Virus record (IMG/VR): IMGVR_UViG_3300028592_000024 | Coordinates: 1-47,422 of that record | Source: a virus | DNA: 47,422 bases | Reading direction: 5' to 3' (one strand) | In this document: positions 1-47,422 of the stretch, piece by piece | Position numbering within the stretch: the stretch's first letter is position 1 | Layout of the letters: every line of letters starts with the position of its first letter | Notes under the pieces: model-generated | Told to the model about the DNA's origin: nothing | Seen by the model: the letters and a program-made list of their open reading frames with translations, nothing else | The model's database searches: none | Translations under genes and position numbers: made by a program

Positions 1-1178
1 AGTTGGTCACCAACGCTCTTGACACTAGCGATACTGGCAAGCATGACGCTCAGAGTTACATCCATGCCTCTAGTCATCTTCATAGGCTTACGCCACTGGT
101 TGATAAGGTCGTCCCACTTCTCGCACGGCAAGGTTTCCAGTTCAACCTTACCCTTGGTTTCAGACTTAGCACGACCTTGAATCCATGTGCCGGGCACCGG
201 AGCCATCATCTTTACAAGCGAATCCAACTGTTTGATACGCTCACGCTGGTTATCAGACTCGGTTAGGTGATCCCTCACGTCATAGCCGTCTGGTAGGTCA
301 AGGTTGGGTCCGTCAACACCGCCCCACGTCATGTAGTTTACCTGGACCGGTGCCTTCTCCGCAGTGGCCAACGACTGTGCCACCTTCTGCATAGCCCCGT
401 ATCCTGCTGGTGGTATGACTCTACCGGTTACTGGGTGCTTGCGAGGGTGGTCGTTGTCATAGCAGATCATGACCATCTTACCGCCTAGCATCTCCTTCCA
501 TGTATCCTGGAATACGTTACAGCCCGGCACCGCTATGATGTTGACAGTCGAGAGTAGACTGACGTCCACATTACCAGTGTGGGTCAGGCCGAACCCCTCC
601 TCATTCTTGGTGTAGTAGCAGGTTTCCCACAGGCACATGGCGTCCCACGGTCCCTCACACAAGATGACCGTGCCCTTCTTACTGTCCCACAGGTTAACCC
701 CGTGCAGACAGTGGTTACACTCTGGTGTGGCATACAGCCTGTACCTGCCATTGGTTTCCTTAACGTACCTATATAACTGGTTCAGCTTACCTTCTGGAGA
801 GTAGCCTGGTACTAGCCATGTCCCGTCAGTTACCGACCTGCACACACCCCAGCTACTAAGGGTGTGGTCGTAGAGTAGTCCTCTACTCTCCAGGAACGAG
901 CCGCATCCGTTGTACGACTCCTCTTCCATCGAGTGCTGGTGTAACAGTCTCAGGAAGGTGAACACGTTGCCACCCTGCTCAGTCTTGGTGGACTCGGCAC
1001 CTGTGTTGCAGGAGAAGCACCGCCACTGGCCAGTCTTGGCATTGATAGAGAACTTCTTGGCCTTGGCACAGAACGGGCAGGTGCCAACCACTTCCTCCCT
1101 GTCAGAGTCGTGGTCGAAGTCAACGCCGTGGAATGCGTACGGCTTCAGGTGTTTGGGTAGGTTAACGACCTTTGGCAT
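1..1178 (-). CDS. DNA primase, zinc-ribbon plus TOPRIM (3' part beyond window)
   Basis: Synthesises RNA primers for replication. Reading leftward from the ATG at 1178, the protein starts MPKVVNLPKHLKPYAF. A zinc ribbon (CPFC near residue 34, CFSC near residue 54) follows, and then a TOPRIM domain with the catalytic Glu in the context LCEGPWDAM and an acidic YDND motif further on. This order is the DnaG-type phage primase arrangement. The frame is open to the window edge, so a C-terminal helicase or helicase-binding part may lie outside. The start codon overlaps the upstream stop (TAATG), indicating translational coupling. The zinc ribbon and TOPRIM are directly visible; whether it is a primase alone or a primase-helicase cannot be decided here. 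Confidence 0.88.
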   Translation of the reverse strand, partial: MPKVVNLPKHLKPYAFHGVDFDHDSDREEVVGTCPFCAKAKKFSINAKTGQWRCFSCNTGAESTKTEQGGNVFTFLRLLHQHSMEEESYNGCGSFLESRGLLYDHTLSSWGVCRSVTDGTWLVPGYSPEGKLNQLYRYVKETNGRYRLYATPECNHCLHGVNLWDSKKGTVILCEGPWDAMCLWETCYYTKNEEGFGLTHTGNVDVSLLSTVNIIAVPGCNVFQDTWKEMLGGKMVMICYDNDHPRKHPVTGRVIPPAGYGAMQKVAQSLATAEKAPVQVNYMTWGGVDGPNLDLPDGYDVRDHLTESDNQRERIKQLDSLVKMMAPVPGTWIQGRAKSETKGKVELETLPCEKWDDLINQWRKPMKMTRGMDVTLSVMLASIASVKSVGDQ

Positions 1179-1468
1179 TACTCGTCTCCGTATGGTGGCT
1201 CGGCCCAGCCGTGACCATTCTGTACCCAGTTGCCCAGGTCTTGACGGTCGAGGTGGGTTACAATTGGTTTGGATTCCTTCACACTTTTAAACAACTCAGG
1301 CTGGGTTGTCCTTATCAACTCAGCCAGGGCGAGGATAACTGGTGGAAGCGATGGTGCAGATGAAATCATCTGCAAATGGAGAGACTGGTAATGGTCCAAG
1401 GCATCAGCCATGTCCAGTAACAGTCTCGCCATTCGCTCCACCAACACTTTGTCGGTGGTGTTGCTCAT
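1178..1468 (-). CDS. hypothetical protein, 96 aa
   Basis: I do not recognise this protein. It begins MSNTTDKVLVERMARLLLD and is mostly helical in the N-terminal half (heptad-like hydrophobic spacing), with a Trp- and Glu-rich C-terminus. It is locked into an operon: its start overlaps the stop of the DUF3310-MazG gene (TAATG) and its stop overlaps the primase start in the same way. Such tight coupling suggests a role in replication or nucleotide metabolism, but no motif supports a specific function. Confidence 0.7.
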   Translation of the reverse strand: MSNTTDKVLVERMARLLLDMADALDHYQSLHLQMISSAPSLPPVILALAELIRTTQPELFKSVKESKPIVTHLDRQDLGNWVQNGHGWAEPPYGDE

Positions 1469-2373
1469 TACTTCTTCAGTTCTCCTGGTACAGACTCTTT
1501 AGCCTTGTCTGCCTCCCACGTAGCCTGGTTACGCTTGCAGACCTTGGCCCAGACTTTGTTGAGCACCAGTTGCAGGTCAATCTTCTCCCTGGTAGCGAAG
1601 TCGCACAGGAACACCAGTAGGTCTGCCACTGCGTCTTCCTTGGCTTCCTGTGCTTCTGTAGGTGGTAAGCCTCTGCCCTGGTGGAGTCGCAGTACTACCC
1701 TACTCAACTCACCCAACTCTTCCATCACGCCTAGCAGGGCTGGCACCGGACCCAGTGGGTGTCCATAGCTAACGCTGTTAACGTCCTTGCTACAGTTCTC
1801 ACCGAACTGCTCCTTGGCCCACTTACCAATCTCTTGCTGAATCTGACGGAAGCTCTTCTCAGCTTCAGTATCTCTGGAAGAGAGTGACTGTATGAACTCC
1901 TCTCTAGTCATCGACTTGTCTTCATGTTGGACCGGTATGATCGGCTCTTTAACTGTACCGGGCCAACCCTTTGGTTTCTTCTCCACTACTTCCTCCTTCG
2001 GTAAGAGTAAGTCGAATATCTGCTCAGCGTAGTTGCCGATTGGTCCGCTGTGTCTACCGGCAGTCAGATCAGCTTCCAGAGTCAGCAGGGCGAACAACAG
2101 TCTCCGTGCTACAAGGAACTGTGCGCGCCTGGTAGACGAGACTGTGGAGAAGTTGTCCGAGTCGCAGCACTCGATCAGCTTATCCATGTAATGCAGTGCC
2201 TTGTCCAGAGACGTCAGCCCCTCCTTTAGTTTGTATCTGGTAAGGTATTTGGTGACCGCGCCGACGAACCAAGCCTCACCGTACAATTCCCACATTATAT
2301 CCCAGTGTTGCTTACCATTCAGCAGGTTCGTCTGGTAGTGGGTGCCGCCAATCTGTCTGTCATTTGCGCTCAA
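1468..2373 (-). CDS. DUF3310 - MazG-like NTP pyrophosphohydrolase fusion
   Basis: Residues 8-70 match the phage DUF3310 family (IGGTHYQ, QHWDIMWELY, then the YLTRY and LDKALHYMDKLI helices). Residues 213-280 look like a MazG-type all-alpha NTP pyrophosphohydrolase: EE-x2-E at 218-222 (MEELGELS) and an acidic KEDAVADLL helix at 245-253. MazG enzymes hydrolyse (d)NTPs to (d)NMPs, which fits removal of an unwanted nucleotide or production of monophosphates for the neighbouring thymidylate-synthase-family enzyme. The start is probably TTG at 2371-2373: it follows GAAGGAG and overlaps the upstream stop (TTGA), and no in-frame ATG precedes the conserved IGGTHY. The middle segment (about 75-210) is unassigned. 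Substrate preference cannot be read from sequence. Confidence 0.8.
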   Translation of the reverse strand: MSANDRQIGGTHYQTNLLNGKQHWDIMWELYGEAWFVGAVTKYLTRYKLKEGLTSLDKALHYMDKLIECCDSDNFSTVSSTRRAQFLVARRLLFALLTLEADLTAGRHSGPIGNYAEQIFDLLLPKEEVVEKKPKGWPGTVKEPIIPVQHEDKSMTREEFIQSLSSRDTEAEKSFRQIQQEIGKWAKEQFGENCSKDVNSVSYGHPLGPVPALLGVMEELGELSRVVLRLHQGRGLPPTEAQEAKEDAVADLLVFLCDFATREKIDLQLVLNKVWAKVCKRNQATWEADKAKESVPGELKK

Positions 2374-2555
2374 GTGTTACTCCTTCTTGTAATATCGTTG
2401 TACCGTGGATTCCCATTCAAGTAGAACCTCCGTATCACACCGTAAACTCTAGATATAGAGATGTTGAACCTCTTCGCCAGGGCCGCATAAGACTCGCCTG
2501 CCAACCAATACCGGATCAACTCACGGTTGCGTCTGGTCTTCTCTGGTAGAGGCAT
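2370..2555 (-). CDS. small helix-turn-helix protein
   Basis: A basic protein of 61 aa starting MPLPEKTRRNRELIRYW, with a clear HTH: the GESYAALAKRFNIS helix pair followed by a recognition helix ISRVYGVIRRF, similar to sigma-region-4/MerR-type small phage HTH proteins. The ATG at 2555 is chosen because the longer frame lies inside the upstream gene; it overlaps the end of the thymidylate-synthase-like gene by about 35 bp. Its stop overlaps the TTG start of the DUF3310-MazG gene. It probably binds DNA as a regulator; the target is unknown. Confidence 0.62.
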   Translation of the reverse strand: MPLPEKTRRNRELIRYWLAGESYAALAKRFNISISRVYGVIRRFYLNGNPRYNDITRRSNT

Positions 2556-3765
2556 TAACCACCCTCTTGTACCTCGTCTCTGTCCACATTGTAGCCGCAA
2601 TCTTCCAGGCGAAATCTTTGATCTGAAGGATACGCTTCCTTACCTGTGTTGCCGGTGACCCTAGCTTGTAGTGGTGGAACGCCGAGAACATGGGCTGTGC
2701 TACTGTCCTGAAGAACGGCTCGTCCCAGTTCAATGAGTCTATCATCTCCACAGAACGCTCAGTTGGATTCTGATTGATGTCAACAAAATCCTTTAGTTCT
2801 CGATCAAACACTGTCCAGTTATGAACCAATGGGACATGGTTCTTGCTGGTGTCACTAGCCAGATTCTGAATAGCCTGCACATCCCTACCAGACTCAAGCC
2901 ACTCCTCCGGGTTCCAATTGTTGGTGTAGGCGTGCAGATTATTGGTAACGTGGTGATACTTCCCGACCTGCACACCAAGGTGTGCGGCTAGATATTCCTG
3001 GAGGAAAGTAAAATGCACATAGTTGGCTCCGAACAGTCCCCAGATCATGTCATTACTCCTGTTAACGACAGTCATGTCTAGCCACCGGTTGGGCAAGAAG
3101 ATGTTATCTGGGTCGCCAACACAGTTCGGACAGGTGAATGGGGACTCGTCAAGCTCTGCCGCACGCTCTGGTGTCCAGTTACCCTTGCATGTTGGGCAGA
3201 CCGGGTCCGTACGCAGGGCGAACATAACCACCAAGTTACAACACACATCCTTGGAGTTATCTATCCTCAGTAGATCGCCCCCCACATTCCACATTGACAA
3301 CACCGCACGCCTACTGTGGGGGTTGGCTCTCAGGTGGTTGATGATTACCTGGAGTTGGTCAACGTAGGTTGGTGGCTCCAGCATTCCGCCGTGTTTACTG
3401 ACGTAGTCAGCGTTGCCATCCTCAATCATATAACGACGCCACCTATACCCGTAAGCACCATTGAACGTCATTCCATCGTCGCTAAACTCGGCCATCCTCT
3501 TGACGTAGTACTGCAACGGAGCCACATCATTCCTGCCAGCTAGCATCCACAATGCTTCGTACAGGTGGAAGAACGGGTTACAATCCCGTGCAGGGTTGAG
3601 CAGTACCCTGGCTTTAGGATTGTGATAGGTGATGGTGATTGGCTCCGGATGGTAGATGCAGTCACCGTACCGACTGGGTGTCTTCTCGACCAGTGCCCTA
3701 CCTGTGTGGAACAACTCGACTACTTGGTGAAACGCATCCGCTAAGTCTCTGTACTTCAGGTGCAT
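2521..3765 (-). CDS. thymidylate synthase family enzyme (TS or dUMP hydroxymethylase) with inserted zinc ribbon
   Basis: About 414 aa from the ATG at 3765, which has a strong AGGAGG site 5 nt upstream; an upstream in-frame start lacks one. Core thymidylate-synthase motifs are present: SRRAVLSMW near 151, the catalytic-Cys segment KDVCCNL near 172-178, and RSNDMIWG at 236-243. The Asn in FGANYVHF (about 248) lies where TS has the Asn that recognises the uracil ring, so dUMP rather than dCMP is the likely substrate. Between the catalytic Cys and RSND an extra segment carries CPTC (190-193) and CPNC (212-215), a zinc ribbon not found in ordinary ThyA. Together with the hydroxymethyl-dU-kinase-like gene at 5043-5918 it may be a dUMP hydroxymethylase; ordinary dTMP synthesis remains possible. 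Confidence 0.85.
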   Translation of the reverse strand: MHLKYRDLADAFHQVVELFHTGRALVEKTPSRYGDCIYHPEPITITYHNPKARVLLNPARDCNPFFHLYEALWMLAGRNDVAPLQYYVKRMAEFSDDGMTFNGAYGYRWRRYMIEDGNADYVSKHGGMLEPPTYVDQLQVIINHLRANPHSRRAVLSMWNVGGDLLRIDNSKDVCCNLVVMFALRTDPVCPTCKGNWTPERAAELDESPFTCPNCVGDPDNIFLPNRWLDMTVVNRSNDMIWGLFGANYVHFTFLQEYLAAHLGVQVGKYHHVTNNLHAYTNNWNPEEWLESGRDVQAIQNLASDTSKNHVPLVHNWTVFDRELKDFVDINQNPTERSVEMIDSLNWDEPFFRTVAQPMFSAFHHYKLGSPATQVRKRILQIKDFAWKIAATMWTETRYKRVVNASTREDQTQP

Positions 3766-3874
3766 GGTATCCTCCTGTCTTAGTCGGGCGACTATCTTCC
3801 TAATGTTAACAGAACTAAACCTCAAAATCAACAGCCCCTCCGTGTATCCCGTCCAAATTTTTATCGAATATCTA

Positions 3875-3903
3875 TTGACTAATCCATAGCTCTCTCCTAT
3901 ACT
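3875..3903 (+). promoter_or_regulatory. sigma70-type promoter, rightward
   Basis: TTGACT (3875-3880), 17-bp spacer, TATACT (3898-3903). It faces the winged-helix gene at 3948 and lies in the divergent gap upstream of the leftward thymidylate-synthase-like gene. Both hexamers differ from consensus by one base. Confidence 0.72.
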
Positions 3904-3924
3904 ACTCTTGTGTGGACCATAACC

Positions 3925-3932
3925 ATCGCCCT
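3925..3932 (+). promoter_or_regulatory. ATCGCCCT leader element (representative)
   Basis: ATCGCCCT or TCGCCC appears in the sense orientation in leaders of genes on both strands: plus strand 3925, 41958, 46887; minus strand at 25282, 26878, 27100 and 27114, 28044 and 28055, 29059 and 29081, 29988, 30363. It mostly lies 10-70 nt before the start codon or gene. It may be an RNA or promoter-downstream element. Confidence 0.5.
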
Positions 3933-3947
3933 GTAAGGAGCTAAGTC

Positions 3948-4340
3948 ATGTCGGAAGTCAAGAAGCCAGTCGCCTCCACCGCAACCGCAACCAAACCGGC
4001 TGGCAAGAAACCGGCGGCTCAGAAGCCAGCCACTCCAAAGCCACCGGCTCAGAAGCTGACCAAGCTGACACCGGAAGAGGAGCGTGAGAACGCTACGTCC
4101 GTTGGACTGGGTTTGGTACAGTACCGTATCCTGCGTGCGATGTCCGACGGTACGGAGCACAGCTATCGAGACATCGAGGCGAAGACCGGCTACTACAAGA
4201 ACCTCACCCCGGTCATGCGTCAAGCCTACGATGGTAGCCTTTCTGCAAAAGGTCTGATCAAAGAGGTTGTCAAGAACGTTGATGGCAAAGAGAAAATCAC
4301 CTTCGTCATCACCGCCAACGGCAAGAAGCTCGTCAAGTGA
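3948..4340 (+). CDS. Ala/Lys/Pro-tailed winged-helix protein (histone H1-like layout)
   Basis: 130 aa. Residues 1-42 are a low-complexity Lys/Ala/Pro/Thr tail with repeated KPA-type units, like bacterial H1-like proteins. Residues 48-130 form a predicted winged-helix domain (VQYRILRAMSDG, YRDIEAKTGYY, then ITFVITANGKKL as the wing). The same domain occurs at the C-terminus of the 30383-32119 product, with VGL, YR-LRA, YR-IEA-TGYY, L-VMRQ and the final wing conserved. It is the only rightward gene in the left 32 kb, with its own near-consensus promoter and AAGGAG site. It may compact phage DNA or regulate the divergent leftward genes. Its end overlaps the converging FkbM gene by 8 bp. Confidence 0.8.
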   Translation: MSEVKKPVASTATATKPAGKKPAAQKPATPKPPAQKLTKLTPEEERENATSVGLGLVQYRILRAMSDGTEHSYRDIEAKTGYYKNLTPVMRQAYDGSLSAKGLIKEVVKNVDGKEKITFVITANGKKLVK

Positions 4341-5049
4341 CCCTCCGCCCTATGCAAAACATCATCCTGTCAAGCATAGGGCATCCCACCCCATCCTGCA
4401 TCATTCTATCCAGTTCTGCACGGTAACATACCGTGTGGAACTGGTCTCTTAATCGACTCAACCTCCTGGCGAAGTTGGCTAGAGACTTGTCTCTGCTATG
4501 GTGGTACTCCAGTACCAGCTTGTTGCACGGAGGTATAAGATCGGCGTCTATTATACCAAGCTCAGACCCCTCAATATCCATTTTCACCCCATCCCAACCA
4601 CCTTGTAGCAACCCAGCCCACACGTTAGGTACTAGTCTGCTATGCTTGTACCCTCGAACTCTCATCACGGTATGCCTAGCCGTATTGCTAGGGTCTCCGT
4701 TGTGATACAGGTCAACCTCATGACAGTTGTGTTCCGTAACGGCAGCCATGTGGCAGTCTGCCCACGGGCAGTTTCTCTGGAGGAGAGTATAGTTATCCTC
4801 ATCTGGTTCGTAGCAGGTGACTCTCGCTCCGGCCAGGTGGCAGTAGAGTGCGAACACTCCGATGTTAGCTCCTAGATCTAACCATCGTTCCCCAGGCAGC
4901 ACGTCGAATCCCACCTTCACCTTTCGATACGACTTGTCCTTAAATACCTCTCGTATGGTGTGACTATCAGTAGTGTCTGGTCTATACCGAAAGTTAACAC
5001 CCTGTATCTTGGTAACCACCAGTTTCTTGCTGGAAACTCTTATCACCAC
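4333..5049 (-). CDS. FkbM-family SAM-dependent methyltransferase
   Basis: 238 aa. The SAM-binding motif I is LDLGANIGVFALY (near 58-70), followed by the acidic YEPDEDNY of motif II and the family-typical VKMDIEGSELGII. FkbM enzymes generally O-methylate sugars or small hydroxylated substrates. The gene starts at GTG (5049; a second GTG follows directly) and overlaps the end of the hydroxymethyl-dU-kinase-like gene by 7 nt, with AAGGAG just upstream. The two proteins are therefore made together. A role in methylating a modified base or its sugar is plausible from context only; capsule or host-glycan modification is an alternative. Confidence 0.8.
   Translation of the reverse strand: MVIRVSSKKLVVTKIQGVNFRYRPDTTDSHTIREVFKDKSYRKVKVGFDVLPGERWLDLGANIGVFALYCHLAGARVTCYEPDEDNYTLLQRNCPWADCHMAAVTEHNCHEVDLYHNGDPSNTARHTVMRVRGYKHSRLVPNVWAGLLQGGWDGVKMDIEGSELGIIDADLIPPCNKLVLEYHHSRDKSLANFARRLSRLRDQFHTVCYRAELDRMMQDGVGCPMLDRMMFCIGRRVT
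4347..4382 (+). terminator. possible hairpin terminator after the winged-helix gene
   Basis: GCCCTATGC (4347-4355) pairs with GCATAGGGC (4374-4382), a 9-bp stem with an 18-nt loop starting 7 nt after the stop codon. No U-tract follows, and the sequence also codes for the end of the converging FkbM gene, so a terminator role is uncertain. Confidence 0.3.
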
Positions 5050-5918
5050 TCGTCTCCTTTCCCATCATAAAGACCCCGTGTCCTACCCTCGTGGAGCCTG
5101 GTTCGCTCCCACTTGTCATACTCACACATGCAGTTTTGGAAGTCTATGGCTTCCATCCTAGCCACCAGGTGTTTGTTCAGCCTCCTACTCAACCTTTCCT
5201 TAACCTCTTTCATCTCAACCTGGAACTGTCGTCCGCTCACCTTGTACCGCATGTCTCGCTCATACAGCCGGTTCAGACCCTTAACCGAACCCGGTCCTAC
5301 GGGGAACCAAGTCCACCGATCGGCCCACTCACCCGTCACCGCCCAACGCAAGTCTGCTACTATCTGGCTAGCTATGAACTTGCTCACACCTGGAAACCCC
5401 TGCAAATCCATCCAGGTTGACCGCATGCTAAACGGGGTTATATCTGGTGCCATACGATACATGGTGTCACAGACTATGTTGATAACCTGATACACCTTAG
5501 TCTGCTTCTCACGGTCTCGACAGCCGTGATTGCCGGTTATCAGGTACGCTGCGGAGAAGTTTTTCAACCCATGTCTACTCCTTTCCTCCAGAAGATCTGT
5601 TAGTCGGGTAGGCTCCCATACGTGAGGAAATCCTACAGCCTCTAGTGAATCAACCCTGTTAAGGTGTCTAGCCAGGGTTGCAGCCAACAGTATGTTGGGG
5701 TGGTCCTTGTAGGGCGTATACCAGTTCTTGATCAACCAAGAAGACACCTTGTCGTCTGCCCTGACTACGTTGCAGAACTTCCTACTCTGCAGAATCCTGT
5801 CATCTGTCCAGGGCTTGGGCAAACCCATCTTCTTCTTCATACGAATCTGCTCCCGCTCGGTTACCCAGTATACCAGTCGCTCGAACGGGGGTAGCTTACC
5901 GGCATCACTTACTAACAT
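5043..5918 (-). CDS. putative DNA base hypermodification protein (5-hmdU DNA kinase helical-domain family)
   Basis: 291 aa. The N-terminus (FERLVYWVTEREQIRMKK, then PKPWTDDRILQSRKFCNV and REDDKVSSWL-like spacing) matches what I know of the HMUDK_hel family, formerly called alpha-glutamyl/putrescinyl thymine pyrophosphorylase. Members accompany dUMP hydroxymethylases in phages with hypermodified thymidines. No P-loop kinase motif is visible, so this looks like the stand-alone helical domain. Conserved GFPGVSKFIASQIVADL (near 195-211) resembles a helix-hairpin-helix segment. It lies between RNR upstream and the FkbM methyltransferase downstream, with overlapping ORFs. The family call rests on my memory of the motif pattern; the exact reaction is not established here. 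Confidence 0.72.
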   Translation of the reverse strand: MLVSDAGKLPPFERLVYWVTEREQIRMKKKMGLPKPWTDDRILQSRKFCNVVRADDKVSSWLIKNWYTPYKDHPNILLAATLARHLNRVDSLEAVGFPHVWEPTRLTDLLEERSRHGLKNFSAAYLITGNHGCRDREKQTKVYQVINIVCDTMYRMAPDITPFSMRSTWMDLQGFPGVSKFIASQIVADLRWAVTGEWADRWTWFPVGPGSVKGLNRLYERDMRYKVSGRQFQVEMKEVKERLSRRLNKHLVARMEAIDFQNCMCEYDKWERTRLHEGRTRGLYDGKGDEW

Positions 5919-6004
5919 TCATATCCCCCTGTAGATAACAACGGGTGGGGTTTCGACTGGACAGGAGGAAAACCAGTCTACTCCCCCAACCCGTCATACA
6001 GACT

Positions 6005-7666
6005 CTAGGACCAGCAAGCACCGCTCTTGCAAGTGTCCATAGAGTTGTCCTCGAATATAACACCCGTCCGGTTGACGGCTGTCCGGTACGGTACCGGTAC
6101 GATTGGCTGACCGTCCCTGCTGCCGTGAGGGTAGACCGTGAAGCCACGCAGTTCTGGCAGGAACTTCATGAGAGTCTGACCAAACTCTTTGACCTTACCC
6201 TCGTTGTTGATCTCGGAACCCCATGGAGGCATGTTGACTGTCGAGGATATTGCGTGATCAACCTTCTTTTGAACCCAAGCCTGGAACTTGATACGCCTCT
6301 CAACGTCGTGTGCCAGGCGGTGGGCGTCTTCAACAAGGTCGGGATCAACGTTGTACTTCTCGACCAACCTGCGAATCGTAGAGTCGATAACGAACTGAGA
6401 CTTCCACACCTTGCCGTCCAGGTATCGTCTGAGATACGCACAGGCAGGGATAGGCTCGATACCGGAGGTAGTCTCGGCTACTATAGAGATGGTGCCGGTT
6501 GGTGCCACTGCTCTGGTTGCAACCGGCCTGCTCACACCCAACCTGTCCGCATAAAAGTATGCTTCTGACTGGGAGGTGCAGTAGGCGTCCAGCCACTTAG
6601 CCATCTCGTCGTTAACCCCATACTGGATACCACGCTGTAGCATCCATTCGTGCATGCCCATCAGACCAAGGCCGAGTCTCCTGTTCTTCTCCCTAACCTT
6701 GTGCATGCCCGGAATCGGTAGCTTGGAGTACAGTGTGCCGCAGAGTAAGAACGCCGTACTAAGGGACACAGCGTCGGCGAACTCCTCCTTGCTTGAGAAC
6801 CTCGGCATGCTCAGACTAGCAAGGTTACAGCAGTCCTCATCGTCCCTGCTTGTAACCTCTGTGCATGCGTTGCGAAGGTTCTCCCCTGAGTTGGGACCAA
6901 TGTCAACGGAGAAGCCAGGCTCACCCGTCTCCATCATACCCCTGACTGCCATGTCGTACACCTGTACCGCCCATCTGTGGCTGACCGTGAACGTGTCCCT
7001 ACCCAACTGGTAGCACCTGTTCCACCTGGGGTCACTGATGGCTGCGAAGAAGTCATCATCCAGGATGACCGAGATGTTTGTCATATCCATTCTGGCTGGG
7101 AAGTTGAAGTCCTCTTTCTTCCCCTTCCTTACAAGCTCGGGCCAGTCCTTCATCTTAATGAAGCTAAAGACATCCGGGTGCCACCAGTGGAGTCCAGCCC
7201 AGATGGCACTGCGTCTGGACCCACCCTGCATGATGTACCGACCTGCTTCGTTCACCATGCTCATCAGAGAACAGGGTCCAGTAGACTTACCACCCATGCC
7301 CTTGACGACACACTCTTCCGCACGTAGGTTAGAGTACACCACGCCTATGCCGCCTCCCGTCATGAGAGACACGGTAATCTTCTGCATCAACTGCCCCCAA
7401 CTCTCCCTGCTGTCATTCACACTGAACAAGAAGCAGTTGTTGGTTTGGGGGAACGGTCTGCCAGCCGCGTACAGGTATCTTCCTCCTGGTATAAACTTCT
7501 TCTCGGCTATCAGCTTCTCTACCCTACCAGCCAATTCCGGCATATAAGGATCCATCACACAGTGGGCAACCCTGTTGGCCGTCTCTGGCCAGGACTCCTT
7601 TCTACCGTTCAGCTCCATTGCATACTTCTTCTCGTAGATGGTCCTGGCAAATTCAGTCTCGAACAT
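6005..7666 (-). CDS. ribonucleotide reductase, class II (adenosylcobalamin-dependent) type
   Basis: Makes deoxynucleotides from ribonucleotides. Visible motifs are the N-terminal redox Cys (TNNCFLFSV), an RRSAIW substrate segment, the active-site NACTEV (N-x-C-x-E), a second redox Cys in DCCNLASL, PTGTISIVA, and a C-terminal swinging pair CKSGAC. About 553 aa with no ATP cone and no accompanying small subunit in the window, which fits a short B12-dependent enzyme. ATG at 7666 is preferred over the upstream ATG at 7684 because AAGGAG sits 8 nt before it. It ends in TAG, relevant to the phage's amber suppressor tRNA. It has its own promoter at 7811-7839 and precedes the base-modification genes. 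Confidence 0.9.
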   Translation of the reverse strand: MFETEFARTIYEKKYAMELNGRKESWPETANRVAHCVMDPYMPELAGRVEKLIAEKKFIPGGRYLYAAGRPFPQTNNCFLFSVNDSRESWGQLMQKITVSLMTGGGIGVVYSNLRAEECVVKGMGGKSTGPCSLMSMVNEAGRYIMQGGSRRSAIWAGLHWWHPDVFSFIKMKDWPELVRKGKKEDFNFPARMDMTNISVILDDDFFAAISDPRWNRCYQLGRDTFTVSHRWAVQVYDMAVRGMMETGEPGFSVDIGPNSGENLRNACTEVTSRDDEDCCNLASLSMPRFSSKEEFADAVSLSTAFLLCGTLYSKLPIPGMHKVREKNRRLGLGLMGMHEWMLQRGIQYGVNDEMAKWLDAYCTSQSEAYFYADRLGVSRPVATRAVAPTGTISIVAETTSGIEPIPACAYLRRYLDGKVWKSQFVIDSTIRRLVEKYNVDPDLVEDAHRLAHDVERRIKFQAWVQKKVDHAISSTVNMPPWGSEINNEGKVKEFGQTLMKFLPELRGFTVYPHGSRDGQPIVPVPYRTAVNRTGVIFEDNSMDTCKSGACWS

Positions 7667-7810
7667 CCAACACTCCTTACTCACTCATCAGTTTACAACA
7701 TTGGTACTGGTGTCCTCTGCATGTGGCATACACTACCCATGCGAGTCTAGGCTTTACCCCAACCCGGTACTGGGCAACCGGGTGGGTGAGTGGGGTCGGC
7801 GAAAAGGTCC

Positions 7811-7839
7811 ATTATAAAAGCAGGAGTTGCTCCTGGCAA
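7811..7839 (-). promoter_or_regulatory. leftward promoter with palindrome in the spacer, upstream of RNR
   Basis: On the minus strand: TTGCCA, 17-bp spacer, TATAAT (plus-strand 7834-7839 and 7811-7816). A palindrome CAGGAG-CAA-CTCCTG (7821-7835) covers the end of the -35 and the spacer, a good operator position. The same hairpin lies 9 nt after the polymerase stop and is followed by CTTTTAT, so it could also act as a weak terminator. The 138-nt leader to RNR contains a further ACCCGG/CCGGGT stem (7762-7783). Confidence 0.55.
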
Positions 7840-7843
7840 CGGG

Positions 7844-10225
7844 TCACGCCGCCAGTTCTAGTTTTACCCGAGTACCCTCGCTCCAGTTATTTGCGTGGTA
7901 CTCGCAGCTAACAGGCGTGGGGATACCGATATCGTTACCACCTTGCTCCATCAGCTTGCGAATCATCTGAATCTTGTCGTAGTTGTCTTTCCAAGGTTCT
8001 GCACCAGTGCCAGCGGGGAAGTCGAACACTAGCTCGTCATGAACCTGTAGTGCAATGTACGCCTGGTCAATCCTCTTATCAGTGTTGATGCTGTCGAGGA
8101 AAGCCTGGCAACGGATCATGGCCTTCATCATCCACCACATGGCAGTTCCCTGTATGTGATAGTTCAGGGGTACGGTCGGCAACACGGTATCCCACCTTGT
8201 TCTGGTACACAGTAACGGATAGCCACGCTCGGGATCAACCGTCTTGTCTGGTATTGTCTCGACGTAGCCGTGCTTGTTGGCGAAGGCAATCATGGAGTCG
8301 TTCAGCTTCTTGATGTTCTTGAACCGGGCCTGGATCATACGCTGACCACCCTTGACGTGATACGCTCTGTCAGCTGTGCCACTAGCCTCAACTGCCCCGT
8401 ACTGCACGGCGAAGTTACCGTTCTTCACCCACTGGTACAGGTCGCTGCCGTATCGTTTCTTGAACACCCTGCCGTCGATCATGGGCTTGGAGTGCTTACA
8501 CTTACAGCACTCGTCTTGCTTGGCCTTCGAGTTCTTGTTGTGCACCTCCTTCTTACACTCGGTACAGCTAAGACACAACTCAAACTTCTCCTTGTGTAAG
8601 ATATGACTAACTAGTAGGTGGTTACTGCCGAAGTAAGGAGGATCATTAGGACGCTCGAACAGGTCTATCATCTCCTTCTCTTTAGCCTCGTAAGCAGGCA
8701 GTCGTAGCTCAATGTTCTCGGCGTCTAAGCTCCACCACTCCCTACCCGGTGCGGGACCGAAGCAGTACCGTAGATTGAAACCCTCCTTCTTGCTGATGTT
8801 CTGCTCGTTGGGGTTCTGGCTGGACCACCTCAGTGTGTCCGTGCCGGTAGGGTTCAGGCTCGGGTGGAGTACATACCAGTCCTCAACCATCTTCTGTAAC
8901 ACCCTGTCCATCACTAGCTCTTGACTGAACAGTGGCACGGCGAACCTGCGGTAAGAGGATATGTAAGCCAGTGCTGTATCCCTCTTACGCTTGGCTGACA
9001 GGTTCTCGATGAACCGCTTCTGTAGTGACCTGTCTGGTAGCGTAGCCAGGTAGTACTCAAGGGCACCCTTGTCCAAAGTGGGGTTACTGGTCTTGGACTT
9101 CTTACCCCTGATTGGCTCTAGCTTTAGTACGTCAAAGCAGAAGGTTCTGATGGAATTGTTGACCGCACCCTTGGGTAGCACCAGATCGTAAGGCTCGACT
9201 ACCGTCTCACCAGTAGTCTCATCCACTAATCTCTCAACCTTAAACCCCTTGGCTATGTTCACGCATATCCGGCCAGCCCTCTCGGATTCCTCCAGGTACT
9301 CGCACTCCTGCTGATCTAACCTTGTGCCGCTGAAGGTGACACCCTTGCTCTCCATGCGATATGCCAGGCGTTGCCTCTGGAGAGAAACCATGTAGATCTT
9401 ATCCAGCTTCTTCTCCTGGATCAGCTTCCACATAACCTGCCACATCAGCACGGTTACCTGACTGTCCATGTTGGCGTACTCTATGGCCACCGTCCACCAA
9501 GGGTGTACGTCTTCGGAGTCAACTTCTGGAGGGTGATACTTCCAGCCGGGCCACTTGGTACGCCAGGCAGGTAACTTGTGATCCTGGCCATACTTGTCCC
9601 AGAGTTTCTTGCAGTTCTGGTATGCCGGGCTTTCAAGCCACTGGTAGTTAACCAGCGCTCTTGGCAGCCACGTATCGAGTTTCCAGGACTTATCGGTGGC
9701 TGATGGCATCTCCTCCAGAGAATCACTGGCGATACGCCAGGTCTTGAGCCTACGCCTGGTATAGTCTCGTGCCTTCTTGCATGCCTCTTCAAGCCTGTCT
9801 TCCAATGGCTTGATGTTCTTCCGTACGTACCGGCTGGCCATGCTGGTAAGGTCATGGTCTAAGTTAGAACCCAGCAGGTGCCCAGCTATCAGGGTGTCAC
9901 GGATGTTGTACCAGGGAAGCTTTGCTCCTGGAGAGAATGACTGTACAGGGTTGAACAACTCCAGTCCTGGCAGTATGGTGGCCAGTGCCCTTGCATCGAA
10001 CTTAGTGTTCTGAAGTATGGCCAACTCGCCACTGGCATAAACAGAGTCGAGTAACTCTTTCACCTCATCCAGTTCACCCGGTGGTATGATCGGCTGCCTG
10101 GTCTCAGGATCAACGAACCACTCCCAGTACTTGACCCTGCCGTCATCCCTACATGTGGTGACTATATAAGGCTTGGCCCCGTGGTTGAAGTCGATGCCCG
10201 TGGTCTCGGTGTCAATTGCTAACAT
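7844..10225 (-). CDS. polA: DNA polymerase I (family A) with 3'-5' exonuclease and a Cys-rich insertion
   Basis: Replicative polymerase, about 793 aa from ATG 10225 (preceded by GGGAGAG; an in-frame GTG six codons earlier is less likely). The exonuclease domain has DTETTG (5-10), NTKFDARAL and YANMD. The polymerase domain has motif A SLDAENIELRLP (Asp 501), a fingers helix WVKNGNFAVQYG with catalytic Lys 601, and motif C QVHDELV (729-731). The residue equivalent to E. coli 762 is Phe, a form reported to be common in virulent phages. Between motif A and the fingers helix an insertion carries C-x2-C-x2-C and CC-x-C-x-C-like clusters (residues 551-576), probably a zinc site. There is no 5' nuclease domain. 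Confidence 0.93.
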   Translation of the reverse strand: MLAIDTETTGIDFNHGAKPYIVTTCRDDGRVKYWEWFVDPETRQPIIPPGELDEVKELLDSVYASGELAILQNTKFDARALATILPGLELFNPVQSFSPGAKLPWYNIRDTLIAGHLLGSNLDHDLTSMASRYVRKNIKPLEDRLEEACKKARDYTRRRLKTWRIASDSLEEMPSATDKSWKLDTWLPRALVNYQWLESPAYQNCKKLWDKYGQDHKLPAWRTKWPGWKYHPPEVDSEDVHPWWTVAIEYANMDSQVTVLMWQVMWKLIQEKKLDKIYMVSLQRQRLAYRMESKGVTFSGTRLDQQECEYLEESERAGRICVNIAKGFKVERLVDETTGETVVEPYDLVLPKGAVNNSIRTFCFDVLKLEPIRGKKSKTSNPTLDKGALEYYLATLPDRSLQKRFIENLSAKRKRDTALAYISSYRRFAVPLFSQELVMDRVLQKMVEDWYVLHPSLNPTGTDTLRWSSQNPNEQNISKKEGFNLRYCFGPAPGREWWSLDAENIELRLPAYEAKEKEMIDLFERPNDPPYFGSNHLLVSHILHKEKFELCLSCTECKKEVHNKNSKAKQDECCKCKHSKPMIDGRVFKKRYGSDLYQWVKNGNFAVQYGAVEASGTADRAYHVKGGQRMIQARFKNIKKLNDSMIAFANKHGYVETIPDKTVDPERGYPLLCTRTRWDTVLPTVPLNYHIQGTAMWWMMKAMIRCQAFLDSINTDKRIDQAYIALQVHDELVFDFPAGTGAEPWKDNYDKIQMIRKLMEQGGNDIGIPTPVSCEYHANNWSEGTRVKLELAA

Positions 10226-10346
10226 GTTCACTCTCCCATCCACTAAGTAGTTGCTGGGCTTCTTCTACTGTGATATTCACGAACGCTAACAGTATAGTGT
10301 TGACAGGCGACGAGTCGCCACCTCCCTCACTATGTTCAGGTTCCAT
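10212..10346 (-). CDS. small acidic protein, 44 aa, overlapping polA start
   Basis: Starts ATG at 10346 behind a very strong TCTGGAGGAAAG ribosome site 4 nt upstream, reads MEPEHSEGGGDSSPVN and continues as a hydrophobic-acidic helix (ILLAFVNITVEEAQQLL). It ends inside the first codons of polA in another frame, so it is probably a coupling leader or a small binding partner. The function is unknown. Support is the strong ribosome site, the gap otherwise left between ParB-like and polA genes, and the overlap typical of this operon. Confidence 0.55.
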   Translation of the reverse strand: MEPEHSEGGGDSSPVNTILLAFVNITVEEAQQLLSGWESEHVSN

Positions 10347-10407
10347 TCTCTTTCCTCCAGAGAACCAGACCGACCGGTGTTACCCGATCGGTCCAGTGGT
10401 GTTGGTA

Positions 10408-11259
10408 TCAAGAGGCTTCTTTTGGCTCCGCTTGTTCGTTGAAGACGCGTAACTGTTCGAGCGTGCGCAGACAGTTCTTACTGTCCTTCTTCAGTCCTTT
10501 GTTGTAGTACTTGCACATAGTCTCGATCATACCCCTCTGCTTGGCACTGATATAGTTACCAACGTCGAGTAAGATTCTCCTAGGTGACACGTTCAGTTGC
10601 TCTACGAACCTGTCATCCTTGAGAATCTCACCTTGCCATGCAACCAGGGACACTACTCCATAGAAGAACAGTTCGGCCATAGCCTCATCCTGTCCTGGCC
10701 AGGTCTTCATCATAAGTGTCAGTGCTCGTTGCACCACGTCCTCACCGAATCTGGCAGTCAGTCTGTAGAGACTACCAAGACAGGCAATCTCCCCATACTT
10801 CAGAACACGTGACCCGGTCATGGTAGGTGACGTCGGTATAGCCAGTTTCATTCCAGCACCTTCGACGGCAGACTTGGCTGCCAGTGCAATAGGGTCTTGT
10901 GCAGTCAACGAAGTAACGAACATCTGTGCAGCGGAGACGGCAACCCTACCTCCGTTCAGAATCTTGAAGATCTGAGCCTCATACTGTGGCCCACTGCTTT
11001 CCAACATCAGACACTTCCAGTGTTCCATCCCCAACTTCATCATGGCCGTCATTCGTTGCAAACCGTCAATGATGTATAGCTTACCATCACTCCTTCTACC
11101 AACCGTCAGTACTCCTGCTGCTGCTGGCATGAAGTTCTTCTCGATCTTCCTGGCGTGTGGTTTGATACCACGCTGATAGGAGTTGTCTACCGTGAGTGTA
11201 GACAATAGAACCTTCTCGATCTTACCTTCCAGACTCCCACCGATTCGACGACTCGACAT
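10408..11259 (-). CDS. ParB/sulfiredoxin-fold-like protein
   Basis: 283 aa. The N-terminal 100 residues fit the ParB_N/Srx-like fold: a YQRG segment near 28-31, then strand YIIDGLQRMTAM with the DGLQR signature at 65-69 (ParB-family DGxHR position). The rest is helical with no recognised motif. ParB-like proteins in phages include DNA-binding, nuclease and nucleotide-using enzymes; some are reported beside thymine hypermodification genes, so a role in that pathway is possible. It follows the tRNA cluster and probably shares its promoter at 11902-11931. A second relative lies at 17768-19237. Confidence 0.66.
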   Translation of the reverse strand: MSSRRIGGSLEGKIEKVLLSTLTVDNSYQRGIKPHARKIEKNFMPAAAGVLTVGRRSDGKLYIIDGLQRMTAMMKLGMEHWKCLMLESSGPQYEAQIFKILNGGRVAVSAAQMFVTSLTAQDPIALAAKSAVEGAGMKLAIPTSPTMTGSRVLKYGEIACLGSLYRLTARFGEDVVQRALTLMMKTWPGQDEAMAELFFYGVVSLVAWQGEILKDDRFVEQLNVSPRRILLDVGNYISAKQRGMIETMCKYYNKGLKKDSKNCLRTLEQLRVFNEQAEPKEAS

Positions 11260-11387
11260 AGTGTTCTCCTGTTACTAAGACCAACGGTTAAAGAAACTGC
11301 CTGTCTTTCCTCACCACGCCGGACAGGCACGACGTTCCTCGGGACACTGGTCTGTGGGAAGTGACTTTCACAGCCAGGTTGGTGATT

Positions 11388-11455
11388 ACTACCGGTAGGA
11401 ATCGAACCCACCCTCCCGCAAGGTTGCGACCCTTACGTGGACCACCAGGAGTAGC
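11388..11455 (-). tRNA. tRNA-like gene with shortened D-arm, anticodon probably CGC
   Basis: 68 nt. A good T-arm (GTGGG-TTCGATT-CCTAC) and an anticodon hairpin with loop GTCGCAA (U33 present, anticodon CGC, Ala codon GCG) are visible. The acceptor pairs 6 of 7 with a C-C mismatch at the seventh pair. The D region is only 13 nt, forming at best a 3-bp stem TGG/CCA, so this is an atypical or degenerate tRNA. It sits 3 nt after the neighbouring tRNA-like element, which shares the 5' sequence CTCCTGGTGG. Confidence 0.5.
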
Positions 11456-11458
11456 ATT

Positions 11459-11551
11459 GCTGCTGGCAGGAATCGAACCTGCCCTAAAACTTCATAGCTC
11501 CCGTCTACTGGCATGTCACTATGAAGCTCCCCTCTAGCCACCAGGAGCAGC
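11459..11551 (-). tRNA. tRNA-like element, 93 nt, abnormal anticodon arm
   Basis: The T-arm (GCAGG-TTCGATT-CCTGC) and acceptor (GCTGCT/AGCAGC) are good. Where a 17-nt anticodon arm should be, an 8-bp stem CTTCATAG/CTATGAAG encloses a 21-nt loop, so no anticodon can be assigned. It could be a type II tRNA I fold wrongly, a tRNA with an insertion in the loop, or a decayed tRNA. It lies in one transcript with the flanking tRNA genes. Confidence 0.42.
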
Positions 11552-11815
11552 GTAGCAGACTTTACACCCACGGTCTGCCAGCGTGGCGGAATCTACCAAC
11601 CTCGAACAGGGAGGTAAGTAGGTCGGTAGCGTGTTTGGTGGTGGGCTGCCAGCGTTATCTCCTCCGCCCACCGGGGAGTTTAACCCTGTCGCCGATGCGT
11701 CCAAGCAACAGGGGTTCGACGTACGGCCTGCTAAGGATACCCACAAGGTGTCTCCTACCTCCTTAGCAGCCTGGGACACTGGCCTTGCCCAGCAACGAGC
11801 ACGGCAGGAGAAATA
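11552..11815. other. non-coding spacer in the tRNA cluster
   Basis: No supported gene. It contains a 10-bp hairpin CTGCTAAGGA (11728-11737) with TCCTTAGCAG (11760-11769), loop 22 nt, and another stem-loop GCAGAC/GTCTGC near 11550-11575. Frames are open on the minus strand but lack convincing starts. Further decayed tRNA pieces are possible. Confidence 0.4.
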
Positions 11816-11886
11816 GGCTCCGGCAGGACTCGAACCTGCACTACTAGATTTAGAGTCTAGTCGTCTTCCAGTTGACTCACGGAGCC
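11816..11886 (-). tRNA. amber suppressor tRNA, anticodon CUA
   Basis: 71 nt, canonical cloverleaf. Acceptor GGCTCCG pairs 7/7 with CGGAGCC. The D-loop AACTGGAA has the normal eight bases with G18G19. Anticodon stem CTAGA/TCTAG encloses loop CTCTAAA, so U33 is followed by anticodon CTA, reading UAG. The T-arm is GCAGG-TTCGAGT-CCTGC. CCA is not encoded. A consensus promoter lies immediately upstream. The amino acid charged cannot be told from sequence. Several genes here end in TAG (RNR, terminase ATPase, metzincin, a heme protein), so the tRNA would cause some readthrough unless it is weak or timed. Confidence 0.9.
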
Positions 11887-11901
11887 GGGGCGGTAGAGGA
11901 G

Positions 11902-11931
11902 ATTATAAATCTCCCCCACCTATCTTGTCAA
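11902..11931 (-). promoter_or_regulatory. consensus sigma70 promoter for the tRNA cluster, palindrome over -10
   Basis: Minus strand: TTGACA (plus 11926-11931), 18-bp spacer, TATAAT (plus 11902-11907). The -10 lies inside the palindrome GAGATT-TAT-AATCTC (11900-11914), a likely operator. The predicted start of transcription is a few bases before the amber tRNA, so it probably drives the tRNAs and the ParB-like gene. Confidence 0.75.
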
Positions 11932-11934
11932 GCA

Positions 11935-12183
11935 CTACTCCGGCTGAGAGTAGTTAACACCGCTGTTGAATCCTTCTGCGAAACACGCGGCTTGATCCAG
12001 GTTCTTCAGCCGTAGTTGGTATCGGCACCTATCGTCGTCTGGGTCAACGATGCCGAGGTTTACTCCAACACCGATAGAGTCATACTGCCAGGTAGTGTCT
12101 CCAACTGTAAACCGAAACACACCTGGCTTGACTTCTGTTGCCTTGTTGGCAAACGGTATCTCTTTGGTTCTTGGTTTACCCAC
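11935..12183 (-). CDS. hypothetical protein, about 82 aa
   Basis: Begins at GTG 12183 (AAGGGGG about 6 nt upstream) as MGKPRTKEIPFANKATEV; a longer frame would run into the preceding gene without a better ribosome site. It looks like a small beta-strand protein (GVFRFTVGDTTWQYDS, then YQLRLKNLDQAACFAEGF) and ends in TAG. No family recognised. It follows the putative ssDNA-binding gene closely. Confidence 0.6.
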   Translation of the reverse strand: MGKPRTKEIPFANKATEVKPGVFRFTVGDTTWQYDSIGVGVNLGIVDPDDDRCRYQLRLKNLDQAACFAEGFNSGVNYSQPE

Positions 12184-12196
12184 TGGCCACCCCCTT

Positions 12197-13675
12197 TCAC
12201 TCGGAGTCGTCACCGAGCAGGTCATCCCAAGGAACGTTACGATACTCCTGTTCGGTAGCTAAGTCTTGAACTGTCACAGTCCGGGTGCTAGGCTGCACAC
12301 CGATCACCTTTACCTCAGTTCTCTTGCCAGGCTTCTTAGACCGTGCGTTGATGGGTTTATAGTACCACACCTGATCCTCTTCAGGCATGAACTCATCCTC
12401 GCCACCCTCCTCTGCTGGTGCCTCATCGGTCTGATCCTCCACTTCTTCAGCAGGAGGCTCGCCACCCATGATCCATCCTTTCACCTGCTCCCAGCTTTCG
12501 GAGTTGAGAACGTCCGCCTCCGTGTACCCGGCATTGATGGCCAGGTTGGTGAGTTCCGCCTGAGCCTCGCCGTCCATACGGTTGCAACGCTCAACCAAAC
12601 CATCCAGATCACCAAACTCATCGAACGGTTCCGGCTCTGGTGCCGGTCGTGCCATAGGCTTCTTGCCTGCCGGAGTAGGTGCTGGTCTGACGGCAGGCTT
12701 GGCCGGAGTAGGTGCCTTGGTTGGCGGAGCCTTTGCTGTCATCTTGGCAGGAGCGGCAGTTGGCTTAGCTGTCGGAGCAGTCGGTCTTGCCATCGGCTTA
12801 CTAGCCGGAGCAGCAGGCTTCTCTGTGGCAGCCATAGGCTTACCCGCCGTGGGCTTCTGGGTAGAGGTAGCAGTAGCCTTCTGTGGTGCACCAACCGTAG
12901 GCTTGGCAGAGGATTTGGCCACCGGGTGCATACCCTGATACTGCCGTCCTTGCGTTGCGGGTGGTGCCACTCTCCCGTTCCCAGTGTTGTCAACCGTGTC
13001 GTTCACCTCCTGAGGTGTATAATCCTTTACCCATCCGTGCCACGAGTGTAGGGTCTTTGGTTCCCTACCGGCGAAGGGGTTAGCTTCCATGGCTGCCTCT
13101 TCGGTTGGCCATGCACCGGGGTTGCGAGATGGCTTGAGGTTGCCGGTCTTAGCATCTTCTGACCAGATACGCCACTTGCCGTCGTCGCTCTGTGCAACCA
13201 CCTCCTTATCCATCTTGTAGGTCCGGAACCTGAAGTAGATGGGGGGATCAGCGTTTTTGAGATCCTCACACACCTGCTCGAGATCCTCAAACTCCAGGGT
13301 ACTGGTCTCCTGACCAAGCTGACGGAGAACGTTGTACACGAACCCCATGTGATCCTCAACAGTCTCCCTCGTACGACCTGGGGTATCATACAGAGGTTCC
13401 GTGATCGAGGTTAGCTGGCCCTCGGTACGGATGCCATTGAACTCCTTTGGTGTGTCAACACGACCACCGGCGTAGAAGTACCACTCACCCTCGTTCGGAC
13501 CAGACTTGTACTTGTCAAACTTCATCTCCGTCAGCATGGCGACACCGCCATCAATTCCTGGAGGAAGCTCACCCATGAACCCGTACTTCGTCTCGGCATC
13601 CTTGTGCTGCTCGTGTGCGGCAGCCAGACGGTCACGCATGCTGGACACGAAATCGGACTGGTGTTGCTTCGCCAT
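12197..13675 (-). CDS. putative ssDNA-binding protein with Ala/Pro/Lys linker and acidic tail
   Basis: 492 aa. Residues 25-190 are a beta-rich domain (FDKYKSGPNEGEWYFYAG, VEDHMGFVYNVLRQLG, IYFRFRTYK) like uncharacterised phage proteins usually placed with Sak4-type recombinases and thought to bind ssDNA by an OB fold. Residues 250-345 are a low-complexity linker of AP/KP/TA units. The C-terminal part holds an acidic stretch (PAEEVEDQTDEAPAEEGG) followed by a small SH3-like segment (VWYYKPINARSKK, VKVIGVQPSTRTVTVQ) and the acidic end LLGDDSE, as in SSB tails. It starts with AAGGAG 9 nt upstream. The SSB role is inferred from layout and neighbours (Sak4-like ATPase, nuclease), not from a proven motif. 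Confidence 0.5.
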   Translation of the reverse strand: MAKQHQSDFVSSMRDRLAAAHEQHKDAETKYGFMGELPPGIDGGVAMLTEMKFDKYKSGPNEGEWYFYAGGRVDTPKEFNGIRTEGQLTSITEPLYDTPGRTRETVEDHMGFVYNVLRQLGQETSTLEFEDLEQVCEDLKNADPPIYFRFRTYKMDKEVVAQSDDGKWRIWSEDAKTGNLKPSRNPGAWPTEEAAMEANPFAGREPKTLHSWHGWVKDYTPQEVNDTVDNTGNGRVAPPATQGRQYQGMHPVAKSSAKPTVGAPQKATATSTQKPTAGKPMAATEKPAAPASKPMARPTAPTAKPTAAPAKMTAKAPPTKAPTPAKPAVRPAPTPAGKKPMARPAPEPEPFDEFGDLDGLVERCNRMDGEAQAELTNLAINAGYTEADVLNSESWEQVKGWIMGGEPPAEEVEDQTDEAPAEEGGEDEFMPEEDQVWYYKPINARSKKPGKRTEVKVIGVQPSTRTVTVQDLATEQEYRNVPWDDLLGDDSE

Positions 13676-13899
13676 TGTGTTAGCTCCTTTATGCTAGATA
13701 CTGTAGTGAACAATGTCCTCTGGCTCGCATTTGTTACTCCCCTAGAGGACGTAGGTGAGTTGTGTTTAGTCTCCGATGCAAGCCTGTCGGAGTTGTTGGT
13801 GGCACTGCCTAGACTGCAACGAGCAGTTTACCCTTCTAGAGCTTGTAGTCCTCGTAAGACCAAGCCGTACCAGAGGCAGGAGTGGTACACAGTGCCGTG

Positions 13900-14748
13900 T
13901 TACCCGTTGATCAACGCCATGATCTTCTCATAGCTGGGGTCAACAATTTCTGGAGGAAGTTCTTTGAACCTCGGTGCTCTGAACTTTGTAATATACACCT
14001 CTGGGCACTGAATCCGCAAGCAGTGTTCCTTTTTTCCTGTGCGAATTCTGCTTTTACCAGCCGGTCCCTTGCTCGGGCGCTCAACCACTTCCTCTCTGAC
14101 GAACATCTCGCAGATGTAATCTGCTGCCTGGTTCAGCCATCCCGCAACCGACGGAGTGAGTGCTGGTCCAATATATGGCACGCCAACCGGGGTGTCATCT
14201 TCTTTGAAACTACGCTCCTGTGCAACAACAACCACGTTACAGGTGTGGTCGAACAGTGGCCGCATCAGCTCTTTGCACTTTACACCTAGTTGACCGTACT
14301 GTTCTCGTGTCATCAAGCCCCAACTCTTCTGAACCGGCACCCGATCCAACCCCAGTATCTCCTTGATCAGCAGGTCTTGTAAGCCCGTTGCGTGGTCGAC
14401 CACGACAGTCCTGTAGTTATGAATACCCTCCAGAAGCATTGGTATCTGGGCACTGTCAACTATAACCTTCGGTTCGATCACCTCCCTCAACTCCGGTGTG
14501 TCGATGCTCCTCAACTCGCCCGGTCTGGCACCACCGGAGATAACCAGTGCCAGTATGGGCTTCTCGAATGTCGCCCAGAGGGTAGTTTTGCCACTCCCTG
14601 GAGAGCCGTACAGCACCATCTTGACGCCCTCATCCTCTGACGGCCAACCGGACAAAGCCTCCTGCACTACCCTCGGTGGCTGGGCCACCCTACCAGTACC
14701 CGTCCTGGCTACTGGCCTTGGTGTCTGCTTGGATATGCTAGGTGGCAT
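13900..14748 (-). CDS. Sak4-like RecA-fold ATPase (single-strand annealing recombinase)
   Basis: 282 aa with Walker A YGSPGSGKTT (47-56) and Walker B TVVVDHATG (about 113-121), followed by a VVVVAQERS strand typical of phage AAA_24/Sak4 proteins. It would stimulate strand annealing or pairing with a phage SSB, matching the neighbour at 12197. AGGAGG precedes the ATG. The 224-nt gap to the next gene (13676-13899) has no convincing gene. Confidence 0.78.
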   Translation of the reverse strand: MPPSISKQTPRPVARTGTGRVAQPPRVVQEALSGWPSEDEGVKMVLYGSPGSGKTTLWATFEKPILALVISGGARPGELRSIDTPELREVIEPKVIVDSAQIPMLLEGIHNYRTVVVDHATGLQDLLIKEILGLDRVPVQKSWGLMTREQYGQLGVKCKELMRPLFDHTCNVVVVAQERSFKEDDTPVGVPYIGPALTPSVAGWLNQAADYICEMFVREEVVERPSKGPAGKSRIRTGKKEHCLRIQCPEVYITKFRAPRFKELPPEIVDPSYEKIMALING

Positions 14749-14762
14749 ACGCCCTCCTATTG

Positions 14763-15989
14763 TTAGGTACTAAGTTCCGGGAACAGATTGTCGGTTCGCT
14801 CCAGCCCAGCCTCACTGCCGCTGTGCAGGTACTCATCCAACTCGGAAGAGCCACCCTCATCCAGTACGTTGTACACTCCGAACGGGTGCCGCCAGTGGGC
14901 ACCCCTACCACCGGCATTCATCCAGCAGTCCTCGGTTTCCTGGAGCCACCCCCACCAGTCGCACAGGCTCTCCAGTATGGGGTCTAGGCACTCCTTGGTG
15001 AACCGTCTTACATCGGCAGGGCTAATCTCAACCCGCCACCGCATGAAGAAGTTGTCCGGCTCTTCCATTATAACAGAGGCGAGTCGAGAGTAAAACTCGT
15101 CCTGAGTTTCTGGCGGCTTCCCGCCGATCCGCCCATCCCCACCACACTTTACGCACCTGGCACCGCTGGGCATCTTACCTTCACCCTTGCACTTCCCGCA
15201 CTTAGCCCCGGCAGTACCCTTGCCCCTGACTATACTACCTTTCCCTCCAGAGAGTGGCCTCCGGACCACGTTGTAACGTACACCACCGATTAGATACTCT
15301 CTACCGTCGGCGTGTCTGTAGTGACCCAGTCGTGCCAGGTCAGGACTCGGATTGTTGTATAGGGCGGTCATGTACATCATGGTCTGCAAGTCGAAGTGCA
15401 GTTGCTTCTTAAGTGCCTCCGGTTGCACGTCACCCTTCGTCTTGTTCTCCTGGATGTACACGGCTGCGTTCCTGCCCTTACCAATCAGGTCAACGCTGTC
15501 CCACTTACCCCGGAGAGTAACGATCTTACCTGATGGCAACTGGTATGGAACCCCGAAGGACTCTTCCTGGAGGAGAGGGGTACGCTGTAGTACATCTGGG
15601 TGTTCTGACCAGTAGTACAGATATAGTGGGAACTGTGTAGAACACACGTTCATCCAGTGTTCAATGTTATCCTGGTCGGTGGGGTACTTCCTCATCAACT
15701 GGCCACAGTAGTCTGCTAGATAGCCCTGCCACTCATAGCCCTGTGCCCACATCTCCTCACATATGTGCCACATCTGACCATACTCGATACGATGGTTGAA
15801 CCCTGACGCTGGCTTCAGACCCTCTACAACCAGTAACCTGAACCTCTCACGACACACGATGAATCTGCTGAGCAGGGAGAAGGTGATGCCGTCAACCTCC
15901 GGTCCCTTCCACACCGGGCCTGACCGAGCCTTTGGCCTGACCCTGTCAGCAGAGCCTATGCTACTCTTCAGCTTCTTAACAAAGTCCAT
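14763..15989 (-). CDS. PD-(D/E)XK nuclease, RecB/Cas4-like, with DnaJ-type zinc insert
   Basis: 408 aa. The nuclease core is visible: RFIVCRERFRL near 42-52 (the CPRRF-like helix), catalytic Asp in LRGKWDSVDL, then QENKTKGD as the E-x-K motif, and FDLQTMMYM as the motif IV helix. After it comes an insert with CGKCKGEGK and CVKCGGDGR, repeats of the DnaJ CxxCxGxG zinc type. A Trp/Cys-rich C-terminus follows. It likely acts as an exonuclease in recombination or host DNA degradation with the Sak4-like ATPase. Its ATG overlaps the stop of the CsrA-like gene (TAATG), with GGAGG inside that gene. Confidence 0.8.
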   Translation of the reverse strand: MDFVKKLKSSIGSADRVRPKARSGPVWKGPEVDGITFSLLSRFIVCRERFRLLVVEGLKPASGFNHRIEYGQMWHICEEMWAQGYEWQGYLADYCGQLMRKYPTDQDNIEHWMNVCSTQFPLYLYYWSEHPDVLQRTPLLQEESFGVPYQLPSGKIVTLRGKWDSVDLIGKGRNAAVYIQENKTKGDVQPEALKKQLHFDLQTMMYMTALYNNPSPDLARLGHYRHADGREYLIGGVRYNVVRRPLSGGKGSIVRGKGTAGAKCGKCKGEGKMPSGARCVKCGGDGRIGGKPPETQDEFYSRLASVIMEEPDNFFMRWRVEISPADVRRFTKECLDPILESLCDWWGWLQETEDCWMNAGGRGAHWRHPFGVYNVLDEGGSSELDEYLHSGSEAGLERTDNLFPELST

Positions 15990-16258
15990 TACGCCTCCAT
16001 TATATCATTGAGACAATCTTTGCAGATAGGACACAGCTTAACCACCACCCCGTGGTTCTCCTTGGTAATCAACTCGCTACAGATAGTACAGCCGGTCTGA
16101 CCTTTGGCTCTCTCACCCTTCCTGATGGTAGCCTGTTCCGGTGCGTCGATAGAGATGCTAACACCGTTGCGGTACAGGTCTTCAACCCTGATCACCACCT
16201 TCTCTTTACCCTCACCGATCACGATTGCCTGGCCAATCTCTCTCGTCAGTATCAGCAT
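15989..16258 (-). CDS. CsrA-like RNA-binding domain fused to a zinc ribbon
   Basis: 89 aa. Residues 1-45 resemble CsrA/RsmA: MLILTREIGQAIVIG, a VVIRVEDL strand, then VSISIDAPEQATI, with the LTR (R6) and a later Arg that contact GGA-containing RNA in CsrA. Residues 57-85 form a zinc ribbon (CTIC and CPICKDC). CsrA binds GGA in mRNA leaders to block or stabilise translation, so this could redirect host or phage expression. The zinc fusion is not a standard CsrA layout. It is coupled to the nuclease gene by TAATG and lies 3 nt after the UDG gene. Confidence 0.75.
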   Translation of the reverse strand: MLILTREIGQAIVIGEGKEKVVIRVEDLYRNGVSISIDAPEQATIRKGERAKGQTGCTICSELITKENHGVVVKLCPICKDCLNDIMEA

Positions 16259-16261
16259 ACG

Positions 16262-16909
16262 TTACCCTCCTAAGATATGGTCCTCGATTGCGTTGCAGAT
16301 GACCACCACGCAATTCTGTATGACGTACCCACGCTGGGCTATGTTAACTCCAGACTTCAACAAGGAGCCTGGGTGGATGATGTCAACAACGTGGATGTGC
16401 TTCGGTAGTTTGACGCTGTGCTTATAGCCCTGGTGCATATAGTCTCTGGCTACCGCTCCTACTGCTACTATCAGCTTGGGCTGACAGATGTCTATGAACT
16501 CTGACAGTCGCTCCTTGCAGCAACCGATCTGGTCGGGGCACGGCTCGGATACCTTACCCCTCCTACCTGTATCGGGGTCAACCTCCTTTGGTATGCAGCA
16601 GACTAGGTTGGTCATGGCGTAGGGTATCTCTGGAACCATTTGGTCGATACCCGTGTCATGATCTTTTACTCGGCAATGGGGTATCGCCTGGTAGATCATA
16701 TAATCCAGTAGTTTACCAGCCGGACCCACGAACGGCCTGCCCGCACCATCCTCGCTTTCGCCCGGTGCCTCACCTATGAACAGCAGGTCCGCCGGTATCG
16801 TACCCCTTGCGAACACTAGCTTCCGTGCCCTGTCACAGTAATCAGAGCCGCATCCACCGGCCCACTTCTTCTTGTGCAACTCATACGGTGTCAGGTTTAT
16901 GGGTGGCAC
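16262..16909 (-). CDS. uracil-DNA glycosylase, family 4-like
   Basis: 215 aa. Motif A is IGEAPGESEDGAGRPFVG (46-ish), with the family 4 pattern GEAPG-x2-E, and the C-terminal loop is IIHPGSLLKS. Cys residues near 20, 25 and around 110 may ligate the Fe-S cluster of family 4. The enzyme excises uracil from DNA. In a phage that may carry hydroxymethyl-dU or modified thymidines, it could remove uracil left by incomplete pyrimidine synthesis or attack host DNA. GTG start at 16909 with AGGAGG upstream, next to the RuvC stop. Confidence 0.82.
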   Translation of the reverse strand: MPPINLTPYELHKKKWAGGCGSDYCDRARKLVFARGTIPADLLFIGEAPGESEDGAGRPFVGPAGKLLDYMIYQAIPHCRVKDHDTGIDQMVPEIPYAMTNLVCCIPKEVDPDTGRRGKVSEPCPDQIGCCKERLSEFIDICQPKLIVAVGAVARDYMHQGYKHSVKLPKHIHVVDIIHPGSLLKSGVNIAQRGYVIQNCVVVICNAIEDHILGG

Positions 16910-17389
16910 TCACTCCTCCTTTCCGTTGTTGACTCTAAGACAATACTCAAGGAGCAACAAAGCGTCTGATGTAGCCAGGGTCACCCTCTCGTCAGGCCAC
17001 AACTCCTGTGCCTTGGCTTTCAGCCTGCCCTTGAACACAGACTTAGACTCGGTCTTCTTCTTGGTCGGTAGACCCAGTGCCTTCTGCCACTTCATCGGTG
17101 ACACGGTCTCAAACCTAGCACGACTGGCCACTAACGCCATCCTGATAGAGCCATAGTTCATGCCTAGCTTGAACGCCGAGATGCTACCGTTTAGCGGCAT
17201 GGCGTGGACCAACTCGACAACCGCCACTATCTGACTACCAGGGTATGCGTTGATTACCTCTAGTAAGTCACGCTCGGTCTGGGGCATGGGTACCGAAGTC
17301 AGGATACCTTCGTGTAGCATGGCTATGCCGCCACTTAATCCCGGATCAATACCCATCCATACCTTGGATCTGCCTACTATCTTAGGCAT
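16910..17389 (-). CDS. RuvC-like Holliday junction resolvase
   Basis: About 159 aa. RNase H-fold motifs are MGIDPGLSGGIAM near the N-terminus, the acidic strand VAVVELVHAMP, the KWQKALGL basic helix, and the final TLATSDALLLLEYC with the catalytic Asp. Resolves recombination or replication junctions before packaging. The second ATG (17389) is preferred because GGAGG lies 5 nt upstream of it and only 2 nt from the first. Confidence 0.85.
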   Translation of the reverse strand: MPKIVGRSKVWMGIDPGLSGGIAMLHEGILTSVPMPQTERDLLEVINAYPGSQIVAVVELVHAMPLNGSISAFKLGMNYGSIRMALVASRARFETVSPMKWQKALGLPTKKKTESKSVFKGRLKAKAQELWPDERVTLATSDALLLLEYCLRVNNGKEE

Positions 17390-17406
17390 CATTTCCTCCT
17401 CTTATT

Positions 17407-17450
17407 GAGAGTGCTATCGCTTCCTCCTTCAGAGAGCGCTATCGCTTCCT
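17407..17450. repeat. 19-bp direct repeat pair
   Basis: GAGAGTGCTATCGCTTCCT (17407-17425) and GAGAGCGCTATCGCTTCCT (17432-17450), one mismatch, 25 bp apart. The second copy covers the amber stop of the adjacent small gene (CTA at 17439-17441 on the plus strand). It may be a local duplication or a paired protein site. Confidence 0.6.
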
Positions 17451-17687
17451 TTTCCCTAGTACGGTTACGGTTACCGACTCGTCCTCGTTGACGACCACTC
17501 TAACCTCCATGGCGTACCTTCTTGCAGAGGCGTTGTTACGTATCTGCTGTGCCATCGTATAGCCACGACCGTTGAAGTCGCGACCTGGATAGATGGTGAA
17601 GGGTTCTGTGGTTGCAAACCATTCCTTCCAGGGATACCTCCTGGTATGAAGGTTGTTCTTCTTCGGCCTGCCACTGTGCACGGCCAC
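17439..17687 (-). CDS. small basic protein, 82 aa, amber-terminated
   Basis: Starts at GTG 17687, 5 nt after AAAGGAGG, as MAVHSGRPKKNNLHTRRY. It is basic, with FTIYPGRDFNGRGYT and NASARRYAMEVRV segments, and ends KRKR followed by TAG. If the amber codon is suppressed, the frame stays open for another 19 sense codons to a TAA overlapping the RuvC start. Probably nucleic-acid binding from charge; no family recognised. Confidence 0.62.
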   Translation of the reverse strand: MAVHSGRPKKNNLHTRRYPWKEWFATTEPFTIYPGRDFNGRGYTMAQQIRNNASARRYAMEVRVVVNEDESVTVTVLGKRKR

Positions 17688-17767
17688 GTCAACCTCCTTT
17701 CTATCACAACAACAAGCCCCACCCGCCGTGTCCTTGTTGAGCACGGTAGGTGGGGCGGGATCAACTC

Positions 17768-19237
17768 TTACGTGGCGACTCGAACGGGCTTCTTCTTACC
17801 TGGCTTAGACTCTGGTTCAGGTGTGGGTTCCGGTTCGGGTACCAGATCAAATCCTTGATCCGGTTCAAGGTTGGGTTCAGCCTTCCTGGCCTTACGCTTG
17901 TCACGGTTCTCCTCTCTACGCTTGATCTCCTGTTCCTTGGCAGCCTCGATCTCCTTCTTGGTTGGCTGACCCTTAGCAGGAGGCGGCTCGTCCCCGTCAC
18001 CCTGGTCCTTTGGATCGCCAAGGTCGATGCCACCCAGGTCCGGGCACTCAGCGATGGTACTGATCTGGGTCTCTGGGTCAGTGTCGTACTTGGGCTTAAC
18101 AGAGCCGTCGGTCATCTTCTGGTTACTGGCGAACAGTCTCCACGCCTTCACCAGGATAGCCAGCTTCTCACTGTTAGTGGACACCAACTTGAGCAGCTTC
18201 CTCGCTACGTTCAACACGCCATCACCCTTGCCGAACGCGGCCCAAAATTCAACGGCTTTGTCCCACATAGAGAAGTCAATCAACTCCTCCTTCGCCTCAC
18301 CACCTCTGACGGCTGCCAGGTAGACACCCTCACCGGTCTGACTTGCTGCCATCATATACATCATACCGGCGGCGAATCCCAGGTTGATATACTCTTTGAT
18401 GGAGTTGTCACTGTTCTCATCATAGACGTGACTGACGCAACGCATGAGCCTGGGGTGCTTCTCCAGGAAGTTCAACACCTCGTCGTGTGTACGTCTCGGG
18501 GAGAACGAATGCTCTCCGTTGCCGGTCCGGTGCCACAACAATCGGATAGCCATGTCGGTGATCTTCGCGGCAGCCTTGCGATCCTCTGGCTTCTTGTTGC
18601 GGAAGTACTCTGAGCGGAAGATCACGTCGCTGATGGAACGCGCCTTGCAGGTGTCCATCGTGTTGACCACCCTATCGGTCTCGCTCAACCCGTAGACGAT
18701 CAGCTTGTCTATCACACAGGGCTGACCATCCCACAACTCCATCCACCGTGCGTGCTTCTGCCGCAACTGGTCTGCCACGATCAGGGCAGGTAGGGTGTGC
18801 TGCCCGTTGAGAACCAGTGCCGTCTTGCCGATCAGGATAGGCTCGCCGTTCACGGTCTCTCTGTCACCGTTGGGTGAACCATCTTCGTGCATGCCGTTAG
18901 GTCCAGCCCACCGTCTGTTCAAGATGGTCTGCGTAAGGTTACTAAAGTTGCTCTGGTAGAACGGCCTGTTGTTGATGTTGTTCAGACACCACACCGGCTT
19001 GTTGTCGGCGTCCTTGAACAACGGGTCTAACCACTTGATACCGTACTGGTCCTTGAATTTCTTAACCTCATCTTCATCCCAGGTTGCCCCGAGTAGGAAG
19101 ATAGCATGTTCGACGGTGACTGGGGTAGCACCCCACGCCTCTTCGATAGCAACCTCCGGGTACTTAACCGGACGCTCTACTGCCTGGTCAACCAGTTTGC
19201 CGGACGCCTTAGTCTTCTTGGGGGTTTTCGTAGCCAT
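17768..19237 (-). CDS. large ParB/sulfiredoxin-fold-like protein with charged C-terminal tail
   Basis: 489 aa. A ParB-like core is suggested by ILIGKTALVLNGQHTLPAL (136-151), where NGQHT occupies the DGxHR position with Thr in place of Arg. A long helical region follows (160-370) and then a highly charged low-complexity tail rich in KKEIEAAKEQE and PEPEPTPEPE units. Similar proteins in other phages have no established function. It could be nucleotide-using or DNA-binding; the changed last motif residue argues for caution. AAGGAG precedes ATG. Confidence 0.62.
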   Translation of the reverse strand: MATKTPKKTKASGKLVDQAVERPVKYPEVAIEEAWGATPVTVEHAIFLLGATWDEDEVKKFKDQYGIKWLDPLFKDADNKPVWCLNNINNRPFYQSNFSNLTQTILNRRWAGPNGMHEDGSPNGDRETVNGEPILIGKTALVLNGQHTLPALIVADQLRQKHARWMELWDGQPCVIDKLIVYGLSETDRVVNTMDTCKARSISDVIFRSEYFRNKKPEDRKAAAKITDMAIRLLWHRTGNGEHSFSPRRTHDEVLNFLEKHPRLMRCVSHVYDENSDNSIKEYINLGFAAGMMYMMAASQTGEGVYLAAVRGGEAKEELIDFSMWDKAVEFWAAFGKGDGVLNVARKLLKLVSTNSEKLAILVKAWRLFASNQKMTDGSVKPKYDTDPETQISTIAECPDLGGIDLGDPKDQGDGDEPPPAKGQPTKKEIEAAKEQEIKRREENRDKRKARKAEPNLEPDQGFDLVPEPEPTPEPESKPGKKKPVRVAT

Positions 19238-19265
19238 TGTTATAGCTCCTTGTCGTTGGAGGGAT

Positions 19266-19574
19266 TCACTTAGCCGTCGGGCGTCCGACGGTCGTTGTCT
19301 TACGAATCAGCCGTTGCTCGTTGCCGTCCGTCGCTTCAATAGGAACAGCCTCTTGCTGAACCTGCTTTAACTGCATCCTCCTGAATCGGCACAATTCCAC
19401 TAAGGTAACTGATTGCAGGTCTTCATCACACAACCTACATACAGGTATCTCCCTAGATATCTCCTGTCTGGTTTCGTTGTGCTTCAGCCCCGGCACACTG
19501 CGGTATACCCTATGTACCCTCATCGTGTTATTATGTGGAACCCATACGCCGCACACCCTACATCTGTAACTCAC
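19266..19574 (-). CDS. zinc-ribbon protein, 102 aa
   Basis: Begins YRCRVCGVWV with a second pair CRLCDEDL near 46-49, forming a likely treble-clef or zinc ribbon, then a basic helical region (CRFRRMQLKQVQQ). GTG start at 19574 with AAGGAG about 10 nt upstream. First gene after the palindromic promoter at 19624-19652. It may be a transcriptional or DNA-binding adaptor. Confidence 0.62.
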   Translation of the reverse strand: MSYRCRVCGVWVPHNNTMRVHRVYRSVPGLKHNETRQEISREIPVCRLCDEDLQSVTLVELCRFRRMQLKQVQQEAVPIEATDGNEQRLIRKTTTVGRPTAK

Positions 19575-19623
19575 CGCTCATCATCTCCTTGTCGTTCGGG
19601 TTATAGGCGAAACTCTGCCGCCT

Positions 19624-19652
19624 ATTATAAACACTGGTTTAACCAGATTCAA
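19624..19652 (-). promoter_or_regulatory. leftward sigma70 promoter with operator palindrome in spacer
   Basis: Minus strand: TTGAAT (plus 19647-19652), 17-bp spacer, TATAAT (plus 19624-19629). The spacer holds the perfect palindrome CTGGTT-T-AACCAG (19633-19645), ideally placed for a repressor. A related palindrome CACTGGTTAACCAGTG occurs inside the helicase gene at 20796-20811. Confidence 0.75.
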
Positions 19653-19661
19653 CTGCAAAAT

Positions 19662-19704
19662 TTTTAGCCGCACAAATTTTGTTCAGAAATTCATGCGGCT
19701 AAAA
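19662..19704 (-). terminator. hairpin terminator after the leftward helicase operon
   Basis: TTTTAGCCGCA (19662-19672) pairs with TGCGGCTAAAA (19694-19704), an 11-bp stem with a 21-nt AT-rich loop, followed on the minus strand by A-TTTT. It lies between the stop at 19713 and the next promoter, the expected place for a terminator. Confidence 0.6.
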
Positions 19705-19712
19705 GGTTTACG

Positions 19713-20000
19713 TCAACTTTGGTTTTCAGACGGTAGTAATACCGTTTCAATTCTCAGGTTCACTATACGCTCGCTAGGGTGGCAGCCATACCCCATTATG
19801 AAACTCTCTGGAGAGGTAGTGTAGTACAGGCTAATGAACTCCTCTGCTTGGTATCGGCTATCGAATACGTGGCTTGGCCGAGGATACAGCCAATGGAACG
19901 TAAACCTCCACCATGATTCCCTTTCTCTCCAGAAGAACACCTCATACAGTATGCGGTTTGGGTCTCTCATGTCTATAAGGTCAGCCACTACCAGGAACAT
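19713..20000 (-). CDS. hypothetical protein, 95 aa
   Basis: Unrecognised. Starts MFLVVADLIDMRDPNRIL and contains an aromatic stretch (VFFWRERESWWRFTFHWLY). It lies in the run of small genes below the helicase, with a weak GGAGG site. The spacing fits a membrane-associated or SH3-like small phage protein; there is no firm evidence for a function. Confidence 0.6.
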   Translation of the reverse strand: MFLVVADLIDMRDPNRILYEVFFWRERESWWRFTFHWLYPRPSHVFDSRYQAEEFISLYYTTSPESFIMGYGCHPSERIVNLRIETVLLPSENQS

Positions 20001-20009
20001 AGTAGCCTC

Positions 20010-20306
20010 CTAGTAACCAGGGAACACCAGTACCGACACGAACTGTGGTATCTCTTCTGGAGGGAAGGTGTGGATGCTATACTCCATGATCTGCCCGTTG
20101 CGTACTATGTATTGCGGTATCTCAACCCAGGGGCCACGCCCCCTTCTTATCTCACTGGCTTGCTCGTCGTACTTCGCCTTGTCGAAGAACTCCAGCATGT
20201 GTTCTTCTAGTGGGCATATGTCTGAACACTGTAGGAATACGCAGCCGATGATCGTTCCCTTCGGCAGCTTCTGCAGATACACAATCAAGTCTTCTGCTGT
20301 CATCAT
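20010..20306 (-). CDS. small conserved phage protein, paralogue A
   Basis: 98 aa. It shares with the gene at 23432 the pattern LI-x-LQK-P-T-IG, then SD, EF-x2-KA, YIVRNGQIMEY, PQF and a final LVFPGY, so the two are paralogues. The function is unknown. It ends in TAG and starts next to the helicase stop. Confidence 0.66.
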   Translation of the reverse strand: MMTAEDLIVYLQKLPKGTIIGCVFLQCSDICPLEEHMLEFFDKAKYDEQASEIRRGRGPWVEIPQYIVRNGQIMEYSIHTFPPEEIPQFVSVLVFPGY

Positions 20307-20308
20307 GG

Positions 20309-22573
20309 TTAGCTCACATAGGTTAGTTCATGGATTGCCCTGGTGACGCCAACATAGAGGAGGTTATACTCCTGTTCCAACTGCCATGCCATCTTGGCCG
20401 AGGGGTGTGGGCAGGGTGACTCCTCTGGTTGTAGGAAGTACACCCGTTCAGACTCAAGACCCTTGGCCTTGTGAATACTACTGAACTTGACGCCAGGACT
20501 GACGGTGTCGTCTGTGAACAAGGACTTGATCTTGTGGATCACCCCCTCCACCGTTAACTGACCATCGGTGAAGCACATCACACAGTCAGCCCTGTCATTG
20601 ATGCCCATGATACGGGTCTCTGAAGGCATCTTCTTCGCTTGCTCCTTGGTTATCTCACCGAACCTCCACTCGTCCAGCTTACCAATCAAATCAGGCACAC
20701 TCTCAGCACCCATCCTGTTGACGAGATTGACAAGGTCATCACCGATCCTCCTCCCTTGTATCATGGCTCGCCTACCCTTCTTGAGAAGGCGGAAGCACTG
20801 GTTAACCAGTGGTGCGTTGGTTCTGCACAACACCATGTCACCGTCCTTGGTTGTTGGTAAGTAAGTATCCTCGTATGGAATCTCTCGCACACCCTGATCC
20901 CAGTAGTTACTCGACCGCTGAGTGGTGTACTTACCGTGACTGATCTTCCCTTCGTGCGTGTCGGGGAAGTAGGAGAAGTCTGGTACGATACGCCTAGCCT
21001 CCTCTACGATGGCCTTGCCACACCGTCTGGTAACGGTGAGGGGTAACTCCACACAACCGGCAGGGGTGTCATCCAACTCCTTCAGCATGCGAGCCATGCT
21101 CTGAGTATCGGCTCCAGTGAAACCATATATAGCCTGCCTGTCGTCACCGCACATGACCAACCGCTTACCCATCTTCCTAGCAAGGGCGTGTTGGCACCTG
21201 CCCAAGTCCTGGAACTCGTCGATCAGGAGCAGGTCGTATCGGAACACTGGTAGGTCCAGGATGACAGGCAACCAGACCATGTCAGAGTAGTCGATCATAC
21301 CCCTACTCTTCGGATCCTTGCACTTCTTGAGTATGTCAGGCACCAACTCCAGCAGGTTGTCACGATGAGTACCAACCTCCACGTCGTACCTGTCGATCAG
21401 GTAGTCCAGATTATCCTCAGTTGGGTCACTGAGTGTGACCTTACAGAGCCGTACCAACTCTGCCGCAGCCGATGGTAGGATTGGGTCTTTCTCCCTGAGT
21501 ACCCTAATGTCCAGACCAGTTAGTTCCTCCATGATCAGGTATGTTACTAGTCTGTCATCGTCGGGCACCTCCAGTTTACCCATCGACTTGAGTACCGACC
21601 GGTAACCCAGACCGTGCATAGTCTTGGCCTCTACTCCTTGAGGCACCCTGTCTTTCAACACCCTTGCGATAGACGTATTGTATGCACACATGCAGATGAA
21701 CCTGGCACCCTTACTCTCCTCCAGAGAATCCCATACCAGAGCCTGTTGCTCTGATGGTGTGATCTTGGGGATGCCGCCAGTCACCATGTCCAAGCCACCG
21801 ATCAGAGTTGTAGTCTTACCAGTACCAGCCCTCGCCTTCACCATCAGGTGTGGTGGTAGTCCACTACGACGATGTTCTCTGGAGGAAAGGGGATCATGTT
21901 CATGGGCTACCACTGTAGGCTCAGTCCCACTATTCGGTATAACTCGGAGGGGCTTTTTGATCTTGCTTCTGAGCATTGCGGATAGTCCAGACTTGCCACC
22001 ACCGGTTGATCTCGTACTCCCTGGTTCGGCAGAGTTCTCGCTGGTGTCGTTCGTACCAGTTGACGGTGAACTCTGAGAACTCGCCTGCGATCTCACCACA
22101 GGGGTTGAGGATGGCTGGTACTGTGAGGGTTGGGTAGGGTCCGGGCTATGCTCACCCTCAGATTCATCGGTGATATCGACATCCGTATCTTCTACAGACT
22201 GCACACCACCTTCGGAGGGGGTTGTAGATGTTTCGGTAGGGTTTGCTTCCTCGCTGATCTTCCCATCGAGAGTAGCCTCGCTCGCCTCCGCGAACGGGTC
22301 ATCCACCACGGTGATAAGGTCTGGAGCTTCAACCTTCTTCACCTCTACTCCAACCCTACCAGTGTTGTTACTCCCGCCGTAGGGCTGTACCTCTACACGG
22401 AACTTCTGTGCCGAGCGGAACACAACCTGTCTCTTGGTGGTAAGGTTGGTACAGTAGTAACGCCAACCCCTACCACGGAACCCTTGCTCAATACGGTCCA
22501 CTCTTACCGTGGTGAGTTTATCACTCACCTTGGCCCTGTAGGTCTTGCCAATCTGAATCTCGTCGTGTCGCAT
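20309..22573 (-). CDS. UvrD/Rep-like superfamily 1 helicase
   Basis: 754 aa. The N-terminal 65 residues form a small beta-rich domain, followed by a Ser/Thr/Glu/Pro low-complexity linker (to about 200). Helicase motifs then run in order: Walker A KARAGTGKTTT, Walker B LLIDEFQDL, motif III MCGDDRQAIYGFTGA, a VTRRCG motif IV, and at the C-terminus SSIHKAKGLESERV and LLYVGVTRA (motifs V-VI). It is a complete 3'-5' helicase, probably for replication or repair. It has a GGGAG site and is preceded by an extended -10 promoter. Confidence 0.9.
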   Translation of the reverse strand: MRHDEIQIGKTYRAKVSDKLTTVRVDRIEQGFRGRGWRYYCTNLTTKRQVVFRSAQKFRVEVQPYGGSNNTGRVGVEVKKVEAPDLITVVDDPFAEASEATLDGKISEEANPTETSTTPSEGGVQSVEDTDVDITDESEGEHSPDPTQPSQYQPSSTPVVRSQASSQSSPSTGTNDTSENSAEPGSTRSTGGGKSGLSAMLRSKIKKPLRVIPNSGTEPTVVAHEHDPLSSREHRRSGLPPHLMVKARAGTGKTTTLIGGLDMVTGGIPKITPSEQQALVWDSLEESKGARFICMCAYNTSIARVLKDRVPQGVEAKTMHGLGYRSVLKSMGKLEVPDDDRLVTYLIMEELTGLDIRVLREKDPILPSAAAELVRLCKVTLSDPTEDNLDYLIDRYDVEVGTHRDNLLELVPDILKKCKDPKSRGMIDYSDMVWLPVILDLPVFRYDLLLIDEFQDLGRCQHALARKMGKRLVMCGDDRQAIYGFTGADTQSMARMLKELDDTPAGCVELPLTVTRRCGKAIVEEARRIVPDFSYFPDTHEGKISHGKYTTQRSSNYWDQGVREIPYEDTYLPTTKDGDMVLCRTNAPLVNQCFRLLKKGRRAMIQGRRIGDDLVNLVNRMGAESVPDLIGKLDEWRFGEITKEQAKKMPSETRIMGINDRADCVMCFTDGQLTVEGVIHKIKSLFTDDTVSPGVKFSSIHKAKGLESERVYFLQPEESPCPHPSAKMAWQLEQEYNLLYVGVTRAIHELTYVS
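21875..21890 (+). repeat. representative copy of the dispersed motif TTCTCTGGAGGAAAGG
   Basis: The core TCTGGAGGA (either strand) occurs about 15 times in the window by eye: near 4775, 5585, 9711, 10354, 13949, 21717, 21877, 25263, 25443, 27905, 34806, 43786, 44100, 45974 and 46445. Eight more share TCTGGAGG. About half of the sites in leftward genes are in each orientation, and many lie inside coding sequence, so Shine-Dalgarno use does not explain them. Confidence 0.6.
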
Positions 22574-22607
22574 GTCTATTCTCCCTGGTTAGGTTTAATA
22601 CTCCCCA

Positions 22608-22616
22608 ATTATAACA
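22608..22616 (-). promoter_or_regulatory. extended -10 promoter for the helicase gene
   Basis: Minus strand TG-T-TATAAT (plus 22608-22616), 35 bp before the helicase ATG. There is no good -35, so it depends on the extended -10. Confidence 0.4.
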
Positions 22617-22624
22617 GAGCGGGG

Positions 22625-22906
22625 TTACTCTTCATACCGATCAGGGTCAAGCATCTCGTATACCAGACACGCCTCGGTTATGTCTTCCTCACTACGCCCC
22701 TCCTTCTCAGCCACCGCCCTGACCGCAGCCCTTGCAGCCTCCGCGTACTCGTGGCTGATCTGCCAGTCGTCGCACTGTCCATCCCTGTAGTGCTGCCAGA
22801 TCAGACCCTGTATCCTCCGAGGAACCATAGCCCAGTGCTTCCTGCACATGAGCATCTCCGGCTTGACTGGTGTGTTACAGCATGCGGCGTGACAGGTGTG
22901 TGCCAT
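22625..22906 (-). CDS. small zinc-finger phage protein, 93 aa
   Basis: N-terminal CHAACCNTPVKPEMLMCRKHW matches a family common in phages (CHxxxC, VPxxLMCxxHW), with four Cys/His zinc ligands in the first 26 residues. The rest is helical, acidic at the end. AGGAG precedes ATG. The role is unknown, possibly a nucleic-acid or protein adaptor. Confidence 0.72.
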   Translation of the reverse strand: MAHTCHAACCNTPVKPEMLMCRKHWAMVPRRIQGLIWQHYRDGQCDDWQISHEYAEAARAAVRAVAEKEGRSEEDITEACLVYEMLDPDRYEE

Positions 22907-23326
22907 TTAGGTTCTCCTATACTTGCGTCTAGTTGGGTTGTACTTCTTACGCTTGTGCTTCGGTTTGTACATGGGACTCTTTGGGTCGGTGTACATCTTG
23001 ATGCGTAGCATACTGGTAAGCCTTCCCTGTGCTGCCCAGAAGCTACGCTTTCTATCTCTACTGTCAAACTCAACCTTGTAGTGACAGCTTTTACACAGAG
23101 GTATCAGTGGCTCCAGGTCCATGCCGACCAACACTTCTCTGGAGTAAGAGGTATGGTGTATCTCACTGGCCCTGTTAAGACAGCACCTACACTCTGTACC
23201 CTTCAATACTAGTACCCTGGTTCTGATGGTTGACCACAAGTCACTCATCAGGTAGGACCAGTATGATGGGAAGCCTAGTCTCTTGAGTACAACATCTCTC
23301 TTCTGATACTCTGTTAGCTCTTTCAT
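22907..23326 (-). CDS. HNH endonuclease
   Basis: 139 aa from ATG 23326 (GTGGAG 7 nt upstream). Zinc-type HNH: CRCC, then EIHHTSYSR with the catalytic His, GMDLEPLIPLCKSCH as the second zinc pair and loop. A basic tail follows (KPKHKRKKYNPTRRK). It may be a homing endonuclease or a packaging or nicking nuclease; no insertion boundary is visible. Confidence 0.8.
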   Translation of the reverse strand: MKELTEYQKRDVVLKRLGFPSYWSYLMSDLWSTIRTRVLVLKGTECRCCLNRASEIHHTSYSREVLVGMDLEPLIPLCKSCHYKVEFDSRDRKRSFWAAQGRLTSMLRIKMYTDPKSPMYKPKHKRKKYNPTRRKYRRT

Positions 23327-23374
23327 CTTAAAACTCCACTCTTTCCTCCATCCCAACAGCCGCCGTCCACCACT

Positions 23375-23403
23375 AAAATACTCCTTTCTAGAGTAGAAAT
23401 CAA
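23375..23403 (-). promoter_or_regulatory. possible leftward promoter upstream of HNH gene
   Basis: Minus strand TTGATT, 17-bp spacer, TATTTT (plus 23398-23403 and 23375-23380). It sits between GCCGCCG and CGGCGGC arms (about 23360-23415), which could form a large hairpin. Confidence 0.4.
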
Positions 23404-23431
23404 GGGGCGGCGGCGATTCCGGTAGTCAAAA

Positions 23432-23716
23432 TCAATTGCCGGGGAAGATTAGTAGTGGTATGAACTGTGGCTCCTCATCCTTGGGCCAGGTGAGGGGATC
23501 ATACTCCATGATGCGACCATTGCGGAGTACGTACCGTTCTGGTCGGGAGTATCTAGGGTAGTTAGAATCACTATCCCTCTCAGCCTTACCGTAGAACTCT
23601 ATCTCTTGTAACTCCATAGGCTCGTAGTCAGAGTGTAGCCTGTACATAACCCCGATGACCGTGTCCTGTGGGTACTTCTGCAGATGCTCGATCAGTTCCT
23701 TTACAGTGATCATCAC
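23432..23716 (-). CDS. small conserved phage protein, paralogue B
   Basis: 94 aa, related to the 20010-20306 product (LIEHLQKYPQDTVIG, SDYEPMEL, YVLRNGRIMEYD, PQFIPLLIFPGN). The start overlaps the end of the upstream gene; either GTG 23716 or ATG 23713 could be used. The function is unknown. Confidence 0.68.
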   Translation of the reverse strand: MMITVKELIEHLQKYPQDTVIGVMYRLHSDYEPMELQEIEFYGKAERDSDSNYPRYSRPERYVLRNGRIMEYDPLTWPKDEEPQFIPLLIFPGN

Positions 23717-23982
23717 ACAATTCTCCAGTGCTCGGGAAAGAAGGTAGGCTTGCGCTCAGGTGCCACCTCGATGCCACTCAGTCTCATCCGGTTGTGGTAG
23801 GCACAGAACCATGAGGCTATGTCCTGTTGGTTCTCATTCCACGACCGGACGGTGGTGAGTATCTCTTCGTACGCTTCGTGGTTCATCTCCAACTCATTGG
23901 CCCACTGACCCGGCTTCACTTCCACTATGAAGTACAGGTTGTTGGTTATGGTCCTGGTGGGGTCGTAGTCTCTGGTTGACAT
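23713..23982 (-). CDS. hypothetical protein, 89 aa
   Basis: Starts MSTRDYDPTRTITNN with AGGAG upstream and ends WRIV, overlapping the next gene. An acidic helical middle (ELEMNHEAYEEILTTV) and a C-terminal WFCAYHNRMRLSG segment are visible. No family recognised. Confidence 0.62.
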   Translation of the reverse strand: MSTRDYDPTRTITNNLYFIVEVKPGQWANELEMNHEAYEEILTTVRSWNENQQDIASWFCAYHNRMRLSGIEVAPERKPTFFPEHWRIV

Positions 23983-23991
23983 TGAACTCTC

Positions 23992-24411
23992 CTAGAAGTC
24001 GATGTCGGGTGGTGTGATAACGTCTTCGTCTTCGTTTGGGCCTTGCTCCTCACTATCATGAGAGCTGTGCTCATCAACAACGCCGTTGGTTCCCGGATGT
24101 TTCCAGGGTGAGGCAGTCTGCTGACTATTCTTGCGTGGTGGCCTGGCGTTTTCCCTAGATTGGTTCTCCTTGGCCTGTGCCTCACGCTCTTTAGTAAGGC
24201 AAGGGTTGGACCAGCTGATCCTGGCACTGTCGTAGTACATGCAGATCCACAGCCCACCCCTACCCTTCTCCAGTGCTGAGTAGACCAGGGTGCCGTTGTC
24301 GAAGCACCGGACCGTACCCGCCTCCTGATCATGGTTGGCCTTGCACCCCACGTTCTTCAACCGGGTGATCATCTCCTTCACCTCGGCCTTTGTCATCACT
24401 GATACTGGCAT
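23992..24411 (-). CDS. hypothetical protein, 139 aa
   Basis: An N-terminal ordered domain (MTKAEVKEMITRLKNVG, then TVRCFDNGTLVYSALEKG) is followed from residue 80 by a disordered Ser/Asn/Glu/Asp-rich tail ending DVITPPDIDF. GGGAG precedes ATG. The first half resembles small phage nucleic-acid-associated proteins; function unknown. Confidence 0.62.
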   Translation of the reverse strand: MPVSVMTKAEVKEMITRLKNVGCKANHDQEAGTVRCFDNGTLVYSALEKGRGGLWICMYYDSARISWSNPCLTKEREAQAKENQSRENARPPRKNSQQTASPWKHPGTNGVVDEHSSHDSEEQGPNEDEDVITPPDIDF

Positions 24412-24423
24412 GTCATATCTCCC

Positions 24424-24789
24424 TTAGTACTCATCCAGGTCGAACTCGTAATCACCGTCCACGAAGGAGTCGGTGCCGTCGTGGTCATACTCCTCTTCAA
24501 GGAACTCTTCTTGTTCCTCCCAGCATCTCAGGTCATCGTCGTACTCGGCTCTCGTCTCGTAGATGGTAGCGAAGGTGCTACCCGTATAGCCTACGCAGTG
24601 GTCGTTACCGAACGTACCCCAGTAGATAGTCAATGATTCCTCATCACCGACGAACCACTCTCCACTAAGGGAACCGTACTCGTACTGTTGGTTACGGAAC
24701 TCAAAGTCATCTGCTAGTTCACAGATGCTCTTCAGACCGGCATTGTTCCAGTCTTCAACGTGGTATGCTCTGATCGTAGTCGTGCCCAT
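24424..24789 (-). CDS. very acidic small protein, 121 aa
   Basis: Strongly acidic, with aromatic beta segments (GSLSGEWFVGDEESLTIYWG) and an extended Asp/Glu-rich end. Such charge suggests a DNA mimic or inhibitor of a host DNA-binding protein, but there is no motif evidence. AAAGGAG lies before ATG. Confidence 0.6.
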   Translation of the reverse strand: MGTTTIRAYHVEDWNNAGLKSICELADDFEFRNQQYEYGSLSGEWFVGDEESLTIYWGTFGNDHCVGYTGSTFATIYETRAEYDDDLRCWEEQEEFLEEEYDHDGTDSFVDGDYEFDLDEY

Positions 24790-24803
24790 TCTCTGTTGCT
24801 CCT

Positions 24804-24965
24804 TTACTGTAGGTTCTTGTTGAAGTCTTGAGGGTGCGGATACATGAACATACCCGACTCTATTGCCTCGTCCTGGTTATCGAAGGGACCGATGAGCATA
24901 CGCCCATCGTCCACGTACCACTGATTGTCAGACTCACTCATGACCACCGTCCATATCTGGAACAT
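24804..24965 (-). CDS. small acidic protein, 53 aa
   Basis: ATG 24965 is supported by AGGAG 8 nt upstream; it begins MFQIWTVVMSESDNQWYV. A compact protein with a DGRMLIGPFDNQDEAIESG turn. Unrecognised. Confidence 0.5.
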   Translation of the reverse strand: MFQIWTVVMSESDNQWYVDDGRMLIGPFDNQDEAIESGMFMYPHPQDFNKNLQ

Positions 24966-24995
24966 GATTGCACTCCTGTTTACTCTCCTAATCAA

Positions 24996-25226
24996 TCAAC
25001 TCACCTTCTCTACTCTACGGTCACACACGTCACAGCCACTTAAGTACCCTATCCAGTGTGTGTATTCTAGTGCCAGCTCTGCCTCACGTATGGTACGGAA
25101 CCTTGCCAAGCGTTCGTTGTTACTGTAGACACTCCACCAATAGTGTCCTGCCCTGCACAGGTATAGCCTCTCGGCCTTGCGATTGGGTTCCCTATTTCGG
25201 GTCAACCATCCTGTTATGATGTGCAC
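24996..25226 (-). CDS. small zinc-binding-like protein, 76 aa
   Basis: Basic, with Cys residues at LYLCRAGHYW and the C-terminal GCDVCDRR that could form a zinc site. GTG start at 25226 behind GGAGG. A tiny frame of eight codons lies just upstream in the leader. No function assigned. Confidence 0.52.
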   Translation of the reverse strand: MHIITGWLTRNREPNRKAERLYLCRAGHYWWSVYSNNERLARFRTIREAELALEYTHWIGYLSGCDVCDRRVEKVS

Positions 25227-25358
25227 TACTAATCGCCTCCATCGTTGTCACACATGGTACTATCCTCCAGAGAACCGGGGTGGGCGATACCCCGGAGTTA
25301 GGTTACTTACTGATCTACTCTACGTAGCAGTCCTTGCCCATCTCTAGTCTCCTCGGGT

Positions 25359-25562
25359 TCAACTGTCGTCCACGTTCTCATCTAACACGTCTTCAATAGC
25401 AAGCACCTCGTCGTTGTGTGGACAAGCGTGCCGCTCCGCTAGTTCTCTGGAGGAAAATACCCTAACACAGTCCATGAACATGGTGTAGGCTCCCTCCTCT
25501 ACAGTCTCATACTCACTGAGGCAGCGGTAACGCTTGCTTAACCTGTGTTGTATTAGGAACAT
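25359..25562 (-). CDS. hypothetical protein, 67 aa
   Basis: ATG 25562 is preceded by GGAGGTAGCA and begins MFLIQHRLSKRYRCL. Acidic C-terminus. One copy of the dispersed TCTGGAGGA motif falls inside it (plus-strand orientation). Unrecognised. Confidence 0.55.
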   Translation of the reverse strand: MFLIQHRLSKRYRCLSEYETVEEGAYTMFMDCVRVFSSRELAERHACPHNDEVLAIEDVLDENVDDS

Positions 25563-25618
25563 TGCTACCTCCATCGTGATTGCTTGTTGTTCATACTGTT
25601 GCTATCATTCATAGAACC

Positions 25619-25822
25619 TCAGTTTACCTGCTGGAACTGGTCGAACTCTTGACCGCTGATCGGCAGCCGCTTCATCAAGCGAACGAACCGGTGAACGTCG
25701 GCCATCTTGTCGTTCACTATCTGTTGGTTGGTACCGTGTGTAGACCAGCCATAGGTCTCTCGGTAGTACGGCACAAGTACTCTGCTAATCCACTTGGCTA
25801 TGCCAGGTGTGTAGTGGTCCAT
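25619..25822 (-). CDS. small protein of the RLP-E family, 67 aa
   Basis: MDHYTPGIAKWISRVLVPYY start; the C-terminal motif HRFVRLMKRLPISGQEFDQF is shared in pattern with the products at 26058, 26278 and 28834 (F-x4-RLP-x4-E-aromatic/Leu). Function unknown; these look like diverged copies of one small protein. Confidence 0.55.
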   Translation of the reverse strand: MDHYTPGIAKWISRVLVPYYRETYGWSTHGTNQQIVNDKMADVHRFVRLMKRLPISGQEFDQFQQVN

Positions 25823-25830
25823 TACTACCC

Positions 25831-26061
25831 CTAGAAGGTGTCTTCGTCTATGTCCTTGGGCTGAACCTTGGGTAGTGGTGCCTCAGCCTTTGGTTCCTCT
25901 TCAGGAACTACCCTTGCCGGAGGCATCAACTCTGACGCCCTGACCTTACGCTCCAGGTCACTGATCTTCCACCACAGCATGGTTACGATGATCATTATGG
26001 AGATCATGGCCATCGTGTTGACGATCATGTACAGACTCACAAGGAACTCTTGGTCTTTCAT
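25831..26061 (-). CDS. single-pass membrane protein, 76 aa
   Basis: Residues 7-29 are a hydrophobic helix (LYMIVNTMAMISIMIIVTML), then a Lys/Glu/Pro-rich cytoplasmic or periplasmic tail. The start overlaps the upstream stop (ATGA). It could be a holin-like or lysis-inhibition protein, but its early location argues against lysis. Confidence 0.6.
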   Translation of the reverse strand: MKDQEFLVSLYMIVNTMAMISIMIIVTMLWWKISDLERKVRASELMPPARVVPEEEPKAEAPLPKVQPKDIDEDTF

Positions 26062-26270
26062 AGCACGTCTCCAGTATAGAAGTCTAGCCAGCTAAGGTAT
26101 TCGTAGCCGTCGGTTGGTAGTCTACCGTGCACCATCTTGAAATGACGCACGCCGTTGTAGTACCCCTCTACAAGATCGTATGCGTCACCGTCGAACAAGT
26201 CACCTATGTCGGTGAGGAACTGAGGCATTACAGTAATGATCCATTCTTGTATGGAGGTGTCGTACATCAC
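26058..26270 (-). CDS. small protein of the RLP-E family, 70 aa
   Basis: Contains YNGVRHFKMVHGRLPTDGYEYLSW, the same RLP-x4-E pattern as neighbours at 25619 and 26278. It overlaps the next gene by ATGA. The ribosome site is weak; GTG 26270 or ATG 26267 may be used. Unknown function. Confidence 0.5.
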   Translation of the reverse strand: MMYDTSIQEWIITVMPQFLTDIGDLFDGDAYDLVEGYYNGVRHFKMVHGRLPTDGYEYLSWLDFYTGDVL

Positions 26271-26277
26271 TAGCTAC

Positions 26278-26541
26278 TTACTCGGGGTCGGTGTTGATGA
26301 ACTGGTCAAGCTCTGCCTTGTCGTTAGGCAGCCGTTGCTTGCAGAACCTGAACGAGTTGGTATAGTAGAACAGGTCGTCGTAGCCACTACGATCCAGACT
26401 AATGGCGTACTCACTCCAGTCCTCGACGTGCTCCAACATCCACTCATGAACCGGTGTGTAGTACTGTTCTCGTACCCTGTTCTCTACATCACTACGGTTC
26501 CGGTTCTCGTAGTGCATCAGGTCACGGTTGGTCTTGCTCAT
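26278..26541 (-). CDS. small protein of the RLP-E family, 87 aa
   Basis: A basic-acidic N-terminus (MSKTNRDLMHYENRNRSD) and the motif YYTNSFRFCKQRLPNDKAELDQF. GGAGG before ATG. The paralogy with 25619 and 26058 is judged from motif spacing only. Confidence 0.55.
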   Translation of the reverse strand: MSKTNRDLMHYENRNRSDVENRVREQYYTPVHEWMLEHVEDWSEYAISLDRSGYDDLFYYTNSFRFCKQRLPNDKAELDQFINTDPE

Positions 26542-26744
26542 CGCTCATCCTCCGGTTTGTGTACTATGGGATCAAGGCGACACTCTTCTTCTGCCATCCT
26601 TGCAGCTAGTTTGCACGTCAGTCTAGCGTCCTGCTCACCACTACCCTTGCCTATTAGGTCCACCCACTTGCTACCGTCGTGCCACTGGGGGTAGTATCCC
26701 TTGCTGAACGTCCAGGCGATACGGTAGTTGTACTGCTCACCCAT
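26538..26744 (-). CDS. hypothetical protein, 68 aa
   Basis: MGEQYNYRIAWTFSKGYYPQW start, then a helix ARLTCKLAARMAEEECRLD. It overlaps the following start by ATGA and is coupled to the upstream membrane peptide by TAATG. Likely a small phage-phage or phage-host interaction protein; unrecognised. Confidence 0.55.
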   Translation of the reverse strand: MGEQYNYRIAWTFSKGYYPQWHDGSKWVDLIGKGSGEQDARLTCKLAARMAEEECRLDPIVHKPEDER

Positions 26745-26851
26745 TACTCTCCTCCCTCATAGATGTCGTTGTCCATCTCTACCACTATTACGGTCAGTGC
26801 TGCTAGTCCAAGCAGTGTGACCAGCACAGCCAGTACGATTGTCAAGAGCAT
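26744..26851 (-). CDS. 35-aa membrane peptide
   Basis: Reads MLLTIVLAVLVTLLGLAALT then VIVVEMDNDIYEGGE: one hydrophobic helix and an acidic tail. GGAGAG lies 8 nt before ATG, and its stop overlaps the next start (TAATG). A transmembrane effector or a leader; unassigned. Confidence 0.55.
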   Translation of the reverse strand: MLLTIVLAVLVTLLGLAALTVIVVEMDNDIYEGGE

Positions 26852-26903
26852 GGTATTACTCTCCAGAGAGGGGGGCCGGGCGATAGCCCCAGGTTAGGAC
26901 TGG

Positions 26904-27083
26904 TTACGACGGGTAGGTCAACTGCTCGATACGCTGGGCGATCTTGAATCGCCGTGCCTTGCGTCGGTCACTCATCAGCTTGACTCGCTGTCGGCTGTCG
27001 TTGCGTGAGCTACCAGTCCTGGTGTGGGTACGGTGAATGCTCATCGGCTCGCGGGTGGACTCGATGCTGTTGTCGTACTGCAT
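26904..27083 (-). CDS. small basic protein, 59 aa
   Basis: MQYDNSIESTREPMSIHRTH start behind AGGAG, then Arg-rich stretches (RQRVKLMSDRRKARRFKIAQR). Probably binds nucleic acid; no family recognised. The leader contains two TCGCCC elements. Confidence 0.5.
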   Translation of the reverse strand: MQYDNSIESTREPMSIHRTHTRTGSSRNDSRQRVKLMSDRRKARRFKIAQRIEQLTYPS

Positions 27084-27130
27084 GTCTAGCTCCTGTGAAG
27101 GGCGATGGGTATAGGGCGACTAGGGTTGGG

Positions 27131-27343
27131 TTACTTGCTCTTCGGGAACACCTGCTTGACCTTACCCGCCAAGGGTAAGACCTGTCGGACCTTGCCCTCA
27201 TCCATGTTGTAGCCGACCAGTTCGGCAGCATCCAGTTGGTTGTTGTGGTACGCTGCCTTCAAGTCACGGAGGTTACGGTAGGTCTGGCCCACGAACTTGC
27301 CGTGTCGGTAGCCAGAGAGATAGTATCGTGTCTTACGTGCCAT
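27131..27343 (-). CDS. small basic protein, 70 aa
   Basis: MARKTRYYLSGYRHGKFVGQ start with AGGAG upstream, basic throughout with a KQVFPKSK end. Unrecognised small early protein. Confidence 0.55.
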   Translation of the reverse strand: MARKTRYYLSGYRHGKFVGQTYRNLRDLKAAYHNNQLDAAELVGYNMDEGKVRQVLPLAGKVKQVFPKSK

Positions 27344-27396
27344 GTTATAACTCCTGTACTGGTAATGGGTTGCGTCGTTACGTCGTTGGTTAGGGG

Positions 27397-28008
27397 TTAC
27401 TTACGGGACCACACCACACTGATGTACTTGCTCCCCTTCTTGATGAAACGCTCGCCGTCGTCACCCTCTGTAACCTTGAACGTAGGCTGCTTACCAACTG
27501 GGATGTACCTGAACCTCTTGCCCTGCTTCACCCGGTAGTAGAGATCTCCCTCATAGTTGGGCTGCTCTGCCTGCTCGATTGGGGTAGTAGCAACCTGCCC
27601 GACGACGGGTTGTTCTTCAACAACTGGCTGCTCTTCGACCGGCTCGGTAACCCCGTTCACCGACTGGATGACAAGCACCACTTCACGCAGTACCTCTGGG
27701 GTAGTGACTGGTGGCTCTGTGCCAGGGTCATACGACTCGATGCTGCACAGACCCGATGGCATGGATCGACTGAGCATCTCGTTGCGTCGGGCATCGACCG
27801 CCTCCCGCTGTTGCCGGTAGTAGGACATGGCTGGTAGGGCGAGCAGTGCAGAGATCGTGCTCATCAAGAACTGCCAGGCATCGGCTATCACCTGGCGGTC
27901 AGCTCTCTGGAGGAAACCACTGAACATGGCACCCAGGTACATGTCGAGGGTGGCGTCGATGCGGGAGAGGTTGGACTCGTTGCTGCTGTAGATGCGGTTG
28001 GTAGACAT
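27397..28008 (-). CDS. putative membrane-associated protein, 203 aa
   Basis: An N-terminal helical domain with an amphipathic or hydrophobic stretch (QFLMSTISALLALPAMSYY), a Glu/Pro/Val linker with repeated EEQPVV units, and a C-terminal basic SH3-like segment (YYRVKQGKRFRYIPVGKQP). Unknown; the middle repeat suggests a flexible tether. The start is preceded by ACGGAG. Confidence 0.58.
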   Translation of the reverse strand: MSTNRIYSSNESNLSRIDATLDMYLGAMFSGFLQRADRQVIADAWQFLMSTISALLALPAMSYYRQQREAVDARRNEMLSRSMPSGLCSIESYDPGTEPPVTTPEVLREVVLVIQSVNGVTEPVEEQPVVEEQPVVGQVATTPIEQAEQPNYEGDLYYRVKQGKRFRYIPVGKQPTFKVTEGDDGERFIKKGSKYISVVWSRK

Positions 28009-28091
28009 CGTTCACTCCGTACGTTGGTTAGGACTAGGGTATAGGGCGAGAGGTGGGCGACTGGTTAACAGTAGGGCATAGGCGTTGCTCT

Positions 28092-28790
28092 CTAGTAGGT
28101 GCTGACCGACACGGTGACGTAGGTAGGGGAGAACCCGGACTGCTGGGTGACATTCACCTCCACCTTCAGGTTGGATTCTGGCAGGTCAAGCAGGGCGTCT
28201 CTTGCTACCAGTGCTGACTCCTCAATGCCCTCACACTCGGACACCTTGTACTTGACGCTGAATCCCTTGGCGTTGCCGTTCATGGCCGACGGCTTGCAGC
28301 CGGTCATGTCTCCCAGTACCTGCATTACACGCAAACCCAGTGGCTTGAAGTACTTGCGTAACACGGACATCCTGTTCATGCTCTTGTGTTCCCTCACGTA
28401 CTCGACGTACTGCTTGTAGTCGAAGAACGGGTTGGCTGCTGATCGCTTGGCTCGCCTGGCGTACACCCCGTCGATGTACTTGCGTAGAGCAGTGAAGAAC
28501 CGGATACGCTCTTCATCAGGTACCAGATTGTACAGAGTGTAGCTGTCTGGTAGGCACTCGTCAGCACCTAGTAGCTTACGTGCCAGTGAGTCTGCCTTCT
28601 TGTGCCACTCGCTCAGTTCCCCCATGGTAACCAACACCTCGCTGGTTTGGATAGGAGTGACAGCTGTTCGTTGGGTGCTGTTCGTGTACTGGTCGTGCCA
28701 GTACTGGGCACTCTCTAGGTCTGTGTACTCGTAACGGCGCGGGTTGGCCACGTAGAGCCACGTCACGTAGAACGAATGAACCGTAGTCAT
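28092..28790 (-). CDS. hypothetical protein, 232 aa
   Basis: Starts MTTVHSFYVTWLYVANPRR and has a helical middle (WHKKADSLARKLLG, FFTALRKYIDGVYARRAKR) and a beta-rich end (SNLKVEVNVTQQSGFSPTYVTVS). The ATG is 23 codons inside a longer frame; GAGGTG lies upstream. Function unknown. Confidence 0.55.
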   Translation of the reverse strand: MTTVHSFYVTWLYVANPRRYEYTDLESAQYWHDQYTNSTQRTAVTPIQTSEVLVTMGELSEWHKKADSLARKLLGADECLPDSYTLYNLVPDEERIRFFTALRKYIDGVYARRAKRSAANPFFDYKQYVEYVREHKSMNRMSVLRKYFKPLGLRVMQVLGDMTGCKPSAMNGNAKGFSVKYKVSECEGIEESALVARDALLDLPESNLKVEVNVTQQSGFSPTYVTVSVSTY

Positions 28791-28833
28791 GGATACACCT
28801 CTGTTGGTATGGGTCGTGCTAGTCAAGAACCAG

Positions 28834-29037
28834 TTAGTATTCAGCGGACACCAGTACAAGATCGAGGGCTAACTCTGATGCTGTTACTGGCATGCGGCCA
28901 GTCACGAACACGAAGTCGTCAAGACACTCACTCAACCAGTCAAGCTCTACTTTGTTTGGTTGTCTACCATTTGTCACGTTGGCCACATGGTACGGTATGT
29001 AGACAGACATCAGCCACCGTCGTTGCTCGTTCATCAT
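28834..29037 (-). CDS. small protein of the RLP-E family, 67 aa
   Basis: Contains LDDFVFVTGRMPVTASELALDL, with RMP-x4-E in place of RLP, linking it to the small genes at 25619-26541. GAGGTG precedes the second ATG (29034). Function unknown. Confidence 0.45.
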   Translation of the reverse strand: MMNEQRRWLMSVYIPYHVANVTNGRQPNKVELDWLSECLDDFVFVTGRMPVTASELALDLVLVSAEY

Positions 29038-29113
29038 GCACCTCAGTTGTAGGGGTTAGGGCGATGGATGACAGAGGGGTGGGCGACTCACCCCTCACTC
29101 TGCTTGCTGGTGG

Positions 29114-29695
29114 TTACTCGTCAACCGGCTTGCTACCCACCATGATCAGGTTGCCACCGACCTGGACCTTGACGGTGTGCTCACCAACCTTGACCTTGGC
29201 CTTGCCGTTGACGTTCCAACCGAAGCTGCCGGTGCTGAAGATCTTGAGTGTACCCTCGATCACGTCGCTGCCGATGACCACCACCACCTGGCAGGGGTAC
29301 TCGATGAAGTCGTCAGCCGTGACTGGGCACACGTAGGCAGGATCCTTGGCACCCGGCTCGGACTTGGACTTGGGCTTGATGATCTCCGTACCACGCACCT
29401 CGACGTTGACCTTGCCGTTCACGTACCAGCCGAAGGAGCCGGTGCTGAACATCTTCGGGTCAGCCTCAAGGGGCTGGCCGTTGACCGTGACCGACACGTA
29501 CTTGGCCAACTCGATGAACTGCTCTTCAGTCACCGGGCACTCCGTCTTCTTGTGCCCGTTGTCGTCGGCCTTCGCCTTGCCCTTGCCACCCTTGGCCTTG
29601 GCCTCTGGCTTGGACCCGACCACGATCAGGTTCATGCCGACCTGGACCTTCGCCTTGACCGTGCTGACCGTCGCCGCCGTGCTGGACTTCACCAT
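29114..29695 (-). CDS. protein with internal duplication, 193 aa
   Basis: Two copies of one beta-rich domain: CPVTEEQFIELAKYVSV with MFSTGSFGWYVNGKVNV, and CPVTADDFIEYPCQVVV with IFSTGSFGWNVNGKAKV. Flanking segments (KVQVGMNLIVVGSKP, KVQVGGNLIMVGSKP) also repeat. An N-terminal Lys/Ala linker follows the first copy of that segment. It looks like a tandem-domain binding protein; function unknown. CCAGGAG precedes ATG, and a TGGGG-CATGA-CCCCA hairpin lies just upstream in the leader. Confidence 0.6.
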   Translation of the reverse strand: MVKSSTAATVSTVKAKVQVGMNLIVVGSKPEAKAKGGKGKAKADDNGHKKTECPVTEEQFIELAKYVSVTVNGQPLEADPKMFSTGSFGWYVNGKVNVEVRGTEIIKPKSKSEPGAKDPAYVCPVTADDFIEYPCQVVVVIGSDVIEGTLKIFSTGSFGWNVNGKAKVKVGEHTVKVQVGGNLIMVGSKPVDE

Positions 29696-30014
29696 TGTAG
29701 ACTCCTGGGGTCATGCCCCAACTGTGGGCCACTCAACATGAGTGACTCCGGTACTACCCTATGCCAGCCCCGACATGGGACTGTTGCCCGTTCACCCCAA
29801 CGTGGAGGTGGGTAGTGTGGTGAACATATGGAGGGGCAGTGTCGTTATCACACCACCCCTACTCATCAAGACTGCCACCCCAACTTCATACCGTGCCAAA
29901 CACAGGAGTCAAGGGCGTGACCCTGTGTCGGTACTCGGCTACCGTTACGCCACTGAGCTATGGTCTCCTGGTTGGGGTACGGGTTAGGGGCGATGGTTGG
30001 GCGTCGCTCGCTCA
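29696..30014. other. non-coding gap with a tRNA-like remnant
   Basis: No supported CDS. 29901-29972 (minus) contains a D-arm-like AGCTCAGTGGCGTAACGG and outer stem CAGGAG/CTCCTG, but the T-arm is replaced by a long hairpin (CACAGG..CCTGTG with inner GTCA/TGAC). No normal anticodon arm can be drawn, so this is a decayed tRNA or chance. A TGGGG..CCCCA hairpin lies near 29706. Confidence 0.35.
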
Positions 30015-30317
30015 CTACTTGCAAGCCATCGCTTGCAGTTCGTGTTGCTTGGCTGGTGTGCACTGCCATCGGGTAACTGTGCACGCCTCATCAGCAGGTG
30101 CCACCACTTCGAGTGTCACTACCACACCTGCCGTCGGGTTGCTTCGGTAGTGTTGTACGGTGTCGTTGTACACTGGTATTACTACCTGCCTGTTGCCTTG
30201 GTACAGCGTAGAGTGGACCAGTGAGTTGGGCACACCGGGTATCGGTCGGGTGTATGACACCCTGTACGTTCGGGGTGTGGTGCTGTTGCTGGTGCTGGGT
30301 TCGTAGTGCTTGGCCAT
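30015..30317 (-). CDS. hypothetical protein, 100 aa
   Basis: A Ser/Thr-rich N-terminus (MAKHYEPSTSNSTTPRTYRV), then short beta strands (RQVVIPVYNDTVQHYR, GVVVTLEVVAPADEACTV). GAGGTG before ATG. The base composition is strongly skewed like the neighbouring genes. Unrecognised. Confidence 0.5.
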   Translation of the reverse strand: MAKHYEPSTSNSTTPRTYRVSYTRPIPGVPNSLVHSTLYQGNRQVVIPVYNDTVQHYRSNPTAGVVVTLEVVAPADEACTVTRWQCTPAKQHELQAMACK

Positions 30318-30382
30318 GTCGTCACCTCATGGGGTCAGGGGTTGGGGGTAGTGGGTGATACTGGGCGACTGTGTACGGTGCC

Positions 30383-32119
30383 TCACTTGCTGGCCTGTGC
30401 CTTGGCCAGGTACTCGGTGCCCTTGGCTGTGATGGTGAAGGTGATCACACCTGGGTTGTCAACGCTACCCTCACACTCGGTGGCCAGCCCCAAGGTGCAC
30501 AGGCTATCGGGCTTGCCCTGACGCATCACAGCCGTCAGCTGGTTGTAGTACCCGGTGTGTGCCTCGATGCCACGGTAGGTCAGTGGCCGCTTGCCAGCCA
30601 GTGCCCTCAGGCACCGGTAGTGCACCACACTCAACCCCACCGCCTTGGCACACCGCTTGTCATCGGCCTGCTGTTGGGGGGTGTACTCGACCTTGGGTGC
30701 CTGTGGCTTGACCACCTGTGCCACCGGTGCCGGTGTAGCTGGCTGCTGTACCACCTCAAGCACCTCGACCACCGGCAGCGACTCGACCTGCACAGCCGAT
30801 GTGGCAGGGGTGGTACCCTGTGCCAGCCACTCACGCAGTGCCCGTCGCATCACCCCACCGTCACGGTTGTCAACCGACAGCCCCACTGCCTTGCACGCCT
30901 TGGCCAAGGCACCCAGTGTGCCCTCGTCGATGGCTGCCTGCACTGTGGCCCTGTGGTCAACCGCCTTGGGTGCTGGCTTGGCCACTGGTGCCGGTGTTGG
31001 GGTAGCTGGTGCTGGCTTGGGTTGTGTGGGCTGCTGTACCGGTGCTGGTACAGGTGCTGCCTTGGGTGCCGGTGCCGGTGTGGCAGGGGCAGTACCCTCA
31101 CTCGGCAGCCACGCTGCCAGGTCACGACTCACGGCTCGCAAGTGGTCGAGTGCATCACCCGACTGCACGGTGACGGTGTCGAGCAGTGCCATGCCTGCCT
31201 TGAGCAGCACGTACGCTGCCGCTGCCCTGTCGGCCCGCTTGGGCAGTGCCTTGGCTGCTGCCAGGTGGGCCTTGACCGCCTCGACCGTCAGCAGTGGGCT
31301 AGCCACTGTGGCCACTGGTGCCACAGCCGGTGTCGCTACCGGTGCTGGTGTGGGCTGTGTGCTGACCGGCTTGTTGGACACCACCACTGGCCGCACCTCG
31401 CTGATGGGCACCTTCACTGGGGTGACCGCCTTCACCTCGGCAGGGGTGACCAGCGGCTGTACGGGCTGTACGGGCTGTGGCTTGGGCTGCACAGGTGCCG
31501 GTACCGGTGCTGGGGTGTTACTAACACTCGGTGCCACAGGGGGGGCGACTGGTGCCGGTGTGGCTGCCACTGGCTTGCCCACCAGTGCCTGACGCCGCTT
31601 GACCTCACAGCCAGCCTTGCGGCAGTACCCGCTGTTCAGGTACGCTGGGTTGCACTGCATGTTACAACCGGTGCAACGGGGCAGTGTCGAAGCGGGGTAC
31701 TCGTTGGTGCTGGTGCTGTTCGTCGTGGTCGTGGTCGTGCTGGTCATGTTCGCCTCGGTGGTTGGGGTGTTGATGGTCGTGTTGGTGGTGACGGTGACGC
31801 TTGGGGTGTTGGTGGCCTTGCTGCCCCACGCCTTGGGGGCAGGCTGCTTGACGGTGACGGTGCCTGCTACTACGCCACGCAGCAGGTCACGGCCTGTGCT
31901 ACTCAGGCACAGGTACGCCAGGTGCTCACCACGCTTGACCGTGGGTTGCACCTCAACCAGCACGTACCCACACTTGGCAAGTGCCTTGGCGGTGGTGTGG
32001 TGTACGGTGGCGTTGGGCAGGTCGGTGGTGTTGGTGACACGCAGGTTGGTGCGGTCGGCTGCCTGTAGCACAGCCAAGTGGGCTTGGGTGATGGTCAGGG
32101 TGGTGGTCGTGTCGCTCAT
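30383..32119 (-). CDS. large Ala/Pro-rich protein with zinc finger and C-terminal winged helix
   Basis: About 578 aa from ATG 32119. An N-terminal domain (residues 1-90, TITQAHLAVLQAADRT and YLCLSSTGRDLL) may be a winged helix, followed by a Thr/Ser linker, a Cys cluster (CTGC, then CNPAYLNSGYCRKAGC) and about 300 residues of Ala/Pro/Val/Gln low complexity. Two small helical domains interrupt this. The last 95 residues are a winged helix homologous to the one in 3948-4340 (VGLSVVHYRCLRAL, YRGIEAHTGYY). It is probably a DNA-binding organiser or regulator; low complexity makes other parts unassignable. Confidence 0.6.
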   Translation of the reverse strand: MSDTTTTLTITQAHLAVLQAADRTNLRVTNTTDLPNATVHHTTAKALAKCGYVLVEVQPTVKRGEHLAYLCLSSTGRDLLRGVVAGTVTVKQPAPKAWGSKATNTPSVTVTTNTTINTPTTEANMTSTTTTTTNSTSTNEYPASTLPRCTGCNMQCNPAYLNSGYCRKAGCEVKRRQALVGKPVAATPAPVAPPVAPSVSNTPAPVPAPVQPKPQPVQPVQPLVTPAEVKAVTPVKVPISEVRPVVVSNKPVSTQPTPAPVATPAVAPVATVASPLLTVEAVKAHLAAAKALPKRADRAAAAYVLLKAGMALLDTVTVQSGDALDHLRAVSRDLAAWLPSEGTAPATPAPAPKAAPVPAPVQQPTQPKPAPATPTPAPVAKPAPKAVDHRATVQAAIDEGTLGALAKACKAVGLSVDNRDGGVMRRALREWLAQGTTPATSAVQVESLPVVEVLEVVQQPATPAPVAQVVKPQAPKVEYTPQQQADDKRCAKAVGLSVVHYRCLRALAGKRPLTYRGIEAHTGYYNQLTAVMRQGKPDSLCTLGLATECEGSVDNPGVITFTITAKGTEYLAKAQASK

Positions 32120-32178
32120 GGTACGCCTCATGGGTTGGGGGTGTAGTGTGCTCATCGTGTACGGGTTGGGGTTGTGTG

Positions 32179-32304
32179 TCACAGCCTACGCAGCAGGGTG
32201 CGTACCCTGTGCAGCAGTCGTGTCGGCAGGTAGTACACCTCATGCCACAGTCGGTGTAGTACGCTGGTGGTGTTGGTGCTGGGGGTGCTGGTACGGTTCG
32301 TCAT
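32179..32304 (-). CDS. small basic peptide, 41 aa
   Basis: Starts MTNRTSTPSTNTTSVLHRLW with TGAGG 9 nt upstream and ends in a basic helix (TRLLHRVRTLLRRL). It lies between larger leftward genes. Composition matches the skewed region, so chance cannot be excluded. Confidence 0.4.
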   Translation of the reverse strand: MTNRTSTPSTNTTSVLHRLWHEVYYLPTRLLHRVRTLLRRL

Positions 32305-32344
32305 GGTCATGCCTCACGGTAGGGGGTGTAGGGTGTACGGGTGC

Positions 32345-32632
32345 TCAGTTGCACAACCTGGGTGCCAGTGCCTCAACGCAGGGCACCTCACACTGCTGCT
32401 CATCACCAACGGCCATGTACAGCCGTGTCAAGCCGGTGTCACGGCAGCTGACCAGGGTGGCTACTACCCACGTGCCGTTGTGTGCACAGGTGTAGCCCCT
32501 CACGTCGGTGTTGGTGTCAGGGTCGTACATGGGTGCACTGTACGTGCAGCCTGGCAGCTGTGCAAGCAGCAGGTCGTGCCACTCATCGGGTGTGGTGCTG
32601 GTGGTGCGTGTGGTGCTGGGGTGCTGGGTCAT
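32345..32632 (-). CDS. hypothetical protein, 95 aa, first leftward gene
   Basis: MTQHPSTTRTTSTTPDEWHD start, a Cys-containing core (LPGCTYSAPMYDPDTN, YTCAHNGTWVVATLVSC) that may form disulfides or a metal site. It is the first gene after the perfect-consensus promoter at 32739-32766; its 100-nt leader has a CCCCAC/GTGGGG hairpin and GAGG site. Unknown function, likely an immediate early protein. Confidence 0.5.
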   Translation of the reverse strand: MTQHPSTTRTTSTTPDEWHDLLLAQLPGCTYSAPMYDPDTNTDVRGYTCAHNGTWVVATLVSCRDTGLTRLYMAVGDEQQCEVPCVEALAPRLCN

Positions 32633-32738
32633 GGTACTGGTGCCTCGTGGTGGGGGTGTTAGTAACACCGCCTCGTGCTTGTGTGCCCCACAGGTGGGTG
32701 GGGCTGCCAGCGGCGGGTTTTTTCCTCGCCTGTGATCC

Positions 32739-32766
32739 ATTATACCAAAAAATTTTTTTTTGTCAA
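32739..32766 (-). promoter_or_regulatory. perfect-consensus leftward early promoter
   Basis: Minus strand TTGACA (plus 32761-32766), 16-bp all A/T-rich spacer (A8T6GG), TATAAT (plus 32739-32744). Both hexamers are exact. It should be a very strong early promoter for the small-gene array. Adjacent TTGCGCAA palindromes could be its operators. Confidence 0.82.
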
Positions 32767-32768
32767 GC

Positions 32769-32793
32769 ATTTGCGCAAATTTTTGCGCAAAAA
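32769..32793. repeat. overlapping TTGCGCAA palindromes
   Basis: ATTTGCGCAAAT (32769-32780) and TTTTTGCGCAAAAA (32780-32793) lie just upstream of the early promoter, followed by a GC-rich block with GGGCGCGCC and CGCGCG. Possible operator or origin unwinding site. Confidence 0.6.
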
Positions 32794-32934
32794 TTTTTCG
32801 GCCCGTTGCCGCGCCCGCATTATGCGCGCGGGGCAACGCGCGGCCGGGCGCGCCATCCGCGCGTCCGCGCTCCATGCAAGCCCCAAGCTAGCCCGCGATC
32901 CAACGCGCGACAAACCACTCCGCGCAGGCGATCC

Positions 32935-33345
32935 ATATGCCTGCTTGCAAGAGTGCTTGGCAGTCCGTGCTTGGGGCTTGCAAGCGTCGTTATGACGCTT
33001 GGGGCTTGCAAGTGTCATCGCTGACGCTTGGGACTGGGTGCTTGGTGCTTGCAACGTGCAGCTTGCAAGGGGGTGCTTGGCACTTGGCACTGGTGCTTGC
33101 GGCTTGCACGTTGGCACTGGCAAGTGCTGGCTTGCAGGTTGCAAGTGTGTGCTTGGGACTTGCCAGTTGGTGCTTGCAAGTACTGGCTTGGGACTTGCGG
33201 GTTGCGAGTTGCGGGTTGGCTCTTGCAAGTGCTGGCTTGGCAGTGCCAAGTGCCTGTTCGGGAGCCAGTGCTTGGTGCTTGGGAGTGTCATCGCTGGTAC
33301 TTGCAAGTACCGGGTTGCAAGTCAGGAGCCAGTGCTCTGGACTCG
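32935..33345. repeat. CTTGCAAG palindrome-rich tract, candidate origin/iteron region
   Basis: The 8-bp palindrome CTTGCAAG occurs at least seven times in about 370 bp (near 32943, 32979, 33006, 33062, 33173, 33223, 33300), joined by GCTTGG, ACTTGC and TGTCATCGCTG units. The plus strand is very rich in G and T. All frames are open only because A/T stops are rare; no ribosome sites support genes. Its place at the left/right transcription switch fits an origin or control locus. Confidence 0.55.
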
Positions 33346-33608
33346 GTGTTTGGCAGTGCTGTTTGGTGCTGGACAGTGGGGACGTGCGAGTGGGGAGTGG
33401 GTGGTGCAACCCGAGAACCAGCACTTGGTACTCCCAACCCGGTACTCCCAAGCACCACACACGCGTAGCACTGGAGCACCCAAGCCCTCCCCCCTGGTGC
33501 CTTGCGTGTAGGGGGCATTCATGCCGCGACGTGGGGGGAACCTCCCGATCCGGGATAAAATTTACATGGCCCTAAAACTCCATGAGACACTCAACCTCCC
33601 TATCCCGG

Positions 33609-33679
33609 ACAATTTTCCTAAGCCCCGGAATCAGGTCAAGAGGCTAAACTCTGTATCCGACACAACTTTCCTAAGCCCC
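33609..33679. repeat. 18-bp direct repeat upstream of late genes
   Basis: ACAATTTTCCTAAGCCCC (33609-33626) and ACAACTTTCCTAAGCCCC (33662-33679), one mismatch, 53 bp apart (five helical turns). Likely a late activator or origin protein site. A -10-like TATACT at 33732 lacks a good -35. Confidence 0.5.
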
Positions 33680-33783
33680 CAAAAGTCGACCAGGACACCA
33701 GTTGGGATGTACTCAGAACTAGTCTCCCTACTATACTCCCTCAGAATCAGGGCTAGAAACACCGGTTCAGGAGACTTACAACC

Positions 33784-34503
33784 ATGTCCACTCACAAAGA
33801 TAGCAAACGCAACGGCAGGCAACAGAGGGCTTTTAGGCTACAACGCCGGGATCAGGTAGCCAAGTACTACTTGAAAGGCTTGACCCAGCTAGAGATATCA
33901 CAGAAGCTCGAATGCTCTCTAAAAACCATAGCCAACGACCTTAGAGTGGTGCGTGAAGCCTGGTTGCAATCTTCCCTCCAGAACTTTGACGAGAAGAAGT
34001 CACTAGAGTTAGCACGCTTAGACGAGCTGGAAGCCGTGGCCTGGCAAGCCTGGCAGAAGAGTACCCAGGACACTGTAACCAAGTACACCAAGACCGAGCT
34101 TATGCGGAAACCAGTCGGTACCAGAGCGGGTGGCCATAAGAAGGCCGCCCACCAGATGACTCCGATAAAGGTTGTGGAGAACGAATCACTCCGTAGTAAC
34201 GCTGGCGACCCCAGGTTCCTGGAACAGATTGGCCGCTGTATCGAGATGCGTCTCAAGGTAATAGGTGCCTTCAAAGACGTTGGCAACACCGGCAACGTGG
34301 TGGTGATAAACTGGGGCGACCTGGCCAAGGACATGCGTGACCAACCTGACGAAGAGGATGAGGTTGAGAAGCTGATCAACGCAGACCTACCTCGGCTAGG
34401 AAGCAAGGGTGAGATCATAGATACAGAAGAGGTTGAGCGAGACGAGCCAACCAATACCGGAATCATGAAAGAAGAAGACTATACTGATTCAGAGGAGGAC
34501 TAA
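33784..34503 (+). CDS. putative terminase small subunit
   Basis: 239 aa. N-terminal HTH (YYLKGLTQLEISQKLECS, then TIANDLRVVREAW), a coiled-coil middle (SLELARLDELEAVAWQAW), and an acidic C-terminus (DEEDEVEKLI, EEDYTDSEED). It lies first in the packaging block, directly before the large terminase genes. It would recognise packaging sites. CAGGAG precedes ATG. The assignment rests on HTH, size and place. Confidence 0.68.
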   Translation: MSTHKDSKRNGRQQRAFRLQRRDQVAKYYLKGLTQLEISQKLECSLKTIANDLRVVREAWLQSSLQNFDEKKSLELARLDELEAVAWQAWQKSTQDTVTKYTKTELMRKPVGTRAGGHKKAAHQMTPIKVVENESLRSNAGDPRFLEQIGRCIEMRLKVIGAFKDVGNTGNVVVINWGDLAKDMRDQPDEEDEVEKLINADLPRLGSKGEIIDTEEVERDEPTNTGIMKEEDYTDSEED

Positions 34504-34506
34504 CCA

Positions 34507-34758
34507 ATGCCAGCCTGGAAACCATGCAGCCCCTACTCGCCAGCCAGGTTTATACGCCTGTTCGAGATGAATAATAGCGAGTTACCTCTCCCTCCAGAAG
34601 TATGCCCACCAGTAGACACTAGCCTGATACAAAGGTTTGCCTACCACGAATTAACCAACACTGAAGTCTCCCAGGTTGCCTACATGGCGGCGTTGTATTC
34701 TAACTGGCGTGATGCACTGGAGTCAGCACTAGAGCAAAATAATGACTCCATAAATTAG
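34507..34758 (+). CDS. hypothetical protein, 83 aa
   Basis: Starts MPAWKPCSPYSPARFIRLFE, rich in Pro at the N-terminus, with a helical end (YHELTNTEVSQVAYMAALYS). It ends in TAG followed directly by a second TAG. Lies between the terminase subunits; unrecognised. Confidence 0.6.
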   Translation: MPAWKPCSPYSPARFIRLFEMNNSELPLPPEVCPPVDTSLIQRFAYHELTNTEVSQVAYMAALYSNWRDALESALEQNNDSIN

Positions 34759-34830
34759 TAGGCTAGTAAACTAATAAGCAATATCCTCTATTAATTTAGA
34801 ACCCTCTCCTCCAGAGAAAAGGGCGTAGCC

Positions 34831-35520
34831 ATGACCAAAATCATAGACCCATTAAAGTTTGGCAAGATGCTGTGGCCCAACCTGAAGTTCTACAGGGAGC
34901 AGAAGGACATCATCTACTCGGTTAGGGATAATGATGAAACCTTCGTGGTGGCTGGCAACATGCTCGGCAAGGACTTTGTGTCGGCATTCATCATACTATG
35001 GTTCTTCATCTCTAGAACCCCTTGCAGGATCGTAACCACCTCTGCCGACTACAGTCAGTTAGAAGCAGTGCTGTGGGGTGAGATTAGGAACTTTATTCAG
35101 ACTTCCAGGTACAATCTGTACCACACAAAGGGCGGACCCTTGATCGTGAACGACATGCACATAAGAAAGGCTATACACCCAGAGGGTAGTAAGGGTCCGA
35201 AGGACTTTCAGATGTGTGGCTTGAGCTACATCATGGCTAAGGTGTCTAAGAAGGGTGAGGGAATGCTGGGTCACCACGTAACAGAGGATTCAGTGGAGGG
35301 AGGTATCACAGAAGACGGTATTCCCAGAACCCTGTACGTAGCAGACGAGGCATCTGGTGTTGATGACGTGTCTTATAAGAGAGCAGATACCTGGGCTGAT
35401 AGGAAGCTGGTGATTGGCAACCCATATCCTTGTAACAACTTCTTCTTCAACGGTGTTAAGGGAGGAGATATCAAGCATAAACCCAAGAAGCACCGACGAC
35501 CTAACTATGTGGAGATCTAG
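34831..35520 (+). CDS. terminase large subunit, ATPase half (split gene)
   Basis: 229 aa. Walker A-like VVAGNMLGKD (39-48) and Walker B RTLYVADEASG (166-175, catalytic Glu173), then a KLVIGNPYP coupling motif. This is the motor ATPase of a large terminase, but the protein stops at TAG (35518) before the nuclease domain, which is a separate gene in another frame starting 3 nt later. An AAGGGC site lies upstream. It may assemble with the nuclease protein in trans. Confidence 0.82.
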   Translation: MTKIIDPLKFGKMLWPNLKFYREQKDIIYSVRDNDETFVVAGNMLGKDFVSAFIILWFFISRTPCRIVTTSADYSQLEAVLWGEIRNFIQTSRYNLYHTKGGPLIVNDMHIRKAIHPEGSKGPKDFQMCGLSYIMAKVSKKGEGMLGHHVTEDSVEGGITEDGIPRTLYVADEASGVDDVSYKRADTWADRKLVIGNPYPCNNFFFNGVKGGDIKHKPKKHRRPNYVEI

Positions 35521-35522
35521 AT

Positions 35523-36605
35523 ATGAGCCTACCTGATACTAGTACGCATCAGAACGCTCATCGACCTGGATCTCGTAGCGACATTTCTGGCCACTACCGC
35601 AAGGTTATCAAGATAAAAGCAGAGGATAGTCCTAATGTCAGGAAGGCTCTTAGGCAGATAGAACAGGGTATTATACCAACCGGGGAGCTTGTCATTCCAG
35701 GTGTCTTGTCATGGAAGGAGTACCAGAAGCGTAGGAAGACCTGGGACAAGGTGATGCAGTCGGTGGGTCTGGACGCAGAGTTCTGGGAAGGTGCTGAGAT
35801 TCTGATGTATCCGCCGGAGTGGCTGAATCGTGCAGAGCGTCTGGCAAGGCTACTAAGGGGCGTTCATGTACGCAGACAAGCCAAGAGCATAGGTGCTGAC
35901 CCGGCAGAGGGTGGTGACAAGACAGCAGTGTCGGTGATAGACGAGTTCGGTCTGATGGAACAGACAGCTATAAAGATTCCGGATACTAGTAAGGTGGCTG
36001 GTATACTTATCGACACCATGCGTAGGCACGACGTGTCGCCAGAGAACGTGGTACTGGATCGTGGTGGTGGTGGTAAGCAAATAGCAGATCAGTTGAGGAG
36101 CCGAGGTTTCATGGTCAGGACCGTTGCCTTTGGTGAGCCGGTAACTCAGGAGGTTAAGAAGGGAACCGCCAGGGTTCCTCACAAGGAGAAAGTTGAACAG
36201 AAGGAGGAGAGGTACGCCTATAAGAATCGCAGGTCACAGATGTATGGTGAGTTCCGCAGGCTACTAGATCCAGGTGACGACTTCGACATATCCATGGAGC
36301 TAGGATTCCACAACAGTCAGATACCCGACTGGTCAGGATTTGCTATACCGGCCAAGTTCAGGGAGCTACGCAGGCAACTGTCGCTGATGCCTCTACTGTA
36401 TGACGACGAGGGTAGGATGTTGATGCTACCAAAGAGTAAGAAGAATACTAGGGGTGAAAAGAGTCTGATTCAGATTCTAGGGTGCAGCCCAGACGAGTCG
36501 GACTCACTGGTACTGGCGATACACGGCTTGCTGCACAGGAGTAAGTCCACACCCGCCGGTGCCATGACTTCTGTGAGGAGTAGGCGACGGTTGATAGCTA
36601 GGTAA
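35523..36605 (+). CDS. terminase large subunit, nuclease half (split gene)
   Basis: 360 aa. It begins with the linker normally found between ATPase and nuclease (HYRKVIKIKAEDSPNV, LSWKEYQKRRKTWD, YPPEWLNRAERL), then an RNase H-fold nuclease: IGADPAEGGDKTAV, NVVLDRGGGGKQIADQL and CSPDESDSLVLAIHG, giving three acidic metal-binding positions. GGAG lies 10 nt before ATG. The frame is -1 relative to the ATPase gene, with overlap of the open frames between 35505 and 35517, so a small indel could have caused the fission. Confidence 0.8.
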   Translation: MSLPDTSTHQNAHRPGSRSDISGHYRKVIKIKAEDSPNVRKALRQIEQGIIPTGELVIPGVLSWKEYQKRRKTWDKVMQSVGLDAEFWEGAEILMYPPEWLNRAERLARLLRGVHVRRQAKSIGADPAEGGDKTAVSVIDEFGLMEQTAIKIPDTSKVAGILIDTMRRHDVSPENVVLDRGGGGKQIADQLRSRGFMVRTVAFGEPVTQEVKKGTARVPHKEKVEQKEERYAYKNRRSQMYGEFRRLLDPGDDFDISMELGFHNSQIPDWSGFAIPAKFRELRRQLSLMPLLYDDEGRMLMLPKSKKNTRGEKSLIQILGCSPDESDSLVLAIHGLLHRSKSTPAGAMTSVRSRRRLIAR

Positions 36606-36629
36606 CTTTTACTGGAAGAGAGTAGTAAC

Positions 36630-38252
36630 ATGGCTAGAAGGAAGACAGTGAATGCCAATCCGGTAAGGAACGGCAGCAAGGCCCAGGCCAACGGGGCGAC
36701 CAAGTTGAACAACGCGGAGCTACAGCACTTTACGGAGGTGGTTAGCAACGTACTGGCGTCCAGGCAGGAGTTCTTGTCAAGGTTCTTTGACCCCAGGAGG
36801 AACTTGGATGACGAGTGTGGATACCCTTCCGAGAGTTCATACATCAACCCGGAGCAGTATCAGGTTCTGTATGAGAGGGAACCGATCGCGGCTAGGGTGG
36901 TTGAGATGTACCCTAGCTACTGCTGGCAGTTCCAACCGGAGATATATGAACTGGAAGATACATCAGAGAAGACGCAGTTCGAGCAAGATCTGGATATGAT
37001 CAGCGCCCAGCTAAGACCGGAATTCAGCTACTACACGGGTGAGCAGGGTTCCGCATTAGTTGAGTACATGAGGCGTATCGACGTACTAAGCGGCATCGGC
37101 TGTTACGGTGGCTTGCTGCTGGGTATCAACGATGGTAGGACACTAGACCAGCCAGTGGAAGGCTTCCCCGATGAGGGTGTTAGTACTCTGAACCCCAATC
37201 TGATAGCAACGTCTGGTGGACAGTACTTCTCTGTGAATCAGTTACCAGAGCCTCCCAAGAGGAGGTTGTTGTATCTGAAAGCTTTCCCGGAGTACATGTG
37301 TAAGGTGCAGGAGTACGAGGCTTCACCTTCATCCATGAGGTTCGGTATGCCCAAGCGGTACTCCATCAACTTGTTCGATCCCAGGGATCAGGCTGTCGGT
37401 GGCTTCCCTGCTCCTAGCAGTACCATTAACGTCCACTGGCACCGCATCGTCCACATAGCTGACAATCTGTCATCATCCGAGGTGTTCGGCGTACCCAGGA
37501 TGCGACCGGTTCTTAATCGTCTGCTAGACTTGAGGAAGCTGTATGCCTCTAGTGCAGAGATGTACTACAAGGGTGCCTTCCCTGGTCTATCTATCGAAAC
37601 TCATCCACAGTTAGGCGGTGACGTGCAGATCAATGTCGAGGCTACCGAGGACATGATGGAGAACTATATGAATGGTCTCCAAAGATTCCTGGCTTTGATT
37701 GGTATGAGCGCCAAGTCCCTGGCACCTATGGTGGTGGACCCTACGCCACAGATCATGGTTCAGATTGGTGCGGTGTGTGTGAAGATGGGAGCACCTATCA
37801 GGATATTCATGGGTAGCGAGCGGGGCGAGTTGGCGTCTTCTCAGGACGAGGCTGACTGGGATGATAAGGTGAGGGGCCGACAGAGACAGTACTTAACTCC
37901 CAGACTGATAGTACCCGTGATCGACCGGTTCATCTCACTGGGTATTGTTGCCAGGCCCAAGGCTGGGTTCTCGGTGTTCTGGCCTGACCTGTCCAGCCAG
38001 ACCGACCAGGAGAAGGCTACCGTTGCTTTCAAGAGGACTCAGGCTCTGGCACAGTACCTTACCTCCAGGGCAATGGAGATTATGTCACCAGAGGACTTCC
38101 TGTCCAGGGTACTGGGTTACACGGAGAAGGAAGCCACCGCTATCGTCGGGCGTGCTAGGGCCAGTACACTTCGATCTGAGATAGTGTTGCCCAAGGATAA
38201 CTCCAGACTCCAGTCTGATACTAGTACCGCTAGCAGCGGCTCTGCGGAGTAA
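36630..38252 (+). CDS. portal protein (DUF1073-like)
   Basis: 540 aa. Recognised from YEREPIAARVVEMYPSYCW, the GCYGGLLLGINDGR strand, INVHWHRIVHIADNL, VFGVPRMRPVLNRLLDL and the DWDDKVRGRQRQYLTPRL helix near the C-terminus, as in phage DUF1073 portals. It forms the dodecameric DNA channel at the capsid vertex. It follows the terminase genes, with AAGAGAG before ATG. Confidence 0.85.
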   Translation: MARRKTVNANPVRNGSKAQANGATKLNNAELQHFTEVVSNVLASRQEFLSRFFDPRRNLDDECGYPSESSYINPEQYQVLYEREPIAARVVEMYPSYCWQFQPEIYELEDTSEKTQFEQDLDMISAQLRPEFSYYTGEQGSALVEYMRRIDVLSGIGCYGGLLLGINDGRTLDQPVEGFPDEGVSTLNPNLIATSGGQYFSVNQLPEPPKRRLLYLKAFPEYMCKVQEYEASPSSMRFGMPKRYSINLFDPRDQAVGGFPAPSSTINVHWHRIVHIADNLSSSEVFGVPRMRPVLNRLLDLRKLYASSAEMYYKGAFPGLSIETHPQLGGDVQINVEATEDMMENYMNGLQRFLALIGMSAKSLAPMVVDPTPQIMVQIGAVCVKMGAPIRIFMGSERGELASSQDEADWDDKVRGRQRQYLTPRLIVPVIDRFISLGIVARPKAGFSVFWPDLSSQTDQEKATVAFKRTQALAQYLTSRAMEIMSPEDFLSRVLGYTEKEATAIVGRARASTLRSEIVLPKDNSRLQSDTSTASSGSAE

Positions 38253-38261
38253 GGGGACACC

Positions 38262-38516
38262 ATGAGAAAGAAGAATCCTCTGCAACCTATTCAGATAAAG
38301 ATGCTGGATGTGTTATCTGATGGGTTGCCGCACAGCAGGAAGGAACTACACGCCTGCCTGTCAGATCCTATGGTAGACATGGCCGCAATCCGGGTACACA
38401 TCTGCCACATACGCAAGGTTCTCCGGCCTAGAGGACAGGACATAGTCTGCGAGTTAAAGCATCGCAAGATCCACTACAGGCACGTTCGGCTGCTACTTGA
38501 CCCTGGTGAGGACTAG
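38262..38516 (+). CDS. small winged-helix protein, 84 aa
   Basis: MRKKNPLQPIQIKMLDVLSD start, then a winged helix (HSRKELHACLSDPMVDM, AIRVHICHIRKVLRPRG, IHYRHVRLLL). The wing resembles OmpR-type DNA-binding domains. It sits in the capsid block and ends in TAG. Possibly a late transcription regulator. Confidence 0.62.
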   Translation: MRKKNPLQPIQIKMLDVLSDGLPHSRKELHACLSDPMVDMAAIRVHICHIRKVLRPRGQDIVCELKHRKIHYRHVRLLLDPGED

Positions 38517-38629
38517 CTTAAAGGGCTAAGATTTGAAAGAGATACTCTCACGGGATACCTAGACTGATCATCTTGGTATATTCTTTGGCTGTTCGGTTTT
38601 CCATTCGCTGAAGCCCGTGAGGGTTGGTC

Positions 38630-40078
38630 ATGGCCATAGAGCAGATTGTTGCCAACATAACCGGCAAGATCAGAAAGTCGGTGCTGAATGGCCGAGAGTA
38701 TCTGGTCGCCCCCATGACCCTTATTGTACCCGGTGTTCTCTCTGGGAGCCAGGGTCCGATACTGTATCCTGCCGAGGAGTTGTCGAAAGACCCTTCTGTG
38801 TGGAACGGTATGCCCATAGTGGTATACCATCCAGTCGTAAACGGCCAACCCGTGTCTGCCAGAGACCCATACATTCTGGACAAGCAGGGTATCGGCATCA
38901 TACTCCGTACCAAGTTCAACGAGAAGCTGACCTGTGAGGGTTGGTTCGACTACAAGTCTGTAGCACAGGTTGACAACAGAGTTCTAGAAGCTCTGGAGAG
39001 CGGCACTCCTATGGAGTTGTCAACCGGTCTGGCACTGGACGGCCAGCCTGCTCCTGACGGTGCCGTGTTCAATGGTAAGCCCTACACTTACATCGGGAAG
39101 AACTACAGGCCAGACCATGTGGCTATCCTGCCCGACCAGATAGGTGCTTGCTGTATTGATGACGGCTGCGGAGTTCATAATGCAGCCGCACTGGGACACT
39201 CTCAACTGCGTAGACTGCTAGCTGATGCCATTGAGAAGAGGTTCGGCAATGGCATGGGTATGTCTGGTATTACAGAGTACTACCCGACCACCTATGTAGT
39301 CGAGGTGTTCGACAAGTACGTCGTGTATGAGGTTCACGGTAAGACCTGGAAGATACCCTACAAGACCGATCTCAGGAAGAGCACCGTGGAGCTTGCTAAT
39401 GAGGCTCCGGTAGAGGTGTCCAGGGAAGTTTCATACAAGCCCCTGAACGAAGAAGTTGTTCCGCCTGTCAACAATGAAAGCGAGGATGATATGCAGAAGA
39501 AAGAACTAGTCTCCTGGCTGATCTCCAACTGCGACTGCTGGCAGGAGGAAGACCGGTCTTCTCTGGAGGCAATGAACGAGAAGAAACTCCAAACTCTGAA
39601 GGACAATGCCGACAGGGCCAAGAAGATTCTGGCAGACTCCGAGGCAGCCAAGAAGGCTCTCGATGATTCCAGGAAGGAATTCGAGGTTGAGGGTCAGACC
39701 GTTACCTTCAACACCGCCACCAACAAGTGGGAGAAGAAGGCCAAGCCAGCTCCGGCTCCTACTCCAACCATTGCCCCGGTGGAGAGCAGGCTGACTCCTG
39801 AAGAGCAGGAAGACCTGGCCTTCGCACGGTCAGAGCGTAACCGTCAGAAGGAAACCATCGTCAACCGCATGACGGCCAACCTTGCCGACCCCAGCAAAAG
39901 CCAGATGCACCAGTACTTGATGGGCAAGCCTCTCGGAGAGCTTCAAGCCCTGTCGGCACTGGTTCCACAGAACGCTAACCAGCCGCCCCAGTTCCCCGAC
40001 ATCCGTGGTGCCGCCGGAGGCTACCCTCTTGTCAACAAGGATGACTTGGCAGACGAGTTGCTGCCTTTGCACCAGTAA
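38630..40078 (+). CDS. DUF2213-like head maturation protease/scaffold
   Basis: About 482 aa from ATG 38630. N-terminal DUF2213 core (YLVAPMTLIVPGVLSGSQGP, WNGMPIVVYHPVVNG, YRPDHVAILPDQIGACC with CCIDDGCGV) and a C-terminal charged coiled coil (residues 285-390) typical of a scaffold portion. It would assemble and then process the prohead. The family is usually placed next to portal and major capsid genes, as here. Confidence 0.78.
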   Translation: MAIEQIVANITGKIRKSVLNGREYLVAPMTLIVPGVLSGSQGPILYPAEELSKDPSVWNGMPIVVYHPVVNGQPVSARDPYILDKQGIGIILRTKFNEKLTCEGWFDYKSVAQVDNRVLEALESGTPMELSTGLALDGQPAPDGAVFNGKPYTYIGKNYRPDHVAILPDQIGACCIDDGCGVHNAAALGHSQLRRLLADAIEKRFGNGMGMSGITEYYPTTYVVEVFDKYVVYEVHGKTWKIPYKTDLRKSTVELANEAPVEVSREVSYKPLNEEVVPPVNNESEDDMQKKELVSWLISNCDCWQEEDRSSLEAMNEKKLQTLKDNADRAKKILADSEAAKKALDDSRKEFEVEGQTVTFNTATNKWEKKAKPAPAPTPTIAPVESRLTPEEQEDLAFARSERNRQKETIVNRMTANLADPSKSQMHQYLMGKPLGELQALSALVPQNANQPPQFPDIRGAAGGYPLVNKDDLADELLPLHQ

Positions 40079-40124
40079 GTCAGGGCGTAGTAGGTGTCCA
40101 CTACCCCTGTACGCGGGTGTCCGG

Positions 40125-40144
40125 GGTCGCTCCGTGCGGCGACC
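40125..40144 (+). other. hairpin between protease and decoration genes
   Basis: GGTCGC and GCGACC with an 8-nt loop, in the 117-nt gap before the decoration gene. No U-tract, so RNA processing or partial attenuation is more likely than full termination. Confidence 0.4.
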
Positions 40145-40195
40145 GGGGTTGGCTCCGGCTCCCGCTCTAAATCTTAACAGTTATGGAGTAAAACC

Positions 40196-40684
40196 ATGTC
40201 TCGCAGAAATGGTATCATTGTCAGTGCAGAGCCTCGGGGAAGGTTCGTAGAGGGTACTGTCGCAACCGGTCAGACCTTCTACCCCGGAATGCTGGTACAA
40301 CCAGACATCTCGGAAGCTCTCCAGGGTGGGCGTCACGTCTACGAGTTGTACAACGCTGACGCCGATGGTGGCAGGCCCAAGGGGTCACCGGTCCTGGTCC
40401 TTGAGAACTACCTACTCGGCAAGACCATGACAGACCCCTACACGGCAGGAGAGCGGTTCTTCGGCTACGTACCAGTGGCAGGTGAGGAGTACAACCTGCT
40501 CCTGGCAAATGTTGCTGGTACTGCCGACGATCACACCAAGGGTGAGATGTTGATTGCTGATGATACGACCGGGATGTTCGTCGCCACTACTGGTACGCCC
40601 GAGACAGAGATGGCCATGCTCAAGGAAACCATCACCGATCCCACGGCAGACACCCTGGCCTGGTGTGAGTGGACCGGATACTAA
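40196..40684 (+). CDS. putative capsid decoration/head stabilisation protein
   Basis: 162 aa beta-rich protein (FVEGTVATGQTFYPGMLVQP, ERFFGYVPVAGEEYNLLLAN, TAGERF) lying directly before the major capsid gene, as decoration proteins commonly do. TATGGAG ribosome site. The call depends on position and fold style; no diagnostic motif is seen. Confidence 0.6.
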   Translation: MSRRNGIIVSAEPRGRFVEGTVATGQTFYPGMLVQPDISEALQGGRHVYELYNADADGGRPKGSPVLVLENYLLGKTMTDPYTAGERFFGYVPVAGEEYNLLLANVAGTADDHTKGEMLIADDTTGMFVATTGTPETEMAMLKETITDPTADTLAWCEWTGY

Positions 40685-40738
40685 GATAACTCAGGACACT
40701 GTCTGTCGCCAGACCTTAACCACCATTGGGAGACAAGA

Positions 40739-41917
40739 ATGTTTGTCGATAATTTCATCCAGGTTCCAGGATCGGACTACACCGGCAACGCCGTGGAGGT
40801 GATGAACGGAGTCCGATTCGATCCTGGTATGCTCAGGCCATACCTGGGCAAGAACAACGAGCGTCTGGTGACTATCAACACTGGCCGCATGATCTACGAC
40901 AACACTAAGCAGATTTATCTGCCAGAGCGTCGTCCGGTACGGATTCGTGACCTGATGAACCAGGGGATGTTCCATTCGGTGTGGAACGCCACCTCGCTCC
41001 GTAAAGAAGAGTGGATTCAGCTTGACCAGGCAGTAATCCCGGCCTTGCGCGACAGGCTGCGGTTCTACGACGACATGAAGAAGGCCAGCAACTTCTCCGG
41101 CTTCAACGGCATGGGGAAGCTGACGCTGGAATACGAGACGACCAACGACGTTGGTGAAGCCGTCGTGGACATGGATGGCCTGTCTCCTGGTCGTACAGAC
41201 AATCCGCTATTCAAGCTCCGCTCACTGCCCCTGCCGATCACGCACTCGGACTTCTGGTTCAGTGCCCGTCGTCTGGCAGTAAGCCGCTCTGGTGGTGTGC
41301 CGCTCGACACTCGTATGGTGGAGATGGCTTCCCGTCGATGTGCAGAGATGGTTGAGGATACCGCCATCGGCATCGAGACTGGTATCCAGTTCGGCACTGT
41401 TGCCTCCGGAGTGACGGCACACGACGGTCTGTCCAAGGTGTACGGGGCGACCAACTTCCCATACCGTATCACCAAGACCGATCTGACCACTCCTACGGGT
41501 AGCAACCCCGAAGCGGTGATGCAGGACGTTATCGAGATGCGAGAGGAGATGTACGACATCGGTGCGTACGGACCCTTCGTCCTCTACACCAGCACGTCTT
41601 ATGATGCTTGGCTGGACAACGACTACTTCCGCACCGGCTCCACGGCTATCTCTCGTACGCTGCGTGAGCGTATCCGTGGTATCGAAGGTATCATGGATAT
41701 CAGACGTCTGGACCAGTTGAATAGCGGGTACCAGATGCTATTGATCCAGATGAGTTCCGAGACTCTCCGTGCCGTCACCGGCATGGCCTTCACTGTGGTT
41801 CAGTGGGAGAGCCAGGGCGGTATGCGGCTCAATTTCAAGGTCATGGGCATCGAGGTGCCACAGTTCTTCGCAGACTACGACGGTGACGCCGCTATCGTCC
41901 ACGGAACCACCAGTTAA
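40739..41917 (+). CDS. major capsid protein, encapsulin-like HK97 fold
   Basis: 392 aa. The layout matches encapsulin/linocin-like capsid proteins: an N-terminal arm, LPLPITHSDFWFSARRLAVS (strand and helix of the P-domain), RRCAEMVEDTAIGIETG (spine helix), YGPFVLYTSTSYDAWLDNDY, and LRAVTGMAFTVVQWES in the A-domain, ending FFADYDGDAAIVHG. It builds the icosahedral head. GGGAG precedes ATG. Confidence 0.8.
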   Translation: MFVDNFIQVPGSDYTGNAVEVMNGVRFDPGMLRPYLGKNNERLVTINTGRMIYDNTKQIYLPERRPVRIRDLMNQGMFHSVWNATSLRKEEWIQLDQAVIPALRDRLRFYDDMKKASNFSGFNGMGKLTLEYETTNDVGEAVVDMDGLSPGRTDNPLFKLRSLPLPITHSDFWFSARRLAVSRSGGVPLDTRMVEMASRRCAEMVEDTAIGIETGIQFGTVASGVTAHDGLSKVYGATNFPYRITKTDLTTPTGSNPEAVMQDVIEMREEMYDIGAYGPFVLYTSTSYDAWLDNDYFRTGSTAISRTLRERIRGIEGIMDIRRLDQLNSGYQMLLIQMSSETLRAVTGMAFTVVQWESQGGMRLNFKVMGIEVPQFFADYDGDAAIVHGTTS

Positions 41918-41998
41918 CACTGGTGAGCGATCTGCTACTACTAGCTAACTAACCGCTATCGCCCTGTCCTACTAGTAACCTAACTCTGGAGAATAAGC

Positions 41999-42601
41999 AT
42001 GGCAAGGTTCAAACTCCTGCTGGGACGACACATCCAGAAAGACCCCAAGAATCCTGGACAATCCCTTAGATTCCACCCAGGCGACACTGTAGAGTCTGAC
42101 GTTGACCTGGTGAAGAAGCACGGAGCAGAAAAGTTCACCCGTATCGACCCTGTGGCACGACGCATGAGACAGTCTGAGGGTGAGGCTGCCGCCAAGTTCC
42201 GACCACCGGTTGCCATCCCAATGAAGGAAGGACTGGCCGCAAAGCTGGAGGCTATGGGAGAGGACGAGGAAGCCGATCTGTCGCCAGCTCCCATCAAGGC
42301 CAAGGACGCTTACCCTCGCAAGGAGAGCGGCAGGGTTCAGCGTACCAGCAAGATGACTGAGCCGGACTCTGAAGAGTATCCGGACGATGAGGACGAGTAT
42401 CAGACCGACATCCCCCTCGAAACCCAGGAGACTGAGGAAGAAGAGGAAGACGATGAGGGCGAGGTTCAACTCGACAAGCCCCTGGAGCAGATGAACGTCA
42501 GGGAACTGACCAAGCTGGCGAACCAGCACGACATCAGCCTCAAGGGTGCAACACGCAAGGATGAGATGATCAAAGCTCTGAAGGAAGGACTGTCCCAGTA
42601 A
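41999..42601 (+). CDS. hypothetical head-associated protein with C-terminal SAP/HeH-like motif
   Basis: 200 aa. A basic N-terminus (MARFKLLLGRHIQKDPK), an acidic central stretch (DSEEYPDDEDEYQTD, EEEEEDDEGE), and a C-terminal helix-extension-helix MNVRELTKLANQHDISLKG typical of SAP/HeH DNA- or protein-binding motifs. Likely a minor capsid or connector-associated protein. The leader contains the ATCGCCCT element. Confidence 0.55.
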   Translation: MARFKLLLGRHIQKDPKNPGQSLRFHPGDTVESDVDLVKKHGAEKFTRIDPVARRMRQSEGEAAAKFRPPVAIPMKEGLAAKLEAMGEDEEADLSPAPIKAKDAYPRKESGRVQRTSKMTEPDSEEYPDDEDEYQTDIPLETQETEEEEEDDEGEVQLDKPLEQMNVRELTKLANQHDISLKGATRKDEMIKALKEGLSQ

Positions 42602-42616
42602 CCCGAATGGGAAGGG

Positions 42617-43132
42617 ATGGTCAACGTGGAATTCTATTCAAGGAGCGGTCCTTTGAGCGATGCAGCAATCGCGACGGTGGTAACAGGATTGATTACCATA
42701 GTCACAATGATAGCCGGTGTGATGACCCTGTGGATCAAAAGTGCCTACGCCATTCAGGAAGTCAAGGATGAGGTGAACAAGCAAGGTAATGAGATCAACA
42801 GGAAGCAGGACTCTGTTTCTAGTAAGCTGGATCACAACACCGCTATCTCTGAGAAAGCAAAGGAGTCTGCTGCCAAGGCTGAACTCCAGACCAACGGTGC
42901 TCTGAGTCAGTACAAGATGGCTGTACTGGAGAATGCTAGTAAGATAGCTGGATTGGAGAAAGACACGGTAGCCATTCGGATGTCACTAGATGTCCTAGCA
43001 AAGTCCATCAGCGAGACACGGCACGAGATGCGTGGCCACCTCCAGGGCGTCATCTACAAGCTAGACCTGCTGGCGCTAAAGTGTCTGCAACCTACAGAAC
43101 CGCCCTGCCCGCCTGAAGATAAGGAGAAGTGA
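42617..43132 (+). CDS. membrane-anchored coiled-coil protein
   Basis: 171 aa. One transmembrane helix near 18-40 (AIATVVTGLITIVTMIAGVM), then a long coiled coil (VKDEVNKQGNEINRK, then KAELQTNGALSQYKMAVL). ATG 42617 is very close to its SD; GTG 42626 may be the real start. It could be a spanin-like or holin-associated protein or a tail-membrane protein; only the membrane helix and coil are certain. Confidence 0.55.
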   Translation: MVNVEFYSRSGPLSDAAIATVVTGLITIVTMIAGVMTLWIKSAYAIQEVKDEVNKQGNEINRKQDSVSSKLDHNTAISEKAKESAAKAELQTNGALSQYKMAVLENASKIAGLEKDTVAIRMSLDVLAKSISETRHEMRGHLQGVIYKLDLLALKCLQPTEPPCPPEDKEK

Positions 43133-44044
43133 GTGGCGAAGAAGAAAACAGAACCCGCTAAGAAGAGCCTGGGCGTGGCCTGTACCATCAAGCAAGTGCC
43201 GGAGAAGGATAGGATAGTAGCGGCACAGCAGGCTATCATTATCAACCCGGTCAACATGCCACCGCCTGAAGCCCTGATGGCGATGAGTACGGCACTCATG
43301 GAAGAGTCTGATGATGATCCGGTCCCAGGGTTCCTAGCCCTGCTGACCTCAAAGTACTGGGGTGCCGCTGGCGTGGAGTTGACGGTTGGCTTCATGGAGT
43401 CTACGCCAGCCGACCTTCGAGACCGGATCATTAGCCACATGAACGCCTGGAACAAGACCGGCAACATCTTGTTCCGCTACAGCCAGACCAGCCCACAGGT
43501 TAGGATTACCCGGTCAGACGAGGGCTACTGGTCTTACATGGGAACAGACATTCGCATGATCTCTAGTAATGAGGCTACCATGTGTCTGTCAGGGTTTACC
43601 ATGAGGACCAGGGAGGAAGAGTTCCGCAGGGTTGTCAGGCACGAGGCTGGACATACCCTAGGATTCCCCCACGAGCACATGAGGCAGCAGTTGATTGCCA
43701 GGCTTGATAGGGAGGCAACCTACCGATACTTCCAGCGAACCCAGGGATGGAGTCGCAGTATGGTGGACTCCCAGGTACTGACACCTCTGGAGGAAAGGTC
43801 TATCAGAGGTACTCCCGATGCTGATGACGAGTCTATCATGTGCTACCAGTTGCCGGGGGATATTACCAGGGACAGGCAGCCGATACCGGGTGGTAGTGAC
43901 ATCAACGATATGGACTATCAGTTTGTCGGTACGATCTACCCGAAGGCCGACAAGCCGATTGACCCGCCAGCCAAGGGTGGACTGATCACTACCCTGGTAG
44001 GATTAGACAAGGACGGCAAGGAAGTCGCCAGGTTCAAACAGTAG
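43133..44044 (+). CDS. astacin-like metzincin zinc protease
   Basis: 303 aa from GTG 43133 (AAGGAG upstream). Zinc motif HEAGHTLGFPHEH (170-182) fits HExxHxxGxxH with the astacin-type extra Glu, and the Met-turn is DDESIMCYQLP (232-241). No signal peptide is visible; the N-terminus is Lys-rich. It could cut capsid, cell envelope or host proteins. It sits late in the head block and ends in TAG. Confidence 0.78.
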   Translation: MAKKKTEPAKKSLGVACTIKQVPEKDRIVAAQQAIIINPVNMPPPEALMAMSTALMEESDDDPVPGFLALLTSKYWGAAGVELTVGFMESTPADLRDRIISHMNAWNKTGNILFRYSQTSPQVRITRSDEGYWSYMGTDIRMISSNEATMCLSGFTMRTREEEFRRVVRHEAGHTLGFPHEHMRQQLIARLDREATYRYFQRTQGWSRSMVDSQVLTPLEERSIRGTPDADDESIMCYQLPGDITRDRQPIPGGSDINDMDYQFVGTIYPKADKPIDPPAKGGLITTLVGLDKDGKEVARFKQ

Positions 44045-44112
44045 AGGCTCGCATGTTCCAATTTCTGGTACTGCGACGATTAAGACGCATCCAAAAGTTT
44101 CTGGAGGAAGTC

Positions 44113-44340
44113 ATGGCTACTCAGGCTGAACTCACCAAACAGGTCAAGGCAATCGGTGACAAACTCACCAAGATTGGTGAAGAGAGTAAAACACTCTTGA
44201 GCAAAGTTGACGAGTTGAAACAGGCCGTTGCCGACGCCGAGAAGGTCACACCTGAACTGCAATCAGCAGTTGATGCCGTGGCAGAACAGGCCAAGGTGGT
44301 TGACGACCTTGTCCCTGATCCAGCCACTCCGACACCCTGA
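44113..44340 (+). CDS. small coiled-coil protein, 75 aa
   Basis: ATG 44113 is preferred: GGAGGAAG lies just upstream, while the longer frame has no comparable site. Residues 4-65 are heptad-rich (LTKQVKAIGDKLTKIG, LLSKVDELKQAVADA). Likely an oligomeric late protein; function unknown. Confidence 0.6.
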   Translation: MATQAELTKQVKAIGDKLTKIGEESKTLLSKVDELKQAVADAEKVTPELQSAVDAVAEQAKVVDDLVPDPATPTP

Positions 44341-44366
44341 TCGCCCGATTCGGGAGTAAGAATTGC

Positions 44367-45956
44367 GTGTATGCCGCTCTTGTCGCCGCCGCAATATCCA
44401 TCGCTCCAACACCGCAACCCTCCTCCCCGGCTTCCGCAGTAACAGCGGCGGCTGTGGACGTAGCCAGGATGGAGGTTGCGTTAATAAAGTCAGGCTTTAA
44501 GCCCAAGCAGATCAAGGAGGAGTTGAGGTTCTACCGATACCTGTGGTTCAACTCCAAGGCCGAACACTACGAGGATGACAACGTAGTAAACGTGTTTGAC
44601 CTGAACCTAAAGTCTGACCAGGGTGTGTTTGGATACCTTACCATAGTCTCACCCAACCTGGGCAGGATTGATCTAAGGGACTTTGGCTGGGACAAGAGGC
44701 TGCTGGTGTGGGAGAAGTTCAGGGACATAGACTACATCTTCCATGTAAAGATACAGTTCCTTGAAGACACGGTTATCGAGGAGGTGTGGCCGGGTGGCGA
44801 GTACAAGGGTAAGGATTACGAATACGGTGTTTACAACAAGACGCACGCCAAGAAGGGCCAGATAATATCCGCACCGGCACCGTGGTTACCTGAGAAGGAG
44901 ATAACCTACCTCCGGAAGACCCTGATAACGGAAGTGCCAATAGTCTCGGCCCACTGGAGGTTTGTACAGACAGCACGACAAATCTCCATACGCAACAAGG
45001 ATGAAGGCGTGGGCTACTACGAGTGGCTGGGCATCAAGAAGAGACAGGACTTCTTTGACCTGGCTGGTGTGAATGAGGACCGTGCGATCAAGAGGTTCAG
45101 GGAGTGGCGAGCCGTAGTCGAACGCTCTGGTATATCACAGCAGGGACGACAGATAGTCAGGCTGGGTGGTGACGACGCCGTGTGGGGTACACTGGACGTG
45201 TTCAGCCAGGTGGGCAGGGGTCAGCCCAAGAAGAATCTGGAGCGTGGCCAGTTCTTGCATGACGCAGAAGAGTGGTATGGGTTCCTACCCAACGGGTTGA
45301 TGCTAACTCTGCTGGCGAACGCCCAGGGGTTGGCACAGGCGACGGCACCAGACCAGATCGGTCCGGACGACTCGACTCTAAGGGTCGGCAAGGACGCCAG
45401 GGTGCACGCCAACCTTTCCTGCATACGCTGTCATGGCTCTGATAAGGAGATGCTCAAGCCTATCAACGACTGGGTCAGGAAGATCTTCAGGGCTGGAGGG
45501 CCACTGGAGTTAGCCGATAAGAAGAAGGATGTCATCCAGCGTCTGAAGAACCAGTACTTAAGAGACCTTGACAAGCTACTGGCCAGAGACAGGCAACGCT
45601 ACACCGAGGCTATTGCGGAAGTCACAACCACCAAGGCCAACCCCAAGGGCAAGACCAGTACAGAGATAGCCAAGCTCTATGGTGAGTACTGGAACAGGTA
45701 CGTAGAAGAACCTGTGACCGTCGAGGTGGCAGCCAGGGAGTTAGGCACCTGGAGTTGGAAGTTGAAGGATGCTATCCGCAAGCACATGAAAACCAGGGGT
45801 GTCACGGATTTGATACTCGCTGCTTTTGTAGACGAACCCTCGGGTAGTATAACCAGACTCGAATGGGAAGAGGTGTATGGCTTCACACAGACTCTCATTC
45901 ACGGCTTGACGGCTCTGCCTGAAATCGAGAAGAAGGAAGAAGCCAAACCGGATTGA
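44367..45956 (+). CDS. exported protein with one c-type heme motif
   Basis: 529 aa from GTG 44367 (GGGAG 10 nt upstream). The first 24 residues (MYAALVAAAISIAPTPQPSS, then PASA) resemble a short Sec signal. A large novel domain follows, with SCIRCHGSDK at 351-360 giving a single CxxCH c-type heme site (C352, C355, H356); Lys/Met further on may supply a sixth ligand. The C-terminus is helical and charged. It strongly resembles planctomycete secreted heme proteins in style. A phage gene for an exported cytochrome-like protein is unusual; the heme depends on host maturation in the periplasm. Confidence 0.62.
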   Translation: MYAALVAAAISIAPTPQPSSPASAVTAAAVDVARMEVALIKSGFKPKQIKEELRFYRYLWFNSKAEHYEDDNVVNVFDLNLKSDQGVFGYLTIVSPNLGRIDLRDFGWDKRLLVWEKFRDIDYIFHVKIQFLEDTVIEEVWPGGEYKGKDYEYGVYNKTHAKKGQIISAPAPWLPEKEITYLRKTLITEVPIVSAHWRFVQTARQISIRNKDEGVGYYEWLGIKKRQDFFDLAGVNEDRAIKRFREWRAVVERSGISQQGRQIVRLGGDDAVWGTLDVFSQVGRGQPKKNLERGQFLHDAEEWYGFLPNGLMLTLLANAQGLAQATAPDQIGPDDSTLRVGKDARVHANLSCIRCHGSDKEMLKPINDWVRKIFRAGGPLELADKKKDVIQRLKNQYLRDLDKLLARDRQRYTEAIAEVTTTKANPKGKTSTEIAKLYGEYWNRYVEEPVTVEVAARELGTWSWKLKDAIRKHMKTRGVTDLILAAFVDEPSGSITRLEWEEVYGFTQTLIHGLTALPEIEKKEEAKPD

Positions 45957-45995
45957 CAACCAGGGTGTTCCTTTCCTCCAGAAGAAGGAGCAGTT

Positions 45996-46865
45996 ATGAA
46001 GTCTGTGATCGTCGGAATGATGGTGACACTGCTCGTCACCTCCCCAGTAATGGGCCAGTGTTACAGCAGCGGATACCGGTCGAGGGTGACATACTCACCA
46101 AGCTACAGCTATCCGAGCTACAGCTACAGCACTTACTCCGCACCTGTGAAGTACGAGGTTGTGGAGAAGGTGGTGAAGAAGGAAGTACCGGCGTTCGTAA
46201 CGTACCAGGCTGTCGTACCATACGCCTACGCTCTCCTGAATGTCTTCCCTAGCTACGGAGCACAAGCCGCTCCTGGCTACCAAGCCACCTACCCGTCATA
46301 CCCTAACCCCGGATCGGCTCAGCCTCCCAACCCCAACCCTGCCTCCAACCAACCCAACGGTCAGTCATCGGAGTTGAAGCAGGTTCTCGATATTCTCCAG
46401 ACCATGAACAAGGATTTGAAGTCCATGGATGCTCGAGTCCGCTCTCTGGAGGATAGACTCAACGGTACGCCAAGGAGGGAAGAAACTCCCAGGCGGGAAG
46501 AGTTACCCAAAGAGTCTTCACCCACTCCCGAGAAAAAGGAGTTGAGTCTGAAGCAGGCCAACCAGCAGGGAGGGTGTTACCTCTGCCATGACAAGGGTAA
46601 CGAGGCTGTGGGTGGCGGGTTCGTACTGTTCGACAAGGATGAGATTGCCAGGCTGACGGTACGACAGATCGAGAAGCTGGTGCGGCACGTTGAGTTCTCT
46701 AGCATGCCGCCAAGCGATAAGCACCCAGACAAGGATGTTGTGGCGGTCGTGGTCAAGAACAAGCTGCAACCGCCCAGTGACGCAGTAGTCTTGGCCTGGA
46801 AGAAGGAAGCATTCCGCCAACTGGAGGAGCGGAAGAAGGAGAAGGTAGAGGCAGAGAAGAAGTAG
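45996..46865 (+). CDS. exported cytochrome c-like protein with Tyr/Pro-rich repeats
   Basis: 289 aa. Clear signal peptide (MKSVIVGMMVTLLVTSPVMG) with cleavage before QC. Residues 28-110 are Tyr/Ser/Pro repeats and VKYEVVEKVVKKEVPAF, typical of planctomycete surface proteins; a coiled coil runs 124-156. A mono-heme domain has CYLCHDK (C194, C197, H198) and SSMPPSDKHP with Met237 as the likely axial ligand, a normal cytochrome c arrangement. AAGGAG precedes ATG; it ends in TAG. Either a virion-associated redox protein or a host-modifying exported protein. Confidence 0.72.
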   Translation: MKSVIVGMMVTLLVTSPVMGQCYSSGYRSRVTYSPSYSYPSYSYSTYSAPVKYEVVEKVVKKEVPAFVTYQAVVPYAYALLNVFPSYGAQAAPGYQATYPSYPNPGSAQPPNPNPASNQPNGQSSELKQVLDILQTMNKDLKSMDARVRSLEDRLNGTPRREETPRREELPKESSPTPEKKELSLKQANQQGGCYLCHDKGNEAVGGGFVLFDKDEIARLTVRQIEKLVRHVEFSSMPPSDKHPDKDVVAVVVKNKLQPPSDAVVLAWKKEAFRQLEERKKEKVEAEKK

Positions 46866-46912
46866 GGGTCTGAACGGAGAATAGGCATCGCCCTCACCTG
46901 AAGGAGATAGTT

Positions 46913-47332
46913 ATGAAGAGTTCCGCAATCGCAGTAGTCGCTCTCTTGGGAATGGCCACCCTGGCTGAAGCCGGAGGCTATGACGTCGGATCACAGTTCC
47001 AGGTACGATCCAGATTCCGAGCACCTGTGCGTCAGAGTCACGGATTCTCGGCAGGATTCCAATTCCAACGGGCACCTGTGTATGCACCGTCAGCACAGTT
47101 CGCGTTCCAGCGTGCACCGGTCTACGCACCGCCGGCACAGTTCTCCGTGCAGCAGTCTTACAGCTTCCAGCAACAGCAGGTCTTTGATGCTGCTCCGGTA
47201 TACGTTCCTCGGGCACCCCTGTACGCCCCGTCGTGTGGGGCTGGTGCCCAGTTCGACACCGGTTACGGTGGTGGCTGTACTCCGGTTGGTGCCGGGTTCC
47301 AGTTCCGGGCCAGGGGTAGCTTCTACCGGTAA
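46913..47332 (+). CDS. exported Gln/Tyr/Pro repeat protein, 139 aa
   Basis: Signal peptide MKSSAIAVVALLGMATLAEA, then repeats FQFQRAPVYAPSAQF and FAFQRAPVYAPPAQF, a degenerate third (AAPVYVPRAPLYAP), and a Gly-rich end. Two or more Cys near 110-125 could crosslink it. It is like planctomycete cell-surface repeat proteins. Follows the heme-protein genes with an AAGGAG site and the ATCGCCCT leader element. Confidence 0.65.
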   Translation: MKSSAIAVVALLGMATLAEAGGYDVGSQFQVRSRFRAPVRQSHGFSAGFQFQRAPVYAPSAQFAFQRAPVYAPPAQFSVQQSYSFQQQQVFDAAPVYVPRAPLYAPSCGAGAQFDTGYGGGCTPVGAGFQFRARGSFYR

Positions 47333-47350
47333 GTTGGCTTAGTCCGGGTA

Positions 47351-47370
47351 AGGGGGAATGGAGTCCCCCT
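47351..47370 (+). other. intergenic hairpin
   Basis: AGGGGG and CCCCCT with an 8-nt loop, 19 nt after the repeat protein stop. No U-tract. May limit readthrough or protect the 3' end. Confidence 0.4.
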
Positions 47371-47390
47371 ATCTTCTGGAGGGTAATACT

Positions 47391-47422
47391 ATGGCCAGGG
47401 TTAATTCGGATGAGGTTCAGAC
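47391..47422 (+). CDS. truncated gene at window edge
   Basis: ATG behind TCTGGAGGGTAATACT, reading MARVNSDEVQ before the window ends. The ribosome site shows it is a real start; nothing can be said about the product. Confidence 0.6.
   Translation, partial: MARVNSDEVQ

What the first reader, a model, noticed from the sequence alone, without database searches (positions are those of the whole stretch)
11816..11886. Amber suppressor tRNA with a near-perfect cloverleaf and its own promoter
Anticodon CUA in a canonical 71-nt tRNA directly downstream of a consensus promoter. Yet RNR, terminase ATPase, metzincin, a heme protein and other genes end in TAG. The tRNA might be timed, inefficient, recode host mRNAs, or extend selected phage proteins.
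Basis: partly seen in the sequence, partly recalled or inferred. Interest (0 to 1): 0.75.

Follow-up and report, generated by a model that had tools for sequence, protein, structure and literature searches.

The report
Phage amber tRNA amid tRNA-like RNAs
The virus carries a genuine transfer RNA gene whose anticodon would read a stop codon, yet it still uses that stop codon normally; in its relatives the same place holds tRNA-shaped RNAs, most of which have lost the part that reads codons, so the tRNA shape itself may be what matters there.

Summary
A 72-nt canonical tRNA with anticodon CUA lies at 11815-11886, minus strand (ARAGORN; Rfam 62 bits), 15 nt behind a perfect TTGACA-18-TATAAT (0.015 exact matches expected per window). 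The phage uses the standard code: TAG ends 15 of 58 called genes, readthrough would add little, and relatives without this tRNA use TAG as often. A CUA tRNA in a phage without known recoding has precedent (Mycobacterium phage Alice). Acceptor determinants (U73, G2-C71, C3-G70) fit bacterial Cys, not Gln or Tyr.

The surprise is the surroundings. Two further tRNA-like RNAs follow in tandem (11458-11551, 11387-11455) with acceptor and T arms but no canonical anticodon arm. In loci of polymerase relatives, 30 acceptor+T-arm elements lie in sense within 6 kb upstream of pol, 1 elsewhere, none antisense. About 22 of 30 tabulated elements have no 5-bp/7-nt anticodon arm. One class, on four independent contigs, replaces it with a hairpin that covaries fully (0 of 500 shuffles). 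So the conserved thing at this locus seems to be the tRNA body, with decoding optional. Whether the CUA tRNA is charged and suppresses UAG is untested. Function is inferred.

The parts
11902..11931 (-). sigma-70-type promoter, TTGACA-18 nt-TATAAT, 12/12 match
   Evidence: 2 exact matches in window vs 0.015 expected
11815..11886 (-). tRNA gene, anticodon CUA, 72 nt including discriminator U73, no encoded CCA
   Evidence: identical in L002/L003
11552..11814 (-). non-coding, strongly structured spacer (e.g. CTGCTAAGGA/TCCTTAGCAG hairpin)
   Evidence: Folding; Rfam finds no known family above its gathering score and no HDV-like ribozyme match
11458..11551 (-). tRNA-like RNA 1: 6-bp acceptor, GGUGG D-loop region, long anticodon-position hairpin with 21-nt loop, T arm GGCAGG-UUCGAUU-CCUGCC
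   Evidence: (sub-threshold tRNA 20.5 bits)
11387..11455 (-). tRNA-like RNA 2: paralogue of RNA 1, two bases behind it; acceptor change G4-C to A4-U and T-stem change C-G to U-A are compensatory
10408..11259 (-). next gene downstream, DUF6551 / ParB-like
7844..10243 (-). family A DNA polymerase; in relatives the tRNA-like elements lie in sense upstream of it
12197..13675 (-). conserved 492-aa gene on the other flank of the locus (no family match)

Best explanation
Shown: a real tRNA(CUA) gene, at the head of a transcript from a strong sigma-70-type promoter, in a phage that uses UAG as an ordinary stop. It is the first of three tandem tRNA-shaped RNAs in a locus that many relatives fill, in sense upstream of DNA polymerase, with tRNAs or tRNA-like RNAs. 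Most of these keep the acceptor and T arms (often also U8 and the D-loop GG) but have no canonical anticodon arm. Inferred: what is selected at this locus is the tRNA body, which host RNase P, RNase Z, CCA-adding enzyme, EF-Tu or a tRNA-attacking defence would recognise, so these RNAs act as processing signals in the pol leader or as tRNA decoys. The CUA tRNA is a member that looks fully canonical but reads no sense codon. If it is charged, most likely poorly and with cysteine, it would give only low-level UAG readthrough.
For: tRNA and promoter. Standard code: TAG ends 15/58 called genes; relatives lacking the tRNA use TAG in 132/373 long ORFs against 8/34 here; the RNR TAG falls at the family's C-terminus. 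Locus: strict acceptor+T-arm scan finds 24 elements against 0.3 in shuffles; relaxed scan finds 30 in sense within 6 kb upstream of pol, 1 elsewhere in sense, 0 antisense. Anticodon arm absent in about 22 of 30, with anticodon-position loops of 2-21 nt. U8, not required by the strict scan, is kept in 14/22 of these (p 1.4e-4). Class I elements: 100% paired cells, covariation 0.803 vs 0.291 shuffled, 0/500. Paralogues RNA 1 and RNA 2 show compensatory changes. In a control tRNA cluster (phage Alice), 18 of 19 scan hits fall on ARAGORN tRNAs and one on the tmRNA. Cys acceptor determinants: (PMC9976931).
Against: The CUA tRNA itself has an intact, well-formed anticodon arm, unlike its neighbours, and it alone has a dedicated consensus promoter, which fits a decoding role. 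About 8 of 30 elements are normal tRNAs, mostly CAU. The scan requires intact acceptor and T arms, so decayed tRNAs with broken acceptors would be missed (ascertainment bias); recently decayed tRNAs would also keep U8. Only four class I sequences were available. No expression, processing or charging data exist. Many relatives show no element at this place.
Confidence: 0.5

Rival explanations
1. Working amber suppressor: the tRNA is charged by a host synthetase (Cys most likely) and gives low-level UAG readthrough of phage or host genes, for example to make minor extended proteins or to disturb host termination late in infection.
For: Canonical anticodon arm with U33/A37, strong own promoter, Cys acceptor determinants U73, G2-C71, C3-G70. 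Some bacterial CysRS variants can charge tRNA-Cys with a stop anticodon (UCA; PMC7609411). Cluster C1 mycobacteriophage Alice also carries a CTA tRNA.
Against: CysRS normally needs the GCA anticodon. No phage gene gains a conserved domain by readthrough and the two possible fusions have no fused relative. TAG usage is not clearly lower than in relatives without the tRNA. No other relative has a CUA tRNA here.
Confidence: 0.3
2. Relics: the locus is a landing place for acquired tRNA genes that then decay; the odd elements are pseudogenes and the CUA tRNA is a recent anticodon mutant of a sense tRNA.
For: One element looks like tRNA-Ile2 with exactly the CUCAU of the anticodon loop deleted (L072). 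The elements are diverse in sequence. The scan favours those with intact acceptors.
Against: Class I covariation on four independent contigs, all cells paired; compensatory changes between RNA 1 and RNA 2; the control tRNA cluster shows no such decay; strand and place are strictly kept.
Confidence: 0.15
3. Stop-codon recoding: the phage, or part of its gene set, reads TAG as an amino acid as some crAss-like phages do.
For: CUA tRNA present.
Against: TAG is a true stop in 15/58 genes, including the RNR whose end is supported by homology; no gene with internal TAG found; U73 instead of the G73 of glutamine tRNAs.
Confidence: 0.02
4. Pyrrolysine tRNA.
For: ARAGORN prints 'tRNA-Pyl' for the CUA anticodon; a sixth anticodon-stem pair A26-U44 can form.
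Against: Normal D-loop GG, two bases before the D stem, normal T loop, and no PylS in the window or in the overlapping contig G001.
Confidence: 0.01

Closest known systems
CTA 'suppressor' tRNA of cluster C1 mycobacteriophages (Mycobacterium phage Alice, ALICE_151)
   Same: Phage-encoded canonical tRNA with CUA anticodon in a record annotated with the standard code
   Different: There it sits among more than 20 normal tRNAs and a tmRNA; here it heads a locus of tRNA-like RNAs without canonical anticodon arms and has its own consensus promoter
Suppressor tRNAs of TAG-recoded phages, incl. those next to theta ribozymes (PMC10879173, PMC9523058)
   Same: CUA anticodon in a phage genome
   Different: No in-frame TAG, TAG used as stop, discriminator U73 instead of the G73 of glutamine tRNAs, no HDV-like ribozyme at the 3' end
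Phage tRNAs with anticodon-loop changes that evade anticodon nucleases (PMC10264068) or other tRNA-cutting defences (PMC11555353)
   Same: Phage tRNAs whose anticodon loop departs from the host's, possibly because of tRNA-attacking defences
   Different: There the tRNAs still decode; here most elements have no anticodon loop at all
tRNA-like RNAs that are not adaptors: tmRNA tRNA-like domain, mascRNA, plant-virus tRNA-like structures
   Same: Acceptor + T arm kept while the anticodon arm is replaced; mascRNA is the best Rfam resemblance of RNA 2, below threshold
   Different: No mRNA-like tag ORF identified, scores far below the family cut-offs, and the elements stand in a phage pol leader

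Membership tests
Amber suppressor tRNA | Canonical cloverleaf with CUA anticodon in a 7-nt loop with U33 | tested here: met
Amber suppressor tRNA | Transcribed, matured and charged; suppresses UAG | not testable with these tools
   Promoter only; needs experiment
Code-15 (TAG-recoded) phage | In-frame TAG in genes and TAG avoided as stop | tested here: not met
   TAG ends 15/58 genes; relatives 132/373
Code-15 (TAG-recoded) phage | Suppressor of glutamine type (G73, weak first pair) | tested here: not met
   U73, G1-C72; the Gln determinants are from general knowledge
tRNA-Pyl | PylRS gene present | tested here: not met
   No TIGR02367 match in G000 or G001; host unknown
tRNA-Pyl | One base before D stem, short D loop, no GG/TUC elbow | tested here: not met
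   U8-G9, D-loop GG and UUCGAGU present; Pyl features from general knowledge
tRNA-Cys (bacterial identity, PMC9976931 Table 1) | U73, G2-C71, C3-G70 | tested here: met
   Sequence against table
tRNA-Cys (bacterial identity, PMC9976931 Table 1) | Anticodon G34 C35 A36 | tested here: not met
   Anticodon CUA; only A36 agrees
Theta (HDV-like) ribozyme-associated phage tRNA | HDV-like ribozyme with its cleavage-site G directly after the tRNA | tested here: not met
   Next base after the tRNA is A; no HDV-family match in Rfam scans
tmRNA | tRNA-like domain plus tag-encoding ORF, Rfam/ARAGORN tmRNA match | tested here: not met
   ARAGORN reports no tmRNA in the window or related loci; only weak local tmRNA matches below cut-off in L007 and L061

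The most novel reading that the evidence does not exclude
A lineage of uncultured, possibly planctomycete-infecting phages keeps, in sense upstream of its DNA polymerase gene, a new family of structured tRNA-like RNAs that conserve the tRNA acceptor-T-arm body while having discarded the anticodon arm; the CUA tRNA of this window is a member kept out of sense decoding by its stop anticodon. They would act on tRNA-handling machinery (processing, decoy or defence evasion), not in decoding.
Probability: 0.4. Interest if true: 0.8.

Novelty: new variant of a known kind. Interest (0 to 1): 0.58.

Why it matters
A CUA tRNA in a standard-code phage alone is not new. But a conserved phage locus in which tRNA bodies are kept and anticodon arms are replaced, with covariation, would separate tRNA shape from tRNA decoding in phage biology. 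It would make the old question of why phages carry tRNAs testable in a system where codon supply cannot be the answer.

Tried and rejected
TAG readthrough extensions: 13 of 15 short or non-coding, two in-frame neighbours explained by TAGGAG Shine-Dalgarno overlap and without fused relatives. Terminase: the ATPase/nuclease ORFs are fused in most relatives (about 530-560 aa) but here are split by a frame change; suppressing the TAG adds one codon before TGA. Introns in the odd tRNAs: rejected because several anticodon-position loops are shorter than 7 nt (2-6 nt) and Rfam finds no group I intron in the stretches scanned. Theta ribozyme, tmRNA, tRNA-Pyl: not met. Phage-encoded release factor: none in G000/G001. 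L107, a relaxed class I match, is a chance hit without a T arm. BLAST of the tRNA against phages and plasmids gave only partial similarity to other tRNAs (best tRNA-Asn) and short matches. Host: pol in GTDB genomes gave one contig of an archaeal MAG only, so not informative. TIGR02996, a domain named for Gemmata obscuriglobus, occurs in the related L041 and suggests Planctomycetota, unproven.

Full report
What was checked. ARAGORN and Rfam both place one tRNA in the window, at 11815-11886 on the minus strand, with anticodon CUA. It has a 7-bp acceptor, a D-loop with GG, a 5-bp anticodon stem with loop CUCUAAA, a 4-nt variable region, a canonical T arm, U73 and no encoded CCA. Upstream is TTGACA-18-TATAAT, a 12/12 match; only two exact matches of this kind occur in the window where 0.015 are expected. 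The predicted start lies just before the tRNA. No terminator-like site was found on that strand before the downstream genes, so the promoter may also serve DUF6551 and pol.

Genetic code. In a hand-made list of 58 plausible genes, 23 end in TAA, 20 in TGA and 15 in TAG. In ORFs of at least 150 aa the window has TAG in 8/34, and 24 related loci, none of which shows a CUA tRNA, have it in 132/373. The RNR ends at its homologue's end. Readthrough extensions are short except for two pairs of neighbouring small ORFs whose TAG is part of TAGGAG; in-frame neighbours are as common after TAA or TGA, and no fused relatives were found. The terminase split is a frame change, not an amber stop. So TAG is a normal stop and the tRNA is not a recoding device.

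Charging. Of the bacterial identity sets tabulated in PMC9976931, the acceptor set of Cys (U73, G2-C71, C3-G70) is met in full. Gly (C2-G71, G3-C70), Tyr (A73) and, from general knowledge, Gln (G73) are not. The Cys anticodon determinants are absent, so charging may be weak. Some bacterial CysRS variants accept a stop anticodon (UCA) (PMC7609411). This is a prediction only.

The two neighbours. Behind a structured spacer of about 260 nt lie two tRNA-like RNAs two bases apart, 11458-11551 and 11387-11455. Both begin GCURCUCCUGGUGG and end with a T arm containing GGUUCGAUUCCU and a complementary acceptor strand. Rfam sees them only below threshold (tRNA 20.5 bits, mascRNA 20.9 bits). As paralogues they differ by compensatory changes in acceptor (G4-C to A4-U) and T stem (C-G to U-A). 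Neither has a canonical anticodon arm at the canonical place. RNA 2 has a 7-nt loop GUCGCAA on a 7-bp stem, so a CGC 'anticodon' cannot be excluded for that one.

The family. Polymerase relatives gave about 60 contigs. A strict scan for acceptor plus T arm found 24 elements against 0.3 in dinucleotide shuffles. A relaxed scan found 30 in sense within 6 kb upstream of pol (289 kb), 1 elsewhere in sense (705 kb) and 0 antisense. Whole-record tRNA searches add a few elsewhere. About 8 of 30 tabulated elements have a normal anticodon arm: the CUA tRNA and tRNAs with CAU (L004, L015, L016, L059 twice), UAG and UCU (L016); L004 and one of L059 failed the strict arm test for G-U pairs or position 33 but were called tRNAs by ARAGORN. 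The rest have extended hairpins or loops of 2-21 nt. U8, which the strict scan did not use, is kept in 14 of 22 (p 1.4e-4). In the tRNA cluster of phage Alice 18 of 19 scan hits fall on ARAGORN tRNAs and one on the tmRNA, so the oddness is not made by the scan.

Class I. The motif UGUGGUA-hairpin-UGAUAGGGCA-T arm occurs on four independent contigs or contig groups (L025, L029, L094, L095). Hairpin and T stem pair in every cell, with covariation 0.803 against 0.291 in shuffles (0/500), and all slid controls collapse. The hairpin loop is 3 to about 11 nt, so it does not keep an anticodon loop. This is the best evidence that these RNAs are selected as RNAs that do not decode.

Reading. Shown: tRNA, promoter, standard code, syntenic family, covariation. 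Inferred: selection for the tRNA body (processing signal in the pol leader, or decoy for tRNA-directed enzymes). The CUA tRNA fits as a member that reads no sense codon, but its intact anticodon arm and own promoter also fit a weak suppressor, and I keep that as the main rival. Limits: the scan is biased to intact acceptors; class I has four sequences; the host is uncertain (TIGR02996 in L041 points to Planctomycetota); no expression data.

Known or new. A CUA tRNA in a phage annotated with the standard code has a precedent in Mycobacterium phage Alice. Recoding phages, theta-ribozyme-linked suppressors (PMC10879173) and anticodon-loop mutants (PMC10264068) differ as listed. I found no paper on anticodon-less tRNA-like RNAs in phages in the searches made, which is weak evidence of novelty.

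Noticed in passing
window 34831-36605: Terminase large subunit is split into an ATPase ORF and a nuclease ORF in different frames; most relatives have one ORF of about 530-560 aa, a few (G014, G015, G017) also look split.
   Followed up: partly
window 32739-32766 (-): Second perfect TTGACA/TATAAT promoter (16-nt spacer, A/T tract), probably heading the leftward genes; a 1-mismatch one lies at 7839 (-) before the RNR.
   Followed up: no
window 2521-3831 and 5043-5918 (-): Thymidylate-synthase-like protein plus 5-hmdU DNA kinase helical domain: likely hypermodified thymine in the phage DNA.
   Followed up: no
L055 record (L072 1501-1567): tRNA very like tRNA-Ile2 of L016 but with exactly CUCAU of the anticodon loop missing.
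   Followed up: partly
L061 9008-9236: 229-nt tRNA-Cys-like RNA with U73 whose anticodon arm carries a large structured insertion closed by CACGATAAG/CTTATCGTG.
   Followed up: partly
G001 (L003 record, 49 kb), loci L104/L105: Near-identical contig extends the window by about 21 kb to the left (tape measure, glycosyltransferase-like, radical SAM genes), so the window is not a whole genome.
   Followed up: partly
G014 18067-21567: Relative's RNR matches in three pieces inside one 1196-aa frame, which suggests inteins.
   Followed up: no
L042 4893-5012: Loop GAUCGUU of the anticodon-position hairpin can pair with AACGAUC downstream: possible pseudoknot in a tRNA-like RNA.
   Followed up: no

Follow-up and report, generated by a model that had tools for sequence, protein, structure and literature searches.

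A conserved pair of exported, predicted heme c proteins encoded in the late region of planctomycete phages

Do phages carry c-type heme proteins of their own, and what would such proteins do during infection? The question is raised by two adjacent genes, here called A and B, on a viral DNA of 47,422 b that is the whole of an IMG/VR record (hereafter the window). To our knowledge, c-type cytochromes are scarcely known in phages. A sequence-only reading of the window had described A and B as late genes whose products each have an export signal and one CxxCH motif, and had suggested a role during infection of a planctomycete-like host. Both open reading frames are as described there (Table 1), A having a single CxxCH and Met237 of B lying in the sequence SSMPP.

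Table 1. Features of the A-B locus and its surroundings in the window.
Feature	Position	Strand	Basis
Major capsid protein (context)	40739..41917	+	PF19774 1.4e-20, phrog_771 1.6e-18
Membrane-anchored coiled-coil protein, holin/spanin-like candidate	42617..43132	+	One hydrophobic segment and coiled coil; weak PHROG matches only
Astacin-like metzincin without evident signal peptide, 303 aa	43133..44044	+	Pfam Astacin 6.4e-5; myroilysin 1.8e-25; HEAGHTLGFPHEH motif
Small coiled-coil protein between protease and A	44053..44340	+	Helical heptads by eye
Gene A, 529 aa, new family of predicted exported proteins with a single CxxCH	44367..45956	+	Homologs in 22 phage/prophage elements
CIRCH predicted heme-attachment motif of A, residues 352-356	45420..45434	+	Invariant in 22/22 phage and 19/19 host proteins
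Gene B, 289 aa, predicted exported protein with a cytochrome c domain behind a signal peptide, a Tyr/Pro-rich linker and a coiled coil	45996..46865	+	Profile matches
Signal peptide of B, ~residues 1-20	45996..46055	+	Hydrophobic N-terminal segment
Coiled-coil helix of B, residues 124-157	46365..46466	+	Long AF2 helix, pLDDT ~75-90
CYLCH predicted heme-attachment motif of B, residues 194-198	46575..46589	+	C194, C197 and H198 invariant, n=18
Met237 of B, predicted distal heme ligand	46704..46706	+	Invariant, n=18
Gene C, predicted exported low-complexity Tyr/Pro/Gln-rich protein, 139 aa	46913..47332	+	Signal-like N-terminus

The phage structural block in which the two genes had been placed is genuine: profile searches (Pfam, PHROGs) found genes for terminase, portal, head maturation protein, decoration protein and major capsid upstream of A and B. 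L003, another contig of the same phage, extends beyond the end of the window, and its next genes are homologs of the post-capsid genes of related phages, read as head-tail connector genes. Elsewhere the window carries a CsrA-like translational regulator fused to a Cys-rich (zinc-like) tail, recognised by eye (15989-16258, - strand), and a tRNA with a CTA anticodon of the amber-suppressor type (11815-11886, - strand), called tRNA-Pyl by ARAGORN. The metzincin gene and gene B both end in TAG, where readthrough would add only 12-13 aa; recoding of TAG was rejected as unsupported, since this codon ends 7 of the 35 genes checked and readthrough gives short tails only.

The product of B has a clear export signal (MKSVIVGMMVTLLVTSPVMGQ) and the ligands of a class I cytochrome c. 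The sole invariant columns in an alignment of 18 B proteins are C194, C197, H198 and M237, the last sitting 39 residues past the CxxCH His. Cytochrome_CBB3 is matched by 17 of these proteins at E<=0.05 (best 2.8e-8), the window's own B taken alone being sub-threshold (E 0.017), and Cytochrom_C by nine; PSCyt1 is matched by two of the 18 at E<=0.05 (best 0.015, below the Pfam cut-off). Against PDB sequences the B profile matches CcoP and cytochrome c6, and cytochrome c peroxidases (CCPs) at E>=0.06 only. The cytochrome identity read from the motifs is borne out by these matches together with the invariant ligand set. In the AF2 model the cytochrome domain reaches a pLDDT of ~80-90 and the whole model 63, most of it being disordered linker, which is probably why Foldseek found no match for this model. 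The linker contains 7.8-14.3% Tyr in 12 of 22 copies. B therefore resembles class I cytochromes c and the cytochrome c domains of cbb3 CcoP in its CxxCH, Met ligand and profile similarity, but differs from them in the Tyr/Pro-rich linker, the coiled coil and the lack of respiratory partner genes nearby.

A cytochrome c fold had also been expected for A, and this part of the earlier interpretation was not upheld. The AF2 model is confident (pLDDT 84, pTM 0.84), and neither the PDB nor BFVD, a viral structure library, yielded a match to it at E<=0.001; searches of Pfam, PHROGs, NCBIfam, PADLOC and PDB sequences gave nothing significant, and neither sequence nor fold matched CCP or MauG. Like the CxxCH, S254, R261 and N309 show no variation among 22 phage and 19 host proteins, and only one of these proteins lacks D277. 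The aligned phage and host proteins share no second conserved His or Met, which does not prove an open coordination site. Regarding export, most homologs of A have a classical signal, as claimed, whereas that of the window copy is weaker: the gene starts with GTG, preceded by GGGAG at a distance of ~10 nt, and the N-terminus has a hydrophobic stretch but no basic residues.

A chance origin of the motifs is excluded because the CxxCH is invariant in all 22 A proteins and the four heme ligands are the only invariants in B. Single CxxCH motifs are also known in non-heme proteins, and A lacks a cytochrome fold match, so the motifs might instead bind zinc or form disulfides in proteins free of heme. 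This is very improbable: the invariant set of B is exactly that of class I cytochromes c and its profiles match cytochromes, the host homologs described below have PSCyt1/Cytochrome_CBB3 domains over the Pfam cut-off, and A and B are predicted to be exported to the compartment where heme c is attached.

The queries were A by itself and alignments of its relatives, and together they recovered A from 22 independent elements, which comprise viral contigs, the 595-kb uncultured phage LR756511 and planctomycete genomes with a prophage or prophage remnant (all 18 A proteins in one alignment proved too diverse for a collection scan). B lies directly downstream of A on the same strand in every one of the 22 and its start overlaps the stop of A by 4 bp in 10. 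Rough pairwise dN/dS was below 1 in eight comparisons. Among named phage genomes, A has one match, LR756511, and B none; the same huge phage has a second, more divergent A-like gene (LR756511.1:361799-362845, - strand). Phage genes lie near the pair in many elements, including those for terminase (L041, L044), capsid (L007, L009, L021, L040, L043), baseplate (L048) and tail tape measure, tail terminator and integrase (G361). The original claim that phages encode exported c-type heme proteins is thus far supported.

Phage and host A proteins form the two sides of one branch of the tree with 100/100 support; because this fully supported branch parts them, the phage A family is not a set of recent captures, and recent capture of A from a host was ruled out. 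The concern that the segment might be host DNA misassembled onto a phage contig was likewise dismissed on the basis of the 22 elements, the separate tree group of phage A and the capsid and head-tail context.

The hosts are planctomycetes, as had been surmised. The pair occurs within prophages of genomes that each have 34-69 copies of the planctomycete domain PSCyt2, while no control genome had any such domain over the cut-off, and on both grounds these genomes are assigned to the planctomycetes. Planctomycetes also have the predicted homologs of their own: profile searches that covered genomes from the phylum and the family to which G016 belongs found A domains in 62 of the 95 family members. 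Prophage copies and fragments aside, these host proteins are long single polypeptides (~580-1290 aa), and in those examined a PSCyt1/Cytochrome_CBB3 domain over the Pfam cut-off stands N-terminal to the A domain. This fused cytochrome domain contains a second CxxCH in 18 of 19 homologs, followed by Met-Pro in 17 of 19, and in several host proteins the phage B profile independently matches the region that immediately precedes the A domain. The phage pair thus resembles the planctomycete fusions in both domains, both CxxCH motifs and the conserved S/R/D/N residues of A. It differs in consisting of two genes in the order A then B, with a tree group of its own, whereas the host form is one polypeptide with the cytochrome N-terminal to A, often with FGE-sulfatase, WD40, SHD1 or DUF4384 domains after A or a Ser/Thr kinase before it. 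Fusion of two domains in one protein is a classic sign that they act together, and because planctomycetes encode both heme domains in this way A and B are expected to work together. The fusion family is nameless in the libraries and is present in most of the positive genomes of the family of G016, and PSCyt domains are described as being of unknown function (PMC5615132).

As judged from their sequences, A and B are firmly predicted to be exported, conserved and paired proteins that keep their heme c ligands in the architecture of the host fusion protein, and heme binding and the A-B partnership are well supported. They likely form one complex with B as its electron-transfer subunit. Our proposal is that both are subunits of a single exported c-type heme complex that is produced when infection of a planctomycete is at a late stage, the phage form being a split version of the two-domain host protein. 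B would place a class-I-like cytochrome c domain with a His/Met heme on a coiled-coil, Tyr/Pro-rich stalk and would transfer electrons. A would be a new heme c domain, and because it keeps only the proximal His its heme is probably a reactive or ligand-binding site. Di-heme cytochrome c peroxidases and MauG have two c-hemes, one of them Met-liganded for electron transfer. By analogy with these bacterial enzymes, in that one predicted heme has a Met ligand and the other no conserved distal ligand, there would be a division of labour between a reactive heme in A and an electron-transfer heme in B, although the hemes of A-B would be on two proteins and A has neither homology nor a fold match to the enzymes. 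Carried with an endolysin-like protease (of astacin, matrixin, papain or sedolisin type) and exported low-complexity proteins, the complex would perform or sense a redox reaction at the host envelope. An exported two-heme redox complex acting there late in infection, with the protease, is the most likely function that we infer. The proposal as a whole, which joins heme loading, complex formation, electron flow through B, a reactive heme in A, late timing and envelope redox with the protease, is held somewhat more probable than its denial. Since the host makes the pair as one fused protein of unknown function, A-B looks like an undescribed phage machine at the host envelope.

The neighbors of the pair allow other roles to be considered. 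The metzincin beside it was correctly recognised and belongs to the astacin family (myroilysin E 1.8e-25); by eye it has no signal peptide. A peptidase gene lies near A, within the fetched flank, in 17 of the 22 loci and belongs to one of four unrelated families: astacin-like (the window, L007, L041, L043, L089), matrixin-like (L036, L038, L039, L044, L049, L072), papain-like (L033, L046, L085) and sedolisin/kumamolisin-like (L021, L042, L094). The remaining five have no recognised peptidase. Phages of the same capsid family without A have one in 1 of 25 loci, a weak papain-like match (Fisher p ~2.5e-7, with flank lengths that differ and kinship among loci ignored). The protease may nevertheless be a neighbor rather than a partner of A-B. 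On the 85-kb contig L046 a second papain-like protease gene lies downstream of the module (14751-15497), and in L007 a phage-encoded response-regulator receiver domain (PF00072, 1.2e-16; 10961-11449) is directly upstream of A. The exported repeat protein noted next to the pair, C, is present, as seen by eye only, and a C-like exported low-complexity ORF follows B in L007, L009, L033, L037, L042, L046 and L085 (also by eye). PADLOC had no match for A, B, C or the protease and only weak coiled-coil matches for the small helical proteins.

That peptidases of four unrelated families replace one another beside a single gene pair recalls endolysin modules and is compatible with a planctomycete-specific lysis or exit cassette, in which the signal-less protease would be the endolysin, the membrane-anchored coiled-coil protein the holin or spanin, and A, B and C would remodel the protein-rich envelope. 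Genes with transmembrane and coiled-coil segments lie ahead of the pair in the window, L007, L036 and L044, and the window peptidase has no evident signal peptide. Such a cassette is judged unlikely, as no known holin, endolysin or spanin family scored above weak values in PHROGs or Pfam, a recognisable peptidase is missing at some loci, and a normal lysis cassette may lie in the part of this phage genome outside the window. A structural or cross-linking role is suggested by the high Tyr content of the B linker and by the C proteins, which are exported and of low complexity. It is conceivable, if quite improbable, that A-B is a heme oxidase or peroxidase that cross-links or modifies Tyr-rich exported proteins (the B stalk, C) or host envelope proteins in the periplasm, the protease cutting them, and that it would in this way open or seal the protein-rich planctomycete envelope.

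The site of the pair in the genome bears on whether it belongs to the phage head. In 14 capsid relatives without the pair the gap between capsid and adaptor genes is 57-772 bp, and in the five with the pair at that site it is 4.2-7.4 kb; L043 and L089 have the pair ahead of the head maturation gene instead, and a few capsid relatives have other cargo between capsid and adaptor. L012, a capsid relative without A-B, has at the MCP-adaptor site an ORF (11276-12394) whose product carries a CxxCH close to the C-terminus; this may be another heme gene, or the motif may be due to chance. Most phages of the same capsid family are without the A-B module, which is therefore accessory, and from its insertion at one site in some phages and at another in L043 and L089 it is a late-region module and not a part of the head. 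Genes of this kind may be morons, A-B then acting without catalysis as a surface or periplasmic decoy or a superinfection-exclusion factor against the fused two-heme proteins of the host. The occurrence of the module in prophages, its position in several phages at an insertion-prone site and the fusion of host relatives to Ser/Thr kinase (L061), WD40 (L051) and FGE (L053, L059) domains, suggestive of sensing or signaling, would fit such a role. It is nonetheless an unlikely one, since the heme ligands of both proteins are under selection across great divergence, which suits a redox function.

The nearest precedent for the pair is the phage auxiliary gene soxD, which also encodes a protein with a c-type heme motif (PMC8190135). 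SoxD serves thiosulfate oxidation, and two phage copies are without heme motifs (PMC8190135); A and B, in contrast, do not belong to the Sox genes, and every copy retains the motif. No report of this phage pair was found in the open-access literature, to which the search was confined. What is new is the A-B module and the A domain, present in no library searched; the parts are in some measure known, B being a cytochrome c domain and the peptidases belonging to known families.

These results describe a pair of predicted heme c proteins as a stable module in phages whose genomes vary widely in size and reach 595 kb. In A they add a predicted heme domain for which no structural relative was found. 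The pair is linked, Rosetta-stone fashion, to a protein family widespread in planctomycetes and is a possible marker for planctomycete phages, and it makes testable how phages handle the unusual envelope of these bacteria.
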